Part shown: positions 1 to 64,000 of the stretch, one piece after another
Position numbering within the stretch: the stretch's first letter is position 1
Layout of the letters: each line of letters begins with the position of its first letter
NCBI GenBank assembly: GCA_028554795.2
Contig: CM068842.1
Coordinates: forward strand, 55,149,860-55,213,859
Direction of reading: 5' to 3'
DNA from: Sinohyriopsis cumingii
Lineage: Eukaryota > Mollusca > Bivalvia > Unionida > Unionidae
Length of the DNA: 64,000 nucleotides
Position numbers and translations under genes: made by a program
The notes under the pieces: generated by a model
Seen by the model: only the letters and a program-made list of their open reading frames with translations
Databases searched by the model: none
Told to the model about the DNA's origin: nothing

Positions 1-3000
1 GAAGAAGAAGAAGAAAGTAAGAGGCAGAAACGTGATCTATCGCCTCGTACCAGGGCTGAAATCTTGGCACAAATTCATGCCAGTGATTTTGAAGAGGACA
101 TGAGTGAACCAGAATCCGAACCCTCTAAACCAAGTTCACCACCCTTAGTCAACCCTGAAAAGTACTATTCCATTCGAGAGACGGAAAAGCGCTCCTCTAG
201 AAAATTTAGAACCACGGCTTACACCTACACGGTGAAGTTTAAAGATTTCAAGGCCGACGTACCCTTGGAGAAAGCAGAAGGGTTTATCACCGAGATGTGG
301 GATTCTTTGCTCACCTCACTCAAGCGACAATGTCAACCCAAAGAAGACGATCGCTTGACACTGTCCATAGATCACGACGGTTTGAAATCCCCTGTTTGGA
401 TCGAGTTTAGCAGACCCGCAGAACTGACCCCTTCCAAAGTCATGGACAAGATACAACAGGTGCAACAATCTAATGACCAGTTTGACATCACCGATGGTAA
501 AGCCACACTGAAAATGGCCCACGTCTCTCCTCCTCAAGGGACTGGACGCAAACAGATGTTATTGGTGGACGACCTTCGCAACACCAAAAAGAGTCTCGTC
601 CGAATTAACAACCCTCAAGACCAAATGTGTTTAGCCCGTGCCATCGTGGTGGGACGAACCTATGCCAACAAGAACGACACGGTAGAATGGAAAAGAACCT
701 GGAAAACTATTCAACAATCCGACCGAGCCAAACAACGAAATGAAGCAGAACTCCTGTTACAACAAGCCGGACTGTCCAAAGACACACCCTGTGGCATTCC
801 TGAGATGCAAAAATTGCAAGATGCCCTAGCTCCACGCTACACCTTGAAAGTGCACCCTCAAGAAATGCGCGGACCTCTGTTGTTTCGAGGCCAAGACTTT
901 AAGGACGGAAAATACATTCATGTTTATCATCACGATGACCATTTCGATACCATTACCACTATCACCGGATTCCTGGGATACAGATATTACTGTGAGAAAT
1001 GTGACTATGGTTATAATAATCGAGAGCAACACAAGCATTGTGGATGGAAATGCCCAGGATGTTTGGCCTCTCCACCCTGTCTGAGCGAAGGACCAGTGCC
1101 TTGTTCGACTTGTTTGCGCACGTTTGTCAGTCCTACCTGTTACCAACAACATTTGAAAACACAAGGTTCACAGAAGAAATGTGCTTGTCAACTCCTGAGA
1201 TTGTGCCCTACCTGTGGACAAGGCATACTTACCAATAATGTCAAGGCACACGTATGTCGAGGAAAGAAAAAATGTCACATTTGTCACCACATCGTGGACT
1301 TGGAACACCAATGCTACGTGCAAAAATACCAACCCCCACCAGAGAAAGAGGACGGTCACAAGAAGAAAGGCAATTTCATCTTTTTCGATTTCGAATGCAT
1401 GCAAGAGACCGGCATTCACATTCCTAATTTCTGCGTGGCTCATCGAGCGTGCGAGAAGTGCATTCAAGAACCTATCTTCAGTCATTGCCCTCACTGCAGC
1501 AAGATTCCTGGAGGACGTGAAAAAATCTTTCGGGGACCAAACACGTTATCCGGTTTTGCCCAATGGGTCTTAGATCCATCGACAAGACGTGGAGCCAAGA
1601 GGACATCGAACGTTACGGAGATTGTCATCGTCATGCCACGGTGATGGCTCACAATTTCTCCGGATACGATGGACAGTTTCTTCTCAGATACTATACGGAA
1701 CAAGGCACCGAACGTCCTAAAGTGACTTTGAACGGAGCCAAAATCATTTTCATGCAAGTGGGACAAGTACAGTTTAAAGATTCGATGAGTTACTTGGCCA
1801 TGCCTTTGAGCCGAATGCCTAAAACGTTTGGAATGACAGAAATGGCTAAAGGGTAATTTCCACACTTTTTCAATACGGAAGCCAATCAACATGCCGTTCT
1901 ACCCCATTTGCCTGAGGCTCACTATTACGACCCCGACAACATGCGTACCGAACAACGAGAAGATTTCTACACTTGGTACCAGGCTCACGCCTCGGACCCC
2001 TTCGACTTTCAGGAAGAAATGTTAAAGTATTGTCGTTCCGACGTGGACATTTTACGACGTTGCTGTGGAAAATTTCGAGAACTGTTCATGGAACACGGAG
2101 GGGTCGATCCTTTGAAAGAAGCTTGCACCATTGCCAAAGCGTGTTCCTTAGTGTACCGCCAACGATTCGTGCCTGAAAACACCGTGGCTGTCATCAGTCC
2201 TCAAACGACCCACTTTGTCAAACGTCAATACTCGGTCAAAGCCCTACGCTGGTTACATTACTTGTGCGACAAGGAAGACAAATGGATTCAGCATGCCCGC
2301 AACGGAGGGGGCGAAAAGACCATCGGAACATATTCGGTCGATGGCTGGGACTTAGAAAACCCCAAGATCGTGTACGAGTTTAACGGTTGCTTATTTCACG
2401 GATGTCCCGTCTGCTACCCTGACCGTGACACTAAAAATCAGTTTTTACAACGGACCATGGAAGACCTGTACCAGGACACTTGTCAGCGACGCCTAAAGTT
2501 AGAACAGGAAGGATACCAAGTGGTGGAAATGTGGGAACACGAGTACGATCACCGTATGAAAACCGATCCCGAGTTTAAACGCCTCGTGGAAAGTTACCAG
2601 TTCATGGACCCGCTGAACCCGAGGGATAGTTTGTACGGAGGAAGGACCAATGCCACCTGTTTGCTGTACCAAGCCGACGAAGAGAAAGGAGAAGAAATCA
2701 AATACTTGGACGTGTGTTCGTTGTATCCCTACGTGTGCAAATATTGTCGCTTTCTTGTAGGGCACCCGCAATTGCTGACGCAACACATCGACCTGAAAAA
2801 CATTCGACAATACGAAGGCTTGATCAAGTGCAAAGTTTTGCCTCCCACGAACCTATACCATCCCGTCTTACCTCACCATTGTCAAGGCAAACTGATGTTT
2901 CCCTTGTGCCTTACTTGTGCCGAAACGTGCAACCAGGACCAACCTTGCCATCACAGCCAGGAAGAACGTGCCTTGACGGGAACCTGGGTCAGCGTAGAAT

Positions 3001-4037
3001 TGTTCAAAGCTCTGGACATGGGATACCAACTGTTAGAAGTGTACGAAATTTGCCACTTTCCCAAGACACAACAGTACCACAAGGGTGACCCTACTCAGAA
3101 AGGCATTTTCGCCGACTACGTGGATGCCTTTTTGAAACTGAAACAAGAAGCCAGCGGCTATCCTTCCTGGTGTCACACTCCCGAAGACCAAATACAATTC
3201 AAAGAGAAATACTACGAACAAGAAGGCATCTCTTTAGACCACATCGAAAAAAACGAAGGCAGGCGATCGTTTGCCAAAGTTATGTTAAATTGCTTGTGGG
3301 GTAAAATGGCACAACGACCGTGTTTACCCAAGATGGAATATTTGACAGAACCTTCCCGCTACTTCCAGATGATTCACGACAAAACCAAATACATGAAACA
3401 CGTGGACGTCGTTCGAGAGGATTTGATCTTGGTCAATTACGAAGAAGATCTGGACTTTGTACAAGACGACCCTTTTGGAAATGTCATCATTGCGGCTTAC
3501 GTGACAGCTCATGCTCGCTTAAAATTGTACGAAGCTTTAGAACTGTTAGAAGAACGCGTCCTGTACTTTGACACGGACAGTTGCATTTACATCCATCACC
3601 CGAGTCAACAGCACCCTGACATCGAAGGAGACCGTTTAGGAGCCTGGACAGACGAGCATCCCGACGACAAGATTCTAAGTTTCGTCAGTGGTGGTCCCAA
3701 AAATTACGGCTACGAATACCGGGACAAACAAGGAGAAGTGCACACGACGTGCAAAGTGAAAGGACTGACTCTGAATCATCGTACCAGTCGAGTGGTCAAC
3801 TTTGGGGTATTGAAAGAAGTCTTGCAATCGGGAGAGGATGGAAACTTTAAAGTGACCACTTATCAACCGAACAAGATTGTACGTTTACCCACTCACCACA
3901 TCGTCAGTCGGCCCCTGGAAAAAATCTATCAAATCGTGTACCAGAAGCGAGTGAGACTTCCCAATCACTTTACGTTGCCGTACGGTCACATCGATATTGG
4001 TCAGCATATAAAAAGGGACAACGTCCAAGACCAATAG
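1..4037 (+). pseudogene. polB: Protein-primed family B DNA polymerase (element A, broken)
   Basis: Replicative polymerase of the element, expected to act in the nucleus by protein-primed synthesis from the TIR ends. The frame is open from base 1; comparison with C suggests about ten N-terminal codons lie outside the window. Visible parts: cysteine-rich zinc-finger-like region (about 980-1320), 3'-5' exonuclease motif I DFE (about 1387-1395), exonuclease II NFSGYD (about 1651-1668), exonuclease III YCRSD (about 2027), polymerase motif A SLYP (about 2718), motif B NCLWGK (about 3289) and motif C DTDS (about 3570). Two lesions: a one-base deletion in a C run near 1574-1577 (frameshift) and TAC to TAA at 1854-1856. 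Both fall in the exonuclease domain; everything after 1857 stays open to the normal stop. A TATA box (4007-4014) for the next transcript lies inside the 3' end. Confidence 0.95.
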
Positions 4038-4104
4038 TTCATTGTTCATTGAAGTAACTTACCATGTCGTTGATGAAGAAGAAACCAGATTGGTTAGGAG
4101 TCAA

Positions 4105-4451
4105 ATGTTGGACATCACTGAAACCAGGGTTTTGAGGCTTGGACACAAGAGGTGGCCCAGTATGCACGAGAGTTATTCAAGGAAAAAAGTTACTTTTCAA
4201 CCTGTGTTAGTGACGGTGCCAGAAGAACCCGTCACCCAGGACAGGACTGTCGTGGACAGGCCTGAAAGACCCTTTCGGGAGGACACTTGTGTGACCTTAC
4301 CCCCTACTATAGAACTGGTTAGAACATTACCCAAAACATGTGGTTGTTGTACAGACACTTGTTTTTTATTCCACGTTCATGTGCCTTTTATTCTTGTACT
4401 TAAGCCTTTGGCTTTTATGTATTTTTGTCTTTCGTATTCATGTTTGAAAAA
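4105..4451 (+). pseudogene. Tail-anchored small protein (element A, degenerate)
   Basis: Homologous to the C-terminal two thirds of the gene at 45419-45967 in element C. A conserved stretch (KKVTFQPVLVTVPEEPVT, then a Cys-rich TCGCCTDTC-like segment) is in frame with B and C. The hydrophobic C-terminal segment that forms a membrane anchor in B and C is lost by small indels near 4360-4385, after which the frame runs through the AATAAA (4459-4464) and the ATPase TATA box. The N-terminal part differs because the accessory block was deleted here. An alternative short start at 4063 stops after 23 codons. Function unknown; probably not functional in A. Confidence 0.5.
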
Positions 4452-4458
4452 AACATTC

Positions 4459-4487
4459 AATAAACGTGTTCTGAAAAAGTATATAAA
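4459..4487 (+). promoter_or_regulatory. AATAAA signal and ATPase TATA box (A)
   Basis: AATAAA at 4459-4464 closes the upstream unit, and TATATAAA at 4480-4487 lies 49 bp before the ATPase ATG. The same pair occurs in B (29350-29378, - strand) and C (45975-46004). Transcription units are packed with about 15 bp between poly(A) signal and TATA box. Confidence 0.7.
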
Positions 4488-4535
4488 CTCTTGTCTTGTT
4501 TGTTTTTTCGTGTCACAAGTGACATTCCTCACACC

Positions 4536-5279
4536 ATGGCTACCTCTGCTGTCTCTGCTCCCTCTTCCTCTACTGTCAAAGTCATCGACGAACACTTAGA
4601 TCGTGCCAGTTGGGAGGCTTTGTATCTTCGCCATCCCTTTAACATGCTCATTGCTGGACCTAGCGGTTCTGGCAAAACCGAATTCGTCAAACGTTTGATC
4701 GAACATAAACATCATTTGATCGATCGGCCCCCTCAACGGATCGTGTGGTGTTACAAAGAGTGGCAATCGGCGTACAGCCTCTTGCGAGAAAGTCAAGGCG
4801 ATTCCATCGTGTTTGTGGAAGGCATTCCTAAAGAAGACGACGGCATCGTCTCTGACTCCCGTCAAACCCATTTGGTCATTTTCGACGACATGTTAGGAGA
4901 AGACGAAGAAGAAATTAAACTGTGGTTCACGCGCAAAGGGCATCACCGTAATGCCAGTGTCGTTTGCATCACCCAAAATTTGTTTCAACAAAGTAAAGCC
5001 CATCGCACCATCAGTCTCAATGCGCATTACGTGGTCTTGTTTAAAAGCCCTCGAGATAAATCGAAAGTGCAAGTCTTAGCCAAACAGTTAGGAACGCCTT
5101 GGCTGACTCAGGCGTACGACGATGCCACTCAAACGCCACACGCCTATTTACTCGTCGATTTGAAACCTACCACTCCCGAGGATTTGCGATTTCGTACCCA
5201 CTTGTTTCACCACTGGTGCCAAGACGGAGGGCCTGTCCTGTACACGTCTCCGTCCTCGACTTCATTTCACTCCCCATAA
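4536..5279 (+). CDS. Genome-packaging ATPase, FtsK/HerA (A32-like) type (A)
   Basis: P-loop ATPase expected to pump element DNA into preformed capsids. 247 residues from the ATG in ACACCATGG, which has good Kozak context and lies 49 bp after TATATAAA; an upstream extension to 4491 starts with a non-ATG codon and crosses the likely mRNA start. Walker A GPSGSGKT is near residue 40 and Walker B LVIFDD near residue 110. The size fits Polinton ATPases. The frame is intact and near-identical in A, B and C, suggesting recent constraint or recent common origin. Confidence 0.93.
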   Translation: MATSAVSAPSSSTVKVIDEHLDRASWEALYLRHPFNMLIAGPSGSGKTEFVKRLIEHKHHLIDRPPQRIVWCYKEWQSAYSLLRESQGDSIVFVEGIPKEDDGIVSDSRQTHLVIFDDMLGEDEEEIKLWFTRKGHHRNASVVCITQNLFQQSKAHRTISLNAHYVVLFKSPRDKSKVQVLAKQLGTPWLTQAYDDATQTPHAYLLVDLKPTTPEDLRFRTHLFHHWCQDGGPVLYTSPSSTSFHSP

Positions 5280-5286
5280 AAAAATC

Positions 5287-5294
5287 TATAAAAA
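5287..5294 (+). promoter_or_regulatory. TATA box of basic-protein gene (A)
   Basis: TATAAAAA begins 7 bp after the ATPase stop and 46 bp before the ATG at 5333. The equivalent boxes are at 28544-28551 (B, - strand) and 46805-46812 (C). Confidence 0.65.
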
Positions 5295-5332
5295 CCTCAG
5301 ACCCTTTTTCGTCTGTCTCACACAGTGCGAAC

Positions 5333-6190
5333 ATGACGTCCCTTCAGTCGCATCTTCCCGTCAAATTGATTCGTGCCTTGTATGGCATCAGTCGAGAAAA
5401 AGATCCACAAACACGAGCTCGTGTCTTAGAAGCTAGTCTCAAAGAAGTCTTACGATGGTTCACGGTGACGGCACGTCAATTACTCCAAGGAATCATTCAG
5501 ATTCCTCATCAAACCAAACGCTTTTTCGATCGAAACAAAGTCGCTTTCGTCCAACTGGCTGATCCCCGCATCGACACTCAAACCAAAAAACAAATCATTT
5601 TGAAACCTGGAGGGAGCGGTACTCTAGGAGGGGTCATCATTCGCTCACTCTTAAGATGGGATCCTAATGCCCCCAAAGTTATACCCAAGACAAAAGTCCA
5701 ACGAAGCCCCAAGAAGAAAAAGACAAGGTCCCCAAGGAGAACTTCTCCAGTGGCAGGACCCTCCTCTGACCAGACACCACCACCACCACCCCGGAAAAAG
5801 AAAAGAAGCCCTCAGAAAAAGAAAATTCCACAGAAAACTAGTCGCAAGAGAGGCACTTCGGCCAGGACGCAACCTTACACTCGCAAACCACGGCCTGCCA
5901 CGGCGGTGACTGCGTCTCCGGCAGCTTCACGTTTGTCCACTTCTCCGTTAATGACACCCAGAACTGAAGAGTACTTGGAGACGTTGATCACACCAAGAAC
6001 TTCTCCGTTGATGACCCCCAAAAGAACTTCCCCAGTGGCAGGACCTTCCAATTTAGTGGCAGTGGCTGCTGCTCACAAAGTACCTTCTCCCAAAATCAAA
6101 GTTCAAGAAAGATCGGGCATGTTACAAAGTTTACTGGATTTGTCCAAGCAAGAACTGGCTCGATTTAGTCCGTTGCGTACCCCTGCATGA
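5333..6190 (+). CDS. Basic, Lys/Arg/Pro-rich virion core-like protein (A, C-terminally truncated)
   Basis: 285 residues. The N-terminal 115 residues are globular-looking, ending in a glycine-rich segment (GGSGTLGGVIIRSLLRW). They are followed by a strongly basic low-complexity tail with repeats of KKKKRSPQ and SPLMTP/TSPVAGPS type. Composition and position resemble DNA-condensing core proteins of adenovirus-like virions; this is inference, and I do not recognise the family. Compared with C, codon CGA has become TGA at 6188-6190, removing about 20 basic C-terminal residues; B shares the same stop. The start at 5333 follows a TATA box. Upstream in-frame codons overlap the ATPase and were rejected. 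Confidence 0.7.
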   Translation: MTSLQSHLPVKLIRALYGISREKDPQTRARVLEASLKEVLRWFTVTARQLLQGIIQIPHQTKRFFDRNKVAFVQLADPRIDTQTKKQIILKPGGSGTLGGVIIRSLLRWDPNAPKVIPKTKVQRSPKKKKTRSPRRTSPVAGPSSDQTPPPPPRKKKRSPQKKKIPQKTSRKRGTSARTQPYTRKPRPATAVTASPAASRLSTSPLMTPRTEEYLETLITPRTSPLMTPKRTSPVAGPSNLVAVAAAHKVPSPKIKVQERSGMLQSLLDLSKQELARFSPLRTPA

Positions 6191-6251
6191 CGTGTCATGC
6201 CTGTCCTCAAACTGATACGACGTAAAGACAATCAGTGGCGACGCGTTCCAG

Positions 6252-6260
6252 TATAAAAAA
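6252..6260 (+). promoter_or_regulatory. TATA box of pX-like gene (A)
   Basis: TATAAAAAA, 56 bp before the ATG at 6316. In C the equivalent box overlaps the last codons of the full-length basic protein. Confidence 0.6.
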
Positions 6261-6315
6261 GACCTGTGACCAAGTAGGGTATCAGTGTTTTTTTGGTGCT
6301 CCTGAAGACTCAAAG

Positions 6316-6702
6316 ATGTCACCCTCCAGAAAACCCCAAGGAAAGAAAAGGAAAGGACTGCCACCACGTTTAGCCAAACATGGGGACATGTTATCTGTCC
6401 TGTCCAAAGCCTCTCCACCCCTACGAAAAAAACTCATTCAAACAGCCTCCAAAGAGGTCATCGATACCGTGTGCGAATGTTGTTTGAACGTTTTGAAAGG
6501 CACGATCCCTTTGTCCAAACACCAGAAACAATGCTTAGGTAAACATCGTCACGTTCTTCGCCAAATGGTTCAAAAGAAAATTCCCATTCGTCAAAAAAAG
6601 AAGATGTTAGTGCAACGTGGAGGTATTTTACCTCTCTTGTTAGGCCCCATACTGAAAGGAGTCTTGGGAACCATGTTGGGAGGACTGGTGGGAGGAAGAT
6701 AA
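6316..6702 (+). CDS. Small basic pX-like protein (A)
   Basis: 128 residues starting MSPSRKPQGKKRKG. The N-terminus is basic and NLS-like. The centre has CECC and a downstream His/Cys cluster (residues about 52-80). The C-terminus is glycine/leucine-rich and hydrophobic (GGILPLLLGPILKGVLG, residues about 105-122). From memory, a basic protein with a C-terminal hydrophobic GG-rich segment is common in Polintons/adintoviruses and has been likened to adenovirus pX; I cannot verify homology. The start was chosen after the TATA box; 27 further upstream codons would precede the expected mRNA start. Intact in all three elements. Confidence 0.7.
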   Translation: MSPSRKPQGKKRKGLPPRLAKHGDMLSVLSKASPPLRKKLIQTASKEVIDTVCECCLNVLKGTIPLSKHQKQCLGKHRHVLRQMVQKKIPIRQKKKMLVQRGGILPLLLGPILKGVLGTMLGGLVGGR

Positions 6703-6750
6703 AAAGGCCTCGGAAGTTCCAAGATCTCAGAATTGACCCCTGACAACCCC

Positions 6751-7379
6751 ATGGAAGGACGAAAACTAGCTTTAGTGCCTTACAAACGATGGATGGAATA
6801 CCATCGGTGGCAAGAACAACACACCCCGCATTTACCTCCCAATCCCCATTTGAGCGAGATGTCCCAGTTACAACACGAATTGCAGTCCTTGATGGATCGC
6901 CAGAAAAATCGCAAAAGTACGGTCAACTCTTGCAACGACTGCAACTCTTTCACCAGAAAGCTTTAGACGAAACAACTCTACCTACTCTGAAAGATTTTAA
7001 GACCTTGCTGAAAAGTCCAGCACCATCACCAGTACCAGTACCAGTACCAGTACCACCAGTACCCGTGACCAAGACAGAAAAAGGAGAAGAAGAGGAAGGG
7101 TTTCAAACTCCACCAGAAAAAGTATGCAAGTTAACAACACCACCTACCTCCAGAATTGGATGGATTAAAAAGATGATGGTCACCCCTTCTTCCTCACAAG
7201 AGAAAAAGAAAGTGAAGACAGAAGTGAAGACAGAAGTGAAACAAGAACCGATATCCCCCGCTCAGACATCCATCTCCTCTTCGACACCTATTGCTGGCCG
7301 CACACGCAAAGCATTGCAATCCAAGAAAATACCCCAAGAGAAAAAGAGTAGTATCCTCCAAGAGTGGGTGTCTTATTAA
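6751..7379 (+). pseudogene. Pro-Val-repeat, Lys-rich protein (A, frameshifted)
   Basis: Unrecognised Polinton gene between pX-like and integrase. ATG at 6751 follows a TATA-like GATAAAAAGG near 6699. The N-terminus (MEGRKLALVPYKRWMEYHRW) and a glutamine/leucine-rich helix are followed by a PVPVPVPVPPVPV tract, an IGWIKKMM motif and a KTEVKTEVKQEP segment with VKxE motifs of the kind used for SUMO attachment. A deletion of about 16 bp after codon 50 (near 6901, where B and C have the DLSETEKSQ codons) shifts frame. The first part stops at 6966 and the rest is open only in another frame up to 7379. Confidence 0.7.
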
Positions 7380-7389
7380 CACAAAAAAA

Positions 7390-8499
7390 ATGGAAAAAGT
7401 CTTAGCCAGCATTTACTACGATCCCTCCCATCCTGCAGGTTACGCAGGAGTTCAAAAATTGTATCGTGCTGCCAAAACGCGACTGAAAAGTCTCCGTTTA
7501 CCTCAAGTGCAACGATGGTTACAAGAACAAGCTACCTACACTTTACACAAACCCATTCGACGCAAGTTTGCCAGAAGTCGCACCCGAGTGGAAGGCATCG
7601 ATCATCAATGGCAAGCCGATTTAGCCGATGTCTCTCATTTGGCCAGCTACAATCGTGGCTACAGATATTTGTTTTGTGTCATCGACGTCTTTTCCAAATT
7701 TGCCTGGGTCGTGCCCTTGACTTCCAAATCGAGCAGCGAGTTAGTGCGAGCCCTGCAACGGGTGTTGAAACAAAGCGGTCGTCACCCTCTTCGATGGCAA
7801 ACGGACAAAGGAACCGAATTTCTGAACCAAGCTTTCCAAAAAGAATTAAAGAAACGTGACATTCACTTTTTTACCACCGAGAATCCCAAAACCAAAGCCA
7901 GCATCGTGGAACGTTTTCAACGCACTTTGAAAGAACGCATGTGGAAATATTTTACGCATCACCACACTCTGAAGTACATCGACATCTTACAGCACCTGGT
8001 GCAAGCGTACAACCAATCTTACCATCGAAGCATTGGACGTGCCCCGCAAGACGTGACTCCCGACAACGAAGTGTTGGTGTTTGAGCGTCTGTTTGGTACG
8101 TCCCCGACGAGGGCTGTCCCCGAGAAAAGTGGAATGTTGGCCGTAGGAGATTGGGTGCGCATTGGCAAAACCAAACGCACTTTCGACAAAGGTTACTTAC
8201 CTAACTGGACGACCGAATTGTTTCGCGTCACTGGACGAGTGCATGGCCGTCATCCTGCCGTCTATAAATTGGAAGACATGAACGGAGAAGTGCTCAAAGG
8301 AACGTTTTACTTACCCGAGTTACAACGTGTCACCAAAAAAGAAGACGACGTGTACGACATCGAAAGCATTCTCGAACGCAGAACCCGTAAAGTGGGCAAA
8401 CGACGTGTCAAAGAAGTCAAAGTACGTTGGAAAGGATATCCACCCAGTTTTGATTCTTGGATCGACGCTTCGCAAGTCATCGACTATAAAAAGAAGTGA
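7390..8499 (+). CDS. int: Retroviral-type integrase with chromodomain (A)
   Basis: 369 residues; inserts the linear element into host DNA and makes the 6-bp target duplication. Order: helical N-terminal region, RVE (DDE) catalytic core with D in QADLAD (about residue 77), D in QTDKGTEF (about 138) and E in KASIVERFQ (about 174), then a C-terminal chromodomain (YDIESILERR ... VRWKGYPPSFDSW, residues about 316-362). The chromodomain is typical of Polinton integrases and is thought to steer integration to particular chromatin. ATG at 7390; codons upstream belong to the PV-repeat gene in another frame. Intact here and in C, frameshifted in B. Confidence 0.95.
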   Translation: MEKVLASIYYDPSHPAGYAGVQKLYRAAKTRLKSLRLPQVQRWLQEQATYTLHKPIRRKFARSRTRVEGIDHQWQADLADVSHLASYNRGYRYLFCVIDVFSKFAWVVPLTSKSSSELVRALQRVLKQSGRHPLRWQTDKGTEFLNQAFQKELKKRDIHFFTTENPKTKASIVERFQRTLKERMWKYFTHHHTLKYIDILQHLVQAYNQSYHRSIGRAPQDVTPDNEVLVFERLFGTSPTRAVPEKSGMLAVGDWVRIGKTKRTFDKGYLPNWTTELFRVTGRVHGRHPAVYKLEDMNGEVLKGTFYLPELQRVTKKEDDVYDIESILERRTRKVGKRRVKEVKVRWKGYPPSFDSWIDASQVIDYKKK

Positions 8500-8504
8500 C
8501 CATC

Positions 8505-8924
8505 ATGCCCTTTCACACAGCAGACGCAGGTACGTCGACCACTCCTCCTTCACCTAGTTCTTCTGTGCAAGATTTACAAAAACAACCCTTGTGGGTGTGA
8601 TGTGGAGAACGTGTGCCTAAAACGCAAATCGTCTTTTTCTGCCAAATCTTCGTGGTGTATTGTGTCATCGGGGCAGCCATTGCCAATTTGAGTTTGCAAC
8701 AAGGAGACAAACAATTGTGGACCATTTTATTGAGCAGTTGCATCGGTTACCTGCTTCCTAATGCCTTCCTGAAATTCTCATCGAACGGGAACCCCGGGAA
8801 CCTTGTGTCCAGTGCCAGTGCCAGTCACCACTTCAACCACAATCAGAACCCCATTTTAGACGGAGACACGCCTCTGACGTCCAGTAATATCCCCTCGGAC
8901 AGCCACAGAACTCTGGAATTATGA
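8505..8924 (+). pseudogene. Two-span small membrane protein (A, nonsense mutation)
   Basis: Homologue of the intact 136-138-residue proteins in B and C. It contains two hydrophobic spans, IVFFCQIFVVYCVIGAAI and WTILLSSCIGYLLP, followed by a Ser/Asn-rich polar tail. TGG has become TGA at 8598-8600 (codon 32), just before the first span. The stop codon overlaps the ATG of the minor capsid gene (ATGA). Small membrane proteins in this position recur in Polintons; the role is unknown. Confidence 0.75.
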
Positions 8925-9844
8925 GTCACCAAAACCAATTTTACTTAACCTTACCCAGTGACAGTTCCATGGAGGTGTTTCCCAAGAACACGTTGTGCTG
9001 TTACACTGCCAAATTACCTCAGGCCATCCAGTTAGATCACGAAGCCCATTGGGAAGTGGCTTTAGTAGAAATGATTCACCCGACCCAAGTCCTCAATGTC
9101 CTTCCCAATCAAAATTTTTTTGATGTGGAAGTTCATGACGAGCAAATGCAACAGTGGATGGATAGCAATGTCAAATATGACAAGAAAACCCGTACACAAA
9201 AGTACACCACCTATCACTTGTTCATTCCCCCAGGCTATTATTTTAGTGGTCAACATTTGGTCAGCACCATAGCCTCCAGGTTTAATGTCGTGTTTCTGAA
9301 AGCTTTGGAGCATGTCAACAAAAGTGTCACCATGGAGTACCACAAAGCAGCTCGTCGCTTCTTGATGAAATTTGAACGAAGTAAAATCGTGTCCATTTTA
9401 TTTTGTCCTGAATTGTTTGACATGTTGGGCGGAGACATGGACATGAGAAAGGCCATGCTCAAGAAAAACGAATTACCCATCGTTTACGACAACGAGTCTT
9501 TTAGCAAGTTATTTCGTGCCCCGGTAGAACTGAACCAAGGACTGAATTTGATGTTCGTGTATTCCGATGTGGTGGAGTACAACGTGGTGGGACACACTTC
9601 CGTACCGTTACTGCGTGTCATTCCTTTCAAAGTGGATTCTGCCACGAACACTGACGAGGAAGGTGGAAACACTTACAACGTCCACCGCGAATTTGTACAT
9701 CCTCACTATTTGCCTGTCAGTAAGTCGTATTTGGACACGGTCAACATTGCTATGAAAGGAGATCTGGGACAAAGTATTCCATTCACCAAAGGAAAAGTCA
9801 CGGTGAAACTCCATTTTCGAAAACGGTTCTCTCACGACTCGTAA
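8921..9844 (+). CDS. Minor capsid (penton-like) protein candidate (A)
   Basis: 307 residues. The N-terminus (FYLTLPSDSSMEVFP, then WEVALVEMIHP near residue 46) is a signature I associate with the conserved Polinton/adintovirus minor capsid protein, a jelly-roll protein of capsid vertices. The call rests on that resemblance and on its place just upstream of the major capsid gene. Intact in A, B and C. The middle third (residues about 65-200) differs strongly between A/B and C while both ends are nearly identical. The ATG overlaps the stop of the membrane-protein gene. Confidence 0.7.
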   Translation: MSHQNQFYLTLPSDSSMEVFPKNTLCCYTAKLPQAIQLDHEAHWEVALVEMIHPTQVLNVLPNQNFFDVEVHDEQMQQWMDSNVKYDKKTRTQKYTTYHLFIPPGYYFSGQHLVSTIASRFNVVFLKALEHVNKSVTMEYHKAARRFLMKFERSKIVSILFCPELFDMLGGDMDMRKAMLKKNELPIVYDNESFSKLFRAPVELNQGLNLMFVYSDVVEYNVVGHTSVPLLRVIPFKVDSATNTDEEGGNTYNVHREFVHPHYLPVSKSYLDTVNIAMKGDLGQSIPFTKGKVTVKLHFRKRFSHDS

Positions 9845-9851
9845 GTAAGTC

Positions 9852-10268
9852 ATGTATCCAGTGTACCGAGGGGTTGCTCGACAGCGAGGACACGGCTTAG
9901 GAGATATGTTAAAATCGGCCTTTCGTTCGGTGGCCCCGGTGTTGAAACCGATGGTGACACGCGGATTGCACGCCTTGAAAGATGCGGCACTGACGCAAGG
10001 CAAAGAATTTCTCCAAAATGTCATCATCGACAAACAAAACCCTAAAGAAGCCTTCATGAGGGCAGGCAAAAATGTCTTGCTGCAAACGGGCAAAGACATT
10101 TTAGGCCAACGAGAAACACCTATAAATGCCCTGCACGCTACCGAGTCAGGCATTCAGCAAGGACAAGGCAGAAAGAGACGACGAAGAAAACACCCTTTCA
10201 CCAGACTTCAAGCGAGAAAGGCCAAGAAAAGAAGAACCGTTCGAGACTTAGACGTTTTCGATTATTGA
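9852..10268 (+). CDS. Basic pVI-like virion protein candidate (A)
   Basis: 138 residues. The N-terminus (YRGVARQRGHGLGDML) is followed by an amphipathic helix region and a very basic tail (GRKRRRRKHPFTRLQARKAKKRR). A small basic protein with a QRG-G-G N-terminus between minor and major capsid genes is common in Polintons and may correspond to an adenovirus pVI-like cement or membrane-active protein; this is inference. It starts 7 bp after the minor capsid stop. Nearly invariant and intact in all three elements. Confidence 0.65.
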   Translation: MYPVYRGVARQRGHGLGDMLKSAFRSVAPVLKPMVTRGLHALKDAALTQGKEFLQNVIIDKQNPKEAFMRAGKNVLLQTGKDILGQRETPINALHATESGIQQGQGRKRRRRKHPFTRLQARKAKKRRTVRDLDVFDY

Positions 10269-10284
10269 GAAAAGAGACAAAAAA

Positions 10285-11598
10285 ATGATGCACCGAGAAT
10301 CTTGCGCTTGTTCCAAGACGGAACTGGATCTGTTTGCCATGCCCCCCACGATGATGACGATGCAAGAATCCCAGTGGGTGGAATTTCACCCCGTCTCCTC
10401 ACTGACCGATTCCGCTCCCATCGAGTTTGAAATCAAAGGACAGCCCGAAGATTACATCGATCTGAATAGCAGTTACTTGTACCTGAAAGTCAAAATTCTA
10501 CATAAGACTGGAGGTGCTATAGACAATGAAGCAGTAGCTCCCGTCAACAATTTCATGCATTCCTTGTTCAGTGGAGTGGACTTGTACTTGAATAACAAAC
10601 TGGTCAGTAGCAGCATGGATACTTACCCTTATCGTGCCTACCTGGAAAATCTCTTGACGTACGGAATAGATGCCAAGAACACTCATCTCAATGCCTGTGT
10701 GGTATGGGAAGCTGACGAACCTACCAAGTTTGAAATATTGGAAACTGATGAAAAGAAAGACAACAATGATGGATTTGTAGAACGAAGAAAGAGAATCACG
10801 GGAGCCGACACAAGTTTAGAACTGATGGATCGTTTGCATTTGAACATGTGGTTGCAAGAAAAGTATTTGCTGAACGGGGTGGATATCCGCCTGAGACTGA
10901 ATCGTAGCAGTGCCGCTTTCCATTTGATGGCTGATAGTGACGGTTACAAAACCAAAATCCTAGAAGCCAGACTCTACGTACGCCGTGTGGAAGTGTTACC
11001 TAAAGTGGGAAACGACATCAGTCAGACGTTGAGCAGAACGACTGCCAAGTATCCCATACGACGCGTGGAAGTGAAAACCTTCACCATTCCCAAGGGACAG
11101 CGATCCATGATCGAAGATCATCTGTTCCAAGGACAGTTACCCAAACGTTTGATCGTTGGTATCGTCGAGAATACAGCCTTCAACGGAGCTGCCGAAAAAA
11201 ATCCTTTCTACTTTCAACACTTTGGCGTGTCCAAAATCGAAGTCAGTCGCAATGGCAAGACCTTGTGTACCCGACCTTTCGAACCTGACTTTACCAAGAA
11301 GAATTACTTGAGATCGTACTTGTCCCTGTACGAAGCCACCGGACAGTTAGGAACCAATACCAGTCACGGTATTACGTACGAGGATTATGCAGGAGGCTAC
11401 GCTTTGTGGGCTTTCGATTTCACTCCAGACCAAGGCAGCGACGAGGGACATTTCCATCCTATAAAATCCGGCCAGATTCGTGTGGAAATTCAGTTTAAAG
11501 ACCGAGACCCTGATGAAACGGTGAACGTCATCCTGTATGCAGAATTCGATAATACCATAGAAATCAACAGTTTGAGAGAAGTCATCCTAGATTACTAG
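10285..11598 (+). CDS. mcp: Major capsid protein, double jelly-roll (A)
   Basis: 437 residues; forms the hexon-like trimer of the icosahedral shell. Recognisable Polinton signature: EDYIDLNSSYLYLKVKI near residue 52, NNFMHSLFSGVDLYLNNKLV near 90 and YPYRAYLENLLTYG near 115. The C-terminal half has SLYEATGQLGTNTSHG. From memory, cellular annotations often name this family after nematode F54H12.2. Intact here and in B. An alternative start at the MTMQ cluster about 23 codons downstream is possible and would be the only one left in C. Confidence 0.93.
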   Translation: MMHRESCACSKTELDLFAMPPTMMTMQESQWVEFHPVSSLTDSAPIEFEIKGQPEDYIDLNSSYLYLKVKILHKTGGAIDNEAVAPVNNFMHSLFSGVDLYLNNKLVSSSMDTYPYRAYLENLLTYGIDAKNTHLNACVVWEADEPTKFEILETDEKKDNNDGFVERRKRITGADTSLELMDRLHLNMWLQEKYLLNGVDIRLRLNRSSAAFHLMADSDGYKTKILEARLYVRRVEVLPKVGNDISQTLSRTTAKYPIRRVEVKTFTIPKGQRSMIEDHLFQGQLPKRLIVGIVENTAFNGAAEKNPFYFQHFGVSKIEVSRNGKTLCTRPFEPDFTKKNYLRSYLSLYEATGQLGTNTSHGITYEDYAGGYALWAFDFTPDQGSDEGHFHPIKSGQIRVEIQFKDRDPDETVNVILYAEFDNTIEINSLREVILDY

Positions 11599-11603
11599 AA
11601 ACC

Positions 11604-11687
11604 ATGGAAGACTGTTATCCCTCTTTACCTAGTGGAGAAACTTTTAGTGTTGCATTGTTGTTAAAAAATGTTAGAGTTGTTGTTTAG
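11604..11687 (+). pseudogene. Remnant of the acidic gene after the capsid; protease deleted (A)
   Basis: The first 12-13 codons match the gene at 53172 in C (MEDC-P-L-SGET). The sequence then jumps into the AT-rich 3' region, removing the rest of that gene and the whole protease gene. The junction (GAGAAACTTTTAGTGTTG) is the same in B, so the deletion predates the split of A and B. Confidence 0.75.
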
Positions 11688-11860
11688 TGTTAAGTGATTT
11701 TTGAATAAAAAATGTTGTGTTTTGAAAAAATTGTTTGATGTTATATTGTTGGATTATTGTTAAAAAATGTTAGAGTTGTTGTTTAGTGTTAAATGATTTT
11801 TGAATAAAAATTGTTGTGTTTTGAAAAAAATGCCTTTGTCTTTTGTTTAGCTATAAGAAT
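11650..11860 (+). repeat. Duplicated AT-rich 3' region with poly(A) signals (A)
   Basis: Two tandem copies of about 113 bp containing GTTAAAAAATGTTAGAG and TTTTTGAATAAAAA. AATAAA occurs in each copy (near 11703 and 11803) and is the likely 3' end of the capsid transcript. B and C have one copy (near 22165-22245 and 54260-54365). Confidence 0.7.
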
Positions 11861-11935
11861 GTTGGATTGATGCTGTTTCATTTCTTACTATCCCTCTCAT
11901 GACACTCACTAAACGTTGCGACTCAAAAACCGTGT

Positions 11936-11965
11936 GGGGGATGTTTTCCTTCACGTCCGCGCTTT
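11936..11965 (+). promoter_or_regulatory. Right-end promoter module, R1 (A)
   Basis: GGGGGATGTTTTCC followed directly by TTCACGTCCGCGCTTT, with TTTAAG a few bases on, about 65 bp before the R1 ATG. The module recurs before every right-end gene in A, B and C. Confidence 0.75.
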
Positions 11966-12028
11966 GAATTTAAGAACCGGGGTTGTTTCCAGTCTAACCA
12001 TCCATTGTCGACTCATCCTCCTAAGAAG

Positions 12029-12442
12029 ATGTGCTCCAAACTAGCTAAACTCAACGAAGCCTACGTGAATTTGCATAGGGTCAGACACAGTCTGATACCG
12101 AAGCCAGAAGAAATAGAGAATGTGAGAATGTTAAAAATCACTGAAGACCTGATAGAAGAGCTCTTCAGAGAAGAAATGAACAGGGAAAAAGAAGAATGGA
12201 CAGAGAAGTACAGACTTCAGAGACAGCAGCAACAACAACAACAACAAGAGCAGCAGCAGCAACCTGAAGCTGACAGAGGCTTTGTCGATTGTCGTATCGA
12301 CACCAAAGAGTTCTTCTTCTCTTTCCGAAGAAGCAGACCTATCCCCAGAAAGTCTATCCTCAGAGGACATCGCATTCTTAGAAATAAAAAGAATGCCATA
12401 GCAAAAAAAACCAGCCCTTTTCAGGGCTACCCAATACTCTAG
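12029..12442 (+). CDS. R1: small Gln-rich coiled-coil protein (A, stop codon lost)
   Basis: Unrecognised family. The first ATG at 12029 gives MCSKLAKLNEAYVNLHRVRH, predicted helical, then an acidic coiled coil (LIEELFREEMNREKEEWTEK), a polyglutamine run encoded by mixed CAG/CAA codons (about 12222-12262) and a basic tail. B and C stop after RILRN. A has lost one base there, so its frame reads through the histone-type hairpin and ends at 12442. The same promoter module and hairpin 3' end occur on R2 and R3, so these are co-regulated genes. Function unknown. Confidence 0.65.
   Translation: MCSKLAKLNEAYVNLHRVRHSLIPKPEEIENVRMLKITEDLIEELFREEMNREKEEWTEKYRLQRQQQQQQQQEQQQQPEADRGFVDCRIDTKEFFFSFRRSRPIPRKSILRGHRILRNKKNAIAKKTSPFQGYPIL
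12413..12428 (+). terminator. Histone-type 3' stem-loop of R1 (A)
   Basis: AGCCCTTTTCAGGGCT: perfect 6-bp stem, TTTC loop, preceded by AAACC and followed by ACCCA. A purine-rich AGAAAAGAAA (12441-12450) lies 12 bp downstream, where histone genes carry the U7 snRNA-binding element. Confidence 0.8.
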
Positions 12443-12449
12443 AAAAGAA

Positions 12450-12800
12450 ATAACAATCGATTTGCCAATGTGTGTAGGTAGAGTAGTGTGAAAATAAACA
12501 CTAACTCTTTTTTTAAAAAAAATGTGATGGTATGTGTTTGTGTGTTTGAGTTTGTAAGTGGTTAAGTAAGTTGGTATGGATAGTAGATTAAAATGATGTC
12601 TTTTTTTTTTTTTTTTTGTGTTTGAGGTGTAAATTTGGGGTTAGATTGGATTGCTTTGTGTATGTGGATAGTCTATTGAAGTGATTTATAAAAAATTTTA
12701 AAATAGTGATGGGTAGCATAAAAAAGTGAGTGAGTGTTTCTTTTAGGTCCGCGCGTTGTTGTTTTTTTGGTTATGATCTAGGTAAGATCAATTTTATGTT
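12450..12800 (+). other. Noncoding spacer R1-R2 with auxiliary promoter motif (A)
   Basis: GT-rich spacer, conserved in order in B (21190-21530) and C (54975-55350). It holds AGGTCCGCGCGTTG (12745-12758) and the imperfect palindrome GATCTAGGTAAGATC (about 12775-12789), both repeated upstream of R3. No gene seen. Confidence 0.6.
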
Positions 12801-12804
12801 TTTA

Positions 12805-12843
12805 GGGGGATGTTTTCCATCACGTCCGCGCTTTCACTATAAA
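12805..12843 (+). promoter_or_regulatory. Right-end promoter module and TATA, R2 (A)
   Basis: The 30-bp module (12805-12834) is followed by TATAAA at 12838-12843, 51 bp before the ATG. Confidence 0.8.
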
Positions 12844-12893
12844 TTGAAACTCGTTCGGCAGTCCAGTCCCTTGTTGATTGATCAACACCAAAA

Positions 12894-13271
12894 ATGAACA
12901 CGAGACTGGAGAAACTGTTGGAACTTCATGTACATCTGGAATATGCCAGGCGCATATTAAATGAACTGGCCGCGGAAGCCATTGTGGAGGAGGGAAGGAT
13001 AAGAGAGGAGGAGGAAAGAAGAAACAAAGAAGAGGAGGAGAGAAGATATAAAGAAGAAGAGGAAAGAAGATACAAAGAGGAGGAGAGAAGATACAAAGAA
13101 GAGGAGGAGGAGGAAAAGGAGAGAAGAAGAAGAAATTTCAGAATCCCAGAGAGCGAAAATTGGGATTCTGAAGCGACATATCCTGCCTCTGCTCTCTCCC
13201 CCAAAAAGGTAAAAAGTAACTGGGGGACAAGATGTGTATGCGGCGCCAGGCCTGGAAGGTGCCACCATTAA
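12894..13271 (+). CDS. R2: acidic/basic coiled-coil protein (A)
   Basis: 125 residues. The N-terminal helix (KLLELHVHLEYARRILNELA) is followed by a long EEERRYKEEE-type charged coiled coil (residues about 38-80, expanded by short DNA repeats compared with B and C). The C-terminal domain ends CVCGARPGRCHH; the CxC...C-H pattern, conserved in all elements, could bind metal. Unrecognised. It sits between a right-end promoter module and a histone-type hairpin. Confidence 0.65.
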   Translation: MNTRLEKLLELHVHLEYARRILNELAAEAIVEEGRIREEEERRNKEEEERRYKEEEERRYKEEERRYKEEEEEEKERRRRNFRIPESENWDSEATYPASALSPKKVKSNWGTRCVCGARPGRCHH

Positions 13272-13304
13272 CCAGGTGTCCATGAAGTTCCAAACAAAAA
13301 AACC

Positions 13305-13320
13305 AGCCCTTTTCAGGGCT
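13305..13320 (+). terminator. Histone-type 3' stem-loop of R2 (A)
   Basis: AGCCCTTTTCAGGGCT followed by ACCCA and, 13 bp on, AGAAAAGAAA. It lies 33 bp after the R2 stop. Confidence 0.8.
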
Positions 13321-13489
13321 ACCCAATACTCTAGAAAAGAAATAACCATCAATTTCCCAATGTGTAGGTAGTGTGAATATAAACACTAACTCTTTTTTAA
13401 GATAGTGTGAGGGTATGTGTTTGTGTGTTGGTGTTTGTAAGAGCTAAGGTATGTTTGTGGGAATAGTAGATTATGGGTTTCTTTATTGT

Positions 13490-14170
13490 TTCTTAGCGTA
13501 GGTGAAGAGTATAGTTAGGGTTATGTAAGCGCTCACGTACGATTGTGTGGATAGTAGATTATGGATTTTGTTTATTGTTTCTTAGCGTATGTGGAGAGTA
13601 TAGTTAGGGTTTTGTAAGCGCTCACGTACGATTGTGTGGATAGTAGATTATGGATTTGTTTATTGTTCTTAGCGTATGTGGAGAGTATAGTTTGGGTTTT
13701 GTAACCGCTCACGTACGATTGTGTGGATAGTAGATTATGGATTTTGTTTATTGTTTCTTAGCGTATGTGTTTGTGTGTTTGTGTTTGTGTGTTTGTGTTT
13801 GTACCCGCTCACGTACGATTGTGTGGATAGTAGATTATGGATTTGTTTATTGTTTCTTAGCGTATGTGGAGAGTATAGTTTGGGTTTTGTAAGCGCTCAC
13901 ATACGATTGTGAGGATAGCAGATTATGGATTTTGTTTATTGTTTCTTAGCGTATGTGTTTGTGTGTTTGTGTTTGTGTGTTTGTGTTTGTACCCGCTCAC
14001 GTACGATTGTGTGGATAGTAGATTATGGATTTGTTTATTGTTTCTTAGCGTATGCGGAGAGTATAGTTTGGGTTTTGTAAGCGCTCACGTACGTTTGTGA
14101 GGATAGTAGATTATGGATTTTGTTTATTGTTTCTTAGCGTATGTGGAGAGTATAGTTTGGGTTTTTATTA
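13490..14170 (+). repeat. Tandem repeat array between R2 and R3 (A)
   Basis: About seven units of 81-103 bp containing GCTCACGTACGATTGTGTGG, TAGATTATGGATTT and TTGTTTCTTAGCGTATGTGG. B has about three units (20330-20580) and C only part of one, so copy number is unstable. Open frames across it come from the repeat phase and are not taken as genes. Confidence 0.8.
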
Positions 14171-14221
14171 TATGAAATGAGAAAGTATAGTTTGGGTTTT
14201 ATTATATGAAATGAAAAAGTA

Positions 14222-14328
14222 GGGGATGTTTTCCTTCACGTCCGCGCGTTGTTTGGTCATGATCTAGGTAAGATCAATTTTAAGTTTTAGGGGGATGTTT
14301 TCCTTCACGTACGCGCTTTAAGTATAAG
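14222..14328 (+). promoter_or_regulatory. Double right-end promoter module, R3 (A)
   Basis: One module with GCGCGTTG at 14222-14250, then the GATCTAGGTAAGATC palindrome, then a second module at 14290-14318 and GTATAAGAA. The ATG is at 14380. The same doubled layout precedes R3 in B and R4 in C. Confidence 0.75.
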
Positions 14329-14379
14329 AACCCACAGTATTCGTCGTTCAAACCATTCTGCAAAGAATAAAAAAAGAAG

Positions 14380-14754
14380 ATGGCTTCTAACCAAATGGAC
14401 AAAATACAAACATTACAAGACGTTTTAGACAACTTAGGAATGATGGAGCAGATGTTGATAAGACTGGTTGAAGACCATTATTCCTATAGTCCCCATCGTG
14501 TAAAGATGGAAATTAATAACTTAAAAAAGGTAAAGGACAAGATTAGTGGTGTCATGAAAGAGATAAAGGAGGAGAAGGAGGATGAAGAGGAAAGAATAAG
14601 AATAAGCAAATGGAACGAAAAGATTGAAAAAGAAGAAGAAAATGAGAAGAGGAAGAAAGAAGAGGAGGAAGAGAAGAAGAAAGAAGAGCAGGAGAAAAAG
14701 AAAGAGAAGAAGAGAAAGAGTGTTGGAGATAAAATAAGAACTTGGTGGAGATAA
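14380..14754 (+). CDS. R3: coiled-coil protein with C-terminal WW tail (A)
   Basis: 124 residues. The N-terminal helical domain (residues 1-55, TLQDVLDNLGMMEQMLIRLV) is followed by a long Glu/Lys-rich coiled coil (about 60-108) and the tail GDKIRTWWR. The same kind of tail (DKIRGWW) ends the otherwise different R4 in C, suggesting a conserved docking or membrane-contact peptide. Unrecognised. The outermost right-end gene, it reads outward and ends at the TIR, whose hairpin serves as its 3' signal. Confidence 0.65.
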   Translation: MASNQMDKIQTLQDVLDNLGMMEQMLIRLVEDHYSYSPHRVKMEINNLKKVKDKISGVMKEIKEEKEDEEERIRISKWNEKIEKEEENEKRKKEEEEEKKKEEQEKKKEKKRKSVGDKIRTWWR

Positions 14755-14785
14755 AGAAGAAATTAGAAGCAGAAGAAGAAGAAAA

Positions 14786-15093
14786 CCCAAAGGCCCTTTT
14801 CAGGGCCAGCCATATTTCTCGAAAAGAGATAGCCTTTCCATTGCCTACCCCTTTTTAAAAAAATTTAAAAAAAAAAAATCCCATATTCAATTCCCCTTGA
14901 CGCTATAAAGTCCCACCCTGTTTAAATTCCTTTGACGCTAAACCGTCCCACGATTTTTCTCCATGTTAATTTCCCTTGTCGCTAATCTGACCCACGATTT
15001 TTCTCCATGTTAAATTTCCCTTGACGCTAATCTGTCCCAGGGGTCTCTGTAATGCTAATTCCCATTGACGCTAATGTATCCCACCTTACTACT
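14786..15093. repeat. Right terminal inverted repeat of element A
   Basis: Starts at CCCAAAGGCCC and ends CCACCTTACTACT, matching the AGTAGT termini of B and C when inverted. It contains about five repeats of a core TTGACGCTAATCTGTCCCA-type sequence, separated by spacers (TCTCCATGTTAAATTT, AATGCTAATTCCCA) that are the same as in B and C. The core differs from both. Confidence 0.85.
14792..14807 (+). terminator. Histone-type 3' stem-loop of R3, in TIR (A)
   Basis: GGCCCTTTTCAGGGCC preceded by CCCAAA and followed by AGCCA, then CGAAAAGAGATA 13 bp on. The stem and loop match the general histone hairpin pattern as I know it. Confidence 0.85.
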
Positions 15094-15099
15094 GATATA
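15094..15099. other. Presumed target-site duplication of element A
   Basis: GATATA directly after the TIR. The partner copy is outside the window, so this is assigned only by analogy with B and C. Confidence 0.4.
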
Positions 15100-16174
15100 C
15101 ACACAAACAAAAAAGGTTATCATACCATATTTTGTTTAGATAAGTACAAACGATGTCACATATATACTGAAAGGCGGAAGGAAGCAAGTGAGGGCGAACG
15201 CGATGATAATCAAACTGGATAATTGCGAATTACATAATCATAAATATTATATTGGCAATTTGAAATGTAGTTAATTAATAATGTTATACAGCAGTCGTTT
15301 CCTTCAGATTGATCTATGTTGTAAAACAGTACACACCTGTTACATTCATTTTAGGTCAAGTGGTCAATATTTTGCATAGTTTCAGTTTAGGTATTGATAT
15401 ATTGATTTTCAAAGTTGTTTTATTTTTAATTGAACCAGCGAATTAATGAATTTCAAGTAACAGACATGTTTATAAATTCATGGTTTATTAAAAACGTAAT
15501 TGGCAGTTGAAGGATATTGAGTTTTTTTATTTAAAAAAATAGTATAAAAACATAACGTTTAAGCTGCAATAAAGCATCGATGGTTGTTGTTGGTTGAATT
15601 ATAACGGTACTTTTATCACATTATTGGCTATATACTGGAAATGTGAGCCTAGTGCCTTTTCTAAGGATATATCGGGCAGCCGACCTAGGATGGCCGTAGC
15701 GTGTATTGGACAAACGACCTTTGGATTACATATCCAAGTCTGTATGAGCTGAGCGACCACGGTTCCCTTAGTATCAATGTCTTTTTCACAAGGTGTCTGT
15801 TTAATAAGCTAACGTTTAACGATTTTGGAGAACAATGATCTTCAAGGAAAGAAAGGAACACATTTTTAATTTCCTTAGTTTAATGTAATTTGATTTTATA
15901 ATGCAAATTAAGCAAATACAGATAACATTTCATAAGAATGAACCAAGTGTATTTGACTTTGGAAGCATCAATATTGTTATGTATATTTAACTGAATTGTT
16001 AGTTAGCTTTTTTATTTCATTACATGTTATTGTAATGTAACATTGTATGCTAGACTTGACCTTGTCCAAAATTCAGTTCATTTCTGATTGATCTAATTGA
16101 TATTTTATTTTAAAATGTCATTTTATGTAAACAGCTAATACATAGCTAAAGTATTCTCTATGTGTATGGGCTTA
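15100..16174. other. Host intergenic DNA, no gene seen
   Basis: AT-rich sequence without a convincing reading frame or repeat structure. Confidence 0.6.

Positions 16175-16238
<64 letters not shown>
16175..16238. repeat. (TAA)n microsatellite
   Basis: About 20 uninterrupted AAT/TAA units. Confidence 0.95.
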
Positions 16239-16469
16239 CTATCTTTAACGAGGATAACACATTTGGTCATGGCTGACCCATCTGCCACGTGGTCCTCAGA
16301 TTTTGTAATAAAATAATAAAAATAGAAGTTAATGCACATGACCATGTATCGTCGCACACTCATTCGTACATATTTGACATGAAAGACTATGTGTGACTAT
16401 ACTGGGAAACATACATATATATATCAATTATGGATATGATTTTAAAGTTTTCCATTCAGAGCTTTTAAT

Positions 16470-16960
16470 ATGTCATTCTAACTGGTCTAGAAGGAATTTC
16501 TTTAATGATATTTTAAAAGAAACAAGGGAAGTTGAATTACGTATCATCATTGGTAAGGAATTCCATACAGTAGGTGCTGATACAGAAAATGAGCTTTTGT
16601 AATGATTGGTTTTCGACCAAGGAATCTGGAGATCGTTGTTTGTCGTCGATCGTAGATTACACTCAGTATTCGATGATCTTAGTTCAATTATGTTAGAGAT
16701 ATAATCTGGAGGAAGACCGTTTAAAGACTTGTATGTCATGATTCCTTTAAAATAAAGAATACGTTTTTGTATAGGTAGCCATTTCAGACGTGAAAACAAA
16801 ACATTTGAGGGAGTCATGACAGGAAGTTTCAGTATTATTCGGGCTGCCCTTTTCTGGAGTTTATCAGTTCTGGACAGATTCTAATTTGATGTGTTTCCCC
16901 ATATGGCACAGCCGTAATCTATCAGTGGTAGTATATAACCCGAAAAATAAGTTTCAGGGT
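16470..16960 (-). pseudogene. Non-LTR retrotransposon (LINE) relic, C-terminus of reverse transcriptase ORF
   Basis: On the minus strand, 16817-16473 encodes a typical LINE ORF2 C-terminal end: RLKWLPIQKRILYFKGIMTY, YKSLNGLPPDYI, LRSTTNNDLQIPWSK, FSVSAPTVWNSLP, FKISLKKFLLDQ. Sequence up to about 16960 continues with DYGCAIWGNTS and KLQKRAARIIL-like pieces interrupted by a stop. A truncated host repeat, not linked to the Polintons. Confidence 0.8.
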
Positions 16961-17750
16961 ACTTCATTAATAGAAGAAGTAAAAATGCTTATTTCGGTCA
17001 GGGTTTTTGACTTTCCTAAGTGAATTTTACAGGTTATGGTTTTGATTTTGTAAACATCAGGCTCATTCCAAGAAGGTTATTTTCCATTATGTAATGTTTT
17101 TCTTAGAAAATGACAATTGTGACCTGATGTCAATTTGAGAACTATATAAAATTGTGTGGACTCGATCATTTGTGTTTTAACATCCAGCATTTTCAAGTTG
17201 TATTATGTTGTGACCAGTTGGGCTGAATTTTATATTCTTCAAATTATTGAATTCAAGTGATTATTTTCTCTGGAAATACAAAAGTGCACTGATAAAATTC
17301 TTGGATATAGACATTCACTGGAATTTACAGTATATTCAAACCAGGAATTATATTTCTGTGATTCAAGAAAAGACTGTTGACACATCAACATGTTAATAGC
17401 TACCACAGACACGTCATCGACTTCAGTTTTGGGATTATTTTCTTGGCTTTTACTGAATTTTATTCAGGACATTAAATTACTAGGACTTGTGTCTGTAATT
17501 TTTGGATGATTTTGGGATTTAATTCGGAACACCGTAAGTTCTTATTTTTCTTCTCATTTTCACTTTGTATTCTAGAGAAATGAATATATTTGTTAACATT
17601 TACAAAGCTTGTTGTCTCTCATTCTTTTCTGTTACTTATTTTAAGAGCATAGACTCGTATCAATATATTTTAATATTCTTTCATATTTGTCTTACAGTAC
17701 ACCGTTCAAATTAATCATTGTTTTAAAATTTCACCTTGTAACATAAAGGC
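16961..17750. other. Host intergenic DNA, no gene seen
   Basis: AT-rich with no supported frame. Confidence 0.55.
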
Positions 17751-17943
17751 TAACGTTCAGTTTGTACAAAATGGTATGCTACTTCTATGAGTATCCGATA
17801 ACGTTCAGTATGTACAAAATGGTATGCTACTTCTATGAGTATCCGATAACGTTCAGTTTGTACAAAATGGTATGCTACTTCTATGAGTATCCGATAACGT
17901 TCAGTTTGTACAAAATTGTATGCTACTTCTATGAGTATCCGAG
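17751..17943. repeat. 48-bp tandem repeat, 4 units
   Basis: Units contain TAACGTTCAGTTTGTACAAA and GGTATGCTACTTCTATGAGT. Because 48 is a multiple of three, they keep one frame open; this is not taken as a gene. Confidence 0.9.
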
Positions 17944-18189
17944 AATGGGATTCAGATGTAACGGGAGCAAAATTACCTTAACTGAATTTGCATGTGGTCG
18001 TCTCGAATGAGATATATGGGTAATGCCTTGGAAGCGTGTATCCTTTTAAGATTAAAGTATTGTATGTATATAGAACAGTTCTGATAACAACTACAGCTAA
18101 CTTACATTTACAGGCAAAGACAATCTTATAGATTTCAAAGATTTGGAACCAGAGGGACCAAACTCATTATGAACAATCGATGGAAGGGA

Positions 18190-19245
18190 GTATTTGACTC
18201 TTACAGGCAACTCTCTTACTAATCCCGGAGTATTTACCTGTTATTGGACACAATCTTACTAATCCTAGAGTATTTGCCTATTACTGGCCACACTCTTACC
18301 AATCTTAGAGTATTTGCCTATTATTGGTCACATTTTTACTAATCCTAGAGTATTTGCCTGTTATTGGCCACACTCTTACTAATCTTTGAGTATTTGCCTA
18401 TTATTGGCCACACTCTTACTAATCCTAGAGTATTTGCCTATTATTGGCCACACTCTTACTAATCCTAGAGTATTTGCCTATTATTGGCCACACTCTTACC
18501 AATCTTAGAGTATTTGCCTGTTATTGGTCACATTTTTACTAATCCTAGAGTATTTGCCTGTTATTGGCCACACTCTTACTAATCCTAGAGTATTTGCCTG
18601 TTATTGGCCACACTCTTACTAATCCTAGAGTATTTGCCTGTTATTGGCCACACTCTTACTAATCCTAGAGTATTTACCTGTTATTGGCCACACTCTTACT
18701 AATCCTAGATTATTTGCCTATTATTGGCCACACTTTTACTAATCCTAGAGTATTTGCCTGTTATTGGCCACACTCTTACTAATCCTAGAGTATTTGCCTG
18801 TTATTGGCCACACTCTTACTAATCCTAGAGTATTTGCCTGTTATTGGCTACACTCTTACTAATCCTAGATTATTTGCCTGTTATTGGCCACACTCTTACT
18901 AATCCTAGATTATTTGCCTATTATTGGCCACACTCTTACTAATCCTAGAGTATTTGCCTGTTATTGGCCACACTCTTACTAATCCTAGAGTATTTGCCTG
19001 TTATTGGCCACACTCTTACTAATCCTAGAGTATTTGCCTGTTATTGGCCACACTCTTACTAATCCTAGATTATTTGCCTGTTATTGTCCACACTCTTACA
19101 AATCCTAGAGTATTTGCCTATTATTGGCCACACTCTTACTAATCCTAGATTATTTGCCTGTTATTGTCCACACTCTTACTAATCCTAGAGTATTTGCCTG
19201 TTATTGGCCACTCTTTTACCAAACCTAAAGTGTTTATCTAATTGG
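18190..19245. repeat. 40-bp satellite array, about 26 units
   Basis: Unit: CACTCTTACTAATCCTAGAG then TATTTGCCTGTTATTGGCCA. Units vary at a few positions (GAG/GAT, CTG/CTA), with more decayed units at both edges. Contiguous, no spacers, AT-rich. It ends about 130 bp before element B. Confidence 0.95.
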
Positions 19246-19366
19246 TCACTCTCTTAAAAATATCACAGCATTATATTCCTATTACTGGACACTCTTTTAA
19301 CAATGCTACCCATTTAGCTCTATATATCGCCATCATAGTTTGAGATCAACTCAAACAATGTTATGA

Positions 19367-19372
19367 CATGCT
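19367..19372. other. Target-site duplication of element B, left copy
   Basis: CATGCT, repeated exactly at 36026-36031 right after the other TIR. Six base pairs is the Polinton integrase stagger. Confidence 0.9.
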
Positions 19373-19716
19373 AGTAGTGAATGAGGCCACCCTAGGGACA
19401 ATGGGACTTAGCATTAAAAACACCCCTGGGCCACTCTAGGGACAATGGAAATTTAACATGGAGAAAAACGCTGGGCCACTCTAGGGACAATGGGAATTTA
19501 ACATAGAGTTTGGGCTTGTTTAGGGACAAGGGAAATTAACATGGGAATAGAGTTTGGGTTTGTATAGGGACAAGGGGAATTGAATATGGGATTTTTTTTT
19601 TAAAAAAAAAGTTTTTTTAAATTTAAATTTAAATTTAAATTTAAAAAAGGGTAGGCAATGGAAAGGCTATCTCTTTTCGAGAAATATGGCTGGCCCTGAA
19701 AAGGGCCTTTGGGTTT
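19373..19716. repeat. Terminal inverted repeat of B, low-coordinate copy
   Basis: Begins AGTAGTGAATGAGGCC and matches the inverse of 35686-36025 with few differences, mostly in A/T runs. It contains repeats of a core TTGTCCCTAGAGTGGCCCA-type sequence (read inverted) in the shared scaffold. The inner edge holds the histone-type hairpin used by R3. Confidence 0.95.
19692..19707 (-). terminator. Histone-type 3' stem-loop of R3, in TIR (B)
   Basis: On the minus strand GGCCCTTTTCAGGGCC, preceded by CCCAAA, followed by AGCCA and then CGAAAAGAGATA. Confidence 0.85.
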
Positions 19717-19788
19717 TCTTCTTCTTCTTCTTCTTCTTCTTCTGCTTCTAATTTCTTCTTTTTCTCCACCAAGTTCTTATTTTATCTC

Positions 19789-20136
19789 TTACACTCTTTC
19801 TCTTCTTCTCTTTCTTTTTTTCTCCTGCTCTTCTTTCTTCTTCTCTTCCTCCTCTTCTTTCTTCCTCTTCTCATTTTCTTCTTCTTTTTCAATTTTTTCG
19901 TTCCATTTGCTTATTCTTATTCTTTCCTCTTCATCCTCCTTCTCCTCCTTTATCTCTTTCATGACACGACTAATCTTGTCCTTCACCTTTTTTAAGTTAT
20001 TAATTTCCATCTTTACACGATGGGGACTATAGGAATAATGGTCTTCAACGAGTCTTATTAACATCTGTTCCATCATTCCTAAGTTGTCTAAAACGTCTTG
20101 CAATGTTTGTATTTTGTCCATTTGGTTAGAAGCCAT
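19789..20136 (-). CDS. R3: coiled-coil protein (B, altered C-terminus)
   Basis: 115 residues, nearly identical to R3 of A through the helical domain and Glu/Lys coiled coil. A one-base insertion in an A run near 19815 shifts the frame, so the protein ends in a short Arg-rich tail and loses the DKIRTWW peptide, which is still readable in the other frame. It may be functional only in part. Confidence 0.6.
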   Translation of the reverse strand: MASNQMDKIQTLQDVLDNLGMMEQMLIRLVEDHYSYSPHRVKMEINNLKKVKDKISRVMKEIKEEKEDEEERIRISKWNEKIEKEEENEKRKKEEEEEKKKEEQEKKRKRRRERV

Positions 20137-20176
20137 CTTCTTTGTAGAATGGTTTGAACGAAGAATACTGTGGGTT

Positions 20177-20291
20177 CTTATAGTGAAAGCGCGGACGTGA
20201 AGGAAAACATCCCCCTAAAACATAAAATTGATCTTACCTAGATCATGACCAAAGAAACAGCAACGCGCGGACGTGAAGGAAAACATCCCCC
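20177..20291 (-). promoter_or_regulatory. Double right-end promoter module, R3 (B)
   Basis: Minus-strand modules at 20186-20215 (with TATAAG at 20177-20182) and 20262-20291, with the GATCTAGGTAAGATC palindrome between them. Same layout as in A and C. Confidence 0.75.
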
Positions 20292-20329
20292 TACTTTTCT
20301 CATTTCATATAATAAAACCCAAACTATAC

Positions 20330-20652
20330 TCTCCACATACGCTAAGAAACAATAAACAAAATCCATAATCTACTATCCACACAATCTTACGTGAGTGGTT
20401 ACAAAACCCAAACTATACTCTCCACATACGCTAAGAAACAATAAACAAAATCCATAATCTACTATCCACACAATCTTACGTGAGCGGTTACAAAACCCAA
20501 ACTATACTCTCCACATACGCTAAGAAACAATAAACAAAATCCATAATCTACCATCCACACAATCGTACGTGAGCAGTTACAAACACAAACACACAAACAC
20601 ATACCCTCGCACTATGAAAAAAGAGTTAGTGTTTATAATCACACTACTCTAC

Positions 20653-20697
<45 letters not shown>
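20330..20697. repeat. Tandem repeats and (CA)n between R2 and R3 (B)
   Basis: About three units of 87 bp homologous to the array in A (20330-20580), then sequence shared with A, then a (CA)n run at 20653-20697 which A and C lack. Confidence 0.85.
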
Positions 20698-20698
<1 letters not shown>

Positions 20699-20737
20699 TG
20701 GCAAATCGATAGTTATTTCTTTTCTAGAGTATTGGGT

Positions 20738-20753
20738 AGCCCTTAAAAGGGCT
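20738..20753 (-). terminator. Histone-type 3' stem-loop of R2 (B, loop variant)
   Basis: Minus-strand AGCCCTTTTAAGGGCT: intact stem, but the last loop base is A instead of C. Followed by ACCCA and AGAAAAGAAA. This is the only loop variant among the 13 copies. Confidence 0.75.
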
Positions 20754-20785
20754 GTTTTTTTTTTTTGAACTCCAGATGCAACTAT

Positions 20786-21097
20786 CTAATGACTGCACCT
20801 TCCTGGCCTGGCGCCACACACGCATCTTCTTCCCCAGTCTCCTTTCACCTTTCTTCTGGGGAGCGAAGAGGGAGGATGATTCGCTTCAGCACCCCAATCC
20901 TCTGTCTCGGGAATATTGAACGACATCCTCTCTTCTCTTTTCTTTTCCTCCTCTTCCCTCTGTCTTCTCTCCTCCTCTTCCTTCTTTATTCTTTCTTCTT
21001 CTATTATAGCCTCCGCAGCCAGTTCATTTACCAGGCGCCTGACATATTCCAGATGTATCTGGAGTTCAAGAAGTTTGCTTATTCTGCTACTATTCAT
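20786..21097 (-). CDS. R2: coiled-coil protein (B)
   Basis: 103 residues from the first ATG (21097). The N-terminal helix (SKLLELQIHLEYVRRLVNEL), a shorter EERRQREEEEKK coiled coil than in A, a SFNIPETEDW segment and the conserved CVCGARPGRC end. Intact. Confidence 0.65.
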   Translation of the reverse strand: MNSSRISKLLELQIHLEYVRRLVNELAAEAIIEEERIKKEEEERRQREEEEKKREERMSFNIPETEDWGAEANHPPSSLPRRKVKGDWGRRCVCGARPGRCSH

Positions 21098-21148
21098 TCT
21101 TGTGTTGATCAATCAACAAGGGTAGCTAGACTGCCGAACGAGTTTCAA

Positions 21149-21187
21149 TTTATAGTGAAAGCGCGTACGTGAAGGAAAACATCCCCC
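21149..21187 (-). promoter_or_regulatory. Right-end promoter module and TATA, R2 (B)
   Basis: Module at 21158-21187 and TATAAA at 21149-21154 on the minus strand, 52 bp before the ATG. Confidence 0.8.
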
Positions 21188-21540
21188 TAAAAACATAAAA
21201 TTGATCTTACCTAGATCATGACCAAAAAAAAAAAACAACAACGCGCGGACCTAAAAGAAACACTCACTCACTTTTTTATTCTACCCATCACTATTTTAAA
21301 ATTTTTTATAAAGCACTTCAATTCACTATCCACATACGCAAAGCAATCCAATCTAACCCCGAAATCTACACCTCAAACACCAAATAAAGACATCATTTTA
21401 ATCTACTATCCATACCAACTTACTTAACCACTTACAAACACAAACACACAAACACATACCCTCACATTTTTTTAAAAAAAGAGTGTTTATTTTCACACTA
21501 CTCTACCTACACACATTGGCAAATTGATGGTTATTTCTTT
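21188..21540 (-). other. Noncoding spacer R1-R2 (B)
   Basis: Counterpart of 12450-12800 in A: AC-rich on this strand, with the GATCTTACCTAGATC palindrome near 21203 and CAACGCGCGGACCT near 21238. No gene seen. Confidence 0.6.
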
Positions 21541-21555
21541 TCTAGAGTATTGGGT

Positions 21556-21571
21556 AGCCCTGAAAAGGGCT
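21556..21571 (-). terminator. Histone-type 3' stem-loop of R1 (B)
   Basis: Minus-strand AGCCCTTTTCAGGGCT followed by ACCCA and AGAAAAGAAA, 28 bp after the R1 stop. Confidence 0.8.
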
Positions 21572-21599
21572 GTTTTTTTGTTTGCTATGGCATTCTTTT

Positions 21600-21959
21600 T
21601 TAGTTTCTAAGAATGCTATGTCCTCTGAGGATAGACTTTCTGGCGTTAGGTCTGCTTCTTCGAAAAGAGAAGAAGAACTCTTTGGTGTCGATACGACAAT
21701 CGACAAAGCCTCTGTCAGCTTCAGGTTGCTGCTGCTGTTGTTGTTGTTGCTGCTGTTGCTGCTGTCTCTGAAGTCTGTACTTCTCTGTCCATTCTTCTTT
21801 TTCCCTGTTCATTTCTTCTCTGAAGATCTCTTCTATCAGGTCTTCAGTGATTTTTAACATTCTCACATTCTCTATTTCTTCTGGCTTCGGTATCAGACTG
21901 TGTCTGACCCTATGCAAATTCACGTAGGCTTCGTTGAGTTTAGCTAGTTTGGAGCACAT
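21600..21959 (-). CDS. R1: small Gln-rich coiled-coil protein (B)
   Basis: 119 residues from the first ATG, ending RSILRGHSILRN. Same helical N-terminus, polyglutamine run and basic tail as A and C. The stop comes before the hairpin, as in C, showing that the read-through in A is secondary. Confidence 0.7.
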   Translation of the reverse strand: MCSKLAKLNEAYVNLHRVRHSLIPKPEEIENVRMLKITEDLIEEIFREEMNREKEEWTEKYRLQRQQQQQQQQQQQQQPEADRGFVDCRIDTKEFFFSFRRSRPNARKSILRGHSILRN

Positions 21960-22022
21960 CTTCTTAGGAGGATGAGTCGACAATGGATGGTTAGACTGGA
22001 AACAACCCCGGTTCTTAAAGTC

Positions 22023-22052
22023 AAAGCGCGGACGTGAAGGAAAACATCCCCC
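22023..22052 (-). promoter_or_regulatory. Right-end promoter module, R1 (B)
   Basis: GGGGGATGTTTTCC plus TTCACGTCCGCGCTTT on the minus strand, about 64 bp before the ATG. Confidence 0.75.
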
Positions 22053-22199
22053 ACACGGTTTTTGAGTCGCAACGTTTAGTGAGTGTCATGAGAGGGATAG
22101 TAAGAAATGAAAGAGCATCAATCCAACATTCTTATAGCTAAACAAACCACAAAGGCATTTTTTTCAAAACACAACAATTTTTATTCAAAAATCACTTAA

Positions 22200-22288
22200 C
22201 ACTAAACAACAAGAACTCTAACATTTTTTAACAATAATCCAACACTAAAAGTTTCTCCACTAGGTAAAGAGGGATAACAGTCTTCCAT
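22200..22288 (-). pseudogene. Remnant of the acidic gene; protease deleted (B)
   Basis: The ATG at 22288 opens the same first dozen codons as in A and C. The sequence then joins the AT-rich 3' region at the GAGAAACTTTTAGTGTTG junction. No protease is left. AATAAA signals follow near 22180. Confidence 0.75.
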
Positions 22289-22293
22289 GGTTT

Positions 22294-23607
22294 CTAGTAA
22301 TCTAGGATGACTTCTCTCAAACTGTTGATTTCTATGGTATTATCGAATTCTGCATACAGGATGACGTTCACCGTTTCATCAAGGTCTCGGTCTTTAAACT
22401 GAATTTCCACACGAATCTGGCCGGATTTTATAGGGTGGAAATGTCCCTCGTCGCTGCCTTGGTCTGGAGTGAAATCGAAAGCCCACAAAGCGTAGCCTCC
22501 TGCATAATCCTCGTACGTAATACCGTGACTGGTATTGGTTCCTAACTGTCCGGTGGCTTCGTACAGGGACAAGTACGATCTCAAGTAATTCTTCTTGGTA
22601 AAGTCAGGTTCGAAAGGTCGGGTACACAAGGTCTTGCCATCGCGACTGACTTCGATTTTGGATACGCCAAAGTGTTGAAAGTAGAAAGGATTTTTTTCGG
22701 CAGCTCCGTTGAAGGCTGTATTCTCGACGATACCAACGATCAAACGTTTGGGTAACTGTCCTTGGAACAGATGATCTTCGATCATGGATCGCTGTCCCTT
22801 GGGAATGGTGAAGGTTTTCACTTCCACGCGTCGTATGGGATACTTGGCAGTCGTTCTGCTCAACGTCTGACTGATGTCGTTTCCCACTTTAGGTAACACT
22901 TCCACACGGCGTACGTAGAGTCTGGCTTCTAGGATTTTGGTTTTGTAACCGTCACTATCAGCCATCAAATGGAAAGCGGCACTGCTACGATTCAGTCTCA
23001 GGCGGATATCCACCCCGTTCAGCAAATACTTTTCTTGCAACCACATGTCCAAATGCAAACGATCCATCAGTTCTAAACTTGTGTCGGCTCCCGTGATTCT
23101 CTTTCTTCGTTCTACAAATCCATCATTGTTGTCTTTCTTTTCATCAGTTTCCAATATTTCAAACTTGGTAGGTTCGTCAGCTTCCCATACCACACAGGCA
23201 TTGAGATGAGTGTTCTTGGCATCTATTCCGTACGTCAAGAGATTTTCCAGGTAGGCTCGATAAGGGTAAGTATCCATGCTGCTACTGACCAGTTTGTTAT
23301 TCAAGTACAAGTCCACTCCACTGAACAAGGAATGCATGAAATTGTTGACGGGAGCTACTGCTTCATTGTCTATAGCACCTCCAGTCTTATCTAGAATTTT
23401 GACTTTCATGTACAAGTAACTGCTATTCAGATCGATGTAATCTTCGGGCTGTCCTTTGATTTCAAACTCGATGGGAGCGGAATCGGTCAGTGAGGAGACG
23501 GGGTGAAATTCCACCCACTGGGATTCTTGCATCGTCATCATCGTGGGGGGCATGGCAAACAGATCCAGTTCCGTCTTGGAACAAGCGCAAGATTCTCGGT
23601 GCATCAT
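22294..23607 (-). CDS. mcp: Major capsid protein, double jelly-roll (B)
   Basis: 437 residues, intact and differing from A at only a few positions (for example YMKVKILDK against YLKVKILHK). It shares with A, and not with C, the loop around residues 145-170 (EILETDEKKDNNDGF), confirming that A and B are sisters. Confidence 0.93.
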   Translation of the reverse strand: MMHRESCACSKTELDLFAMPPTMMTMQESQWVEFHPVSSLTDSAPIEFEIKGQPEDYIDLNSSYLYMKVKILDKTGGAIDNEAVAPVNNFMHSLFSGVDLYLNNKLVSSSMDTYPYRAYLENLLTYGIDAKNTHLNACVVWEADEPTKFEILETDEKKDNNDGFVERRKRITGADTSLELMDRLHLDMWLQEKYLLNGVDIRLRLNRSSAAFHLMADSDGYKTKILEARLYVRRVEVLPKVGNDISQTLSRTTAKYPIRRVEVKTFTIPKGQRSMIEDHLFQGQLPKRLIVGIVENTAFNGAAEKNPFYFQHFGVSKIEVSRDGKTLCTRPFEPDFTKKNYLRSYLSLYEATGQLGTNTSHGITYEDYAGGYALWAFDFTPDQGSDEGHFHPIKSGQIRVEIQFKDRDLDETVNVILYAEFDNTIEINSLREVILDY

Positions 23608-23623
23608 TTTCTTGTCTCTTTTC

Positions 23624-24040
23624 TCAATAATCGAAAACGTCTAAGTCTCGAACGGTTCTTCTTTTCTTGGCCTTTCTCGCTTGAAGTCTGGTGAAAGGGT
23701 GTTTTCTTCGTCGTCTCTTTCTGCCTTGTCCTTGCTGAATGCCTGACTCGGTAGCGTGCAGGGCATTTATAGGTGTTTCTCGTTGGCCTAAAATGTCTTT
23801 GCCCGTTTGCAGCAAGACATTTTTGCCTGCCCTCATGAAGGCTTCTTTAGGGTTTTGTTTGTCGATGATGACATTTTGGAGAAATTCTTTGCCTTGCGTC
23901 AGTGCCGCATCTTTCAAGGCGTGCAATCCGCGTGTCACCATCGGTTTCAACACCGGGGCCACCGAACGAAAGGCCGATTTTAACATATCTCCTAAGCCGT
24001 GTCCTCGCTGTCGAGCAACCCCTCGGTACACTGGATACAT
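23624..24040 (-). CDS. Basic pVI-like virion protein candidate (B)
   Basis: 138 residues, as in A by eye. Intact, between the minor and major capsid genes. Confidence 0.65.
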   Translation of the reverse strand: MYPVYRGVARQRGHGLGDMLKSAFRSVAPVLKPMVTRGLHALKDAALTQGKEFLQNVIIDKQNPKEAFMRAGKNVLLQTGKDILGQRETPINALHATESGIQQGQGRKRRRRKHPFTRLQARKAKKRRTVRDLDVFDY

Positions 24041-24043
24041 GAC

Positions 24044-24967
24044 TTAAGGGTCGTGAGAGAACCGTTTTCGAAAATGGAGTTTCACCGTGACTTTTCCTTT
24101 GGTGAATGGAATATTTTGTCCCAAATCTCCTTTTATAGCAATGTTGACCGTGTCCAAATACGACTTGCTGACCGGCAAATAGTGAGGATGGACAAATTCG
24201 CGGTGGACGTGGTAAGTGTTTCCACCTTCCTCGTCAGCGTTCGTGGCAGAATCTACTTTGAAAGGAATGACACGCAGTAACGGTACGGAGGTGTGTCCCA
24301 CCACGTTGTACTCCACCACATCGGAATACACGAACATCAAATTCAGTCCTTGGTTCAGTTCTACCGGGGCACGAAATAACTTGCTAAAAGACTCGTTGTC
24401 GTAAACGATGGGTAATTCGTTTTTCTTGATCATGGCCTTTCTCATGTCCATGTCTCCGCCCAACATGTCAAACAATTCAGGACAAAATAAAATGGACATG
24501 ATTTTACTGCGTTCAAATTTCATCAAGAAGCGACGAGCTGCTTTGTGGTACTCCATGGTGACATTTTTGTTGACATGCTCCAAAGCTTTCAGAAACACGA
24601 CATTAAACCTGGAGGTTATGGTGCTGACCAAATGTTGACCACTAAAATAATAGCCTGGGGGAATGAACAAGTGATAGGTGGTGTACTTTTGTGTACGGGT
24701 TTTCTTGTCATATTTGACATTGCTATCCATCCACTGTTGCATTTGCTCGTCATGAACTTCCACATCAAAAAAATTTTGATTGGGAAGGACATTGAGGACT
24801 TGGGTCGGGTGAATCATTTCTACTAAAGCCACTTCCCAATGGGCTTCGTGATCTAACTGGATGGCCTGAGGTAATTTGGCAGTGTAACAGCACAACGTGT
24901 TCTTGGGAAACACCTCCATGGAACTGTCACTGGGTAAAGTTAAGTAAAATTGGTTTTGGTGACTCAT
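24044..24967 (-). CDS. Minor capsid (penton-like) protein candidate (B)
   Basis: 307 residues, intact, nearly the same as A. The ATG overlaps the membrane-protein stop. N-terminal FYLTLPSDSSMEVFP and WEVALVEMIHP motifs present. Confidence 0.7.
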   Translation of the reverse strand: MSHQNQFYLTLPSDSSMEVFPKNTLCCYTAKLPQAIQLDHEAHWEVALVEMIHPTQVLNVLPNQNFFDVEVHDEQMQQWMDSNVKYDKKTRTQKYTTYHLFIPPGYYFSGQHLVSTITSRFNVVFLKALEHVNKNVTMEYHKAARRFLMKFERSKIMSILFCPELFDMLGGDMDMRKAMIKKNELPIVYDNESFSKLFRAPVELNQGLNLMFVYSDVVEYNVVGHTSVPLLRVIPFKVDSATNADEEGGNTYHVHREFVHPHYLPVSKSYLDTVNIAIKGDLGQNIPFTKGKVTVKLHFRKRFSHDP

Positions 24968-25380
24968 AATTCCAGAGTTCTGTGGCTGTCCGAGGGGTTA
25001 CTGGACGTCAGAGGCGTGTCTCCGTCTAAAATGGGGTTCTGGTTGTGATTGAAGTGGTGACTGGCACTGGCACTGGACACAAGGTTCCCGGGGTTCCCGT
25101 TCGAGGTGAATTTCAGGGAGGGATTAGGAAGCAGGTAACCGATGCAACTGCTCAATAAAATGGTCCACAATTGTTTGTCTCCTTGTTGCAAACTCAAATT
25201 GGCGATGGCTGCCCCGATGACACAATACACCACGAAGATTTGGCAGAAAAAGACGATTTGCGTTTTAGGCACACGTTCTCCACACCACACCCACAAGGGT
25301 TGTTTTTGTAAATCTTGCACAGAAGAACTAGGTGAAGGAGGAGCGGTCGACGTAGCTGCGTCTACTGTGTGAAAGGGCAT
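24964..25380 (-). CDS. Two-span small membrane protein (B)
   Basis: 138 residues from the ATG at 25380 and intact, unlike in A. Polar Ser/Thr/Pro-rich N-terminus (about 25 residues), WVWCGERVPK, first hydrophobic span, SLQQGDKQ loop, second span ending GYLLPNP, then a Ser/Asn/His-rich tail. No signal peptide. A predicted structural or envelope-associated membrane protein; the role is unproven. A TATAAAAA overlaps the end of the integrase gene 15-20 bp upstream. Confidence 0.7.
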   Translation of the reverse strand: MPFHTVDAATSTAPPSPSSSVQDLQKQPLWVWCGERVPKTQIVFFCQIFVVYCVIGAAIANLSLQQGDKQLWTILLSSCIGYLLPNPSLKFTSNGNPGNLVSSASASHHFNHNQNPILDGDTPLTSSNPSDSHRTLEL

Positions 25381-25385
25381 GATGG

Positions 25386-26496
25386 TCACTTCTTTTTATA
25401 GTCGATGACTTGCGAAGCGTCGATCCAAGAATCAAAACTGGGCGGATATCCTTTCCAACGTACTTTGACTTCTTTGACACGTCGTTTGCCCACTTTACGG
25501 GTTCTGCGTTCGAGAATGCTTTCGATGTCGTACACGTCGTCTTCTTTTTTGGTGACACGTTGTAACTCGGGCAAATAAAACGTTCCTTTGAGCACTTCTC
25601 CGTTCATGTCTTCCAATTTATAGACGGCAGGATGACGGCCATGCACTCGTCCAGTGACGCGAAACAATTCGGTCGTCCAGTTAGGTAAGTAACCTTTGTC
25701 GAAAGTGCGTTTGGTTTTGCCAATGCGCACCCAATCTCCTACGGCCAACATTCCACTTTTCTTGGGGACAGCCCTCGTCGGGGACGTACCAAACAGGCGC
25801 TCAAACACCAACACTTCGTTGTCGGGAGTCACGTTTTGCGGGGCACGTCCAATGCTTCGATGGTAAGATTGGTTGTACGCTTGCACCAGGTGCGGTAAGA
25901 TGTCGATGTACTTCAGAGTGTGGTGATGTGTAAAATATTTCCACATGCGTTCTTTCAAAGTGCGTTGAAAACGTTCCACGATGCTGGCTTTGGTTTCGGG
26001 ATTCTCGGTGGTAAAAAAAATGAATGTCACGTTTCTTTAATTCTTTTTGGAAAGCTTGGTTCAGAAATTCGGTACCTTTGTCCGTTTGCCATCGAAGAGG
26101 GTGACGACCGCTTTGTTTCAACACCCGTTGCAGGGCTCGCACTAACTCGCTGCTCGATTTGGAAGTCAAGGGTACGACCCAAGCAAATTTGGAAAAGACG
26201 TCGATGACACAAAACAAATATTTGTAGCCACGATTGTAGCTGGCCAAATGAGAGACATCGGCTAAATCGGCTTGCCATTGATGATCGATGCCTTCCACTC
26301 GGGTGCGACTTCTGGCAAACTTGCGTCGAATGGGTTTGTGTAAAGTGTAGGTAGCTTGTTCTTGTAACCATCGTTGCACTTGAGGTAAACGGAGACTTTT
26401 CAGTCGCGTTTTGGCAGCACGATACAATTTTTGAACTCCTGTGTAACCTGCAGGATGGGAGGGATCGTAGTAAATGCTGGCTAAGACTTTTTCCAT
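25386..26496 (-). pseudogene. int: Integrase with chromodomain (B, +1 in T run)
   Basis: Same architecture as A. An eighth T in a seven-T run (the A run at 26013-26020 on the plus strand) shifts frame between the second catalytic Asp (QTDKGTEF) and the catalytic Glu, separating the DDE triad. The chromodomain part is open in its own frame. A homopolymer slip could also be a sequencing or assembly error. Confidence 0.9.
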
Positions 26497-26509
26497 TTTT
26501 ATTTTTTGT

Positions 26510-27141
26510 GTAATAAGACACCCACTCTTGGAGGATGCTACTCTTTTTCTCTTGGGGTACTTTCTTGGATTGCAATGCTTTGCGTGTGCGGCCGGCAATA
26601 GGTGTCGAAGAGGAGGATGTCTGAGAGGGGATATCGGTTCTTGTTTCACTTCTGTCTTCACTTTCTTTTTCTCTTGTGAGAAAGAAGGGGTGGCCATCAT
26701 CTTTTTAATCCATCCAATTCTGGAGGTAGGTGGTGTTGTTAACTTGCGTACTTTTTCTGGTGGAGTTTGAAACCCTTCCTCTTCTTCTTCTCCTTTTTCT
26801 GTCTTGGTCACTGGTACTGGTGGTACTGGTACTGGTACTGGTACTGGTGATGGTGCTGGACTTTTCATCAAGGTCTTAAAATCTTTCAGAGTGGGTAGAG
26901 CTGTTTCGTCTAAAGCTTTCTGGTGAAAGAGTTGCAGTCGTTGCAAGAGTTGACCGTACTTTTGCGATTTTTCTGTTTCGGACAAATCTTGGCGATCCAT
27001 CAAGGACTGCAATTCGTGTTGTAACTGGGACATCTCGCTCAAATGGGGATTGGGAGGTAAATGCGGGGTGCGTTGTTCTTGCCACCGATGGTATTCCATC
27101 CATCGTTTGTAAGGCACTAAAGCTAGTTTTCGTCCTTCCAT
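26510..27141 (-). pseudogene. Pro-Val-repeat, Lys-rich protein (B, frameshifted, fused frame)
   Basis: N-terminal 185 codons are intact, including the DLSETEKSQ codons missing in A, the PV tract and IGWIKKMM. A net two-base loss near 26628 moves the frame, which then runs without a stop into the integrase frame, giving a 446-codon open frame. The original frame has also lost its stop by a one-base deletion. The apparent fusion is best read as decay. Confidence 0.7.
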
Positions 27142-27190
27142 GGGGTTGTCAGGGGTCGATTCTGAGATCTTGGGACTTCCGAGGGCCTTT

Positions 27191-27577
27191 TTATCTTGCT
27201 CCCACCAGTCCTCCCAACATGGTTCCCAAGACTCCTTTCAGTATGGGACCTAACAAGAGAGGCAAAATGCCTCCACGTTGGACCAACATCTTCTTTTTTT
27301 GACGAATGGGAATTTTCTTTCGAACCATTTGGCGAAGAACGTGACGATGCTTGCTTAAGCATTGTTTCTGGTGTTTGGACAAAGGGATCGTGCCTTTCAA
27401 AACGTTCAAACAACATTCGCACACGGTATCGATGACCTCTTTGGAGGCTGTTTGAATGAGTTTTTTTCGTAGGGGTGGAGAAGCTTTGGACAGGACAGAT
27501 AACATGTCCCCATGTTTGGCTAAACGTGGTGGCAGTCCTTTCCTTTTCTTTCCTTGGGGTTTTCTGGAGGGTGACAT
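27191..27577 (-). CDS. Small basic pX-like protein (B)
   Basis: 128 residues, intact, a few substitutions from A (SKHRHVLRQMVRKK). TATAAAAAA at 27633-27641 precedes it by 56 bp. Confidence 0.7.
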   Translation of the reverse strand: MSPSRKPQGKKRKGLPPRLAKHGDMLSVLSKASPPLRKKLIQTASKEVIDTVCECCLNVLKGTIPLSKHQKQCLSKHRHVLRQMVRKKIPIRQKKKMLVQRGGILPLLLGPILKGVLGTMLGGLVGAR

Positions 27578-27702
27578 CTTTGAGTCTTCAGGAGCACCAA
27601 AAAAACACTGATACTCTACTTGGTCACAGACCTTTTTTATACTGGAACGCGTCGCCACTGATTGTCTTTACGTCGTATCAGTTTGAGGACAGGCATGACA
27701 CG

Positions 27703-28505
27703 TCATGCAGGGGTACGCAACGGACTAAATCGAGCCAGTTCTTCCTTGGACAAATCCAGTAAACTTTGTAACATGCCCGATCTTTCATGGACTTTGATTT
27801 TGGGAGAAGGTACTTTGTGAGCAGCAGCCACTGCCACTAAATTGGAGGGTCCTGCCACTGGGGAAGTTCTTTTGGGGGTCATTAACGGAGAAGTTCTTGG
27901 CGTGATCAACGTCTCCAAGTACTCTTCAGTTCTGGGTGTCATCAACGGAGAAGTGAATAAACGTGAGGATGCTGGAGACGCAGTCACTGCCGTGGCAGAT
28001 CGTGGTTTGCGAGTGTAAGGTTGCGTCCTGGCCGAAGTGCCTCTCTTGCGACTAGTTTTCTGTGGACTTTTCTTTTTCTGGGGACTTTTTCTCTGTTTCT
28101 TTTTCTGGGGGCTTCTTTTCTTTTTCCGGGGTGGTGGTGTCTGGTCAGAGGAGGGTCCTGCCACTGGAGAAGTTCTCCTTGGGGACCTGGTCTTTTTCTT
28201 CTTGGGGCTTCGTTGGACTTTTGTCTTGGGTATAACTTTGGGGGCATTAGGATCCCATCTTAAGAGTGAGCGAATGATGACCCCTCCTAGAGTACCGCTC
28301 CCTCCAGGTTTCAAAATGATTTGTTTTTTAGTTTGAGTGTTGATGCGGGGATCGGCCAGTTGGACCAAAGCGACTTTGTTTCGATCGAAAAAGCGTTTGG
28401 TTTGATGAGGAATCTGAATCATTCCTTGGAGTAATTGACGTGCCGTCACCGTGAACCATCGTAAGACTTCAATTTGACGGGAAGATGCGACTGAAGGGAC
28501 GTCAT
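27703..28505 (-). pseudogene. Basic virion core-like protein (B, internal deletion)
   Basis: The ATG at 28505 matches A and C, but a deletion of roughly 80 bp after codon 12 removes most of the first helical region and shifts the frame. The remaining part (28449-27703) is open from an internal ATG. It contains the glycine-rich segment and an extended KKKQRKSPQKKKSPQK tract. It ends at the same TGA as A, earlier than C. Confidence 0.75.
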
Positions 28506-28558
28506 GTTCACACTGTGTGAGACAGACGAAAAAGGGTCTGAGGTTTTTATAGATTTTT

Positions 28559-29302
28559 TTATGGGGAGTGAAATGAAGTCGAGGACGGAGACGTGTACAG
28601 GACAGGCCCTCCGTCTTGGCACCAGTGGTGAAACAAGTGGGTACGAAATCGCAAATCCTCGGGAGTGGTAGGTTTCAAATCGACGAGTAAATAGGCGTGT
28701 GGCGTTTGAGTGGCATCGTCGTACGCCTGAGTCAGCCAAGGCGTTCCTAACTGTTTGGCTAAGACTTGCACTTGCGATTTATATCGAGGGCTTTTAAACA
28801 AGACCACGTAATGCGCATTGAGACTGATGGTGCGATGGGCTTTACTTTGTTGAAACAAATTTTGGGTGATGTAAACGACACTGGCATTACGGTGATGCCC
28901 TTTGCGCGTGAACCACAGTTTAATTTCTTCTTCGTCTTCTCCTAACATGTCGTCGAAAATGACCAAATGGGTTTGACGGGAGTCAGAGACGATGCCGTCG
29001 TCTTCTTTAGGAATGCCTTCCACAAACACGATGGAATCGCCTTGACTTTCTCGCAAGAGGTTGTACGCCGATTGCCACTCTTTGTAACACCACACGATCC
29101 GTTGAGGTGGCCGATCGATCAAATGATGTTTATGTTCGATCAAACGTTTGACGAATTCGGTTTTGCCTGAACCGCTAGGTCCAGCAATGAGCATGTTAAA
29201 GGGATGGCGAAGATACAAAGCCTCCCAACTGGCACGATCTAAGTGTTCGTCGATGACTTTGACAGTAGAGGAAGAGGGAGCAGAGACAGCAGAGGTAGCC
29301 AT
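28559..29302 (-). CDS. Genome-packaging ATPase, FtsK/HerA type (B)
   Basis: 247 residues, intact. Walker A GPSGSGKT and Walker B LVIFDD as in A. Preceded by TATATAAA at 29350-29357 and AATAAA at 29373-29378 on the minus strand. Confidence 0.93.
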   Translation of the reverse strand: MATSAVSAPSSSTVKVIDEHLDRASWEALYLRHPFNMLIAGPSGSGKTEFVKRLIEHKHHLIDRPPQRIVWCYKEWQSAYNLLRESQGDSIVFVEGIPKEDDGIVSDSRQTHLVIFDDMLGEDEEEIKLWFTRKGHHRNASVVYITQNLFQQSKAHRTISLNAHYVVLFKSPRYKSQVQVLAKQLGTPWLTQAYDDATQTPHAYLLVDLKPTTPEDLRFRTHLFHHWCQDGGPVLYTSPSSTSFHSP

Positions 29303-29390
29303 GGTGTGAGAAATGTCACTTGTGACACGAAAAACAAACAAGACAAGAGTTTATATACTTTTTCAGAACACGTTTATTGAATGTTTTTTT

Positions 29391-29741
29391 TCAAACATGA
29401 ATACGAAAGACAAAAATACATAAAAGCCAAAGGCTTAAGCACAAGAATAAAAGGCACATGATAACCATGAACGTGGAATAAAAACAAGTGTCTGTACAAC
29501 AACCACATGTTTTGGGTAATGTTCTAACCAGTTCTATAGTAGGGGGTAAGGTCACACAAGTGTCCTCCCGAAAGGGTCTTTCAGGCCTGTCCACGACAGT
29601 CCTGTCCTGGGTGACGGGTTCTTCTGGCACCGTCACTAACACAGGTTGAAAAGTAACTTTTCTCCTTGAATAACTCTCGTGCATACTAGGCTACCTCTTG
29701 TGTCCAAGCCTCAAAACCCTGGTCTCGGTGATGTCCAACAT
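29391..29741 (-). pseudogene. Tail-anchored small protein (B, internal stop)
   Basis: From the ATG at 29741 the frame meets TAG at 29693-29691 (TGG in A). An internal ATG at 29684 opens 97 residues with the KVTFQPVLVTVPEEPVT segment, the TCGCCTDTC cluster and an intact hydrophobic C-terminus (VIMCLLFLCLSLWLLCIFVF) typical of a tail anchor. A short product is possible. Upstream sequence replaces the accessory block of C. Confidence 0.5.
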
Positions 29742-29808
29742 TTGACTCCTAACCAATCTGGTTTCTTCTTCGTCAACGACATGGTAAGTTACTTCAATGA
29801 ACAATGAA

Positions 29809-32800
29809 CTATCGATCTTGCCTAGGGTTCCTTTTTATATACAGACCAATACCGAGGTGACCGTACGGTAACGTAAAGTGATTGGGAAGTCGCACTCGCT
29901 TCTGGTATACAATTTGATAGACTTTTTCCAAGGGTCGACTGACGATGTGGTGAGTGGGTAAACGTACAATCTTGTTCGGTTGATAGGTGGTCACTTTAAA
30001 GTTTCCATCCTCTCCCGATTGCAAGGCTTCTTTCAATACCCCAAAGTTGACCACTCGACTGGTACGATAATTCAGAGTCAGTCCTTTCATTTTGCACGTC
30101 GTGTGCACTTCTCCTTGTTTGTCCCGGTATTCGTAGCTGTAATTTTTGGGACCGCCACTGACGAAACTTAGAATCTTGTCGTCGGGATGCTCGTCTGTCC
30201 AGGCTCCTAAACGGTCTCCTTCGATGTCAGGGTGCTGTTGAATCGGTTGATGGATGTAAATGCAACTGTCCGTGTCAAAGTACAGGATGCGTTCTTCTAA
30301 CAATTCTAAAGCTTCGTACAATTTTAAGCGAGCATGAGCTGTCACGTAAGCCGCAATGATGACATTTCCAAAAGGGTCGTCTTGTACAAAGTCCAGATCT
30401 TCTTCGTAATTGACCAAGATCAAATTCTCTCGAACGACGTCCACGTGTTTCATGTATTTGGTTTTGTCGTGAATCATCTGGAAGTAGCGGGAAGGTTCTG
30501 TCAAATATTCCGTCTTGGGTAAACACGGTGGTTGTGCCATTTTACCCCACAAGCAATTTAACATCACTTTGGCAAACGATCGCCTGCCTTCGTTTTTTTC
30601 TATGTGGTCTAAAGTGATGCCTTCTTGTTCATAGTATTTCTCGTTGAATTGTATTTGGTCTCCGGGAGTGTGACACCAGGACGGATAGCCGCTGGCTTCT
30701 TGCTTCAGTTTCAAAAAAGCATCCACGTAGTCAGCGAAAATGCCTTTCTGACTGGGGTCACCCTTGTGGTATTGTTGTGTCTTGGGAAAGTGGCAAATTT
30801 CGTACACTTCTAACAGTTGGTATCCCATGTCCAGAGCTTTGAACAATTCTACGCTGACCCAGGTTCCCGTCAAGGCACGTTCTTCCTGGGTGTGCTGACA
30901 AGGTTGGTCTTGGTTGCACGTTTCGGCACAAGTACGGCACAAGGGAAACATCAGTTTGCCTTGACAATGGTGAGGTAAGACGGGATGGTATAGGTTCGTG
31001 GGAGGCAAAACTTTGCACTTGATCAAGCCTTCGTATTGTCGAATGTTTTTTAGGTCGATGTGTTCCGTTAACAATTGCGGGTGCCCTACAGGAAAGCGAC
31101 AATATTTGCACACGTAGGGATACAGCGAACACACGTCCAAGTATTTGATTTCTTCTCCTTTCTCTTCGTCGGCTTGGTACATCAAACAGGTGGCATTGGT
31201 CCTTCCTCCGTACAAACTATCCCTCGGGTTCAGCGGGTCCATGAACTGGTAACGTTCCACGAGGCGTTTAAACTCGGGATCGGTTTTCATACGGTGATCG
31301 TACTCGTGTTCCCACATTTCCACCACTTGGTATCCTTCCTGTTCTAATTTTAGGCGCCGCTGACAAGTGTCCTGGTACAAGTCTTCCATGGTTCGTTGCA
31401 AAAACTGATTTTTAGTGCCACGGTCAGGGTAACAGACGGGACATCCGTGAAATAAGCAACCGTTAAACTCGTACACGATCTTGGGGTTTTCTAAGTCCCA
31501 GCTATCGACCGAATACGTTCCGATGGTCTTTTCGCCCCCTCCGTTGCGGGCATGCTGAATCCACTTGTCTTCCTTGTCGCACAAGTAATGTAACCAACGT
31601 AGGGCTTTGACCGAGTATTGACGTTTGACATAGTGGGTCGTTTGAGGACTGATGACAGCCACAGTGTTTTCAGGCATGAATCGTTGTCGATACACTAAGG
31701 AACACGCTTTGGCAATGGTGCAAGCTTCTTTCAAAGGATCGACCCCTCCGTGTTCCATGAACAGTTCTCGAAATTTTCCACAGCAACGCCGTAAAATGTC
31801 CACGTCGGAACGACAATACTTTAGCATTTCTTCCTGAAAGTCGAAAGGGTCCGAGGCGTGAGCCTGGTACCAAGCGTAGAAAGCTTCTCGTTGTTGGGTA
31901 CGCATGTTGTCGGGGTCGTAATAGTGAGCCTCAGGTAAATGGGGTAGAACGGCATGTTGATTGGCTTCCGTATTGAAAAAGTGTGGAAAGTACCCTTTAG
32001 CCATTTCTGTCATTCCAAACGTTTTAGGCATTCGACTCAAAGGCATGGCCAAGTAACTCATCGAATCTTTAAACTGCACTTGTCCCACTTGCATGAAAAT
32101 GATTTGGGCTCCGTTCAAGGTCACTTTAGGACGCTCGGTGCCTTGTTCCGTATAGTATCTGAGAAGAAACTGTCCATCGTATCCGGAGAAATTGTGAGCC
32201 ATCACTGTGGCATGACGATGACAATCTCCGTAACGTTCGATGTCCTCTTGGCTCCACGTCTTGTCGATGGGATCTAAGACCCATTGGGCAAAATCGGATA
32301 ACGTGTTCGGTCCTCGAAAGATTTTTTCACGCCCTCCAGGAATCTTGCTGCAGTGAGGGCAATGACTGAAGATAGGTTCTTGAATGCACTTCTCGCACGC
32401 TCGATGAGCCACGCAGAAATTAGGAATGTGAATGCCGGTCTCTTGCATGCATTCGAAATCGAAAAAGATGAAATTGCTTTTCTTCTTGTGACCGTCCTCT
32501 TTCTCTGGTGGGGGTTGGTATTTTTGCACGTAGCATTGGTGTTCCTAGTCCACGATGTGGTGACAAATGTGACATTTTTTCTTTCCTCGACATACGTGTG
32601 CCTTGGTACTGTTGGTACGTATGCCTTGTCTACACGTAGGGCACAATCTCAAGAGTTGACAAGCACATTTCTTCTGTGAACCTTGTGTTTTCAAATGTTG
32701 TTGGTAACAGGTAGGGCTGACAAACGTGTGCAGACAAGTCGAACAAGGCACTGGTTCTTCGCTCAGACAGGGTGGAGAGGCCAAACATCCTGGGCATTTC

Positions 32801-33873
32801 CATCCACAATGCTTGTGTTGCTCTCGATTATTATAACCATAGTCACATTTCTCACAGTAATATCTGTATCCCAGGAATCCGGTGATAGTGGTAATGGTAT
32901 CGAAATGGTCATCGTGATGATAAACATGAATGTATTTTCCGTCCTTAAAGTCTTGGCCTCGAAACAACAGAGGTCCGCGCATTTCTTGAGGGTGCACTTT
33001 CAAGGTGTAGCGTGGAGCTAGGGCATCTTGCAATTTTTGCATCTCAGGAATGCCACAGGGTGTGTCTTTGGACAGGCCAGTTTGTTGCAACAGGAGTTCT
33101 GCTTCGTTTCGTTGTTTGGTTCGGTTCGATTTTCGAATGTTCTCCCAGGTTCTTTTCCATTCTACCGTGTCGTTCTTGTTGGCATAGGTTCGTCCCACCA
33201 CGATGGCACGGGCTAAGCACATCTGGTCTTGAGGGTTGTTAATTCGGACTAGACTTGTTTTGGTGTTGCGAAGGTCGTCCACCAATAACATCTTTTTGCG
33301 TCCTGTCCCTTGAGGAAGAGAGACGTGAGCCATTTTCAGTGTGGCTTTACCATCGGTGATGTCAAACTGGTCATTAGATTGTTGTACGTGTTGAATCTTG
33401 TCCATGACTTTGGAAGGGGTTAGTTCTGCGGGTCTGCTAAACTCGATCCAAACAGGGGATTTCAAACCGTCGTGATCTATGGATAGTGTCAAGCGATCGT
33501 CTTCTTTGGGTTGACATTGTCGCTTGAGTGAGGTGAGCAAAGAATCCCACATCTCGGTGATAAACCCTTCTGCTTTCTCCAAGGGTACGTCGGCCTTGAA
33601 ATCTTTAAACTTCACCGTGTAGGTGTAAGCCGTGGTTCTAAATTTTCTAGAGGAGCGCTTTTCCGTCTCTCGAATGGAATAGTACTTTTCAGGGTTGACT
33701 AAGGGTGGTGAACTTGGTTTAGAGGGTTCGGATTCTGGTTCACTCATGTCCTCTTCAAAATCACTGGCATGAATTTGTGCCAAGATTTCAGCCCTGGTAC
33801 GAGGCGATAAATCACGTTTCTGCCTCTTACTTTCTTCTTCTTCTTTCTTCTCGAATGAATAGGATCGTTTCAT
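29809..33873 (-). pseudogene. polB: Protein-primed family B DNA polymerase (B, one nonsense codon)
   Basis: Full-length 1355-codon gene with a single visible lesion, TTG to TAG at 32547-32545 (codon 443), between the zinc-finger-like region and exonuclease motif I. All exonuclease and polymerase motifs follow in the same frame (906 codons open from 32529). The N-terminus has a basic KRQKR segment. Different lesion from A and C. Confidence 0.95.
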
Positions 33874-34005
33874 CTTGAGTGCAAAACGTCAAATGACTCA
33901 AGTTTAAACACCATAGACTAATTTATAGTCATGACAAACCAGTGTATATAAAAGGTTGTGTCTTGTCCTTTCACTATTCATTTCACTCTCAAACCGAGCA
34001 CAACG
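33874..34005. promoter_or_regulatory. Bidirectional polB/L1 promoter (B)
   Basis: TATAAA on the minus strand at 33922-33927 (54 bp before the polB ATG) and TATATAAAA on the plus strand at 33945-33953 (61 bp before the L1 ATG at 34006), back to back in 132 bp. C has the same arrangement at 39270-39403. Confidence 0.7.
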
Positions 34006-34375
34006 ATGGAAGAGACTACCCAGATGGAACGTTTCGTCAGAGTGTCCAGACCGTCAAAAAAGAACAAAAACAGGGGCTAAAAAAGACAAAAGTCAAGATA
34101 CCTGTTATTATTGTAAAGAAAAAGGACATTGGTCTCCAGATTGCCCAAAAAAGAAACAAGAGGAGTCAGAAGAAAAGAAGGATTCTTCAGAAGAAGAGAG
34201 GGATTCTTCGGAAGAAGAGAGGGATTCTTCGAAAGAAGAGATGGATTCTTCAGAGGAAGAAGAGGAAGAAAGAAGACAGTTCTATTTAAAAGAGGCAAAG
34301 AAACAGGAGAAGAAAAGAAGAAGGGAAGAAAATGAGGAAAAAACGGTGAAGAAATTCAAAAAACAGAGAGACTAA
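34006..34375 (+). pseudogene. L1: CCHC zinc-knuckle protein (B, deletion)
   Basis: Compared with C, a deletion of roughly 120 bp after codon 12 removes the first zinc knuckle and shifts frame, so the ATG frame stops near 34079. The second knuckle (CYYCKEKGHWSPDC), the Ser/Glu repeat region and the basic tail remain open in another frame. The downstream AATAAA of C is AATACA here. Confidence 0.75.
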
Positions 34376-34622
34376 ACAAGGAGAAAGAAGAAGTGTACGA
34401 ACTTTTTAAAGTGTTCTGTTGTGAATTGTGAATTGGATTGTAAAAAATGGATAAAAGAATACATGAATGATATAAGGTAAGTGTCTTTGAGTTTTGATTT
34501 TAAAATAAGAAGCTACACTCACGCACTCATACACAGACACGTACTATAAGGGTAAAATGGGTGGGGTTTATTTTTGAGTTATTGGCAGATTGAAATTGTA
34601 TTTCTTTTCGAGAAATGTGGGT

Positions 34623-34638
34623 GGCCCTGAAAAGGGCC
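34623..34638 (-). terminator. Histone-type 3' stem-loop of L2 (B)
   Basis: Minus-strand GGCCCTTTTCAGGGCC preceded by AAAAAA and followed by ACCCACA, then CGAAAAGAAATA: the closest fit to the histone consensus together with the C copy at 38524. Confidence 0.85.
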
Positions 34639-34788
34639 TTTTTTCTTTATGGTGTAGGAGTGAGTTTAACCAATCAACTTTAACTGCCTTAAGCCTTTGC
34701 CACGGCCAAGGCCTACTTCTGATGATTGGGTTGAAATCACTAAGGGTGGTACGACAGGCTTAGTCACAGGGTTGGCGTGTTTAGCTCG

Positions 34789-35217
34789 TTAAGGTCGTAT
34801 TCTCTTCGGTCGTGATAAAGAAGTCTGATACATTTGTTTCAGACTTCTTAACTCCGCTAAAATGTCCAACAGTACCGTAGCCGTTTGATTTTCACCCTCT
34901 TGTTTCTTTGCTGCTACTTCTTCTTGCTGTTGTTGCTGTTGTTTTTTTCTTACCTCTTCTTGTTGCTGTTGCTGTTGATGTAGGAGAAAAGCTTGTTCCG
35001 CTTCCTTTCGTCGTTGCATAAATTTCTCCAATTCTTCTTTCTGTCTCTGTCTAAAATTCTCCACTTGCGGTAATGACGAAGGTTCCGGAACAAATTCTTG
35101 CGAGGTAAGAAAATCCACAAAATCCCAATGTACCTCTTCTGAAAGTAAGTCCGGGTTCCCTTGGGCGGTCTCCCCTGCTGGTGCACCCCAATGGATCGTT
35201 TTCTGAATTTCCGTCAT
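34789..35217 (-). CDS. L2: Gln-rich coiled-coil protein (B, C-terminally truncated)
   Basis: 142 residues. The N-terminal segment is acidic and aromatic (LLSEEVHWDFVDFL, residues 24-37). A charged coiled coil with polyglutamine runs occupies about 50-105, then a helical LLDILAELRSLKQMYQ and a basic end. Compared with C the C-terminal 51 residues are lost by a new TAA at 34789-34791. Unrecognised; a hairpin 3' end is retained. Confidence 0.65.
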   Translation of the reverse strand: MTEIQKTIHWGAPAGETAQGNPDLLSEEVHWDFVDFLTSQEFVPEPSSLPQVENFRQRQKEELEKFMQRRKEAEQAFLLHQQQQQQEEVRKKQQQQQQEEVAAKKQEGENQTATVLLDILAELRSLKQMYQTSLSRPKRIRP

Positions 35218-35436
35218 GTTGAATCACCGTCGCATAGATTGACTGCACATAAGCGCTAGCGAATCTATATAGACCAACTGACGTCACAGACTAAGCTCTT
35301 CGGATTGGATGCGGGCTGACTGAATTTTGTAACGCGTGTTTGGATTGGTGAATGAACTCAATCCGTTTCAATCCTACCTCTACCTATAAATAAGCGCAGT
35401 TCAGTGCATTGATTCACTTGTTCTCGTCGCTTCAAG
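35218..35436. promoter_or_regulatory. Bidirectional L2/L3 promoter (B)
   Basis: Divergent genes share 219 bp. TATATAG for L2 is near 35264-35270 (minus strand) and CTATAAATAAG for L3 near 35383 (plus strand), each about 50 bp from its ATG. Conserved in C at 37696-37914. Confidence 0.65.
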
Positions 35437-35670
35437 ATGTGGACCGATGTGCAATCTTCTACGCTTGTGTCTTCCATGATGTTCCGGACGGACATACCCA
35501 TGTATGTCCGATCCAAGTGGACCGTTGTCCACAGGACAAACACCAGTCTGTGGATACGTAGGATCTACGTAGAAAGACAAGGATGCCTCAAAAGAGTCCT
35601 GATTTACGGTCCTACAGTGAAACGCAGCCTAAGGACAAGAAGAAGACCAATGCGGTGCCCTTTATGTTAA
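35437..35670 (+). CDS. L3: small basic Cys/Arg-rich protein (B)
   Basis: 77 residues, outermost left-end gene reading outward. MYVRSKWTVVHRT and SLWIRRIYVERQGCLKR are conserved with C, and the protein ends in an Arg-rich RRRPMRCPLC tail. No known domain recognised. It ends 25 bp before the TIR hairpin. Confidence 0.65.
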   Translation: MWTDVQSSTLVSSMMFRTDIPMYVRSKWTVVHRTNTSLWIRRIYVERQGCLKRVLIYGPTVKRSLRTRRRPMRCPLC

Positions 35671-35685
35671 TGGATACATTAACAT

Positions 35686-36025
35686 AAACCCAAAGGCCCT
35701 TTTCAGGGCCAGCCATATTTCTCGAAAAGAGATAGCCTTTCCATTGCCTACCCTTTTTTAAATTTAAATTTAAATTTAAATTTTAAAAAACTTTTTTAAA
35801 AAAAAATCCCATATTCAATTCCCCTTGTCCCTAGACAAACCCAAACTCTATTCCCATGTTAATTTCCCTTGTCCCTAAACAAGCCCAAACTCTATGTTAA
35901 ATTCCCATTGTCCCTAGAGTGGCCCAGCGTTTTTCTCCATGTTAAATTTCCATTGTCCCTAGAGTGGCCCAGGGGTGTTTTTAATGCTAAGTCCCATTGT
36001 CCCTAGGGTGGCCCCATTCACTACT
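35686..36025. repeat. Terminal inverted repeat of B, high-coordinate copy
   Basis: Inverse of 19373-19716. Ends CCCCATTCACTACT. Same element-specific core repeats at both ends. Confidence 0.95.
35695..35710 (+). terminator. Histone-type 3' stem-loop of L3, in TIR (B)
   Basis: GGCCCTTTTCAGGGCC preceded by CCCAAA and followed by AGCCA and CGAAAAGAGATA. Confidence 0.85.
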
Positions 36026-36031
36026 CATGCT
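36026..36031. other. Target-site duplication of element B, right copy
   Basis: CATGCT, exact match to 19367-19372. Confidence 0.9.
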
Positions 36032-36190
36032 TCTTAATGCATACCTATGGACAATTTTAACATAGGATTTCCAGTCTGGTCCCATAGTGCTTATTGTTGT
36101 AAAAATACGGGCTAATGTTAATTCCCGCATGATCCTATAGTGTCCCGGGCTAATGCTTATTATGGCTTTATAGTGGCCCATACACTTATC
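36032..36190. repeat. Decayed Polinton-TIR-like block
   Basis: Contains GGGCTAATGTTAATTCCCGC, then GATCCTATAGTGTCCCGGG and GGCTTTATAGTGGCCCATA. It resembles the TIR scaffold (AATGCTAATTCCCA ... TATAGTG-CCCA), but outside the B duplication and with another core. Probably a solo or truncated TIR of an older element. Confidence 0.5.
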
Positions 36191-36589
36191 GATGTAGATA
36201 GAATAGCCCCGATGCGCCCTCCCTCACGTCGCTAGAAGCAACTAAAGGAGGCAACATGATTGCTGTTGAATGCAACCCTTTTTAATGTTCCAGTTGAGAA
36301 AGTTTTGGACTTTTAAAAGCATGTTGATTTATGCTGATTTATATATAAAATAGTTGACGCTGTACCTTAAGAATTTTAAACTTTATTGTATTTATGTTTG
36401 ACTAGTATTCCCCTCTTTAGGAAATTTTGTGACATATTTATTATATTTATTGTCTCATGGCGCATGTTAACTTTTGGTTGTCCACTCCAGTTAGTTAATG
36501 TTTGCCTGTACCATTTTTGCTCTCTAACTGTTCCTCTGAATTGTATAATTTGGATTCTGCTGACGTGCCGATAACCTTCCTACATACAT
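36191..36589. other. Host intergenic DNA, no gene seen
   Basis: AT-rich, no supported frame or repeat. Confidence 0.55.
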
Positions 36590-36774
36590 CTATACATGCA
36601 TACATACATGCATACATGTACATACATACATACATACATACATACATACATACATACATACATACATACATACATACATACGTACGTACGTACGTACGTA
36701 CGTGCGTGCGTGCGTACGTACGTACGTGCGTGCATGCATGCATGCATGCATGCATACATACATACATACATACA

Positions 36775-36804
<30 letters not shown>
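36590..36804. repeat. (TACA)n/(TACG)n microsatellite
   Basis: Tetranucleotide tract with TACA, TACG, TGCG and TGCA blocks. It opens all frames on both strands, and none is taken as coding. Confidence 0.95.
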
Positions 36805-36806
<2 letters not shown>

Positions 36807-37068
36807 GTGCGCGTTTCTCTTTCCCACGCTACTTTTCACTTTTGTTTCAAATAAATCAATGTACATCATCCATCAACAAAGCATTTTATTTTTATATCAG
36901 TTGTAGTATTACCTCAAGCTTAATCGAACTGAAAACATCAGTTTCCGGTCAACACGTATATTGTTTCATGAATAATCTCCTTTGCTATTAAGGTAACATC
37001 TGTGCCTCCTCGAAATTTGAATTTGTAAAATTCATTTTCAGTTGTATTTTATCGAATACTGAGTAACA

Positions 37069-37074
37069 ATTACC
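37069..37074. other. Target-site duplication of element C, left copy
   Basis: ATTACC, repeated at 57194-57199. Confidence 0.93.
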
Positions 37075-37447
37075 AGTAGTGAAGTGGGGCACTATAGGGT
37101 CTATGGGAATTAGCATTAAAAACACCCCTGGGTCGATATAGGGTCTATGTAAATTTAACATGGAGAAAAATCGTGGGTCGATATAGGGTCTATGGGAATT
37201 AGCATTACAGACTTAACCTGGGTCTGTATAGGGTCTATGTAAATTTAACATTAATCACCCTGGGTCTGTATAGGGTCTATGTAAATTTAACATGGACAAA
37301 TAACCCCTGGGTCTGTATCGGGTCTATGTAAAATTGAAACAGGGAGGGTCTCTATTTTTTTTAAAAAAACTAAATAAAAAAAGGGGTAGGCAATGGTAAG
37401 GATATCTCTTTTCGAGATATATGGCTGGCCCTGAAAAGGGCCTTTGG
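37075..37447. repeat. Terminal inverted repeat of C, left
   Basis: Begins AGTAGTGAAGTGGGGC and matches the inverse of 56821-57193 at the same 373-bp length with few differences. It carries about six copies of a GGGTCGATATAGGGTCTAT / GGGTCTGTATAGGGTCTAT-type core in the shared scaffold. Confidence 0.95.
37427..37442 (-). terminator. Histone-type 3' stem-loop of L3, in TIR (C)
   Basis: Minus-strand GGCCCTTTTCAGGGCC preceded by CCAAA, followed by AGCCA and CGAAAAGAGATA. Confidence 0.85.
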
Positions 37448-37464
37448 TTTATGTTAATATGCCC

Positions 37465-37695
37465 TTAACATAAAGGGCATTTGCGACATCTTCTTGTCCT
37501 CAAACTTCGTCTTACAGCAGGGCCATACATCAGAGTTCTCTTGAGGCAACCTTGTCTCTCTATATAGACTCTTCTTATCCACAGGCTGCTGCTGGTCCTG
37601 TGGACAACGGTCCACTTGGATCGGACATACATGAGCATGTCCGTCCAGAACATCATTGTTGACACAAGGGTTGAAGATTCAACGTCTGTCCACAT
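37465..37695 (-). CDS. L3: small basic Cys/Arg-rich protein (C)
   Basis: 76 residues, same family as 35437-35670 with conservative changes and a RTRRCRKCPLC end. Reads outward to the TIR hairpin. Unrecognised. Confidence 0.65.
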   Translation of the reverse strand: MWTDVESSTLVSTMMFWTDMLMYVRSKWTVVHRTSSSLWIRRVYIERQGCLKRTLMYGPAVRRSLRTRRCRKCPLC

Positions 37696-37914
37696 GTTGA
37701 GGCTCCGACAATAGGTGAATCAATGCAGTGAACTGCGCTTATTTATAGGGACAGAAAGGATTGAAACGGATTGAGTTCATTCACCAATCCGAACACGCGT
37801 TACAGAATTCAGTCAGCCCGCATCCAATCTGAAGAGAGCAGTCTGTGACGTCACGTAGTCTATATAGATTCGCTAGCGCTTGTGTGCAGTCAATCTATGC
37901 GACAGTGATTCAAC
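37696..37914. promoter_or_regulatory. Bidirectional L2/L3 promoter (C)
   Basis: TATAAAT on the minus strand near 37740-37746 for L3 and TATATA at 37861-37866 for L2 (49 bp before its ATG). The intervening 110 bp are well conserved with B. Confidence 0.65.
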
Positions 37915-38496
37915 ATGACGGAAACTCAGAAAACGATCCAATGGGGTGCACCAACAGGGGAGACCGCCCAAGGGAACCCGGACTTACTTTCAGAAGAGGT
38001 GAATTGGGATTTTGTGGATTTTCTCTCCTCGCAAGAATTTGTTCCGGAACCTTCGTTACCTTCTTCATTACCGCAAGTGGAAAATTTTAGACAGAGACAG
38101 AAAGAAGAATTGGAGAAATTTATACAACGACAAAAGGAAGCGGAACAGGCTTTTCTCCTACAGCAACAGCAACAAGAAGAAGAGGTAAGAAAACAACAGC
38201 AGCAACAGCAAGAAGAAGTAGCAGCAAAGAAACAAGAGGGTGAAAATCAAACGGTCACGGTACTGTTAGACATTTTAGCGGAGTTAAGAAGTCTGAAACA
38301 AATGTATCAGACTTCTTTATCACGACCGAAGAGAATACGACCTTCCCGAGCTAAACACGTCAACCCTGTGACTAAGCCTACCGTACCACCCTTAGTGATT
38401 TCAACCCAATCATTATCATCATCATCAACATTACGCAGTCCAGAAGTAGGCCTTGGCCGTGGCAAAGGCATAAGGCAGTTAAAGTTGATTGCTTAA
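37915..38496 (+). CDS. L2: Gln-rich coiled-coil protein (C, full length)
   Basis: 193 residues. The acidic-aromatic N-terminal region (EEVNWDFVDFLSSQEF), the glutamine-rich charged coiled coil (about 55-110), helix LLDILAELRSLKQMYQ, a basic NLS-like SRPKRIRPSRAKH (about 137-150), then a Ser-rich tail ending GRGKGIRQLKLIA. The acidic-aromatic start plus basic tail could suit a transcription or replication cofactor; no family recognised. It ends 27 bp before a near-consensus histone hairpin. Confidence 0.65.
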   Translation: MTETQKTIQWGAPTGETAQGNPDLLSEEVNWDFVDFLSSQEFVPEPSLPSSLPQVENFRQRQKEELEKFIQRQKEAEQAFLLQQQQQEEEVRKQQQQQQEEVAAKKQEGENQTVTVLLDILAELRSLKQMYQTSLSRPKRIRPSRAKHVNPVTKPTVPPLVISTQSLSSSSTLRSPEVGLGRGKGIRQLKLIA

Positions 38497-38523
38497 ACTC
38501 ACCCTTTCACCATGAAGAAAAAA

Positions 38524-38539
38524 GGCCCTTTTCAGGGCC
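38524..38539 (+). terminator. Histone-type 3' stem-loop of L2 (C)
   Basis: AAAAAA, then GGCCCTTTTCAGGGCC, then ACCCACA, with CGAAAAGAAATA 11 bp downstream. Stem, tetraloop, both flanks and purine element all fit the replication-dependent histone mRNA signal. Confidence 0.88.
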
Positions 38540-38795
38540 ACCCACATTTCTCGAAAAGAAATACAATTTCAATTTGCCAATAACTCAAAAAAAAAAAAAA
38601 ACCCCGCCCATTTTACCCTTATAGTACGTGTCTGTGTATGAGTGCGTGAGTGTACGTTCTTATTTTAAAATCAAAAGTCAAAGACACTTACCTTATATCA
38701 TTCATTTATTCTTTTCTCCATTTTTTACAATCCAATTCACAATTCACAACACAACACTTTAATAAAAAGTTCATTGACTTCTTCTGTCTCCTTGT

Positions 38796-39269
38796 TTAGT
38801 CTCTCTGTTTTTTGAATTTCTTCACCGTCTTTTCCTCATTTTCTTCCCTTCTTCTTTTCTTCTTCTCCTGTTTCTTTGCCTCTTGTAAATAGAATTGTCT
38901 TTTTTCTTCCTCTTCTTCCTCTAAAGAATCCCTCTCTTCTTTCGAAGAATCCCTCTCTTCTTCTGAAGAATCCCTCTTTTCTTCTGACTCCTCTTGTTTC
39001 TTTTTTGGGCAATCTGGAGACCAATGTCCTTTTTCTTTACAATAATAACAGGTATCTTGACTTTTGTCTTTTTTAGTCCCTGTTTTTGTTCTTTTTTGAC
39101 GGTCTGGACACTCTGAAGACCAATGCCCTTTCTTCTGACAGATATAGCAAGTATCTTGACTTTTATCTCGAAAGGAAGGAGAGTAGTCCGTAGGCTGGTC
39201 TGAAGAGAATTTTCTAATGACCCCTCGCAAAGCTCTGACGAAACGTTCCATCTGGTTAGTCTCTTCCAT
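38796..39269 (-). CDS. L1: protein with two CCHC zinc knuckles (C)
   Basis: 157 residues from the ATG at 39269. The N-terminal helix (QMERFVRALRGVIRKF), then zinc knuckles CYICQKKGHWSSEC (residues about 37-50) and CYYCKEKGHWSPDC (about 70-83), both CX2CX4HX4C. These are followed by a Ser/Glu repeat region (DSSEEERDSSKEERD, candidate casein-kinase-2 sites) and a basic coiled tail. Zinc knuckles of this type bind single-stranded nucleic acid in retroviral Gag and CNBP-like proteins, so this is a candidate ssDNA/RNA-binding replication or packaging factor. Divergent from polB. Followed by AATAAA near 38709, not by a hairpin. Confidence 0.8.
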   Translation of the reverse strand: MEETNQMERFVRALRGVIRKFSSDQPTDYSPSFRDKSQDTCYICQKKGHWSSECPDRQKRTKTGTKKDKSQDTCYYCKEKGHWSPDCPKKKQEESEEKRDSSEEERDSSKEERDSLEEEEEEKRQFYLQEAKKQEKKKRRREENEEKTVKKFKKQRD

Positions 39270-39403
39270 CGTTGTGCTCGGCTTGAGAGTGAAATGAATA
39301 GTGAAAGGACAAGACACACACCCTTTAATATACGCTGGTCTGCTATGACTATAAAGAAGCTCATGGTGTTTGAACTTGAGTCATTTGACTTTTTGCTTTC
39401 AAG
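39270..39403. promoter_or_regulatory. Bidirectional polB/L1 promoter (C)
   Basis: TATAAA at 39350-39355, 49 bp before the polB ATG, and minus-strand TATATTAAA at 39324-39332, 55 bp before the L1 ATG. Confidence 0.7.
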
Positions 39404-42400
39404 ATGAAACGATCTAATTCATTCGAGAAGAAAGAAGAAGAAAGAAGTAAGAGGCAGAAACGTGATCTATCGCCTCGAACCAGGGCTGAAATCTTGGCAC
39501 AAATTCATGCCAGTGATTTTGAAGAGGACATGAGTGAACCAGAATCCGAACCCTCTAAACCAAGTTCACCACCCTTAGTCAACCCTGAAAAATACTATTC
39601 CATTCGAGAGACGGAAAAGCGTTCCTCTAGAAAATTTAGAACCACGGCTTACAAATACACGGTGAAGTTTAAAGATTTCAAGTCCGAAGTACCGTTAGAG
39701 AAAGCAGAAGGGTTCATCACCGGAGTGTGGGATTCTCTGCTCACTGCACTCAAGCGACAATGTCAACCCAAAGAAGACGACCGCTTGAGACTTTCCATAC
39801 AACACGACGGTTTGAAATCCCTTGTTTGGATCGAGTTTAGCACCCCTGCAGAATTGACCGTTTCCAAAGTCATGGACAAGATTCAACACGTGCAACAATC
39901 TAATGACCAGTTTGACATCACCGATGGAAAAGCCACATTGGACATGACCCACGTCCCTCCTCCTCAAGGGACCGGACGCAAAAAGATGTTATTGGTGAAC
40001 GACCTTCGCAGCATTAAGCGTAGCCTTGTCCAAATTCACAATCCTCATGACCAGATGTGTTTAGCCCGTGCCATCGTGGTGGGACGAACCTATGCCAACA
40101 AGAACGACACGGTAGAATGGAAAAGAGACTGGGAGAACATTCGACAATCGGACCGAGCCAAACAACGAAGTGAAGCAGAACTCCTGTTACGACAAGCTGG
40201 CATGTCCAAAGACACACCCTGTGGCATTCCTGAGATGCAAAAATTGCAAGATGCCCTAGCTCCACGATACACCTTGAAAGTGCACCCTCAAGAAGTGCGC
40301 GGGCCTCTGTTGTTTCGAGGGCAAGATTTTAAGGACGGAAAATACATTCATGTTTATCATCACGATGACCATTTCGATACCATTACCAGTATCACTGGAT
40401 TCCTGGGATATGTTTATTATTGTGAGAAATGTGACTATGGTTATAATAATCGAGAGCAGCACAAACATTGTGGATGGAAATGCTCAGGATGTTTGGCCTC
40501 TCCACCCTGTCTGAGCGAAGAACCAGTGCCTTGTTCAACTTGTCTGCGCACGTTTGTCAGCCCTACCTGTTACCAACAACATTTGAAGACGCAAGGTTCA
40601 CAGAAGAAATGTGCTTGTCAACTGCTGAGATTGTGCCCCGCGTGTGGACAAGGCATACGTACCAACAATGCCAAGGCACACGTATGTCGAGGAAAGAAAA
40701 AATGTCACATTTGTCACCACATCGTGGACTTGGAACACGAATGCTACGTGCAAAAATACCATCCCCCACCAGAGAAAGAGGACGGTCACAAGAAGAAAGG
40801 CAATTTCATCTTTTTCGATTTCGAATGCATGCAAGAGACTGGCATTCACATTCCTAATTTCTGCGTGGCTCATCGAGCGTGCGAGAAGTGCATTCAAGAA
40901 CCTATCTTCAGTCATTGCCCTCACTGCAGCAAGATTCCCGGAGGGCGTGAAAAAATCTTTCGGGGACCAAACACGTTAGCCGATTTTGCCCAATGGGTTT
41001 TAGACCCCATCGACAAGACGTGGAGCCAAGAGGACATCGAACGTTACGGAGATTGTCATCGTCATGCCACGGTGATGGCTCACAATTTTTCCGGATACGA
41101 TGGACAGTTTCTTCTCAGATACTATACGGAACAAGGCACCGAGCGTCCTAAAGTGACTTTGAACGGGGCCAAAATCATTTTCATGCAAGTGGGACAAGTA
41201 CAGTTTAAAGATTCGATGAGCTATTTGGCCATGCCTTTGAGTCGAATGCCTAAAACGTTTGGAATGACAGAAATGGCTAAAGGGTACTTTCCACACTTTT
41301 TCAATACGGAAGCCAATCAACACGCCGTTTTACCCCATTTGCCTGAGGCTCACTATTACGACCCCGACAACATGCGTACCGAACAACGAGAAGCTTTCTA
41401 CGCTTGGTACCAGGCTCACGCCTCGGACCCTTTCGACTTTCAGGAAGAAATGCTAAAGTATTGTCGTTCCGACGTGGACATTTTACGACGATGCTGTGGA
41501 AAATTTCGAGAACTGTTCATGGAACACGGAGGGGTCGATCCTTTGAAAGAAGCTTGCACCATTGCCAAAGCGTGTTCCTTAGTGTATCGACAACGATTCA
41601 TGCCTGAAAACACTGTGGCTGTCATCAGTCCTCAAACGACCCACTATGTCAAACGTCAATACTCGGTCAAAGCCCTACGTTGGTTACATTACTTGTGCGA
41701 CAAGGAAGACAAGTGGATTCAGCATGCCCGCAACGGAGGGGGTGAAAAGACCATCGGAACGTATTCGGTCGATGGTTGGGACTTAGAAAACCCCAAGATC
41801 GTGTACGAGTTTAACGGCTGCTTATTTCACGGATGTCCCGTCTGTTACCCTGACCGTGGCACTAAAAATCAGTTTTTGCAACGAACCATGGAAGACTTGT
41901 ACCAGGACACTTGTCAGCGGCGCCTAAAGTTAGAACAGGAAGGATACCAAGTGGTGGAAATGTGGGAACACGAGTACGATCACCGTATGAAAACCGATCC
42001 CGAGTTTAAACGCCTCGTGGAAAGTTACCAGTTCATGGACCCGCTGAACCCGAGGGATAGTTTGTACGGAGGAAGGACCAATGCCACCTGTTTGCTGTAC
42101 CAAGCCGACGAAGAGAAAGGAGAAGAAATCAAATACTTGGACGTGTGTTCGCTGTATCCCTACGTGTGCAAATATTGTCGCTTTCCTGTAGGGAACCCGC
42201 AATTGCTGACGGAACACATCGACCTGAAAAACATTCGACAATACGAAGGCTTGATCAAGTGCAAAGTTTTGCCTCCCACGAACCTATACCATCCCGTCTT
42301 ACCTCACCATTGTCAAGGCAAACTGATGTTTCCCTTGTGCCGTACTTGTGCCGAAACGTGCAACCAAGACCAACCTTGTCAGCACACCCAGGAAGAACGT

Positions 42401-43468
42401 GCCTTGACGGGAACCTGGGTCAGCGTAGAATTGTTCAAAGCTCTGGACATGGGATACTAACTGTTAGAAGTGTACGAAATTTGCCACTTTCCCAAGACAC
42501 AACAATACCACAAGGGTGATCCCAGTGAGAAAGGCATTTTCGCTGACTACGTGGATGCCTTTTTGAAACTGAAACAAGAAGCCAGCGGCTATCCTTCCTG
42601 GTGTCACACTCCCGAAGACCAAATACAATTCAAAGAGAAATACTACGAACAAGAAGGCATCTCTTTAGACCACATCGAGAAAAACGAAGGCAGGCGATCG
42701 TTTGCCAAAGTGATGTTAAATTGCTTGTGGGGTAAAATGGCACAACGACCGTGTTTACCCAAGACGGAATATTTGACAGAACCTTCCCGCTACTTCCAGA
42801 TGATTCACGACAAAACCAAATACATGAAACACGTGGACGTCGTTCGAGAGAATTTGATCTTGGTCAATTACGAAGAAGATCTGGACTTTGTACAAGACGA
42901 CCCTTTTGGAAATGTCATCATTGCGGCTTACGTGACAACTCATGCTCGCTTAAAATTGTACGAAGCTTTAGAACTGTTAGAAGAACGCGTCCTGTACTTT
43001 GACACGGACAGTTGCATTTACATCCATCACCCGATTCAACATCACCCTAACATCGAAGGAGACCGTTTAGGAGCCTGGACAGACGAGCATCCCGACGACA
43101 AGATTCTAAGTTTCGTCAGTGGCGGTCCCAAAAATTACGGCTACGAATACCGGGACAAACAAGGAGAAGTGCACACGACGTGCAAAGTGAAAGGACTGAC
43201 TCTGAATTATCGTACCAGTCGTGTGGTCAACTTTGGGGTATTGAAAGAAGCCTTGCAATCGGGAGAGGATGGAAACTTTAAAGTGACCACCTATCAACCG
43301 AACAAGATTGTACGTTTACCCACTCACCACATCGTCAGTCGACCCTTGGAAAAAGTCTATCAAATTGTATACCAGAAGCGAGTGCGACTTCCCAATCACT
43401 TTACCTTACCGTACGGTCACGTCGGTATTGGTCTGTATATAAAAAAGAACCCTAGGCAAGATCGATAG
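39404..43468 (+). pseudogene. polB: Protein-primed family B DNA polymerase (C, one nonsense codon)
   Basis: 1355 codons. Residue positions: basic NLS-like N-terminus (KRQKR about 17-21), Cys/His-rich zinc-finger-like region about 330-450, exonuclease I D472/E474, exonuclease II N561...D566, exonuclease III Y686...D690, an EFNGCLFHGCPVCYP motif typical of Polinton polymerases near 801, motif A D913-SLYP, motif B K1102...G1110, motif C DTDS 1200-1203. The only lesion seen is CAA to TAA at 42458-42460 (codon 1019), between motifs A and B, so even a truncated product would lack the catalytic DTD. A TATA box for the next gene overlaps the last codons (43436-43446). Confidence 0.95.
43436..43446 (+). 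promoter_or_regulatory. TATA box of the accessory block (C)
   Basis: TATATAAAAAA inside the polB 3' end, 55 bp before the BIR-gene ATG. Confidence 0.65.
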
Positions 43469-43500
43469 TTCATTGCGACTACCAAGACCGAGCGAACAAG

Positions 43501-44244
43501 ATGAATACTTTGAAAGAGACATCGTTCCAGTTTGGGGCTTGTAAAAAAGTTGTATCTTCCTCTAGTGTGACTAATACTGGATGGATAAGACCCAGGCATT
43601 GCGACGGAAAATGTCCGGAAGGAAACTGCGATTGTCCATGTGGTTACCATTGTAATTGCGTAACGGAGTTTGCAGACGAGTGCGATTGTGAGCCTTGCGA
43701 TGTGTACGATGCTGTACGTTGTGACCTGAGCGATGCCGTAAAGCATCATGGGAACTTTAGTGTCCCTACCACTATCATGGAAAGCGATGCTGTGCGTGTC
43801 AAACCTGTGGGATGCGAAAGTGATGCCGCTCGTCCTCTTGGACATTTTACTGGGTTTCGTTTTAAAGGGGAATGTTCACCTTCACGTCTACCCCCATACG
43901 GATGTCATCCAGCCTTGAGCAAACTCCTGCCCATGTCACTCAATCCTCATCGAAACGAACCTGTGAAAGACGAATATTCGTTCCCTGTGCGTTTGTCGGA
44001 ATACTGCGACTTTGAAAATCGTCTTCAATCATTCAAAGGAAAATGGCCTAAGTATCTGGGAGGACCGACCCCCGAAGAATTAGCCAGAGCCGGATTTTTC
44101 TACTTGGGCGAAGGAGATAAAGTCAAGTGCTTCAGTTGCGGTGTGTCACTTCACCACTGTGAACCGCAAGATTCGGCCTACGTAGAACATGCTCGATGGT
44201 CACCGAATTGTCATTACTTACCTTTAGTGGGACCGAGTCATTGA
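43501..44244 (+). CDS. BIR-domain (IAP-like) accessory protein (C only)
   Basis: 247 residues. The C-terminal part is a clear baculoviral IAP repeat: RLQSFKGKWP, ELARAGFFYLGEGDKVKCFSCG and EHARWSPNCHYLPL, with zinc ligands C210, C213, H230 and C237. No RING follows. Residues about 34-66 form an unusual cysteine cluster (CDGKCPEGNCDCPCGYHCNC) without recognised family. BIR proteins block caspases or act in cell division; in viruses of invertebrates they commonly counter apoptosis, so a host-cell-survival role is inferred. Absent from A and B, where its whole region is deleted. The N-terminal M-N-T-L start resembles those of the next two genes. Confidence 0.88.
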   Translation: MNTLKETSFQFGACKKVVSSSSVTNTGWIRPRHCDGKCPEGNCDCPCGYHCNCVTEFADECDCEPCDVYDAVRCDLSDAVKHHGNFSVPTTIMESDAVRVKPVGCESDAARPLGHFTGFRFKGECSPSRLPPYGCHPALSKLLPMSLNPHRNEPVKDEYSFPVRLSEYCDFENRLQSFKGKWPKYLGGPTPEELARAGFFYLGEGDKVKCFSCGVSLHHCEPQDSAYVEHARWSPNCHYLPLVGPSH

Positions 44245-44272
44245 AGTAACTTCTTACCATAATAATCTGTTC

Positions 44273-44623
44273 ATGAATACTTTACAAGAGAACATTCGTG
44301 CTTTGCCTGTGGAGTTGAGAGAACGCATTTACCGAGAGCTGGTCAAAATACAAGTGAAACGTAAAGAACAATTGCATCCGTTACGTCACCGGTGTTTGAA
44401 CCACTGGTACCTTCAGGCTATACAAGGACTGATTGAGTTGAAAGTGTTCCATTGGACAGACATTGATCAACGACCTCCTGGTTATAAAAAGGAATGGTTT
44501 GGTATTGACGATTCTATCTACTACATTGTAAACGTACTGCATCGAATTCCAGAGGAAGAGTTAACGAATTACCAACATCTTTCACGCAATGTCAACTTAG
44601 TGAAAGAGGAAACTTCTGAATGA
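44273..44623 (+). CDS. F-box-like accessory protein 1 (C only)
   Basis: 116 residues. IRALPVELRERIYRELVKIQ at residues 9-28 resembles the start of an F-box (LP-E-R--I---L), followed by a basic helix and HRCLNHWYL. The C-terminal half is acidic and unlike that of its neighbour. F-box proteins link targets to SCF ubiquitin ligases; the resemblance covers only the first helix, so this is tentative. About 120 bp of its 5' part are identical to the next gene, showing recent duplication or conversion. Confidence 0.55.
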   Translation: MNTLQENIRALPVELRERIYRELVKIQVKRKEQLHPLRHRCLNHWYLQAIQGLIELKVFHWTDIDQRPPGYKKEWFGIDDSIYYIVNVLHRIPEEELTNYQHLSRNVNLVKEETSE

Positions 44624-44740
44624 ATTGTAATGTGTAGATTAGTGGTGAAACGATTTAGATTCGACAATGAATTAAAACCATGTTTGTGCAAACAGTACAT
44701 TTCTTGTGTCAGACCAAAGAGGATTTAGTATGACCTATTC

Positions 44741-45259
44741 ATGGATACTTTGCTAGAGAACATTCGTGCTTTGCCTGTGGAGTTGAGAGAACGCATTTAC
44801 CGAGAGCTGGTCAAAATACAAGTGAAACGTAAAGAACAATTGCATCCGTTACGTCACCGGTGTTTGAACCACTGGTACCTGAAGGGTATAAGAGAACTGA
44901 TTCGTCAGAAATTGTTTCAATGGTCAGACCTTGTTCAATACTTCCAGGCCCCCGATGATTCACGTGTTGATCATTTTGGTTACTTCGAGATTCACCTAGA
45001 GCAACCCATTGAGGAAGACGAGGTAAAGGATTACCAACATTTGTTACGTGGAATCTACTTAGCGGAAGAGGAAACTTCTAATCGAACTCTGACGTTTCGG
45101 TTACAGTATGCAAGATTTACATTCCCCACTGGAGAACGAAGATCACTGGCTAGAAAGTACGTGTATTCTTTTCGAAACAAAGAGACTATAAAAACAGGCA
45201 GCTATGCCACGACTTATGTCGTATGTAATCCAACAGATTCCGTGGAAGGAACTCAATGA
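44741..45259 (+). CDS. F-box-like accessory protein 2 (C only)
   Basis: 172 residues. Residues 6-48 are the same as in the preceding gene (from ENIRALPVELRERIYRELV on). The remainder is different, with an acidic stretch (IEEDEVKDYQHLLRGIYLAEEE) and a beta-rich-looking C-terminus. The pattern of constant N-terminus and variable C-terminus suggests a small adaptor family. Function unknown. Confidence 0.55.
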   Translation: MDTLLENIRALPVELRERIYRELVKIQVKRKEQLHPLRHRCLNHWYLKGIRELIRQKLFQWSDLVQYFQAPDDSRVDHFGYFEIHLEQPIEEDEVKDYQHLLRGIYLAEEETSNRTLTFRLQYARFTFPTGERRSLARKYVYSFRNKETIKTGSYATTYVVCNPTDSVEGTQ

Positions 45260-45428
45260 CCATATTCAAACCGTGGATCATTACCATCGATTATTACAAG
45301 AACTTTATCCATTCAATTTGGGACGACAAGTGGTGTGTGTCTTAGTGACTTGTTTTCTGGGATTTCGTTTACCAGCCGATTCCTTGTGGACTCTTTACGA
45401 TCAGTACTTACCACCTCCATGGCCTTAA
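45204..45428 (+). CDS. Overlapping small ORF with hydrophobic segment (C)
   Basis: 74 codons overlapping the ends of its neighbours, with a hydrophobic stretch VVCVLVTCFLGFRLP. TATAAAAA lies at 45187-45194, but only 10 bp before the first ATG, too close for that ATG to be in the mRNA; ATG 45216 would be borderline. It could be the decayed front part of the tail-anchored gene. Weak. Confidence 0.25.
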   Translation: MPRLMSYVIQQIPWKELNDHIQTVDHYHRLLQELYPFNLGRQVVCVLVTCFLGFRLPADSLWTLYDQYLPPPWP

Positions 45429-45967
45429 ATGGTCACGAAAAACTCCTTTTGCTCAAAGCCTTGCGGTTTCATCTGGATACTTCTCGACCTCAACAGGAAA
45501 AAAAGATTCGTCAACTTTTAGCTACCCAAGACGTGTATGACGATGTGTGTGTAGCTTGTGACTTACACCCTCATTGGACAGATGTTCGTGACTGGAAAAA
45601 GGGGGTTTTGAGGCTTGGACCCAAGAAGTGGCCCAGTATGCACAAGAGTTGTTCAAGGAAAAAAGTTACTTTTCAACCTGTGTTAGTGACGGTGCCAGAA
45701 GAACCCGTCACCGAGAACAACCACTCGCTTCAGGACAGGACTGTCATGGACATTCCTGAAAGGTCATTCCGGGAGGACACTTGTGTGACAATACCTCATG
45801 TAGAGACTGTAAGAACATTACACACTGTCCCTAGGACATCTTGGTTACCCAAAACATGTTGTACAGACACTTGTTTATATTCCACTTTGATCGCTTTGCT
45901 GTGTTTTATATTCCTGTACATCACTATTTGGGTTGTATGTATTTTTGTCTTTCGTGTTCATATTTGA
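45419..45967 (+). CDS. Tail-anchored accessory protein (C)
   Basis: 182 residues from ATG in CCATGGCC context. The N-terminal helical region (KLLLLKALRFHLDTSRPQQE) is followed by a middle segment conserved with A and B (KKVTFQPVLVTVPEEPVT), Cys-rich CCTDTC and a C-terminal hydrophobic stretch (LIALLCFIFLYITIWVVCIF) ending six residues before the stop, typical of a tail anchor. No signal peptide. The last gene before the ATPase; AATAAA at 45975-45980 follows directly. Unrecognised family. Confidence 0.65.
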   Translation: MALNGHEKLLLLKALRFHLDTSRPQQEKKIRQLLATQDVYDDVCVACDLHPHWTDVRDWKKGVLRLGPKKWPSMHKSCSRKKVTFQPVLVTVPEEPVTENNHSLQDRTVMDIPERSFREDTCVTIPHVETVRTLHTVPRTSWLPKTCCTDTCLYSTLIALLCFIFLYITIWVVCIFVFRVHI

Positions 45968-45974
45968 AACATTC

Positions 45975-46004
45975 AATAAACGTGTTCTGAAAAAAGTATA
46001 TAAA
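45975..46004 (+). promoter_or_regulatory. AATAAA and ATPase TATA box (C)
   Basis: AATAAA 45975-45980 and TATATAAA 45997-46004, 48 bp before the ATPase ATG. Confidence 0.7.
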
Positions 46005-46051
46005 CTCTTGTCTTGTTTGTTTTTCGTGTCACAAGTGACATTTCTCACACC

Positions 46052-46795
46052 ATGGCTACCTCTGCTGTCTCTGCTCCCTCTTCCTCTACTGTCAAAGTCA
46101 TCGACGAACACTTAGATCGTGCCAGTTGGGAGGCTTTGTATCTTCGCCATCCCTTTAACATGCTCATTGCTGGACCTAGCGGTTCAGGCAAAACCGAATT
46201 CGTCAAACGTTTGATCGAACATAAACATCATTTGATCGATCGGCCACCTCAACGGATCGTGTGGTGTTACAAAGAGTGGCAATCGGCGTACAGCCTTTTG
46301 CGAGAAAGTCAAGGCGATTCCATCGTGTTTGTGGAAGGCATTCCTAAAGAAGACGACGGCATCGTCTCTGACTCCCGTCAAACCCATTTGGTCATTTTCG
46401 ACGACATGTTAGGAGAAGACGAAGAAGAAATTAAATTGTGGTTCACGCGCAAAGGGCATCACCGTAATGCCAGTGTCGTTTACATCACCCAAAATTTGTT
46501 TCAACAAAGTAAAGCCCATCGCACCATCAGTCTCAATGCACATTACGTGGTCTTGTTTAAAAGCCCTCGAGATAAATCGCAAGTGCAAGTCTTAGCCAAA
46601 CAGTTAGGAACGCCTTGGCTGACTCAGGCGTACGACGATGCCACTCAAACTCCACACGCCTATTTACTCGTCGATTTGAAACCTACGACTCCCGAGGTTT
46701 TGCGATTTCGTACCCACTTGTTTCACCACTGGTGCCAAGACGGAGGGCCTGTCCTGTACACGTCTCCGTCCTCGACTTCATTTCACTCCCCATGA
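46052..46795 (+). CDS. Genome-packaging ATPase, FtsK/HerA type (C)
   Basis: 247 residues, intact, near-identical to A and B. Walker A GPSGSGKT, Walker B LVIFDD. Confidence 0.93.
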   Translation: MATSAVSAPSSSTVKVIDEHLDRASWEALYLRHPFNMLIAGPSGSGKTEFVKRLIEHKHHLIDRPPQRIVWCYKEWQSAYSLLRESQGDSIVFVEGIPKEDDGIVSDSRQTHLVIFDDMLGEDEEEIKLWFTRKGHHRNASVVYITQNLFQQSKAHRTISLNAHYVVLFKSPRDKSQVQVLAKQLGTPWLTQAYDDATQTPHAYLLVDLKPTTPEVLRFRTHLFHHWCQDGGPVLYTSPSSTSFHSP

Positions 46796-46852
46796 AAAAA
46801 AATCTATAAAAACCTCAGACCCTTTTTCGTCTGTCTCACACACAGTGTGAAC

Positions 46853-47807
46853 ATGACGTCCCTTCAGTCGCATCTTCCCGTCAAATTGATTCGTGCCTTG
46901 TATGGCATCAGTCGAGAAAAAGATCCACAAACACGAGCTCGTGTCTTAGAAGCTAGTCTCAAAGAAGTCTTACGATGGTTCACGGTGACGGGACGTCAAT
47001 TACTCCAAGGAATCATTCAGATTCCTCATCAAACCCAACGCTTTTTCGATCGAAACAAAGTTGCTTTGGTCCAACTGGCCGATCCCCGCATCGACACTCA
47101 AACCAAAAAACAAATCATTTTGAAACCTGGAGGGAGCGGTACTCTAGGAGGGGTCATCATTCGCTCACTCTTAAGATGGGATCCTAATGCCCCCAAAGTT
47201 ATCCCTAAGACAAAAGTCCAAGGAAGCCCCAAGAAGAAAAAGAAAAAGACCAGGTCCCCAAAGAGAAGAACTTCTCCAGTGGCGGGCCCCTTCCTCTTAC
47301 CAGACACCACCCCGGAAAAAGAAAAGAAGCCCCCAGAAAAAGAAACAGAGAAAAAGTCCCCAGAAAAAGAAAAGTCCACAGAAGAAAACTAGTCGCAAGA
47401 GAGGCACTGCGGCCAGGACGCAGCCTCACACTCGCAAACCACGACCTGCCACAGCGGTGACTGTGTCTCCGACAGCCTCACGTTTATCCACTTCTCCGTT
47501 GATGTCACCAGGAACTGCAGAGTACTTGGAGACGTTAATCACACCAAGAACTTCTCCGTTGATGACCCCAAACAGAACTTCCCCAGTGGCAGGACCCTCC
47601 AATTTAGTGGCAGTGGCTGCTGCTCACAAAGTACCTTCTCCCAAAATCAAAGTCCATGAAAGATCGGGTATGTTACAAAGATTACTGGATTTGTCCAAGC
47701 AAGAACTGACTCGATTTAGTCCGTTACGTACCCCTGCACGACGTGTCATGCCTGTCATGAAGTTGATACGCCGTAAAGACAATCAGTGGCGACGCGTTCC
47801 AGTATAA
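46853..47807 (+). pseudogene. Basic virion core-like protein (C, frameshifted, longest C-terminus)
   Basis: The N-terminal 140 codons match A. A net two-base gain near 47285-47300 (GGGCCCCTTCC, a homopolymer-rich spot) moves the ATG frame to a stop at 47392, while the remainder continues in the other frame to 47807. That remainder runs 20 codons past the TGA of A and B, with a basic end (RRKDNQWRR), and stops exactly at the TATA box of the next gene. The ancestral protein therefore probably had this extra tail. Confidence 0.75.
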
Positions 47808-47811
47808 AAAA
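47803..47811 (+). promoter_or_regulatory. TATA box of pX-like gene (C)
   Basis: TATAAAAAA overlapping the 3' end of the basic-protein frame, 56 bp before the ATG. Confidence 0.6.
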
Positions 47812-47866
47812 GGCCTGTGACCAAGTAGGGTATCAGTGTTCTTTTGGTGCTCCTAAAGACTCAAAG

Positions 47867-48253
47867 ATGTCACCCTCCAGAAAACCCCAAGGAAAGAAAA
47901 GGAAAGGACTGCCACCACGTTTAGCCAAACATGGGGACCTGTTATCTGTCCTGTCCAAAGCTTCTCCACCCCTACGAAAAAAACTCATTCAAACGGCCTC
48001 CAAAGAGGTCATCGATACCGTGTGCGAATGTTGTTTGAACGTTTTGAAAGGCACGATCCCTTTGTCCAAACACCAGAAACAATGCTTAGGCAAACATCGT
48101 CACGTTCTTCGCCAAATGGTTCAAAAGAAAATTCCCATTCGTCAAAAAAAGAAGATGTTGGTTCAACGTGGAGGTATTTTACCTCTCTTGTTAGGCCCCA
48201 TACTGAAAGGAGTCTTGGGAACCATGTTGGGAGGACTGGTGGGAGCAAGATAA
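47867..48253 (+). CDS. Small basic pX-like protein (C)
   Basis: 128 residues, intact, nearly the same as A. Basic N-terminus, CECC, hydrophobic GG-rich C-terminus. Confidence 0.7.
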   Translation: MSPSRKPQGKKRKGLPPRLAKHGDLLSVLSKASPPLRKKLIQTASKEVIDTVCECCLNVLKGTIPLSKHQKQCLGKHRHVLRQMVQKKIPIRQKKKMLVQRGGILPLLLGPILKGVLGTMLGGLVGAR

Positions 48254-48302
48254 AAAGGCCCTCGGAAGTCCCAAGATCTCAGAATCGACCCCTGACAACC
48301 CC

Positions 48303-48947
48303 ATGGAAGGACGAAAACTAGCTTTAGTGCCTTACAAACGATGGATGGAATAGCATCGGTGGCAAGAACAACGCACCCCGCATTTACCTCCCAATCCCAA
48401 TTTGAGCGAGATGTCCCAGTTACAACACGAATTGCAATCCTTGATGGATCGCCAAGATTTGTCCGAAACAGAAAAATCGCAAAAGTACGGTCAACTCTTG
48501 CAACGACTGCAACTCTTTCACCAGAAAGCTTTAGACGAAACAGCTCTACCCACTCTGAAAGATTTTAAGACCTTGATGAAAAGTCCAACACCATCACCAG
48601 TACCAGTACCAGTACCAGTACCACCAGTACCCGTGACCAAGACAGAAAAAGGAGAAGAAGAAGAAGGGTTTCAAACTCCACCAGAAAAAGTACGCAAGTT
48701 AACAACACCACCTACCTCCAGAATTGGATGGATTAAAAAGATGATGGCCACCCCTTCTTCCTCACAAGAGAAAAAGAAAGTGAAGACAGAAGTGAAGACA
48801 GAAGTGAAACAAGAACCGATATCCCCCGCTCAGACATCCTCCTCCTCTTCGACACCTATTGCCGGTCGCACACGCAAAGCCTTGCAATCCAAGAAAATAC
48901 CCCAAGAGAAAAAGAGTAGCCTCTTCCAAGAGTGGGTGCCTTATTAA
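48303..48947 (+). pseudogene. Pro-Val-repeat, Lys-rich protein (C, early nonsense)
   Basis: TAC to TAG at 48351-48353 (codon 17). Downstream the frame is open to 48947 and includes the DLSETEKSQ codons, the PV tract, IGWIKKMM and KTEVKTEVKQEP. An internal ATG at 48411 could give a 178-residue product. This gene is damaged in all three elements, by three different lesions. Confidence 0.7.
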
Positions 48948-48970
48948 CACACCAATCAACACAAAAAAAA

Positions 48971-50080
48971 ATGGAAAAAGTCTTAGCCAGCATTTACTAC
49001 GATCCCTCCCATCCTGCAGGTTACGCAGGAGTTCAAAAATTGTATCGTGCTGCCAAAACGCGACTGAAAAGTCTCCGTTTACCTCAAGTGCAACGATGGT
49101 TACAAGAACAAGCTACCTACACTTTACACAAACCCATTCGACGCAAGTTTGCCAGAAGTCGCACCCGAGTGGAAGGCATCGATCATCAATGGCAAGCCGA
49201 TTTAGCCGATGTCTCTCATTTGGCCAGCTACAATCGTGGTTACAAATATTTGTTCTGTGTCATCGACGTCTTTTTCAAATTTGCTTGGGTCGTGCCCTTG
49301 ACTTCCAAATCGAGCAGCGAGTTAGTGCGAGCCCTGCAACGGGTGTTGAAACAAAGCGGTCGTCACCCTCTTCGATGGCAAACGGACAAAGGAACCGAAT
49401 TTCTGAACCAAGCTTTCCAAAAAGAATTAAAGAAACGTGACATTCATTTTTTTACCACCGAGAATCCCGAAACCAAAGCCAGCATCGTGGAACGTTTTCA
49501 ACGCACTTTGAAAGAACGCATGTGGAAATATTTTACGCATCACCACACTCTGAAGTACATCGACATCTTACCGCACCTTGTGCAAGCGTACAACCAATCT
49601 TACCATCGAAGCATCGGACGTGCCCCGCAAGACGTGACCCCCGAGAACGAAGTGTTGGTGTTTGAGCGCCTGTTCGGTACGTCCCCGACGAGGGATGTCC
49701 CTAAGAAAAGTGGAGAGTTGACCGTAGGAGATTGGGTGCGCATTGGCAAAACCAAACGCACTTTCGACAAAGGTTACTTACCTAACTGGACGACCGAATT
49801 GTTTCGCGTCACTGGACGAGTGCATGGCCGTCATCCTACCGTCTATAAATTGGAAGACATGAACGGAGAAGTACTCAAAGGAACGTTTTATTTGCCCGAG
49901 TTACAACGTGTCACCAAAAAAGAAGACGACGTGTACGACATCGAAAGCATTCTCGAACGCAGAATCCGTAAAGTGGGCAAGCGACGTGTCAAAGAAGTCA
50001 AAGTACGTTGGAAAGGATATCCACCCAGTTTTGATTCTTGGATCGACGCTTCGCAAGTCATCGACTATAAAAAGAAGTGA
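48971..50080 (+). CDS. int: Retroviral-type integrase with chromodomain (C)
   Basis: 369 residues, intact. DDE residues in QADLAD, QTDKGTEF and KASIVERFQ; C-terminal chromodomain VRWKGYPPSFDSW. Substitutions relative to A are few (for example FFKFAWVV for FSKFAWVV). Confidence 0.95.
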   Translation: MEKVLASIYYDPSHPAGYAGVQKLYRAAKTRLKSLRLPQVQRWLQEQATYTLHKPIRRKFARSRTRVEGIDHQWQADLADVSHLASYNRGYKYLFCVIDVFFKFAWVVPLTSKSSSELVRALQRVLKQSGRHPLRWQTDKGTEFLNQAFQKELKKRDIHFFTTENPETKASIVERFQRTLKERMWKYFTHHHTLKYIDILPHLVQAYNQSYHRSIGRAPQDVTPENEVLVFERLFGTSPTRDVPKKSGELTVGDWVRIGKTKRTFDKGYLPNWTTELFRVTGRVHGRHPTVYKLEDMNGEVLKGTFYLPELQRVTKKEDDVYDIESILERRIRKVGKRRVKEVKVRWKGYPPSFDSWIDASQVIDYKKK

Positions 50081-50085
50081 CCATC

Positions 50086-50496
50086 ATGCCCTTTCACACA
50101 GCAGACGCAGCTACGTCGACCACTCCTTCTTCCCCTAGTTCTTCTGTGCAAGATTTACAAAAACAACCCTTGTGGGTGTGGTGTGGAGAACGTGTGCCTA
50201 AAACGCAAATCGTCTTTTTCTGCCAAATCTTCGTGGTGTATTGTGTCATCGGGGCAGCCATCGCCAATTTGAGTTTGCAACAAGGAGACAAACAATTGTG
50301 GACCATTTTATTGAGCAGTTGCATCGGTTACCTGCTTCCCAATCCCTCCCTGAAATTCTCCTCGAACGGGAACGTTGTGTCCAGTGCCAGTGCCAGTCAC
50401 CACTCCAACAACAACCAGAACCCCATTTTGGGCGGAGACACGCCTCTGACGTCCAGTAATATCCCCTCGGACAGCCACAGAACTCTAGAATTATGA
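50086..50496 (+). CDS. Two-span small membrane protein (C)
   Basis: 136 residues from the first ATG (50086), intact. Spans IVFFCQIFVVYCVIGAAI and WTILLSSCIGYLLP. The Ser-rich tail is shorter than in A and B. The stop overlaps the next ATG. Confidence 0.7.
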   Translation: MPFHTADAATSTTPSSPSSSVQDLQKQPLWVWCGERVPKTQIVFFCQIFVVYCVIGAAIANLSLQQGDKQLWTILLSSCIGYLLPNPSLKFSSNGNVVSSASASHHSNNNQNPILGGDTPLTSSNIPSDSHRTLEL

Positions 50497-51428
50497 GTCA
50501 CGAAAACCAATTTTACTTGACCTTACCCAGTGACAGTTCCATGGAGGTGTTTCCCAATAACACGTTGTGCTGTTACACGGCCAAATTACCTCAAGCCATC
50601 CCCTTAGATCACGAAGCCCATTGGGAAGTGGCTTTAGTAGAAATGATTCACCCGACCCAAGTCCTCAATGTCCTTCCCAATCAAAATAAATTTGATGTGG
50701 AAGTTCATGACGAACAAATGCAACAGTACTTGGATACCCATAGCAAATATGACAAGAAAACCCGTACACCAAATCTAAAGTGGACCACCTATCACTTGTT
50801 CATTCCCCCAGGCTATTATTTTAGTGGTCAACATTTGGTCAACACCATAGCCACCAGGTTTAATGGTGTGTTTCTGAAAGCTTTGGAAAGTGTCAAAAAA
50901 AGTGTCACCCTGGAGTACCACAAAACATCTCGTCGCTTCCTGATAAAATTTCCTGAGGGGCCCAAAATCATGTCTTTCTTATTTTGTCCTGAATTGTTTG
51001 ACATGTTGGGCGGTGACATGGAGCTGAGGAAGAAAGTAGAACAACAAAAAGGCGAATTACTAGTCATTTCTGACAACGATACTTTTGCCAAGTATTTTCG
51101 TACCCCGGTAGAACTGAACCAAGGACTAAATTTGATGTTCGTGTACTCCGATGTGGTGGAGTATAACGTGGTGGGACACACCTCTGTGCCGTTACTGCGT
51201 GTCATTCCTTTCAAAGTGGATTCTGCCGCAAACGCTGACGAGGAAGGTGGAAACACTTACCACGTCCACCGCGAATTTGTCCATCCTCACTATTTACCTG
51301 TCAGCAAGTCGTATTTGGACACGGTCAACATTACTATAAAAGGAGATTTAGGACAAAATATTCCATTCACCAAAGGAAAAGTCACGGTGAAACTCCATTT
51401 TCGAAAACGGTTTTCTCACGACTCGTAA
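50493..51428 (+). CDS. Minor capsid (penton-like) protein candidate (C, divergent middle)
   Basis: 311 residues, intact. The first 60 and last 100 residues nearly match A/B. The middle differs in many residues and in length (for example RRFLIKFPEGPKIMSF against RRFLMKFERSKIVSI, and a four-residue insertion in total). Confidence 0.7.
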   Translation: MSHENQFYLTLPSDSSMEVFPNNTLCCYTAKLPQAIPLDHEAHWEVALVEMIHPTQVLNVLPNQNKFDVEVHDEQMQQYLDTHSKYDKKTRTPNLKWTTYHLFIPPGYYFSGQHLVNTIATRFNGVFLKALESVKKSVTLEYHKTSRRFLIKFPEGPKIMSFLFCPELFDMLGGDMELRKKVEQQKGELLVISDNDTFAKYFRTPVELNQGLNLMFVYSDVVEYNVVGHTSVPLLRVIPFKVDSAANADEEGGNTYHVHREFVHPHYLPVSKSYLDTVNITIKGDLGQNIPFTKGKVTVKLHFRKRFSHDS

Positions 51429-51435
51429 GTAAGTC

Positions 51436-51852
51436 ATGTATCCAGTGTACCGAGGGGTTGCACGACAGCGAGGACACGGCTTAGGAGACATGTTAAAATC
51501 GGCCTTTCGTTCGGTGGCCCCAGTCTTGAAACCGATGGTGACACGCGGATTGCACGCCTTGAAAGATGCGGCACTGACGCAAGGCAAAGAATTTCTCCAA
51601 AATGTCATCATCGACAAACAAAACCCTAAAGAAGCCTTCATGAGGGCTGGCAAAAATGTCTTGCTGCAAACGGGCAAAGACATTTTGGGCCGACGAGACA
51701 CACCTATAAATGTTCTGCACGCTACCGAGTCAGGCATTCAGCAAGGACAAGGCAGAAAGAGACGACGAAGAAAACACCCTTTCACCAGACTTCAAGCGAG
51801 AAAGGCTAAGAAAAGAAGAACCGTTCGAGACTTAGACGTTTTCGATTATTGA
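51436..51852 (+). CDS. Basic pVI-like virion protein candidate (C)
   Basis: 138 residues, intact. Only a few changes from A (GRRDTPINVLH). Confidence 0.65.
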   Translation: MYPVYRGVARQRGHGLGDMLKSAFRSVAPVLKPMVTRGLHALKDAALTQGKEFLQNVIIDKQNPKEAFMRAGKNVLLQTGKDILGRRDTPINVLHATESGIQQGQGRKRRRRKHPFTRLQARKAKKRRTVRDLDVFDY

Positions 51853-51866
51853 AACACAGAGAAAAA

Positions 51867-53166
51867 ATGATGCACCGAGAGTCTTGCGCTTGTTCCAAGA
51901 CGGAACTGGATCTGTTTGCCATGCCCCCCCACCATGATGACGATGCAAGAATCTCAATGGGTGGAATTTCATCCCGTCTCCTCATTGACAGCCTCAGCTC
52001 CCATCGAGTTTGAAATCAAAGGACAGCCCGAAGATTACATCGATCTGAATAGCAGTAACTTGTACTTGAAAGTCAAAGTTCTAGATAAGGATGATGGTGC
52101 AGTAGATGACACTGAGAATATAGCTCCCGTCAACAATTTCATGCATTCCTTGTTTAGTGGAGTGGACTTGTACTTGAATAACAAACTGGTCAGCAGCAGC
52201 ATGGATACTTACCATTACCGTGCCTACCTGGAAAATCTCTTGACGTACGGAATAGATGCCAAGGATACCCATCTCAATGCTTGTGTGCTGTGGGAACCTG
52301 ACGAAGCGGGCAAGTTCGACCTTGTAGATGGAACCAATAGCGGCTTTGAGCAAAGAGAACTCAAAATCTTAGATAAGAAGAGTTTAGAACTGATGGATCG
52401 TTTGCATTTGGACATGTGGTTGCAAGAGAAATATTTGCTGAACGGAGTCAATGTCCGCTTGAGACTGAATCGTAGCAGTACCGCTTTCCATTTGTTGGCT
52501 GAGGATGCTAAGGCTCCTAAAAGCAAAATCGAAGAGGCCAAACTCTACGTACGACGCGTGGAAGTGTTACCCAAAGTAGGTAACGACATCAGTCAAACGT
52601 TGAGCAGAACGACCGCCAAGTATCCCATACGACGCGTGGAAGTGAAAACGTTCACCATTCCCGTTGGACATCATTCCATGATCGAAGATCATCTGTTCCA
52701 AGGACAGCTACCCAAACGTTTGATCCTTGGTATGGTCTCGAATTCAGCCTTCAACGGAGCCTTCGCTCAAAATCCTTTCAACTTTCAACACTTTAACGTG
52801 AAGAAAATCGAAGTCAGTCGCGATGGCAAAACCTTGTGTACCCGACCTTTCGAACCTGACTTTAAAGAGAAGAATTACTTGAGATCGTACTTGTCCCTGT
52901 ACGAAGCCACCGGACAGTTAGGAACCAACACCAGTCACGGTATTACGTACGAGGATTATGCAGGAGGCTACGCTTTGTGGGCTTTCGATTTCACTCCAGA
53001 CCAAGGCAGCGACGAGGGACATTTCCACCCTATAAAATCAGGCCAGATTCGTGTGGAACTTCAGTTTGCAGAACCACTGAAAGAGACAGTGAACGTCATC
53101 CTGTATGCAGAATTCGATAATACCATAGAAATCAACAGTTTGAGAGAAGTCATCCTAGATTACTAG
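51867..53166 (+). CDS. mcp: Major capsid protein (C, N-terminal frameshift, alternative start)
   Basis: The upstream ATG (51867) used in A and B leads out of frame because the C run near 51924-51931 is longer. The capsid frame is open from ATG 51934 (in CCACCATGATG, good context), giving 410 residues that start MMTMQESQWVEF. The loss of about 23 N-terminal residues may be tolerated, or the upstream start may never have been essential. Loops near residues 50-60, 130-155 and 195-210 differ strongly from A/B; the rest is conserved. Confidence 0.88.
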
Positions 53167-53171
53167 AAACC

Positions 53172-53648
53172 ATGGAAGACTGTTGTCCCTCTTTAGCTAG
53201 TGGAGAAACTTTGGAGATGGAATGTGAGGAAAAAGAAGAAGTGATCATGATGAAGTCGAGATGGCCAGAACAAGAAGCCCATTTAGTCTCCTGTTTTGCC
53301 AAACACTTGGTTGACAAAATGACGGAATTGATCAAGAAAAATTGTTATGGATGTCAAAACGATCATCCCAGTCAAATTCAACACGATAAATGCCTGATGT
53401 TGAGTCAAGAAGAAAAATTGGACGAGTATCTGGACGAAGCTTGGAGTCTCATCTCGAACAAAGACGTGTTGCACCAGTGGTATAAAGACTTGCGTGAACA
53501 TTCTTGTCCACCATTAACCACTCAAGAGATCCATCGTATCGAAGCTCTCCTAAATCAGAGTGAGGAAACAGAACGAATAACCGTTTATTCGTCAGACCTT
53601 TTCAAGCAAAAAGTCAGGATCGAATTGACGACTTATTATTACCTGTGA
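53172..53648 (+). CDS. Small acidic protein upstream of protease (C only)
   Basis: 158 residues starting MEDCCPSLASGETLEMECEE. An acidic N-terminus is followed by helical segments and CYGCQNDHPSQIQHDKC, a possible metal-binding cluster. It ends four bases into the protease reading frame region. Only the first dozen codons survive in A and B. Unrecognised. Confidence 0.6.
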   Translation: MEDCCPSLASGETLEMECEEKEEVIMMKSRWPEQEAHLVSCFAKHLVDKMTELIKKNCYGCQNDHPSQIQHDKCLMLSQEEKLDEYLDEAWSLISNKDVLHQWYKDLREHSCPPLTTQEIHRIEALLNQSEETERITVYSSDLFKQKVRIELTTYYYL

Positions 53649-53665
53649 AGAAGAAAACAACACAA

Positions 53666-54226
53666 ATGGATACCCGGGAACTTTATTACCTTTTGAACCA
53701 CAGTTCGTATACGGCTTCTTGGAATCCTGTCGTCTGTGCTAAAGATGAACTCCCTCATCGCAAACCTAAAGACCATCAAGCTTACGTGATCAACACGGAC
53801 GACAGTCATCTCCCAGGAACCCACTGGGTAGCCGTCTACTTTCCTCAAGAAGGATGTGTGGAATATTTCGATTCGTACGGATTGCCCCCTTTGGAAGACG
53901 ATATCATTGACTTTATGAGAAGAAATGCTCAAACCACCCGATTCAATAATGTGAAATTACAAGGCACAGATTCCTTGGTGTGTGGACAGTACTGTGTGTA
54001 TTTTCTGCATCATCGCAGCCTGGGCTATTCCTTAGAACATTTAGTGACTCATTTCGATCCTCGTTCTTCTGCTAGAAACGATGTGAAAGTAGATCGATGG
54101 TTTTGTGACCATTATGCTTATCTTTTGTCTCAAGCTAGGAAACGTAGTGTCCATCAATGGCCTAATGATTTCCAACAGTGGAAATCACAATTTCATTCAC
54201 AACGTTGTCAGCCCTGTTTAAAGTAG
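53666..54226 (+). CDS. pro: Adenain-type cysteine protease (C only)
   Basis: 186 residues; processes capsid and core proteins during virion maturation. Catalytic pattern of the adenovirus-protease/Ulp1 fold: H53 in GTHWVAVYF, D69 in YFDSYG, oxyanion Q99 in KLQGTDSLVCG and C110 in CGQYCVYFL. The size fits Polinton proteases. Start: first ATG (53666); seven earlier codons begin with a non-ATG. Completely deleted in A and B. Confidence 0.92.
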   Translation: MDTRELYYLLNHSSYTASWNPVVCAKDELPHRKPKDHQAYVINTDDSHLPGTHWVAVYFPQEGCVEYFDSYGLPPLEDDIIDFMRRNAQTTRFNNVKLQGTDSLVCGQYCVYFLHHRSLGYSLEHLVTHFDPRSSARNDVKVDRWFCDHYAYLLSQARKRSVHQWPNDFQQWKSQFHSQRCQPCLK

Positions 54227-54469
54227 ATTGTCCATTGAGATAAAAATGTTTGTGATTTGAAAAAATTGTTTGATGTTATAGTGTTGGATTATTGTTAAGA
54301 ATGTTAGAGTTGTTGTTTAGTGTTAAGTGATTTTTGAATAAAAAATGTTGTGTTTTGAAAAAAATGTCTTTGTCTTTTGTTTAGCTATAAGAATGTTGGA
54401 TTGATGCTCTTTCATTTTTTACTATCCCTCTCATGACACTCACTAAACGTTGCGACTCGAAAACCGTGT
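54227..54469 (+). other. AT-rich 3' region after protease (C)
   Basis: Single copy of the repeat duplicated in A, with AATAAA near 54337. No gene. Confidence 0.6.
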
Positions 54470-54499
54470 GGGGGATGTTTTCCTTCACGTCCGCGCTTT
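54470..54499 (+). promoter_or_regulatory. Right-end promoter module, R1 (C)
   Basis: GGGGGATGTTTTCC plus TTCACGTCCGCGCTTT, about 64 bp before the R1 ATG. Confidence 0.75.
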
Positions 54500-54562
54500 G
54501 ACTTTAAGAACCGGGGTTGTTCCCAGTCTAACCATCCATTGTCGACTCATCCTCTTAAGAAG

Positions 54563-54755
54563 ATGTGCTCCAAACTAGCTAAACTCAACGAAGCCTACGT
54601 GAATTTGCATAGGGTCAGACACAGTCTGATACCGAAGCCAGAAGAAATAGAGAATGTGAGAATGTTAAAAATCACTGAAGACCTGATAGAAGAGCTCTTC
54701 AGAGAAGAAATGAACAGGGAAAAAGAAGAATGGACAGAGAAGTACAGACTTCAAA

Positions 54756-54795
<40 letters not shown>

Positions 54796-54922
54796 ACCTG
54801 AAGCTGACAGAGGCTTTGTCGATTGTCGTATCGACACCAAAGAGTTCTTCTTCTCTTTCCGAAGAAGCAGACCTATCGCCAGAAAGTCTATCCTCAGAGG
54901 ACATCGCATTCTTAGAAACTAA
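54563..54922 (+). CDS. R1: small Gln-rich coiled-coil protein (C)
   Basis: 119 residues, intact. Slightly different polyglutamine composition from A; same RSILRGHRILRN end. Unrecognised. Confidence 0.7.
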
Positions 54923-54950
54923 AAAAGAATGCCATAGCAAACAAAAAAAC

Positions 54951-54966
54951 AGCCCTTTTCAGGGCT
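54951..54966 (+). terminator. Histone-type 3' stem-loop of R1 (C)
   Basis: AGCCCTTTTCAGGGCT followed by ACCCC and AGAAAAGAAA, 28 bp after the stop. Confidence 0.8.
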
Positions 54967-54974
54967 ACCCCAAT

Positions 54975-55350
54975 ACTCTAGAAAAGAAATAACGATCGAT
55001 TTGCCAAAATGTGTAGGTAGAGTAGTGTGAAAATAAACACTAACTCTTTTTCAAAAAATGTGAGGGTATGTGTTTGTGTATAAGATTGTGTGTTTGTGTG
55101 TTTGTAAGTAATAAAGTAGGTTGGTGTGGATAGTAGATTAAAATGATGTTTGTTTTTTTTGGGCTGTTTGAGGTGTATATTTGGAGTTAGATTGGATTGC
55201 TTTGCGTATGTGGATAGTCTATTGAAGTGATTTATAAAAATTTTACAATAGTGATGGGTAGCATAAAAAAGTGAGCGAGTGTTTCTTTTAGGTCCGCGCG
55301 TTGCTGTTTTTTTTTCGGGTCATGATCTAGGTAAGATCAATTTTATGTTA
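54975..55350 (+). other. Noncoding spacer R1-R2 (C)
   Basis: Same layout as in A: GT-rich, AGGTCCGCGCGTTG near 55290 and the GATCTAGGTAAGATC palindrome near 55324. Confidence 0.6.
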
Positions 55351-55353
55351 TTA

Positions 55354-55392
55354 GGGGATGTTTTCCATCACGTCCGCGCTTTCACTATAAAT
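55354..55392 (+). promoter_or_regulatory. Right-end promoter module and TATA, R2 (C)
   Basis: Module 55354-55382, CACTATAAATTG directly after, 60 bp before the ATG. Confidence 0.8.
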
Positions 55393-55448
55393 TGAAACTC
55401 GCTGGGCAGTCTAGTTACCCTTGTTGATTGATCAACACAGCCAGAAGA

Positions 55449-55757
55449 ATGAATAGCAGAATAGTGAAACTGTTAGAACTCCAGATGCACCTGGAATATG
55501 CCAGGCGCATAGTAAACGAACTATCAGCGGAGGCTATCGTAGAAGAAGCAAGAATGAAGAAAGAAGAGGAGGAGAGAAGAGAGAGGGAAGAAGAGGAAAA
55601 GAAAAGAGAAGAGAGGATGTCGTTCAATATTCCCGAGACGGAGGATTGGGGTGTTGAAGCGAATCATCCACCCTCTGCGCTCCCCAGAAGAAAGGTGAAA
55701 GAAGACTGGGGAAGAAGATGCGTGTGTGGCGCCAGGCCAGGACGGTGCAACCATTAG
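55449..55757 (+). CDS. R2: coiled-coil protein (C)
   Basis: 102 residues from the first ATG. The N-terminal helix (VKLLELQMHLEYARRIVNEL), EEERREREEEEKK coiled coil, SFNIPETEDW and CVCGARPGRC end. Closest to B. Confidence 0.65.
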   Translation: MNSRIVKLLELQMHLEYARRIVNELSAEAIVEEARMKKEEEERREREEEEKKREERMSFNIPETEDWGVEANHPPSALPRRKVKEDWGRRCVCGARPGRCNH

Positions 55758-55798
55758 ATAAGTGCATCAGGAGTTCAAAAAAAAAAAAAAAAACCAAC

Positions 55799-55814
55799 AG
55801 CCCTTTTCAGGGCT
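55799..55814 (+). terminator. Histone-type 3' stem-loop of R2 (C)
   Basis: AGCCCTTTTCAGGGCT followed by ACCCA and AGAAAAGAAA. Confidence 0.8.
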
Positions 55815-56045
55815 ACCCAATACTCTAGAAAAGAAATAACTATTAATTTGCCAATGTGCTTAGGTAGAGTAGTGTGTATATAAACACTAACTCTTCTTTA
55901 AAAAATGTGAGAGTATGTGTTTGTGTGTTTGTGTTTGTAAGAGTAAAGGTATGTTTGTGAGAATAGTAGATTATGGGTTTCTTTATTGTTTCTTAGCAAA
56001 TGTGGAGAGTATAGTTTGGGTTATATTATATGAAATGAAAAAGTA

Positions 56046-56154
56046 GGGGGATGTTTTCCTTCACGTCCGCGCGTTGTTCGGTCATGATCTAGGTAAGATC
56101 CATTTTATGTTTTAGGGGGATGTTTTCCATCACGTACGCGCTTTCAGTATAAAA
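56046..56154 (+). promoter_or_regulatory. Double right-end promoter module, R4 (C)
   Basis: Modules at 56046-56075 and 56115-56144, the palindrome between them and TATAAAA at 56148-56154, 52 bp before the ATG. Confidence 0.8.
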
Positions 56155-56205
56155 CTAACAGTGTTGGCCATTGGAACCCATTCTACGGAATAAGCAAACA
56201 AGAAG

Positions 56206-56802
56206 ATGCCAGCAGCTTCAGCTTTATACAACGATCTTATGGGAAGTTGGTATTGGATGGTGGATGGATTGAGTGTAGTAGAAAGGGTTGGACAGGAATG
56301 GAGGTATGCAGTGACAAAAGACTTCGTCTCAAGACAAGTAACCAGCCTCCACTTATCCGTAAATATTGTAAAAGAAATGATAGAGGATGAGGAGAAGAGA
56401 ATCAGAGGTTTAATTAACCCACCGTATGTCAAAGTGGGTAAGTTAAAAGAAGCGATAGATCATGTGACGAGTGCAAGGTTCTTTCTAGAAGACATTGTAG
56501 AATGGACAGATTGGTGTTTCGCGAAGTGGGGGTTAGAAAAACTTAAGAAAGCTGAAGAACTAATGAGGAATGTGCTGACCAAAGAGGTCAAGAAGATCAA
56601 AGAAAAGTGGTCCAATGAAAGAAAAGAAGAAGAAAATAGAAAAAAAAGGGATGAATTCGAAAAACTGAACACAAACTGGATGAAAATCCAAGAGAAGTTC
56701 CGGGCCATGGGCCACCCGGACTGGCTGCCGGAAACAGAAAAGAAAAAGAAGAAAGGAATGATGGACAAAATAAGAGGATGGTGGAAGAAGTTAAGAAGTT
56801 AA
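56206..56802 (+). CDS. R4: larger coiled-coil protein replacing R3 (C only)
   Basis: 198 residues. The N-terminal domain is not alignable to R3 (SALYNDLMGSWYWMVDGLSV, several Trp), followed by helical middle and a charged coiled coil (KIKEKWSNERKEEENRKKRD), ending GMMDKIRGWWKKLRS. The promoter, position, hairpin and C-terminal DKIR-WW peptide are the same as those of R3, so this is an alternative gene in the same slot. Unrecognised. Confidence 0.65.
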   Translation: MPAASALYNDLMGSWYWMVDGLSVVERVGQEWRYAVTKDFVSRQVTSLHLSVNIVKEMIEDEEKRIRGLINPPYVKVGKLKEAIDHVTSARFFLEDIVEWTDWCFAKWGLEKLKKAEELMRNVLTKEVKKIKEKWSNERKEEENRKKRDEFEKLNTNWMKIQEKFRAMGHPDWLPETEKKKKKGMMDKIRGWWKKLRS

Positions 56803-56820
56803 AAGAAGAAGAAGAAAAAC

Positions 56821-57193
56821 CCAAAGGCCCTTTTCAGGGCCAGCCATATATCTCGAAAAGAGATAGCCTTACCATTGCCTACCCCTTTTTTTATTTAGTT
56901 TTTTTTAAAAAAATAGAGACCCTCCCTGTTTCAATTTTACATAGACCCGATACAGACCCAGGGTTTTTTTGTCCATGTTAAATTTACATAGACCCTATAC
57001 AGACCCAGGGTGATTAATGTTAAATTTACATAGACCCTATACAGACCCAGGTTAAGTCTGTAATGCTAATTCCCATAGACCCTATATCGACCCACGATTT
57101 TTCTCCATGTTAAATTTACATAGACCCTATATCGACCCAGGGGTGTTTTTAATGCTAATTCCCATAGACCCTATAGTGCCCCACTTCACTACT
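56821..57193. repeat. Terminal inverted repeat of C, right
   Basis: Inverse of 37075-37447, ending GCCCCACTTCACTACT. Confidence 0.95.
56826..56841 (+). terminator. Histone-type 3' stem-loop of R4, in TIR (C)
   Basis: CCCAAA, then GGCCCTTTTCAGGGCC, then AGCCA and CGAAAAGAGATA. Confidence 0.85.
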
Positions 57194-57199
57194 ATTACC
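57194..57199. other. Target-site duplication of element C, right copy
   Basis: ATTACC, exact match to 37069-37074. Confidence 0.93.
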
Positions 57200-58206
57200 T
57201 ATTAGAGATTTTTACTTAACGCTTTTATTTATTTTATACATTTAATAAAGCGATATAGTAATGACATAGGTTTGTTATATCTATTGGATCGTGGCAACTG
57301 TTGTCTTCAATGTAAAACGTGTTTGCAGTTTTTTCACGTTGCATTCGCAGATTGGATTTATTGAATAATTTGTTCTGAGTTTAGCTATTGCCTTTTCAGT
57401 AAGCAAGATCTTTCTTTGTTTGAATGTCAGCAGTGAGTTTTATTTTTATTTTGCAGAAATAGACCATTTTAATAATAAGAGAGTTTTGTCAAATTAATAC
57501 CAAAATGCTGACCTTTAAAGTGGTTTTTTTTATTTTAATTTTTTATTTTTTTTATTTTTTTTAAATGTTATTAGTTTAATTAGTATGACTGTTGATTTGA
57601 TCGTGTCAAAGTAGGTATGGTAGTATTTTTATTTGGAAAGATCGAACTAAATAGAGAACTAAAGTCAAATAAACACTATGTCGAACTTAAGTGTAAAACG
57701 AGATACGTATTGCAATATTACTATATAACGACTAATATTATGACAGTTATCGAAAGGGAAATTTATCTGCAAATGGCAAATATATAAGTTGAGTTGTTGT
57801 GGTCATATATCAAAGTGTGTCACGTATGATCATGCTATTATCTGAAACACCAAATGTCCTGAAATCTGGACACTCCTGGAAAAGATATTACGTTCGTCTA
57901 TATTTGCTTAAAGTTCAACCGCAAACTGCAGAGTCCCAGATCTGTTTTTGCATAATCCATCGACAGATCTGGGTCTATTAAGTTTGTTAGGAGTTATCAG
58001 AAGAACGAGAAACATAGAGCCTGATCTGTTGGCGCATTATGTCACAGCAGATCGGAATCTATGTTGTTCTCAATTGGTACCCACTTATAAGCGAGTATAT
58101 ACGGTACTGTGATATGATATGTTATGAAATATTATCGGTTTTAGATCCTTTTGGAGTGGAACCGCGACTGTTTGGTTTAAATTTCATCCAGAAACATTAC
58201 GTATCC

Positions 58207-58207
<1 letters not shown>
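57200..58207. other. Host intergenic DNA, no gene seen
   Basis: AT-rich; T-rich tract near 57520-57570. No supported frame. Confidence 0.55.

Positions 58208-58243
<36 letters not shown>
58208..58243. repeat. (TTA)n microsatellite
   Basis: About 12 TTA/ATT units. Confidence 0.95.
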
Positions 58244-58309
58244 GCACAGAAGTATTTAAGTATATATTAACAGGATCGAAATGCTTACAAATGGTAAGTT
58301 GTAAGTGGT

Positions 58310-58610
58310 AATAGCTTTCGCCTTGAATGCGGGATGACGGGATGACGCGGGTTTGATCCCCGGACGAGTCACACCAAAGGCTTATAAAAATGGGACTGTT
58401 AGCTGCCTCGATTGGCGCTCAGCATTAAGAGGTTAGAGTAAGTTCTGATCATCCTTTTGTCACGATAATGTGGCAGGGTTTGACATGATGCCACATATCT
58501 GGGGCATGATACCCCAGTGCAAGACAAATATAAATTGTCACACTGCTGACATCGTAACGATATGACTGTAGTTCTTAAAGCTAACAAAGTCTACAACACC
58601 CACACGCATG
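58310..58610 (+). mobile_element. tRNA-derived SINE of molluscan type
   Basis: RNA polymerase III B-box-like GGGTTTGATCCCCGG near 58350, then a core with TAGCTGCCTCGATTGGCGC and CAGCATTAAGAGGTTAGAG, and downstream ATGCCACATATCTGGGGCAT, which I recall from a SINE family common in bivalves. The A box is poor. A diverged, dead copy. Confidence 0.65.
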
Positions 58611-58939
58611 GACAGATGATACACATCTTAATCTCCCCAACTACCATTAAAATGTAAACTGGACGAAAAAGTCAGTTCGAAAAACTCAAACTTAATACAG
58701 AGCACGTAAAATGTATCTTTGCAACACATAAGAGGGCAATATTTTTCAGAATTTGTATTACTAGCCAATGGATTTCTCGAAATGGAGTTCCAAAATAGTG
58801 AGTGTACTTATTTAAGAATACAGTGTAGTGCATTTATACTCACAAAACGTCAACGTACAATTATTTCATTCGTACCAGACTCTGTTTTTCCCTCTAATAT
58901 TAATATCATAATTTACCATCACATCTATTATATTACATT

Positions 58940-59400
58940 CATTGTGGATTGAACAATGCGTGTACATAATGTAAATTTGTGTATTGCACAATGCGTCTAT
59001 ATAATGTGAATTTGTGTATTAAACAATGCATCTACATAACGTTGTTGTTGTTGTTGCTCTAGGGTTTAACGCCATTTTTCAGCACAAGATAGGCTATACA
59101 TGGCGGCCAGTATAGCTGGTGGAGGAAGAACCCTGGAAAACCCAGGGAAGAACCACCGACCCACGAGAAGCTACTAGCAGGCTTTTCCACGTACCCACGC
59201 CAGCCGAGCCTTGGACTCGAACCCACGCAGACAGAGGTGAGATGGCAGTGATCAGGAACGGTGACCACTCGGCCACTCGGTGCCCCTCTACATAATGTAA
59301 ATTTGTGTATTGAACAGTGCGTCTAAATAATGCACCTTTGTGTTTTCAACAATGCGTCTACATAATGTTAATTTTTTAATTGAACAACGAGTTCATATAA
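58940..59400. repeat. Short tandem repeats of about 35 bp, split by a SINE
   Basis: Units ATTGAACAATGCGTCTACAT followed by AATGTAAATTTGTGT on both sides of 59041-59286. Confidence 0.75.
59041..59286 (-). mobile_element. Second tRNA-derived SINE
   Basis: On the minus strand the head has A-box-like GTGGCCGAGTGG and B-box-like GGGTTCGAGTCC, as in a Ser/Leu-type tRNA. It ends in a CAACAACAAC-type tail. CTACATAA on both sides looks like a target duplication. Confidence 0.7.
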
Positions 59401-60464
59401 TAAAAACTTAACTGAAAAGCAATATGCATATTACTAACTGTGTCATCTTGTATATTTACCTCGAAACACAATCTAACATTAAAAGCTGGACAATAACAGC
59501 GGTGTTCGTCTTTCAGTTACTATAAAGTAAAGCCATCACAATTTATATGCAAATGATTGGCTTACAAAATATTAACAATTTATATGCAAATGATTGGTTT
59601 ACGAAATATTAACATTCTTCAGTGGGTCATTGTAAGTGTTGCTCATAGACTGAAAAGTGTGACTTAATCAGTCTGAGGGTGTTGGTGGGTTTGTTTGTTT
59701 GTTTGTTTTCTTGTTTTGGGAATAATATTTCTTAGATTGAAATAAAATATTATCAACCCACCTAAAATAACATTAAAATGTCACAATTATTTTATACAGG
59801 CAATATCTTAAAAGACTGAATATATAATATATTCTACACCAGTCTGTTTTCTTCAACTTGTACGCATCGTAATTGAGCTGAATATGCAGGTAGAAAAAAT
59901 ACAGACGGTATGTAGTCGGCATAAAATGATAGTAGAACCCGATTCTGTACTGAACTATCTTCAGTCCGTTCAGATGGATAGACACTTAAAATATCATTAA
60001 TGTTGATTGTTATTACTCATTACATCAGCAGCGGTAATGTAAATTAGTCTTTAGATAAATGGCCGCCCGCAGGCAATGTTGTTTGAAAGATTTGAAAAAT
60101 GCTTTGAGTTTTATTCATTAAGCATAGAAAATTTGTCTAAAATATGGTTTGTATTAACGGATTAATGTTGTATCAGTCAGAATTCCATTAGTGTGTAGTT
60201 TATGTTTACTTTTTGCAGACCCACCAATTTTTGGCTCTCCATACAAACCGCATTGAATTGGAACAAATGAGTTTTCATATCCAGAACGCATCTTTGATAC
60301 TTTATCCTATTAAGTTTGCATCAGCTAGGAGAATCTGGGTTTAAATATCATGTCAAAATAAAAACATCTGCATGCAAACAAAATATTGTTATAATTAAGG
60401 TAGTCCTTTCATGTCTTTGCATGAGATAATAATCAAAGAGTACGAGAACATCAATTTCAGAAAT
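59401..60464. other. Host intergenic DNA, no gene seen
   Basis: AT-rich; a short direct repeat ATTTATATGCAAATGATTGG at 59541 and 59579. No gene supported. Confidence 0.55.
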
Positions 60465-60878
60465 ACGTGTTTAGGCTCGAATAAAAAGCATCAAAAGGAA
60501 GATTGAAAACAACAAGCTTTGAAAAATATAGCAAATAATTTATTTCCCTGGAAAACACTGTAAATTTTTTTTAAAAAAAACTTCCGGTTTCTAAGAATCA
60601 AATCAAATAATAATCCAAGAATAATCTACAAATTAAATTTTAGAAGTCCTAATATTGAAATGTTCTAATGATTTCAAATTCGACTCTTGGCGAAGAAATC
60701 CAAGATGGAAGGTGATGCCGTATACTATATCCTTTGTGGTGTTGTAAAGTCTTCAGTTCTGTGTTATTTACAAACAATAATCCGGTGTTTGAATTTCCCA
60801 ATAAAATTTAGTGAAATGTCTTTGTCCAAGAATTATGTATAAGCCCTCAAATATTTCCAGAAAAAAGAATTAATCCTT

Positions 60879-61875
60879 TTGAATCCAAACAATTTGAAAT
60901 TTACTCAGGAGTGGATGGAAATTTTGAAAATGAAAGTACAGGTAAAAAGGTTGGAATTAGAGATAAGACAGGTTCAGTTTCAGATAGAAAAGATACAAAT
61001 GGAAAGAAAGATGGAGTTTCAAAAAGAGAGTGAGGAGACAGAAAGACAAGTGCAGTTACAAAAGGAAGAAAGAAGAGAAACATATGCAAAGAAAGAAGGA
61101 TGAATGGGAATTTCAGATTAGGCTAAAAGCATTAGAGCTAGCAAAGGGAAAACATTCCCCTACTTTTGATGTTTTAAGAAATATCAAGTTAATACCTTCC
61201 TTTTCTGGACGAAGAAGTAGACATATATGTTCTTCGTTTTGAAAGAGTTGCTGAGCGTTTTAAGTGGCCAAGAGAGTACAGGACTCTGTTTATTATTACA
61301 ATGTGTACTCATTGGTAAAGCTACTGATATTTACAATTCATTGTCACTAGAACAGGGTGCTGACTATGATGTAGTTAAGGACTATATTTTGATGGGTTAT
61401 AAGCTAGTCGCTTAGGCTTATCGGCAAAAATCCAGAAGCTATAAAAAAGAAACTGACCAGACCTATGTCGACTTTGCATGTGAAAAATCACGACAATTTG
61501 ATAGGTGATGCTCTTCTAGAAAGATTCATGAAGATTTACAAAAGTCTCAGACAACACATATTGATTGAAGAGTTTAGGAACTGTGTCCATAGTGACATTA
61601 TGTTTTATCTTGATGAGCATAAGATTGAAACCTTGGACAATGCTGCTCGTGGCGCTGACAATTATCCTTTAGCTCATAAAGTTTCTTTTATAAGTAACAC
61701 GTCCACTCAGCAGTCTTCTGGCAGAAAAGTATTTCAGCCTAATACAAGCCCTTCTAAATTCAGACTGGTACAACTTTTAAAAAGCAAGCTTCAGATAAGC
61801 TTGATCTAAGAGCATTGTCTCTTCCTAAGTGTACCTATTGTATGAAGAAAGGACACGTAATTGCTGAAAATTGAA
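60879..61875 (+). pseudogene. Gag-like relic of Ty3/Gypsy element
   Basis: A charged coiled coil (LEIRQVQFQIEKIQMERKME) is followed in shifting frames by a SCAN/Gag-like region (LIGKATDIYNSLSLEQGADY, VVKDYILMGY, FRNCVHSDIMFYLDEHKIET) and a zinc knuckle CTYCMKKGHVIAE whose last Cys is lost at a stop. Several frameshifts. Confidence 0.7.
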
Positions 61876-61897
61876 AAATAGGCATCAGAAATAGGAC

Positions 61898-62345
61898 ATG
61901 CCTATTCTAAATGCTCCTATTTCTAAGAGGTCAAGGTCACGGTCATGTATTGAAAGCAAAACATTTGTTGGGTATAATAAACCCCAGTCTGATTTTATTA
62001 TGGAGAATTATGAACCATTCATATCGAAGGGTTCTATATCACTATTGGGTGATTCGTCCAATCATATCCCTATTACAATATTAAGGGACACAATAGCTTC
62101 TCAGATTCTTTTATTGTCAGGTACCTTGCCTTTTTCTGAGAAGTCTTATTCTAATGAGAGTGTTCTTATTCAGGGAGTAGAGTCCGGCTTTGTTAATGTT
62201 CCTCTCTATTGTGTAAATTTGGCATCAGCCTTAGTCTCAGGACCCGTGACGGTCGGCACAGTGTAAGTTTTACCCGTTGACGGCATTCTTTTATTACTAG
62301 GTAACGACCTAGCCGGAGACAAGGTTGTGGTTAATCACTTGTAAC
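61898..62345 (+). pseudogene. Retropepsin-like protease relic of Ty3/Gypsy element
   Basis: PITILRDTIASQILLLSG is an aspartic-protease active site with the glycine of DTG replaced. Followed by VLIQGVESGFVNVPLYCVNL and, after a stop, LLLLGNDLAGDKVVV, a run I recognise from Gypsy Pol proteins. Dead copy. Confidence 0.7.
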
Positions 62346-63186
62346 TGACAAGCCTTGATTGGATGAGAAAGTCGATCCAATTGAAAAAGAATTCCCTGAT
62401 TTATTCCCAGCTTGTGCAGATAGGAGCTATGGCAAAGAAAGGTCATGAGAATGATGTTGATAAGGAAAGTATTATTCTAGCTGACACATGTATTGATCAG
62501 GCTTTTGAAGTGGTCACCTTCACTCCTTGTTTGGATCAATCAGAAATTATTGATCACAGTGATTCTCTTTTCACGACTCATTCTCTTTATTCGATTCAAG
62601 GTGATAAACGACAGTCACTTGTCGTCGAACATGAAAAATATCGAATTCAGCACACTCAAGATTTTGCACCATGGAGCGATGAAGGCCCGTCCGTCATTTA
62701 TCTACTACAGCGCCAGAGAATACTGAAAGGTGGTGGCGGCCGCTAAAAAGCTAAAAGCGGCCTTCATGGTTCAGATGGTCACTGCAGAGAGTAGGTGAGA
62801 ATGCACTGCGCTCGGCTTCAGTGGCTGCAGTATAGTGCTTTAGAGGGTCTCTCTGTCAAAAGCTCGATATGCAGGATGCTGTGCGCTACATGTACGCGCC
62901 AGGGAAGTCTTGTTCTATGGCACCTACACCTTATCTGAGGAGGTGAACGTTACTGTCCAGTCGCTTTTTAGTATCGTATGTTACGTGTTTAGGCTCGCAT
63001 AAATAGTGATAAAAGAAAGAATGAAAACACCAAGCTTTGAAAAATTTAACAAAATTTGTGTTATTCACAAACAATAATCCGGTGTTTGAATTTCCCCCCC
63101 AAAAAGTTAATGAAATGTCTGTGTCAGAGAATTCTGTATGACCAGTCAAATATTTCCAGGAAAAAGAATTAATCCTTTCAAATCCA

Positions 63187-63740
63187 AATAATTTTAACAG
63201 AAATTAAAAGAAATTAAAATAACTCCAAATTGACACAACAGACACTTTCCATTGTAAAGTAAAAGCCCAACTGAGAAAAATCTCTATAAACACAGATTAT
63301 ACAGTAACTTGAAACGTAAAACAAATTCCCGAATCAGGGTCAACTTTTCAGAACCTTATATAATTATTTATGTCTAAAAACACGTATGACAATGACAAAC
63401 ACAAATCATTTTACTCAAAGAATAGGATACAAAAAGTTGCTTACTTCTCTCACTGATTTCTGAATTAAGGTTGGGAACTACGTCATTTTTAAGTGTTTAC
63501 AACTGAAGAATCAACGTCAAACTATTTTCTGAAAGAAATATAAGTTCCTATTAAACTACATTATTAAAAATTAAAAAATTTTAAAACTTACAAAGTATCA
63601 AATCAAATCAAATATACATAACACTTCCCCAATAAAGAAGAAGAAAGATTTATATAAAGCTTTCTTTTTACTATAGATTAATTATACATGAGGTTAAAAA
63701 GAACCCTCACAAATTACACACAGTGCACATGAAATAATAC
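63187..63740. other. AT-rich DNA, no gene seen
   Basis: No supported frame. Confidence 0.5.
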
Positions 63741-64000
63741 ATTGTTATAAACAAGAAAGTGCATCTGCTATTAAATTATCTTTCCCCTCGATGTGTCTGA
63801 TGCCAGTTTCATATTCCTGTAACAACAAACTCAACCTAAGTAGTCTTTGATTTTTCTTTTTTTTATCTTGCCGATGAAATTAAGGGGGTTGTGGTCACTA
63901 AACATAATAATCTAAGAAGGAGCTGAACTAATGTAAACTTCAAAATGTTGTAATGCCAATATCAAAGCCAAACATTCCTTTTCGATTGTTGAAGAATATC
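63741..64000 (-). pseudogene. Ty3/Gypsy RNase H fragment, minus strand
   Basis: Reading inward from 64000 on the minus strand: STIEKECLALILALQHFEVY, a stop, SDHNPLNFIGK, then after a frameshift QRLLRLSLLLQEYET and HIEGKDNLIADALS. This is the RNase H/tether region of Gypsy Pol. The opposite strand to the gag relic, so probably a separate insertion; continues outside the window. Confidence 0.8.

What the first reader, a model, noticed from the sequence alone, without database searches (positions are those of the whole stretch)
38524..38539. Polinton end genes carry histone-mRNA-type 3' stem-loops, 13 copies in three elements
Seen: GGCCCTTTTCAGGGCC (or AGCCCTTTTCAGGGCT) with A/C-rich 5' flank, ACCCA-type 3' flank and a GAAAAGA purine element 11-15 bp on, at 12413, 13305, 14792, 19692, 20738, 21556, 34623, 35695, 37427, 38524, 54951, 55799 and 56826. 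Each lies just after an L2, L3, R1, R2, R3 or R4 stop, on the coding strand. Known: replication-dependent histone mRNAs end this way, bound by SLBP and cleaved with U7 snRNA, giving non-polyadenylated S-phase mRNAs. Inference: these element genes are processed like histone mRNAs and expressed in S phase. I know of no such report for Polintons.
Basis: partly seen in the sequence, partly recalled or inferred. Interest (0 to 1): 0.93.

Follow-up and report, generated by a model that had tools for sequence, protein, structure and literature searches.

The report
Histone-type mRNA ends on Polinton genes
In a probable bivalve genome, the outer genes of a very abundant virus-like transposon end with the same RNA hairpin and downstream signal as the host's own histone genes, suggesting that the element uses the cell's histone mRNA-ending machinery, which is normally linked to DNA replication.

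Summary
All 13 hairpins are there (0.02 expected); all 13 match Rfam Histone3, 7 above its cut-off. Each lies on the coding strand at the 3' end of an end gene of three Polinton-type elements; none of 27 other gene rows in two elements has one. The host's histone array was found: H3, H4, H2B, H2A and H1 end with the same hairpin, GAAAAG element and 13-14 nt spacing. In ten varied element copies chosen without regard to the hairpin, nine could be read; all 27 right-end gene ends have both signals. Across 12 elements both are nearly invariant (65 of 69 columns). The genome holds 31,921 exact copies of one hairpin class, reversed control none. Against: in near-identical copies the R1 hairpin is broken or missing in 3 of 30; six distant relatives lack it; host SLBP and U7 were not found. 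Best reading: these genes make SLBP/U7-processed, non-polyadenylated mRNAs; this and S-phase timing are inferred. Paper searches found no such report.

The parts
12413..12448 (+). Histone-type hairpin + 13 nt + GAAAAGA, element A gene R1 (frame runs through the hairpin)
13305..13340 (+). Histone-type hairpin + GAAAAGA, element A gene R2 (33 nt after stop)
14792..14827 (+). Histone-type hairpin + GAAAAGA, element A gene R3 (37 nt after stop), in the stretch that matches the terminal repeats of B and C
19672..19707 (-). Histone-type hairpin + GAAAAGA, element B gene R3 (frame ends 81 nt upstream), inside the terminal repeat
20718..20753 (-). Histone-type hairpin (loop TTTA) + GAAAAGA, element B gene R2 (32 nt after stop)
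21536..21571 (-). Histone-type hairpin + GAAAAGA, element B gene R1 (28 nt after stop)
34603..34638 (-). Histone-type hairpin + GAAAAGA, element B gene L2 (frame ends 150 nt upstream)
35695..35730 (+). Histone-type hairpin + GAAAAGA, element B gene L3 (24 nt after stop), inside the terminal repeat
37407..37442 (-). Histone-type hairpin + GAAAAGA, element C gene L3 (22 nt after stop), inner edge of the terminal repeat
38524..38559 (+). Histone-type hairpin + GAAAAGA, element C gene L2 (27 nt after stop); the site named in the finding
54951..54987 (+). Histone-type hairpin + 14 nt + GAAAAGA, element C gene R1 (28 nt after stop)
55799..55834 (+). Histone-type hairpin + GAAAAGA, element C gene R2 (41 nt after stop)
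56826..56861 (+). Histone-type hairpin + GAAAAGA, element C gene R3 (23 nt after stop), inner edge of the terminal repeat
37465..37695 (-). L3 gene of element C, 76 aa, basic (pI 10.9); the B copy has no Pfam match
37915..38496 (+). L2 gene of element C, 193 aa, 20 homologues in public proteins, no Pfam match above cut-off
54563..54922 (+). R1 gene of element C, 119 aa
55449..55757 (+). R2 gene of element C, 102 aa; no sequence similarity to R1
56206..56802 (+). R3 gene of element C, 198 aa; only weak similarity to the R3 of element A
38796..39269 (-). L1 gene of element C, two zinc knuckles, no hairpin, AATAAA/ATTAAA 32 and 85 nt after the stop; convergent with L2
19373..36025 (-). Element B, 16,653 bp, terminal repeats, flanked by CATGCT duplications
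37075..57193 (+). Element C, 20,119 bp, terminal repeats, flanked by ATTACC duplications
1..15093 (+). Element A, left end outside the window

Best explanation
The short genes at both ends of this Polinton lineage (L2, L3, R1, R2, R3) carry the complete cis-signal of the host's replication-dependent histone genes: a 6-bp stem with TTTC/TTTA loop soon after the stop, then usually 13-14 nt, then a GAAAAGA purine element. The likely mechanism is that the host's SLBP and U7 snRNP recognise hairpin and purine element in the element's pre-mRNA, the RNA is cut between the two, and the mature mRNA ends at the hairpin without poly(A). The core genes (polymerase, ATPase, integrase, capsid) lack the signal and some are followed by AATAAA-type signals, so the element appears to split its genes into two 3'-end classes. 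The consequence would be that end genes are stable and translated when SLBP is active (S phase, or oocytes and embryos), which would suit a replicating element. Shown here: the signals, their match with host histone ends, and their conservation. Inferred: SLBP/U7 processing, lack of poly(A), timing.
For: 13 of 13 sites confirmed, 0.02 expected; 13 of 13 match RF00032, 7 over cut-off. Host array unit: 5 of 5 histone genes have a hairpin of the same form and GAAAAG at 13-14 nt; element ends match the host H3, H4 and H2B ends at 27-32 of 36 positions, as these match one another (29-32 of 36). Ten of 13 hairpins lie 22-41 nt after a stop; 0 of 27 non-end gene rows of A and C have one within 400 nt. 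In 10 of 97 varied MCP-found copies, taken without regard to the hairpin, 9 could be read and 27 of 27 R1, R2, R3 ends have both signals. Hairpin columns 44 of 48 and purine columns 21 of 21 invariant in 12 elements, against 31 of 115 just upstream. R1 and R2 proteins are unrelated yet share the end. 31,921 exact copies of one class genome-wide, reversed control 0. Read-through proteins P0131 and P0142 imply a hairpin-like stretch, 13 nt and GAAAA in other contigs.
Against: No transcript evidence. SLBP and U7 genes of this host were not identified. Six distant MCP relatives lack the hairpin, so it is not a general Polinton trait. Of 30 near-identical copies, the R1 hairpin has a broken outer pair in one and was not found in two; one of 47 distinct sequences with a hairpin has lost the purine element (L002). 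AATAAA-type signals also follow R1 of A and C and L2 of C further downstream, so polyadenylated forms are possible. The 12 aligned elements are related, not independent, and some flanks are also fairly conserved (up to 0.88 identity).
Confidence: 0.82

Rival explanations
1. The signals do work through SLBP and U7 (so this shares the mechanism of the best explanation), but the gain is not S-phase coupling: it is a compact 3' end in a packed genome, also inside the terminal repeat, or expression in oocytes and early embryos, where histone mRNAs are handled outside the normal cell cycle.
For: The outermost genes read outwards, and their hairpins lie 301-367 nt from the element tip, so a short end signal is useful. 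[quoted passage not shown]
Against: Does not explain why inner genes L2, R1, R2 have the signal while closely packed core genes do not.
Confidence: 0.3
2. The hairpins are leftovers of a host histone 3' end once captured by the element and spread by gene duplication, without present function.
For: Element ends resemble host H3, H4 and H2B ends at 27-32 of 36 positions; many copies are young; a few have lost or damaged signals.
Against: Hairpin and purine element are nearly invariant among 12 elements while most neighbouring stretches vary; 27 of 27 ends kept; strand and position after the stop are kept.
Confidence: 0.06
3. The hairpin is a DNA-level signal of the element, such as a terminal-repeat binding site for replication or integration.
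For: In elements B and C the outermost hairpins sit in the inner part of the terminal repeats.
Against: R1, R2 and L2 hairpins lie outside the terminal repeats; all 13 are oriented with the gene; the purine element and its spacing are conserved as in host histones.
Confidence: 0.04
4. The hairpins act as decoys that bind SLBP or U7 snRNP and so disturb host histone supply.
For: 31,921 exact copies of one class, against 105 listed matches that score the same as the H3 gene of the histone unit (a capped list).
Against: The signals are tied to protein genes with conserved frames, and the purine element is normally cut off.
Confidence: 0.04

Closest known systems
Replication-dependent histone mRNA 3' end (Rfam RF00032; SLBP/U7 pathway)
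   Same: Six-pair stem, TTTC/TTTA loop, A/C-rich 5' flank, purine element at 13-14 nt, soon after the stop, short single-frame genes; nearly the same letters as this host's own histone genes.
   Different: The genes are not histones and have no Pfam match above its curated cut-off; they belong to a mobile virus-like element; the outer pair is A-T in place of G-C in R1 and R2.
Polinton/Maverick (adintovirus-like) elements
   Same: Type B polymerase, A32-like ATPase, rve + chromo integrase, adenovirus-type protease (weak), MCP-like protein with relatives in other bivalves, terminal repeats starting AGTAGT, 6-bp duplications.
   Different: Two 3'-end classes of genes, the end genes with histone-type signals; six distant relatives show no such hairpin.

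Membership tests
Histone 3' UTR stem-loop (RF00032) | Covariance-model match above the curated score | tested here: met
   7 of 13 window sites over 34 bits; the other 6, all R1 or R2 with the A-T outer pair, score 29.3-31.7 and so do not reach it.
Histone 3' UTR stem-loop (RF00032) | Histone downstream element at the host's spacing | tested here: met
   GAAAAG at 13-14 nt in 13 of 13 window sites; host histones 13, 13, 13, 14, 14. Of 47 distinct sequences from the loci held, 44 have 13-14 nt, two have 16 and one (L002) has lost it.
Histone 3' UTR stem-loop (RF00032) | Located in the 3' UTR on the coding strand shortly after the stop | tested here: met
   10 of 13 at 22-41 nt; 3 have frames that end elsewhere.
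SLBP/U7-processed mRNA | Host SLBP and U7 snRNA present | tested here: inconclusive
   PF15247 no hit at E 0.001; RF00066 best 29.3 bits, below 34; U7-like pattern not above its control. Five host histone genes with the signals imply the pathway.
SLBP/U7-processed mRNA | Non-polyadenylated end a few nt after the hairpin; SLBP binding; S-phase regulation | not testable with these tools
   No transcript data.
Polinton/Maverick | Type B DNA polymerase and rve integrase | tested here: met
   DNA_pol_B_2 E 1.9e-42 in B and 2.6e-32 in C; rve E 2.1e-14 and 2.6e-12; Chromo in both.
Polinton/Maverick | Packaging ATPase, protease and capsid proteins | tested here: inconclusive
   Pox_A32 E 9.4e-8. Protease only Peptidase_C5 E 0.008, below cut-off.
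Polinton/Maverick | Terminal inverted repeats and 6-bp target duplications | tested here: met
   Elements B and C, CATGCT and ATTACC; A is cut by the window.

The most novel reading that the evidence does not exclude
A virus-like element lineage has put its terminal genes under the host histone mRNA 3'-end pathway while its core genes use ordinary ends, which makes a replication-gated gene set; with tens of thousands of sites it is the main bearer of histone-type 3' ends in its host genome.
Probability: 0.6. Interest if true: 0.93.

Novelty: new variant of a known kind. Interest (0 to 1): 0.88.

Why it matters
A 2009 paper states that there was then no evidence for SLBP functions outside histone biosynthesis (PMC2781718, passages). 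A mobile virus-like element whose non-histone genes carry the whole signal would break that rule. It would give a natural non-histone substrate set for SLBP and U7, and a way by which a Polinton could tie gene expression to host DNA replication. The load of 31,921 exact sites of one class in one genome also raises the question of how the host keeps its histone supply.

Tried and rejected
Tried without result. Host U7: RF00066 gave nothing over its cut-off (best L009, which by eye looks like an intron end). A U7-like pattern gave 414 matches against 537 for its reversed control, and the four places read closely, of the 100 listed, were not U7; one (L087) is the reverse strand of an element hairpin. 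Host SLBP: PF15247 gave no hit at E 0.001 and four poor ones at E 10 that are not SLBP by eye; the domain may be split by introns. IMG/VR: no MCP or L2 relative and no exact hairpin of the form searched. Rb-binding LxCxE motif in the 14 end-gene frames of the window that were read: none. Structure of the MCP: tool not accepting jobs. Count of the A-T hairpin class genome-wide: not completed. A count of the form GGCTCTTTTCAGAGCCAC: not completed.

Rejected: my first reading of the best RF00032 genome hits as host histones. All 14 of 75 that I looked at lie in elements (L001-L008, L048-L053); for L008 the gene before the hairpin is not readable and I go by the R2-type end 1 kb before it. In the first MCP set (30 of 96 near-identical copies taken) the R1 hairpin pairs fully in 27 (one with a wobble pair), has a broken outer pair in L029, and was not found in L020 and L038. 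Matches of the window to microRNA families are simple repeats around 36,600; these and the other matches below cut-off in that call were set aside.

Full report
Observation. The pattern RGCCCTTTTCAGGGCY with up to one mismatch occurs 13 times in the window, at the 13 coordinates given, against 0.02 expected. Rfam finds RF00032 (histone 3' UTR stem-loop) at all 13 with E <= 2.7e-4, 7 of them above the curated cut-off. The best, 38519-38563 and 34643-34599, score 41.2 bits. The six below the cut-off are the R1 and R2 sites.

Setting. The window lies in a genome of 2.9 Gb in 1138 contigs. The host is probably a bivalve: among the 120 listed of 1002 relatives of the MCP-like protein, those with an animal name are from Mercenaria, Crassostrea, Ostrea and Saccostrea; this is inference. 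The window holds three elements: A (left end outside the window, right tip 15093), B (19373-36025, minus strand) and C (37075-57193). B and C have terminal inverted repeats beginning AGTAGTG and 6-bp duplications CATGCT and ATTACC. Pfam finds a type B polymerase, an A32-like ATPase, an rve integrase with chromodomain (B and C) and, weakly and below cut-off, an adenovirus-type protease (C). A and B have no protease-like frame between MCP and R1. The names MCP and mCP are recalled labels; the MCP gave no PDB sequence match.

Which genes carry it. Element C has hairpins after L3, L2, R1, R2 and R3, element B at the same five, and A at R1, R2 and R3. Ten of 13 lie 22-41 nt after the stop; in A R1 the frame runs through the hairpin, and in B L2 and B R3 the frame ends 150 and 81 nt before it. 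Of 27 rows of other genes or gene pieces in A and C, none has a hairpin within 400 nt after its end; some (L1, the protease, the 182-aa frame) have AATAAA or ATTAAA close by. R1 of A and C and L2 of C also have such a signal further down. R1 and R2 proteins are unrelated, and R3 of A and C only weakly similar, yet their 3' ends agree. In B and C the outermost hairpins lie in the inner part of the terminal repeats (334 and 330, 367 and 367 nt from the tips); in A the R3 hairpin is 301 nt from the right tip.

Host histones. One unit (L066) holds H3, H4, H2B, H2A and H1 on one strand; the first four were named by short motifs in the script, H1 by eye. All five have RF00032 hits of 35.0-39.4 bits and GAAAAG 13, 13, 13, 14 and 14 nt after the hairpin. 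Four of the five have CTAGAAAAGA, as do R1 and R2 of the three elements. Over 36 positions element ends match H3, H4 and H2B at 27-32, and these match one another at 29-32.

Conservation. First set: 30 of 96 scored near-identical MCP copies; the R1 hairpin pairs fully in 27, has one broken pair in one, and was not found in two. Second set: a Mercenaria MCP as query gave 97 more varied copies. The six of them fetched with their surroundings (L071-L076) are 79-85% identical to the window MCP and show no hairpin within 1500 nt after the MCP, where two further core genes lie. I took the right ends of 10 of the 97, chosen for varied MCP length and not for hairpins. Nine reach R1, R2 and R3; in the tenth (L077) R1 lies about 2.4 kb further on, at the end of the stretch. 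All 27 R1, R2 and R3 end positions have hairpin and GAAAAGA, although not every frame is intact (none of 61 aa or more at R2 of L080). Twenty-four hairpins fit the pattern exactly, two have a wobble pair (L084 R3, L086 R2), one a mispair (L078 R3); L086 has a fourth hairpin. Rfam gives 28 RF00032 matches there at E <= 0.0074. In alignments of these nine and A, B, C, invariant columns are 44 of 48 in the hairpin and 21 of 21 in GAAAAGA, but 31 of 115 in the 30 nt upstream; mean identity is 0.98-1.00 in the hairpin, 1.00 in GAAAAGA, 0.89-0.99 in the spacer, and 0.39-0.88 in the flanks further out. The elements are related, so the columns are not independent. Left-end genes were not sampled in this way. 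Over all loci held at that point, 47 distinct sequences were seen: spacing 13-14 nt in 44, 16 nt in two, purine element lost in one. The outer pair is G-C in L2, L3, R3 and A-T in R1, R2 of the window, a change on both sides that keeps pairing.

Number. GGCCCTTTTCAGGGCC-N12-15-GAAAAGA occurs 31,921 times exactly in the genome; the same pattern read backwards occurs 0 times. Of the first 100 places, 28 neighbouring pairs are divergent and 1,086-1,148 bp apart, the L3-L2 arrangement, and 21 of these 28 have a third site on the expected strand 14-22 kb away. One histone gene of five (H2B) fits this pattern, so most sites should belong to elements; this is inference, since only a sample was read. 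The A-T class could not be counted.

Other lineages. L2 has 20 homologues, L3 two, in short public contigs of unnamed origin. Two of these proteins run past the usual stop: P0131 has WPISGPPTSLEKRYY and P0142 TQKPFSGPLTLLENIYY. Read back by hand, both need a hairpin-like stretch, 13 nt, then GAAAA; P0131 implies a changed base next to the loop and P0142 an outer A-C mismatch, as could be expected of decayed copies. Six distant MCP relatives in bacterial MAG records, some probably from animal hosts (25-45% identity; Escarpia and Bathymodiolus among them), have no RF00032 match at E <= 1; at least four are cut close to the MCP or before one end (L042, L044, L045, L047), so this is weak evidence that the trait is confined to a lineage. 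IMG/VR gave nothing.

Mechanism. In the pathway as described in PMC2781718 (passages) SLBP binds the hairpin, U7 snRNP pairs with the purine downstream element, and the RNA is cut between the two. Genes with both signals at the host's own spacing should be processed likewise. This step, the absence of poly(A) and S-phase timing are inferred. The host U7 and SLBP were not found with the tools used; five host histone genes with the same signals make their presence very likely. If U7 exists here, its 5' end should pair with CTAGAAAAGA.

Novelty. Searches of open-access papers for histone stem-loop with Polinton (0 papers), for three of SLBP/Maverick/Polinton/adintovirus/histone (15 of 45 listed), for histone stem-loop with SLBP, virus and viral mRNA (1), for four of histone mRNA, stem-loop, transposable element, SLBP, non-histone (15 of 24 listed), for histone-like stem-loop with virus (0), for Polinton with polyadenylation and stem-loop (4), and for two of SLBP, non-histone genes, histone stem-loop (10 of 30 listed) showed no report of this. 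I saw listings only, apart from passages of PMC2781718. Subscription papers are not covered. I rate it a new variant of known kinds: both parts are known, their union was not found.

Noticed in passing
genome G000: 31,921 exact element-type histone hairpin + purine sites, about 11 per Mb, so this Polinton lineage is very abundant; 95 of 96 scored MCP copies of the first search are open and 99-100% identical, which suggests recent spread.
   Followed up: partly
window 43501-44244: Element C carries a protein with a BIR (inhibitor of apoptosis) domain; the corresponding stretch between polymerase and ATPase in A and B is only about 0.5 kb.
   Followed up: partly
window 11598-12029 and 22294-21959: Elements A and B lack the two frames, one protease-like, that C has between MCP and R1; 27 of 30 near-identical MCP copies taken have the R1 hairpin at a distance that fits this shorter form.
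   Followed up: partly
window 18068-19367: Tandem array of a 40-bp unit between elements A and B.
   Followed up: no
G000 small contigs, e.g. L066: Host histone repeat unit of about 8.3 kb with all five histone genes on one strand.
   Followed up: partly
window 36032-37068: Elements B and C sit head to head with about 1 kb of other DNA between them, including a long simple repeat.
   Followed up: no
L043 11734-11798: Weak twister-P1 ribozyme match (28.9 bits, below the cut-off of 67.2) after a Polinton MCP in a Bathymodiolus symbiont record.
   Followed up: no
L042-L047: Bacterial MAG records that hold Polinton-type contigs, probably contamination from the hosts sampled.
   Followed up: no
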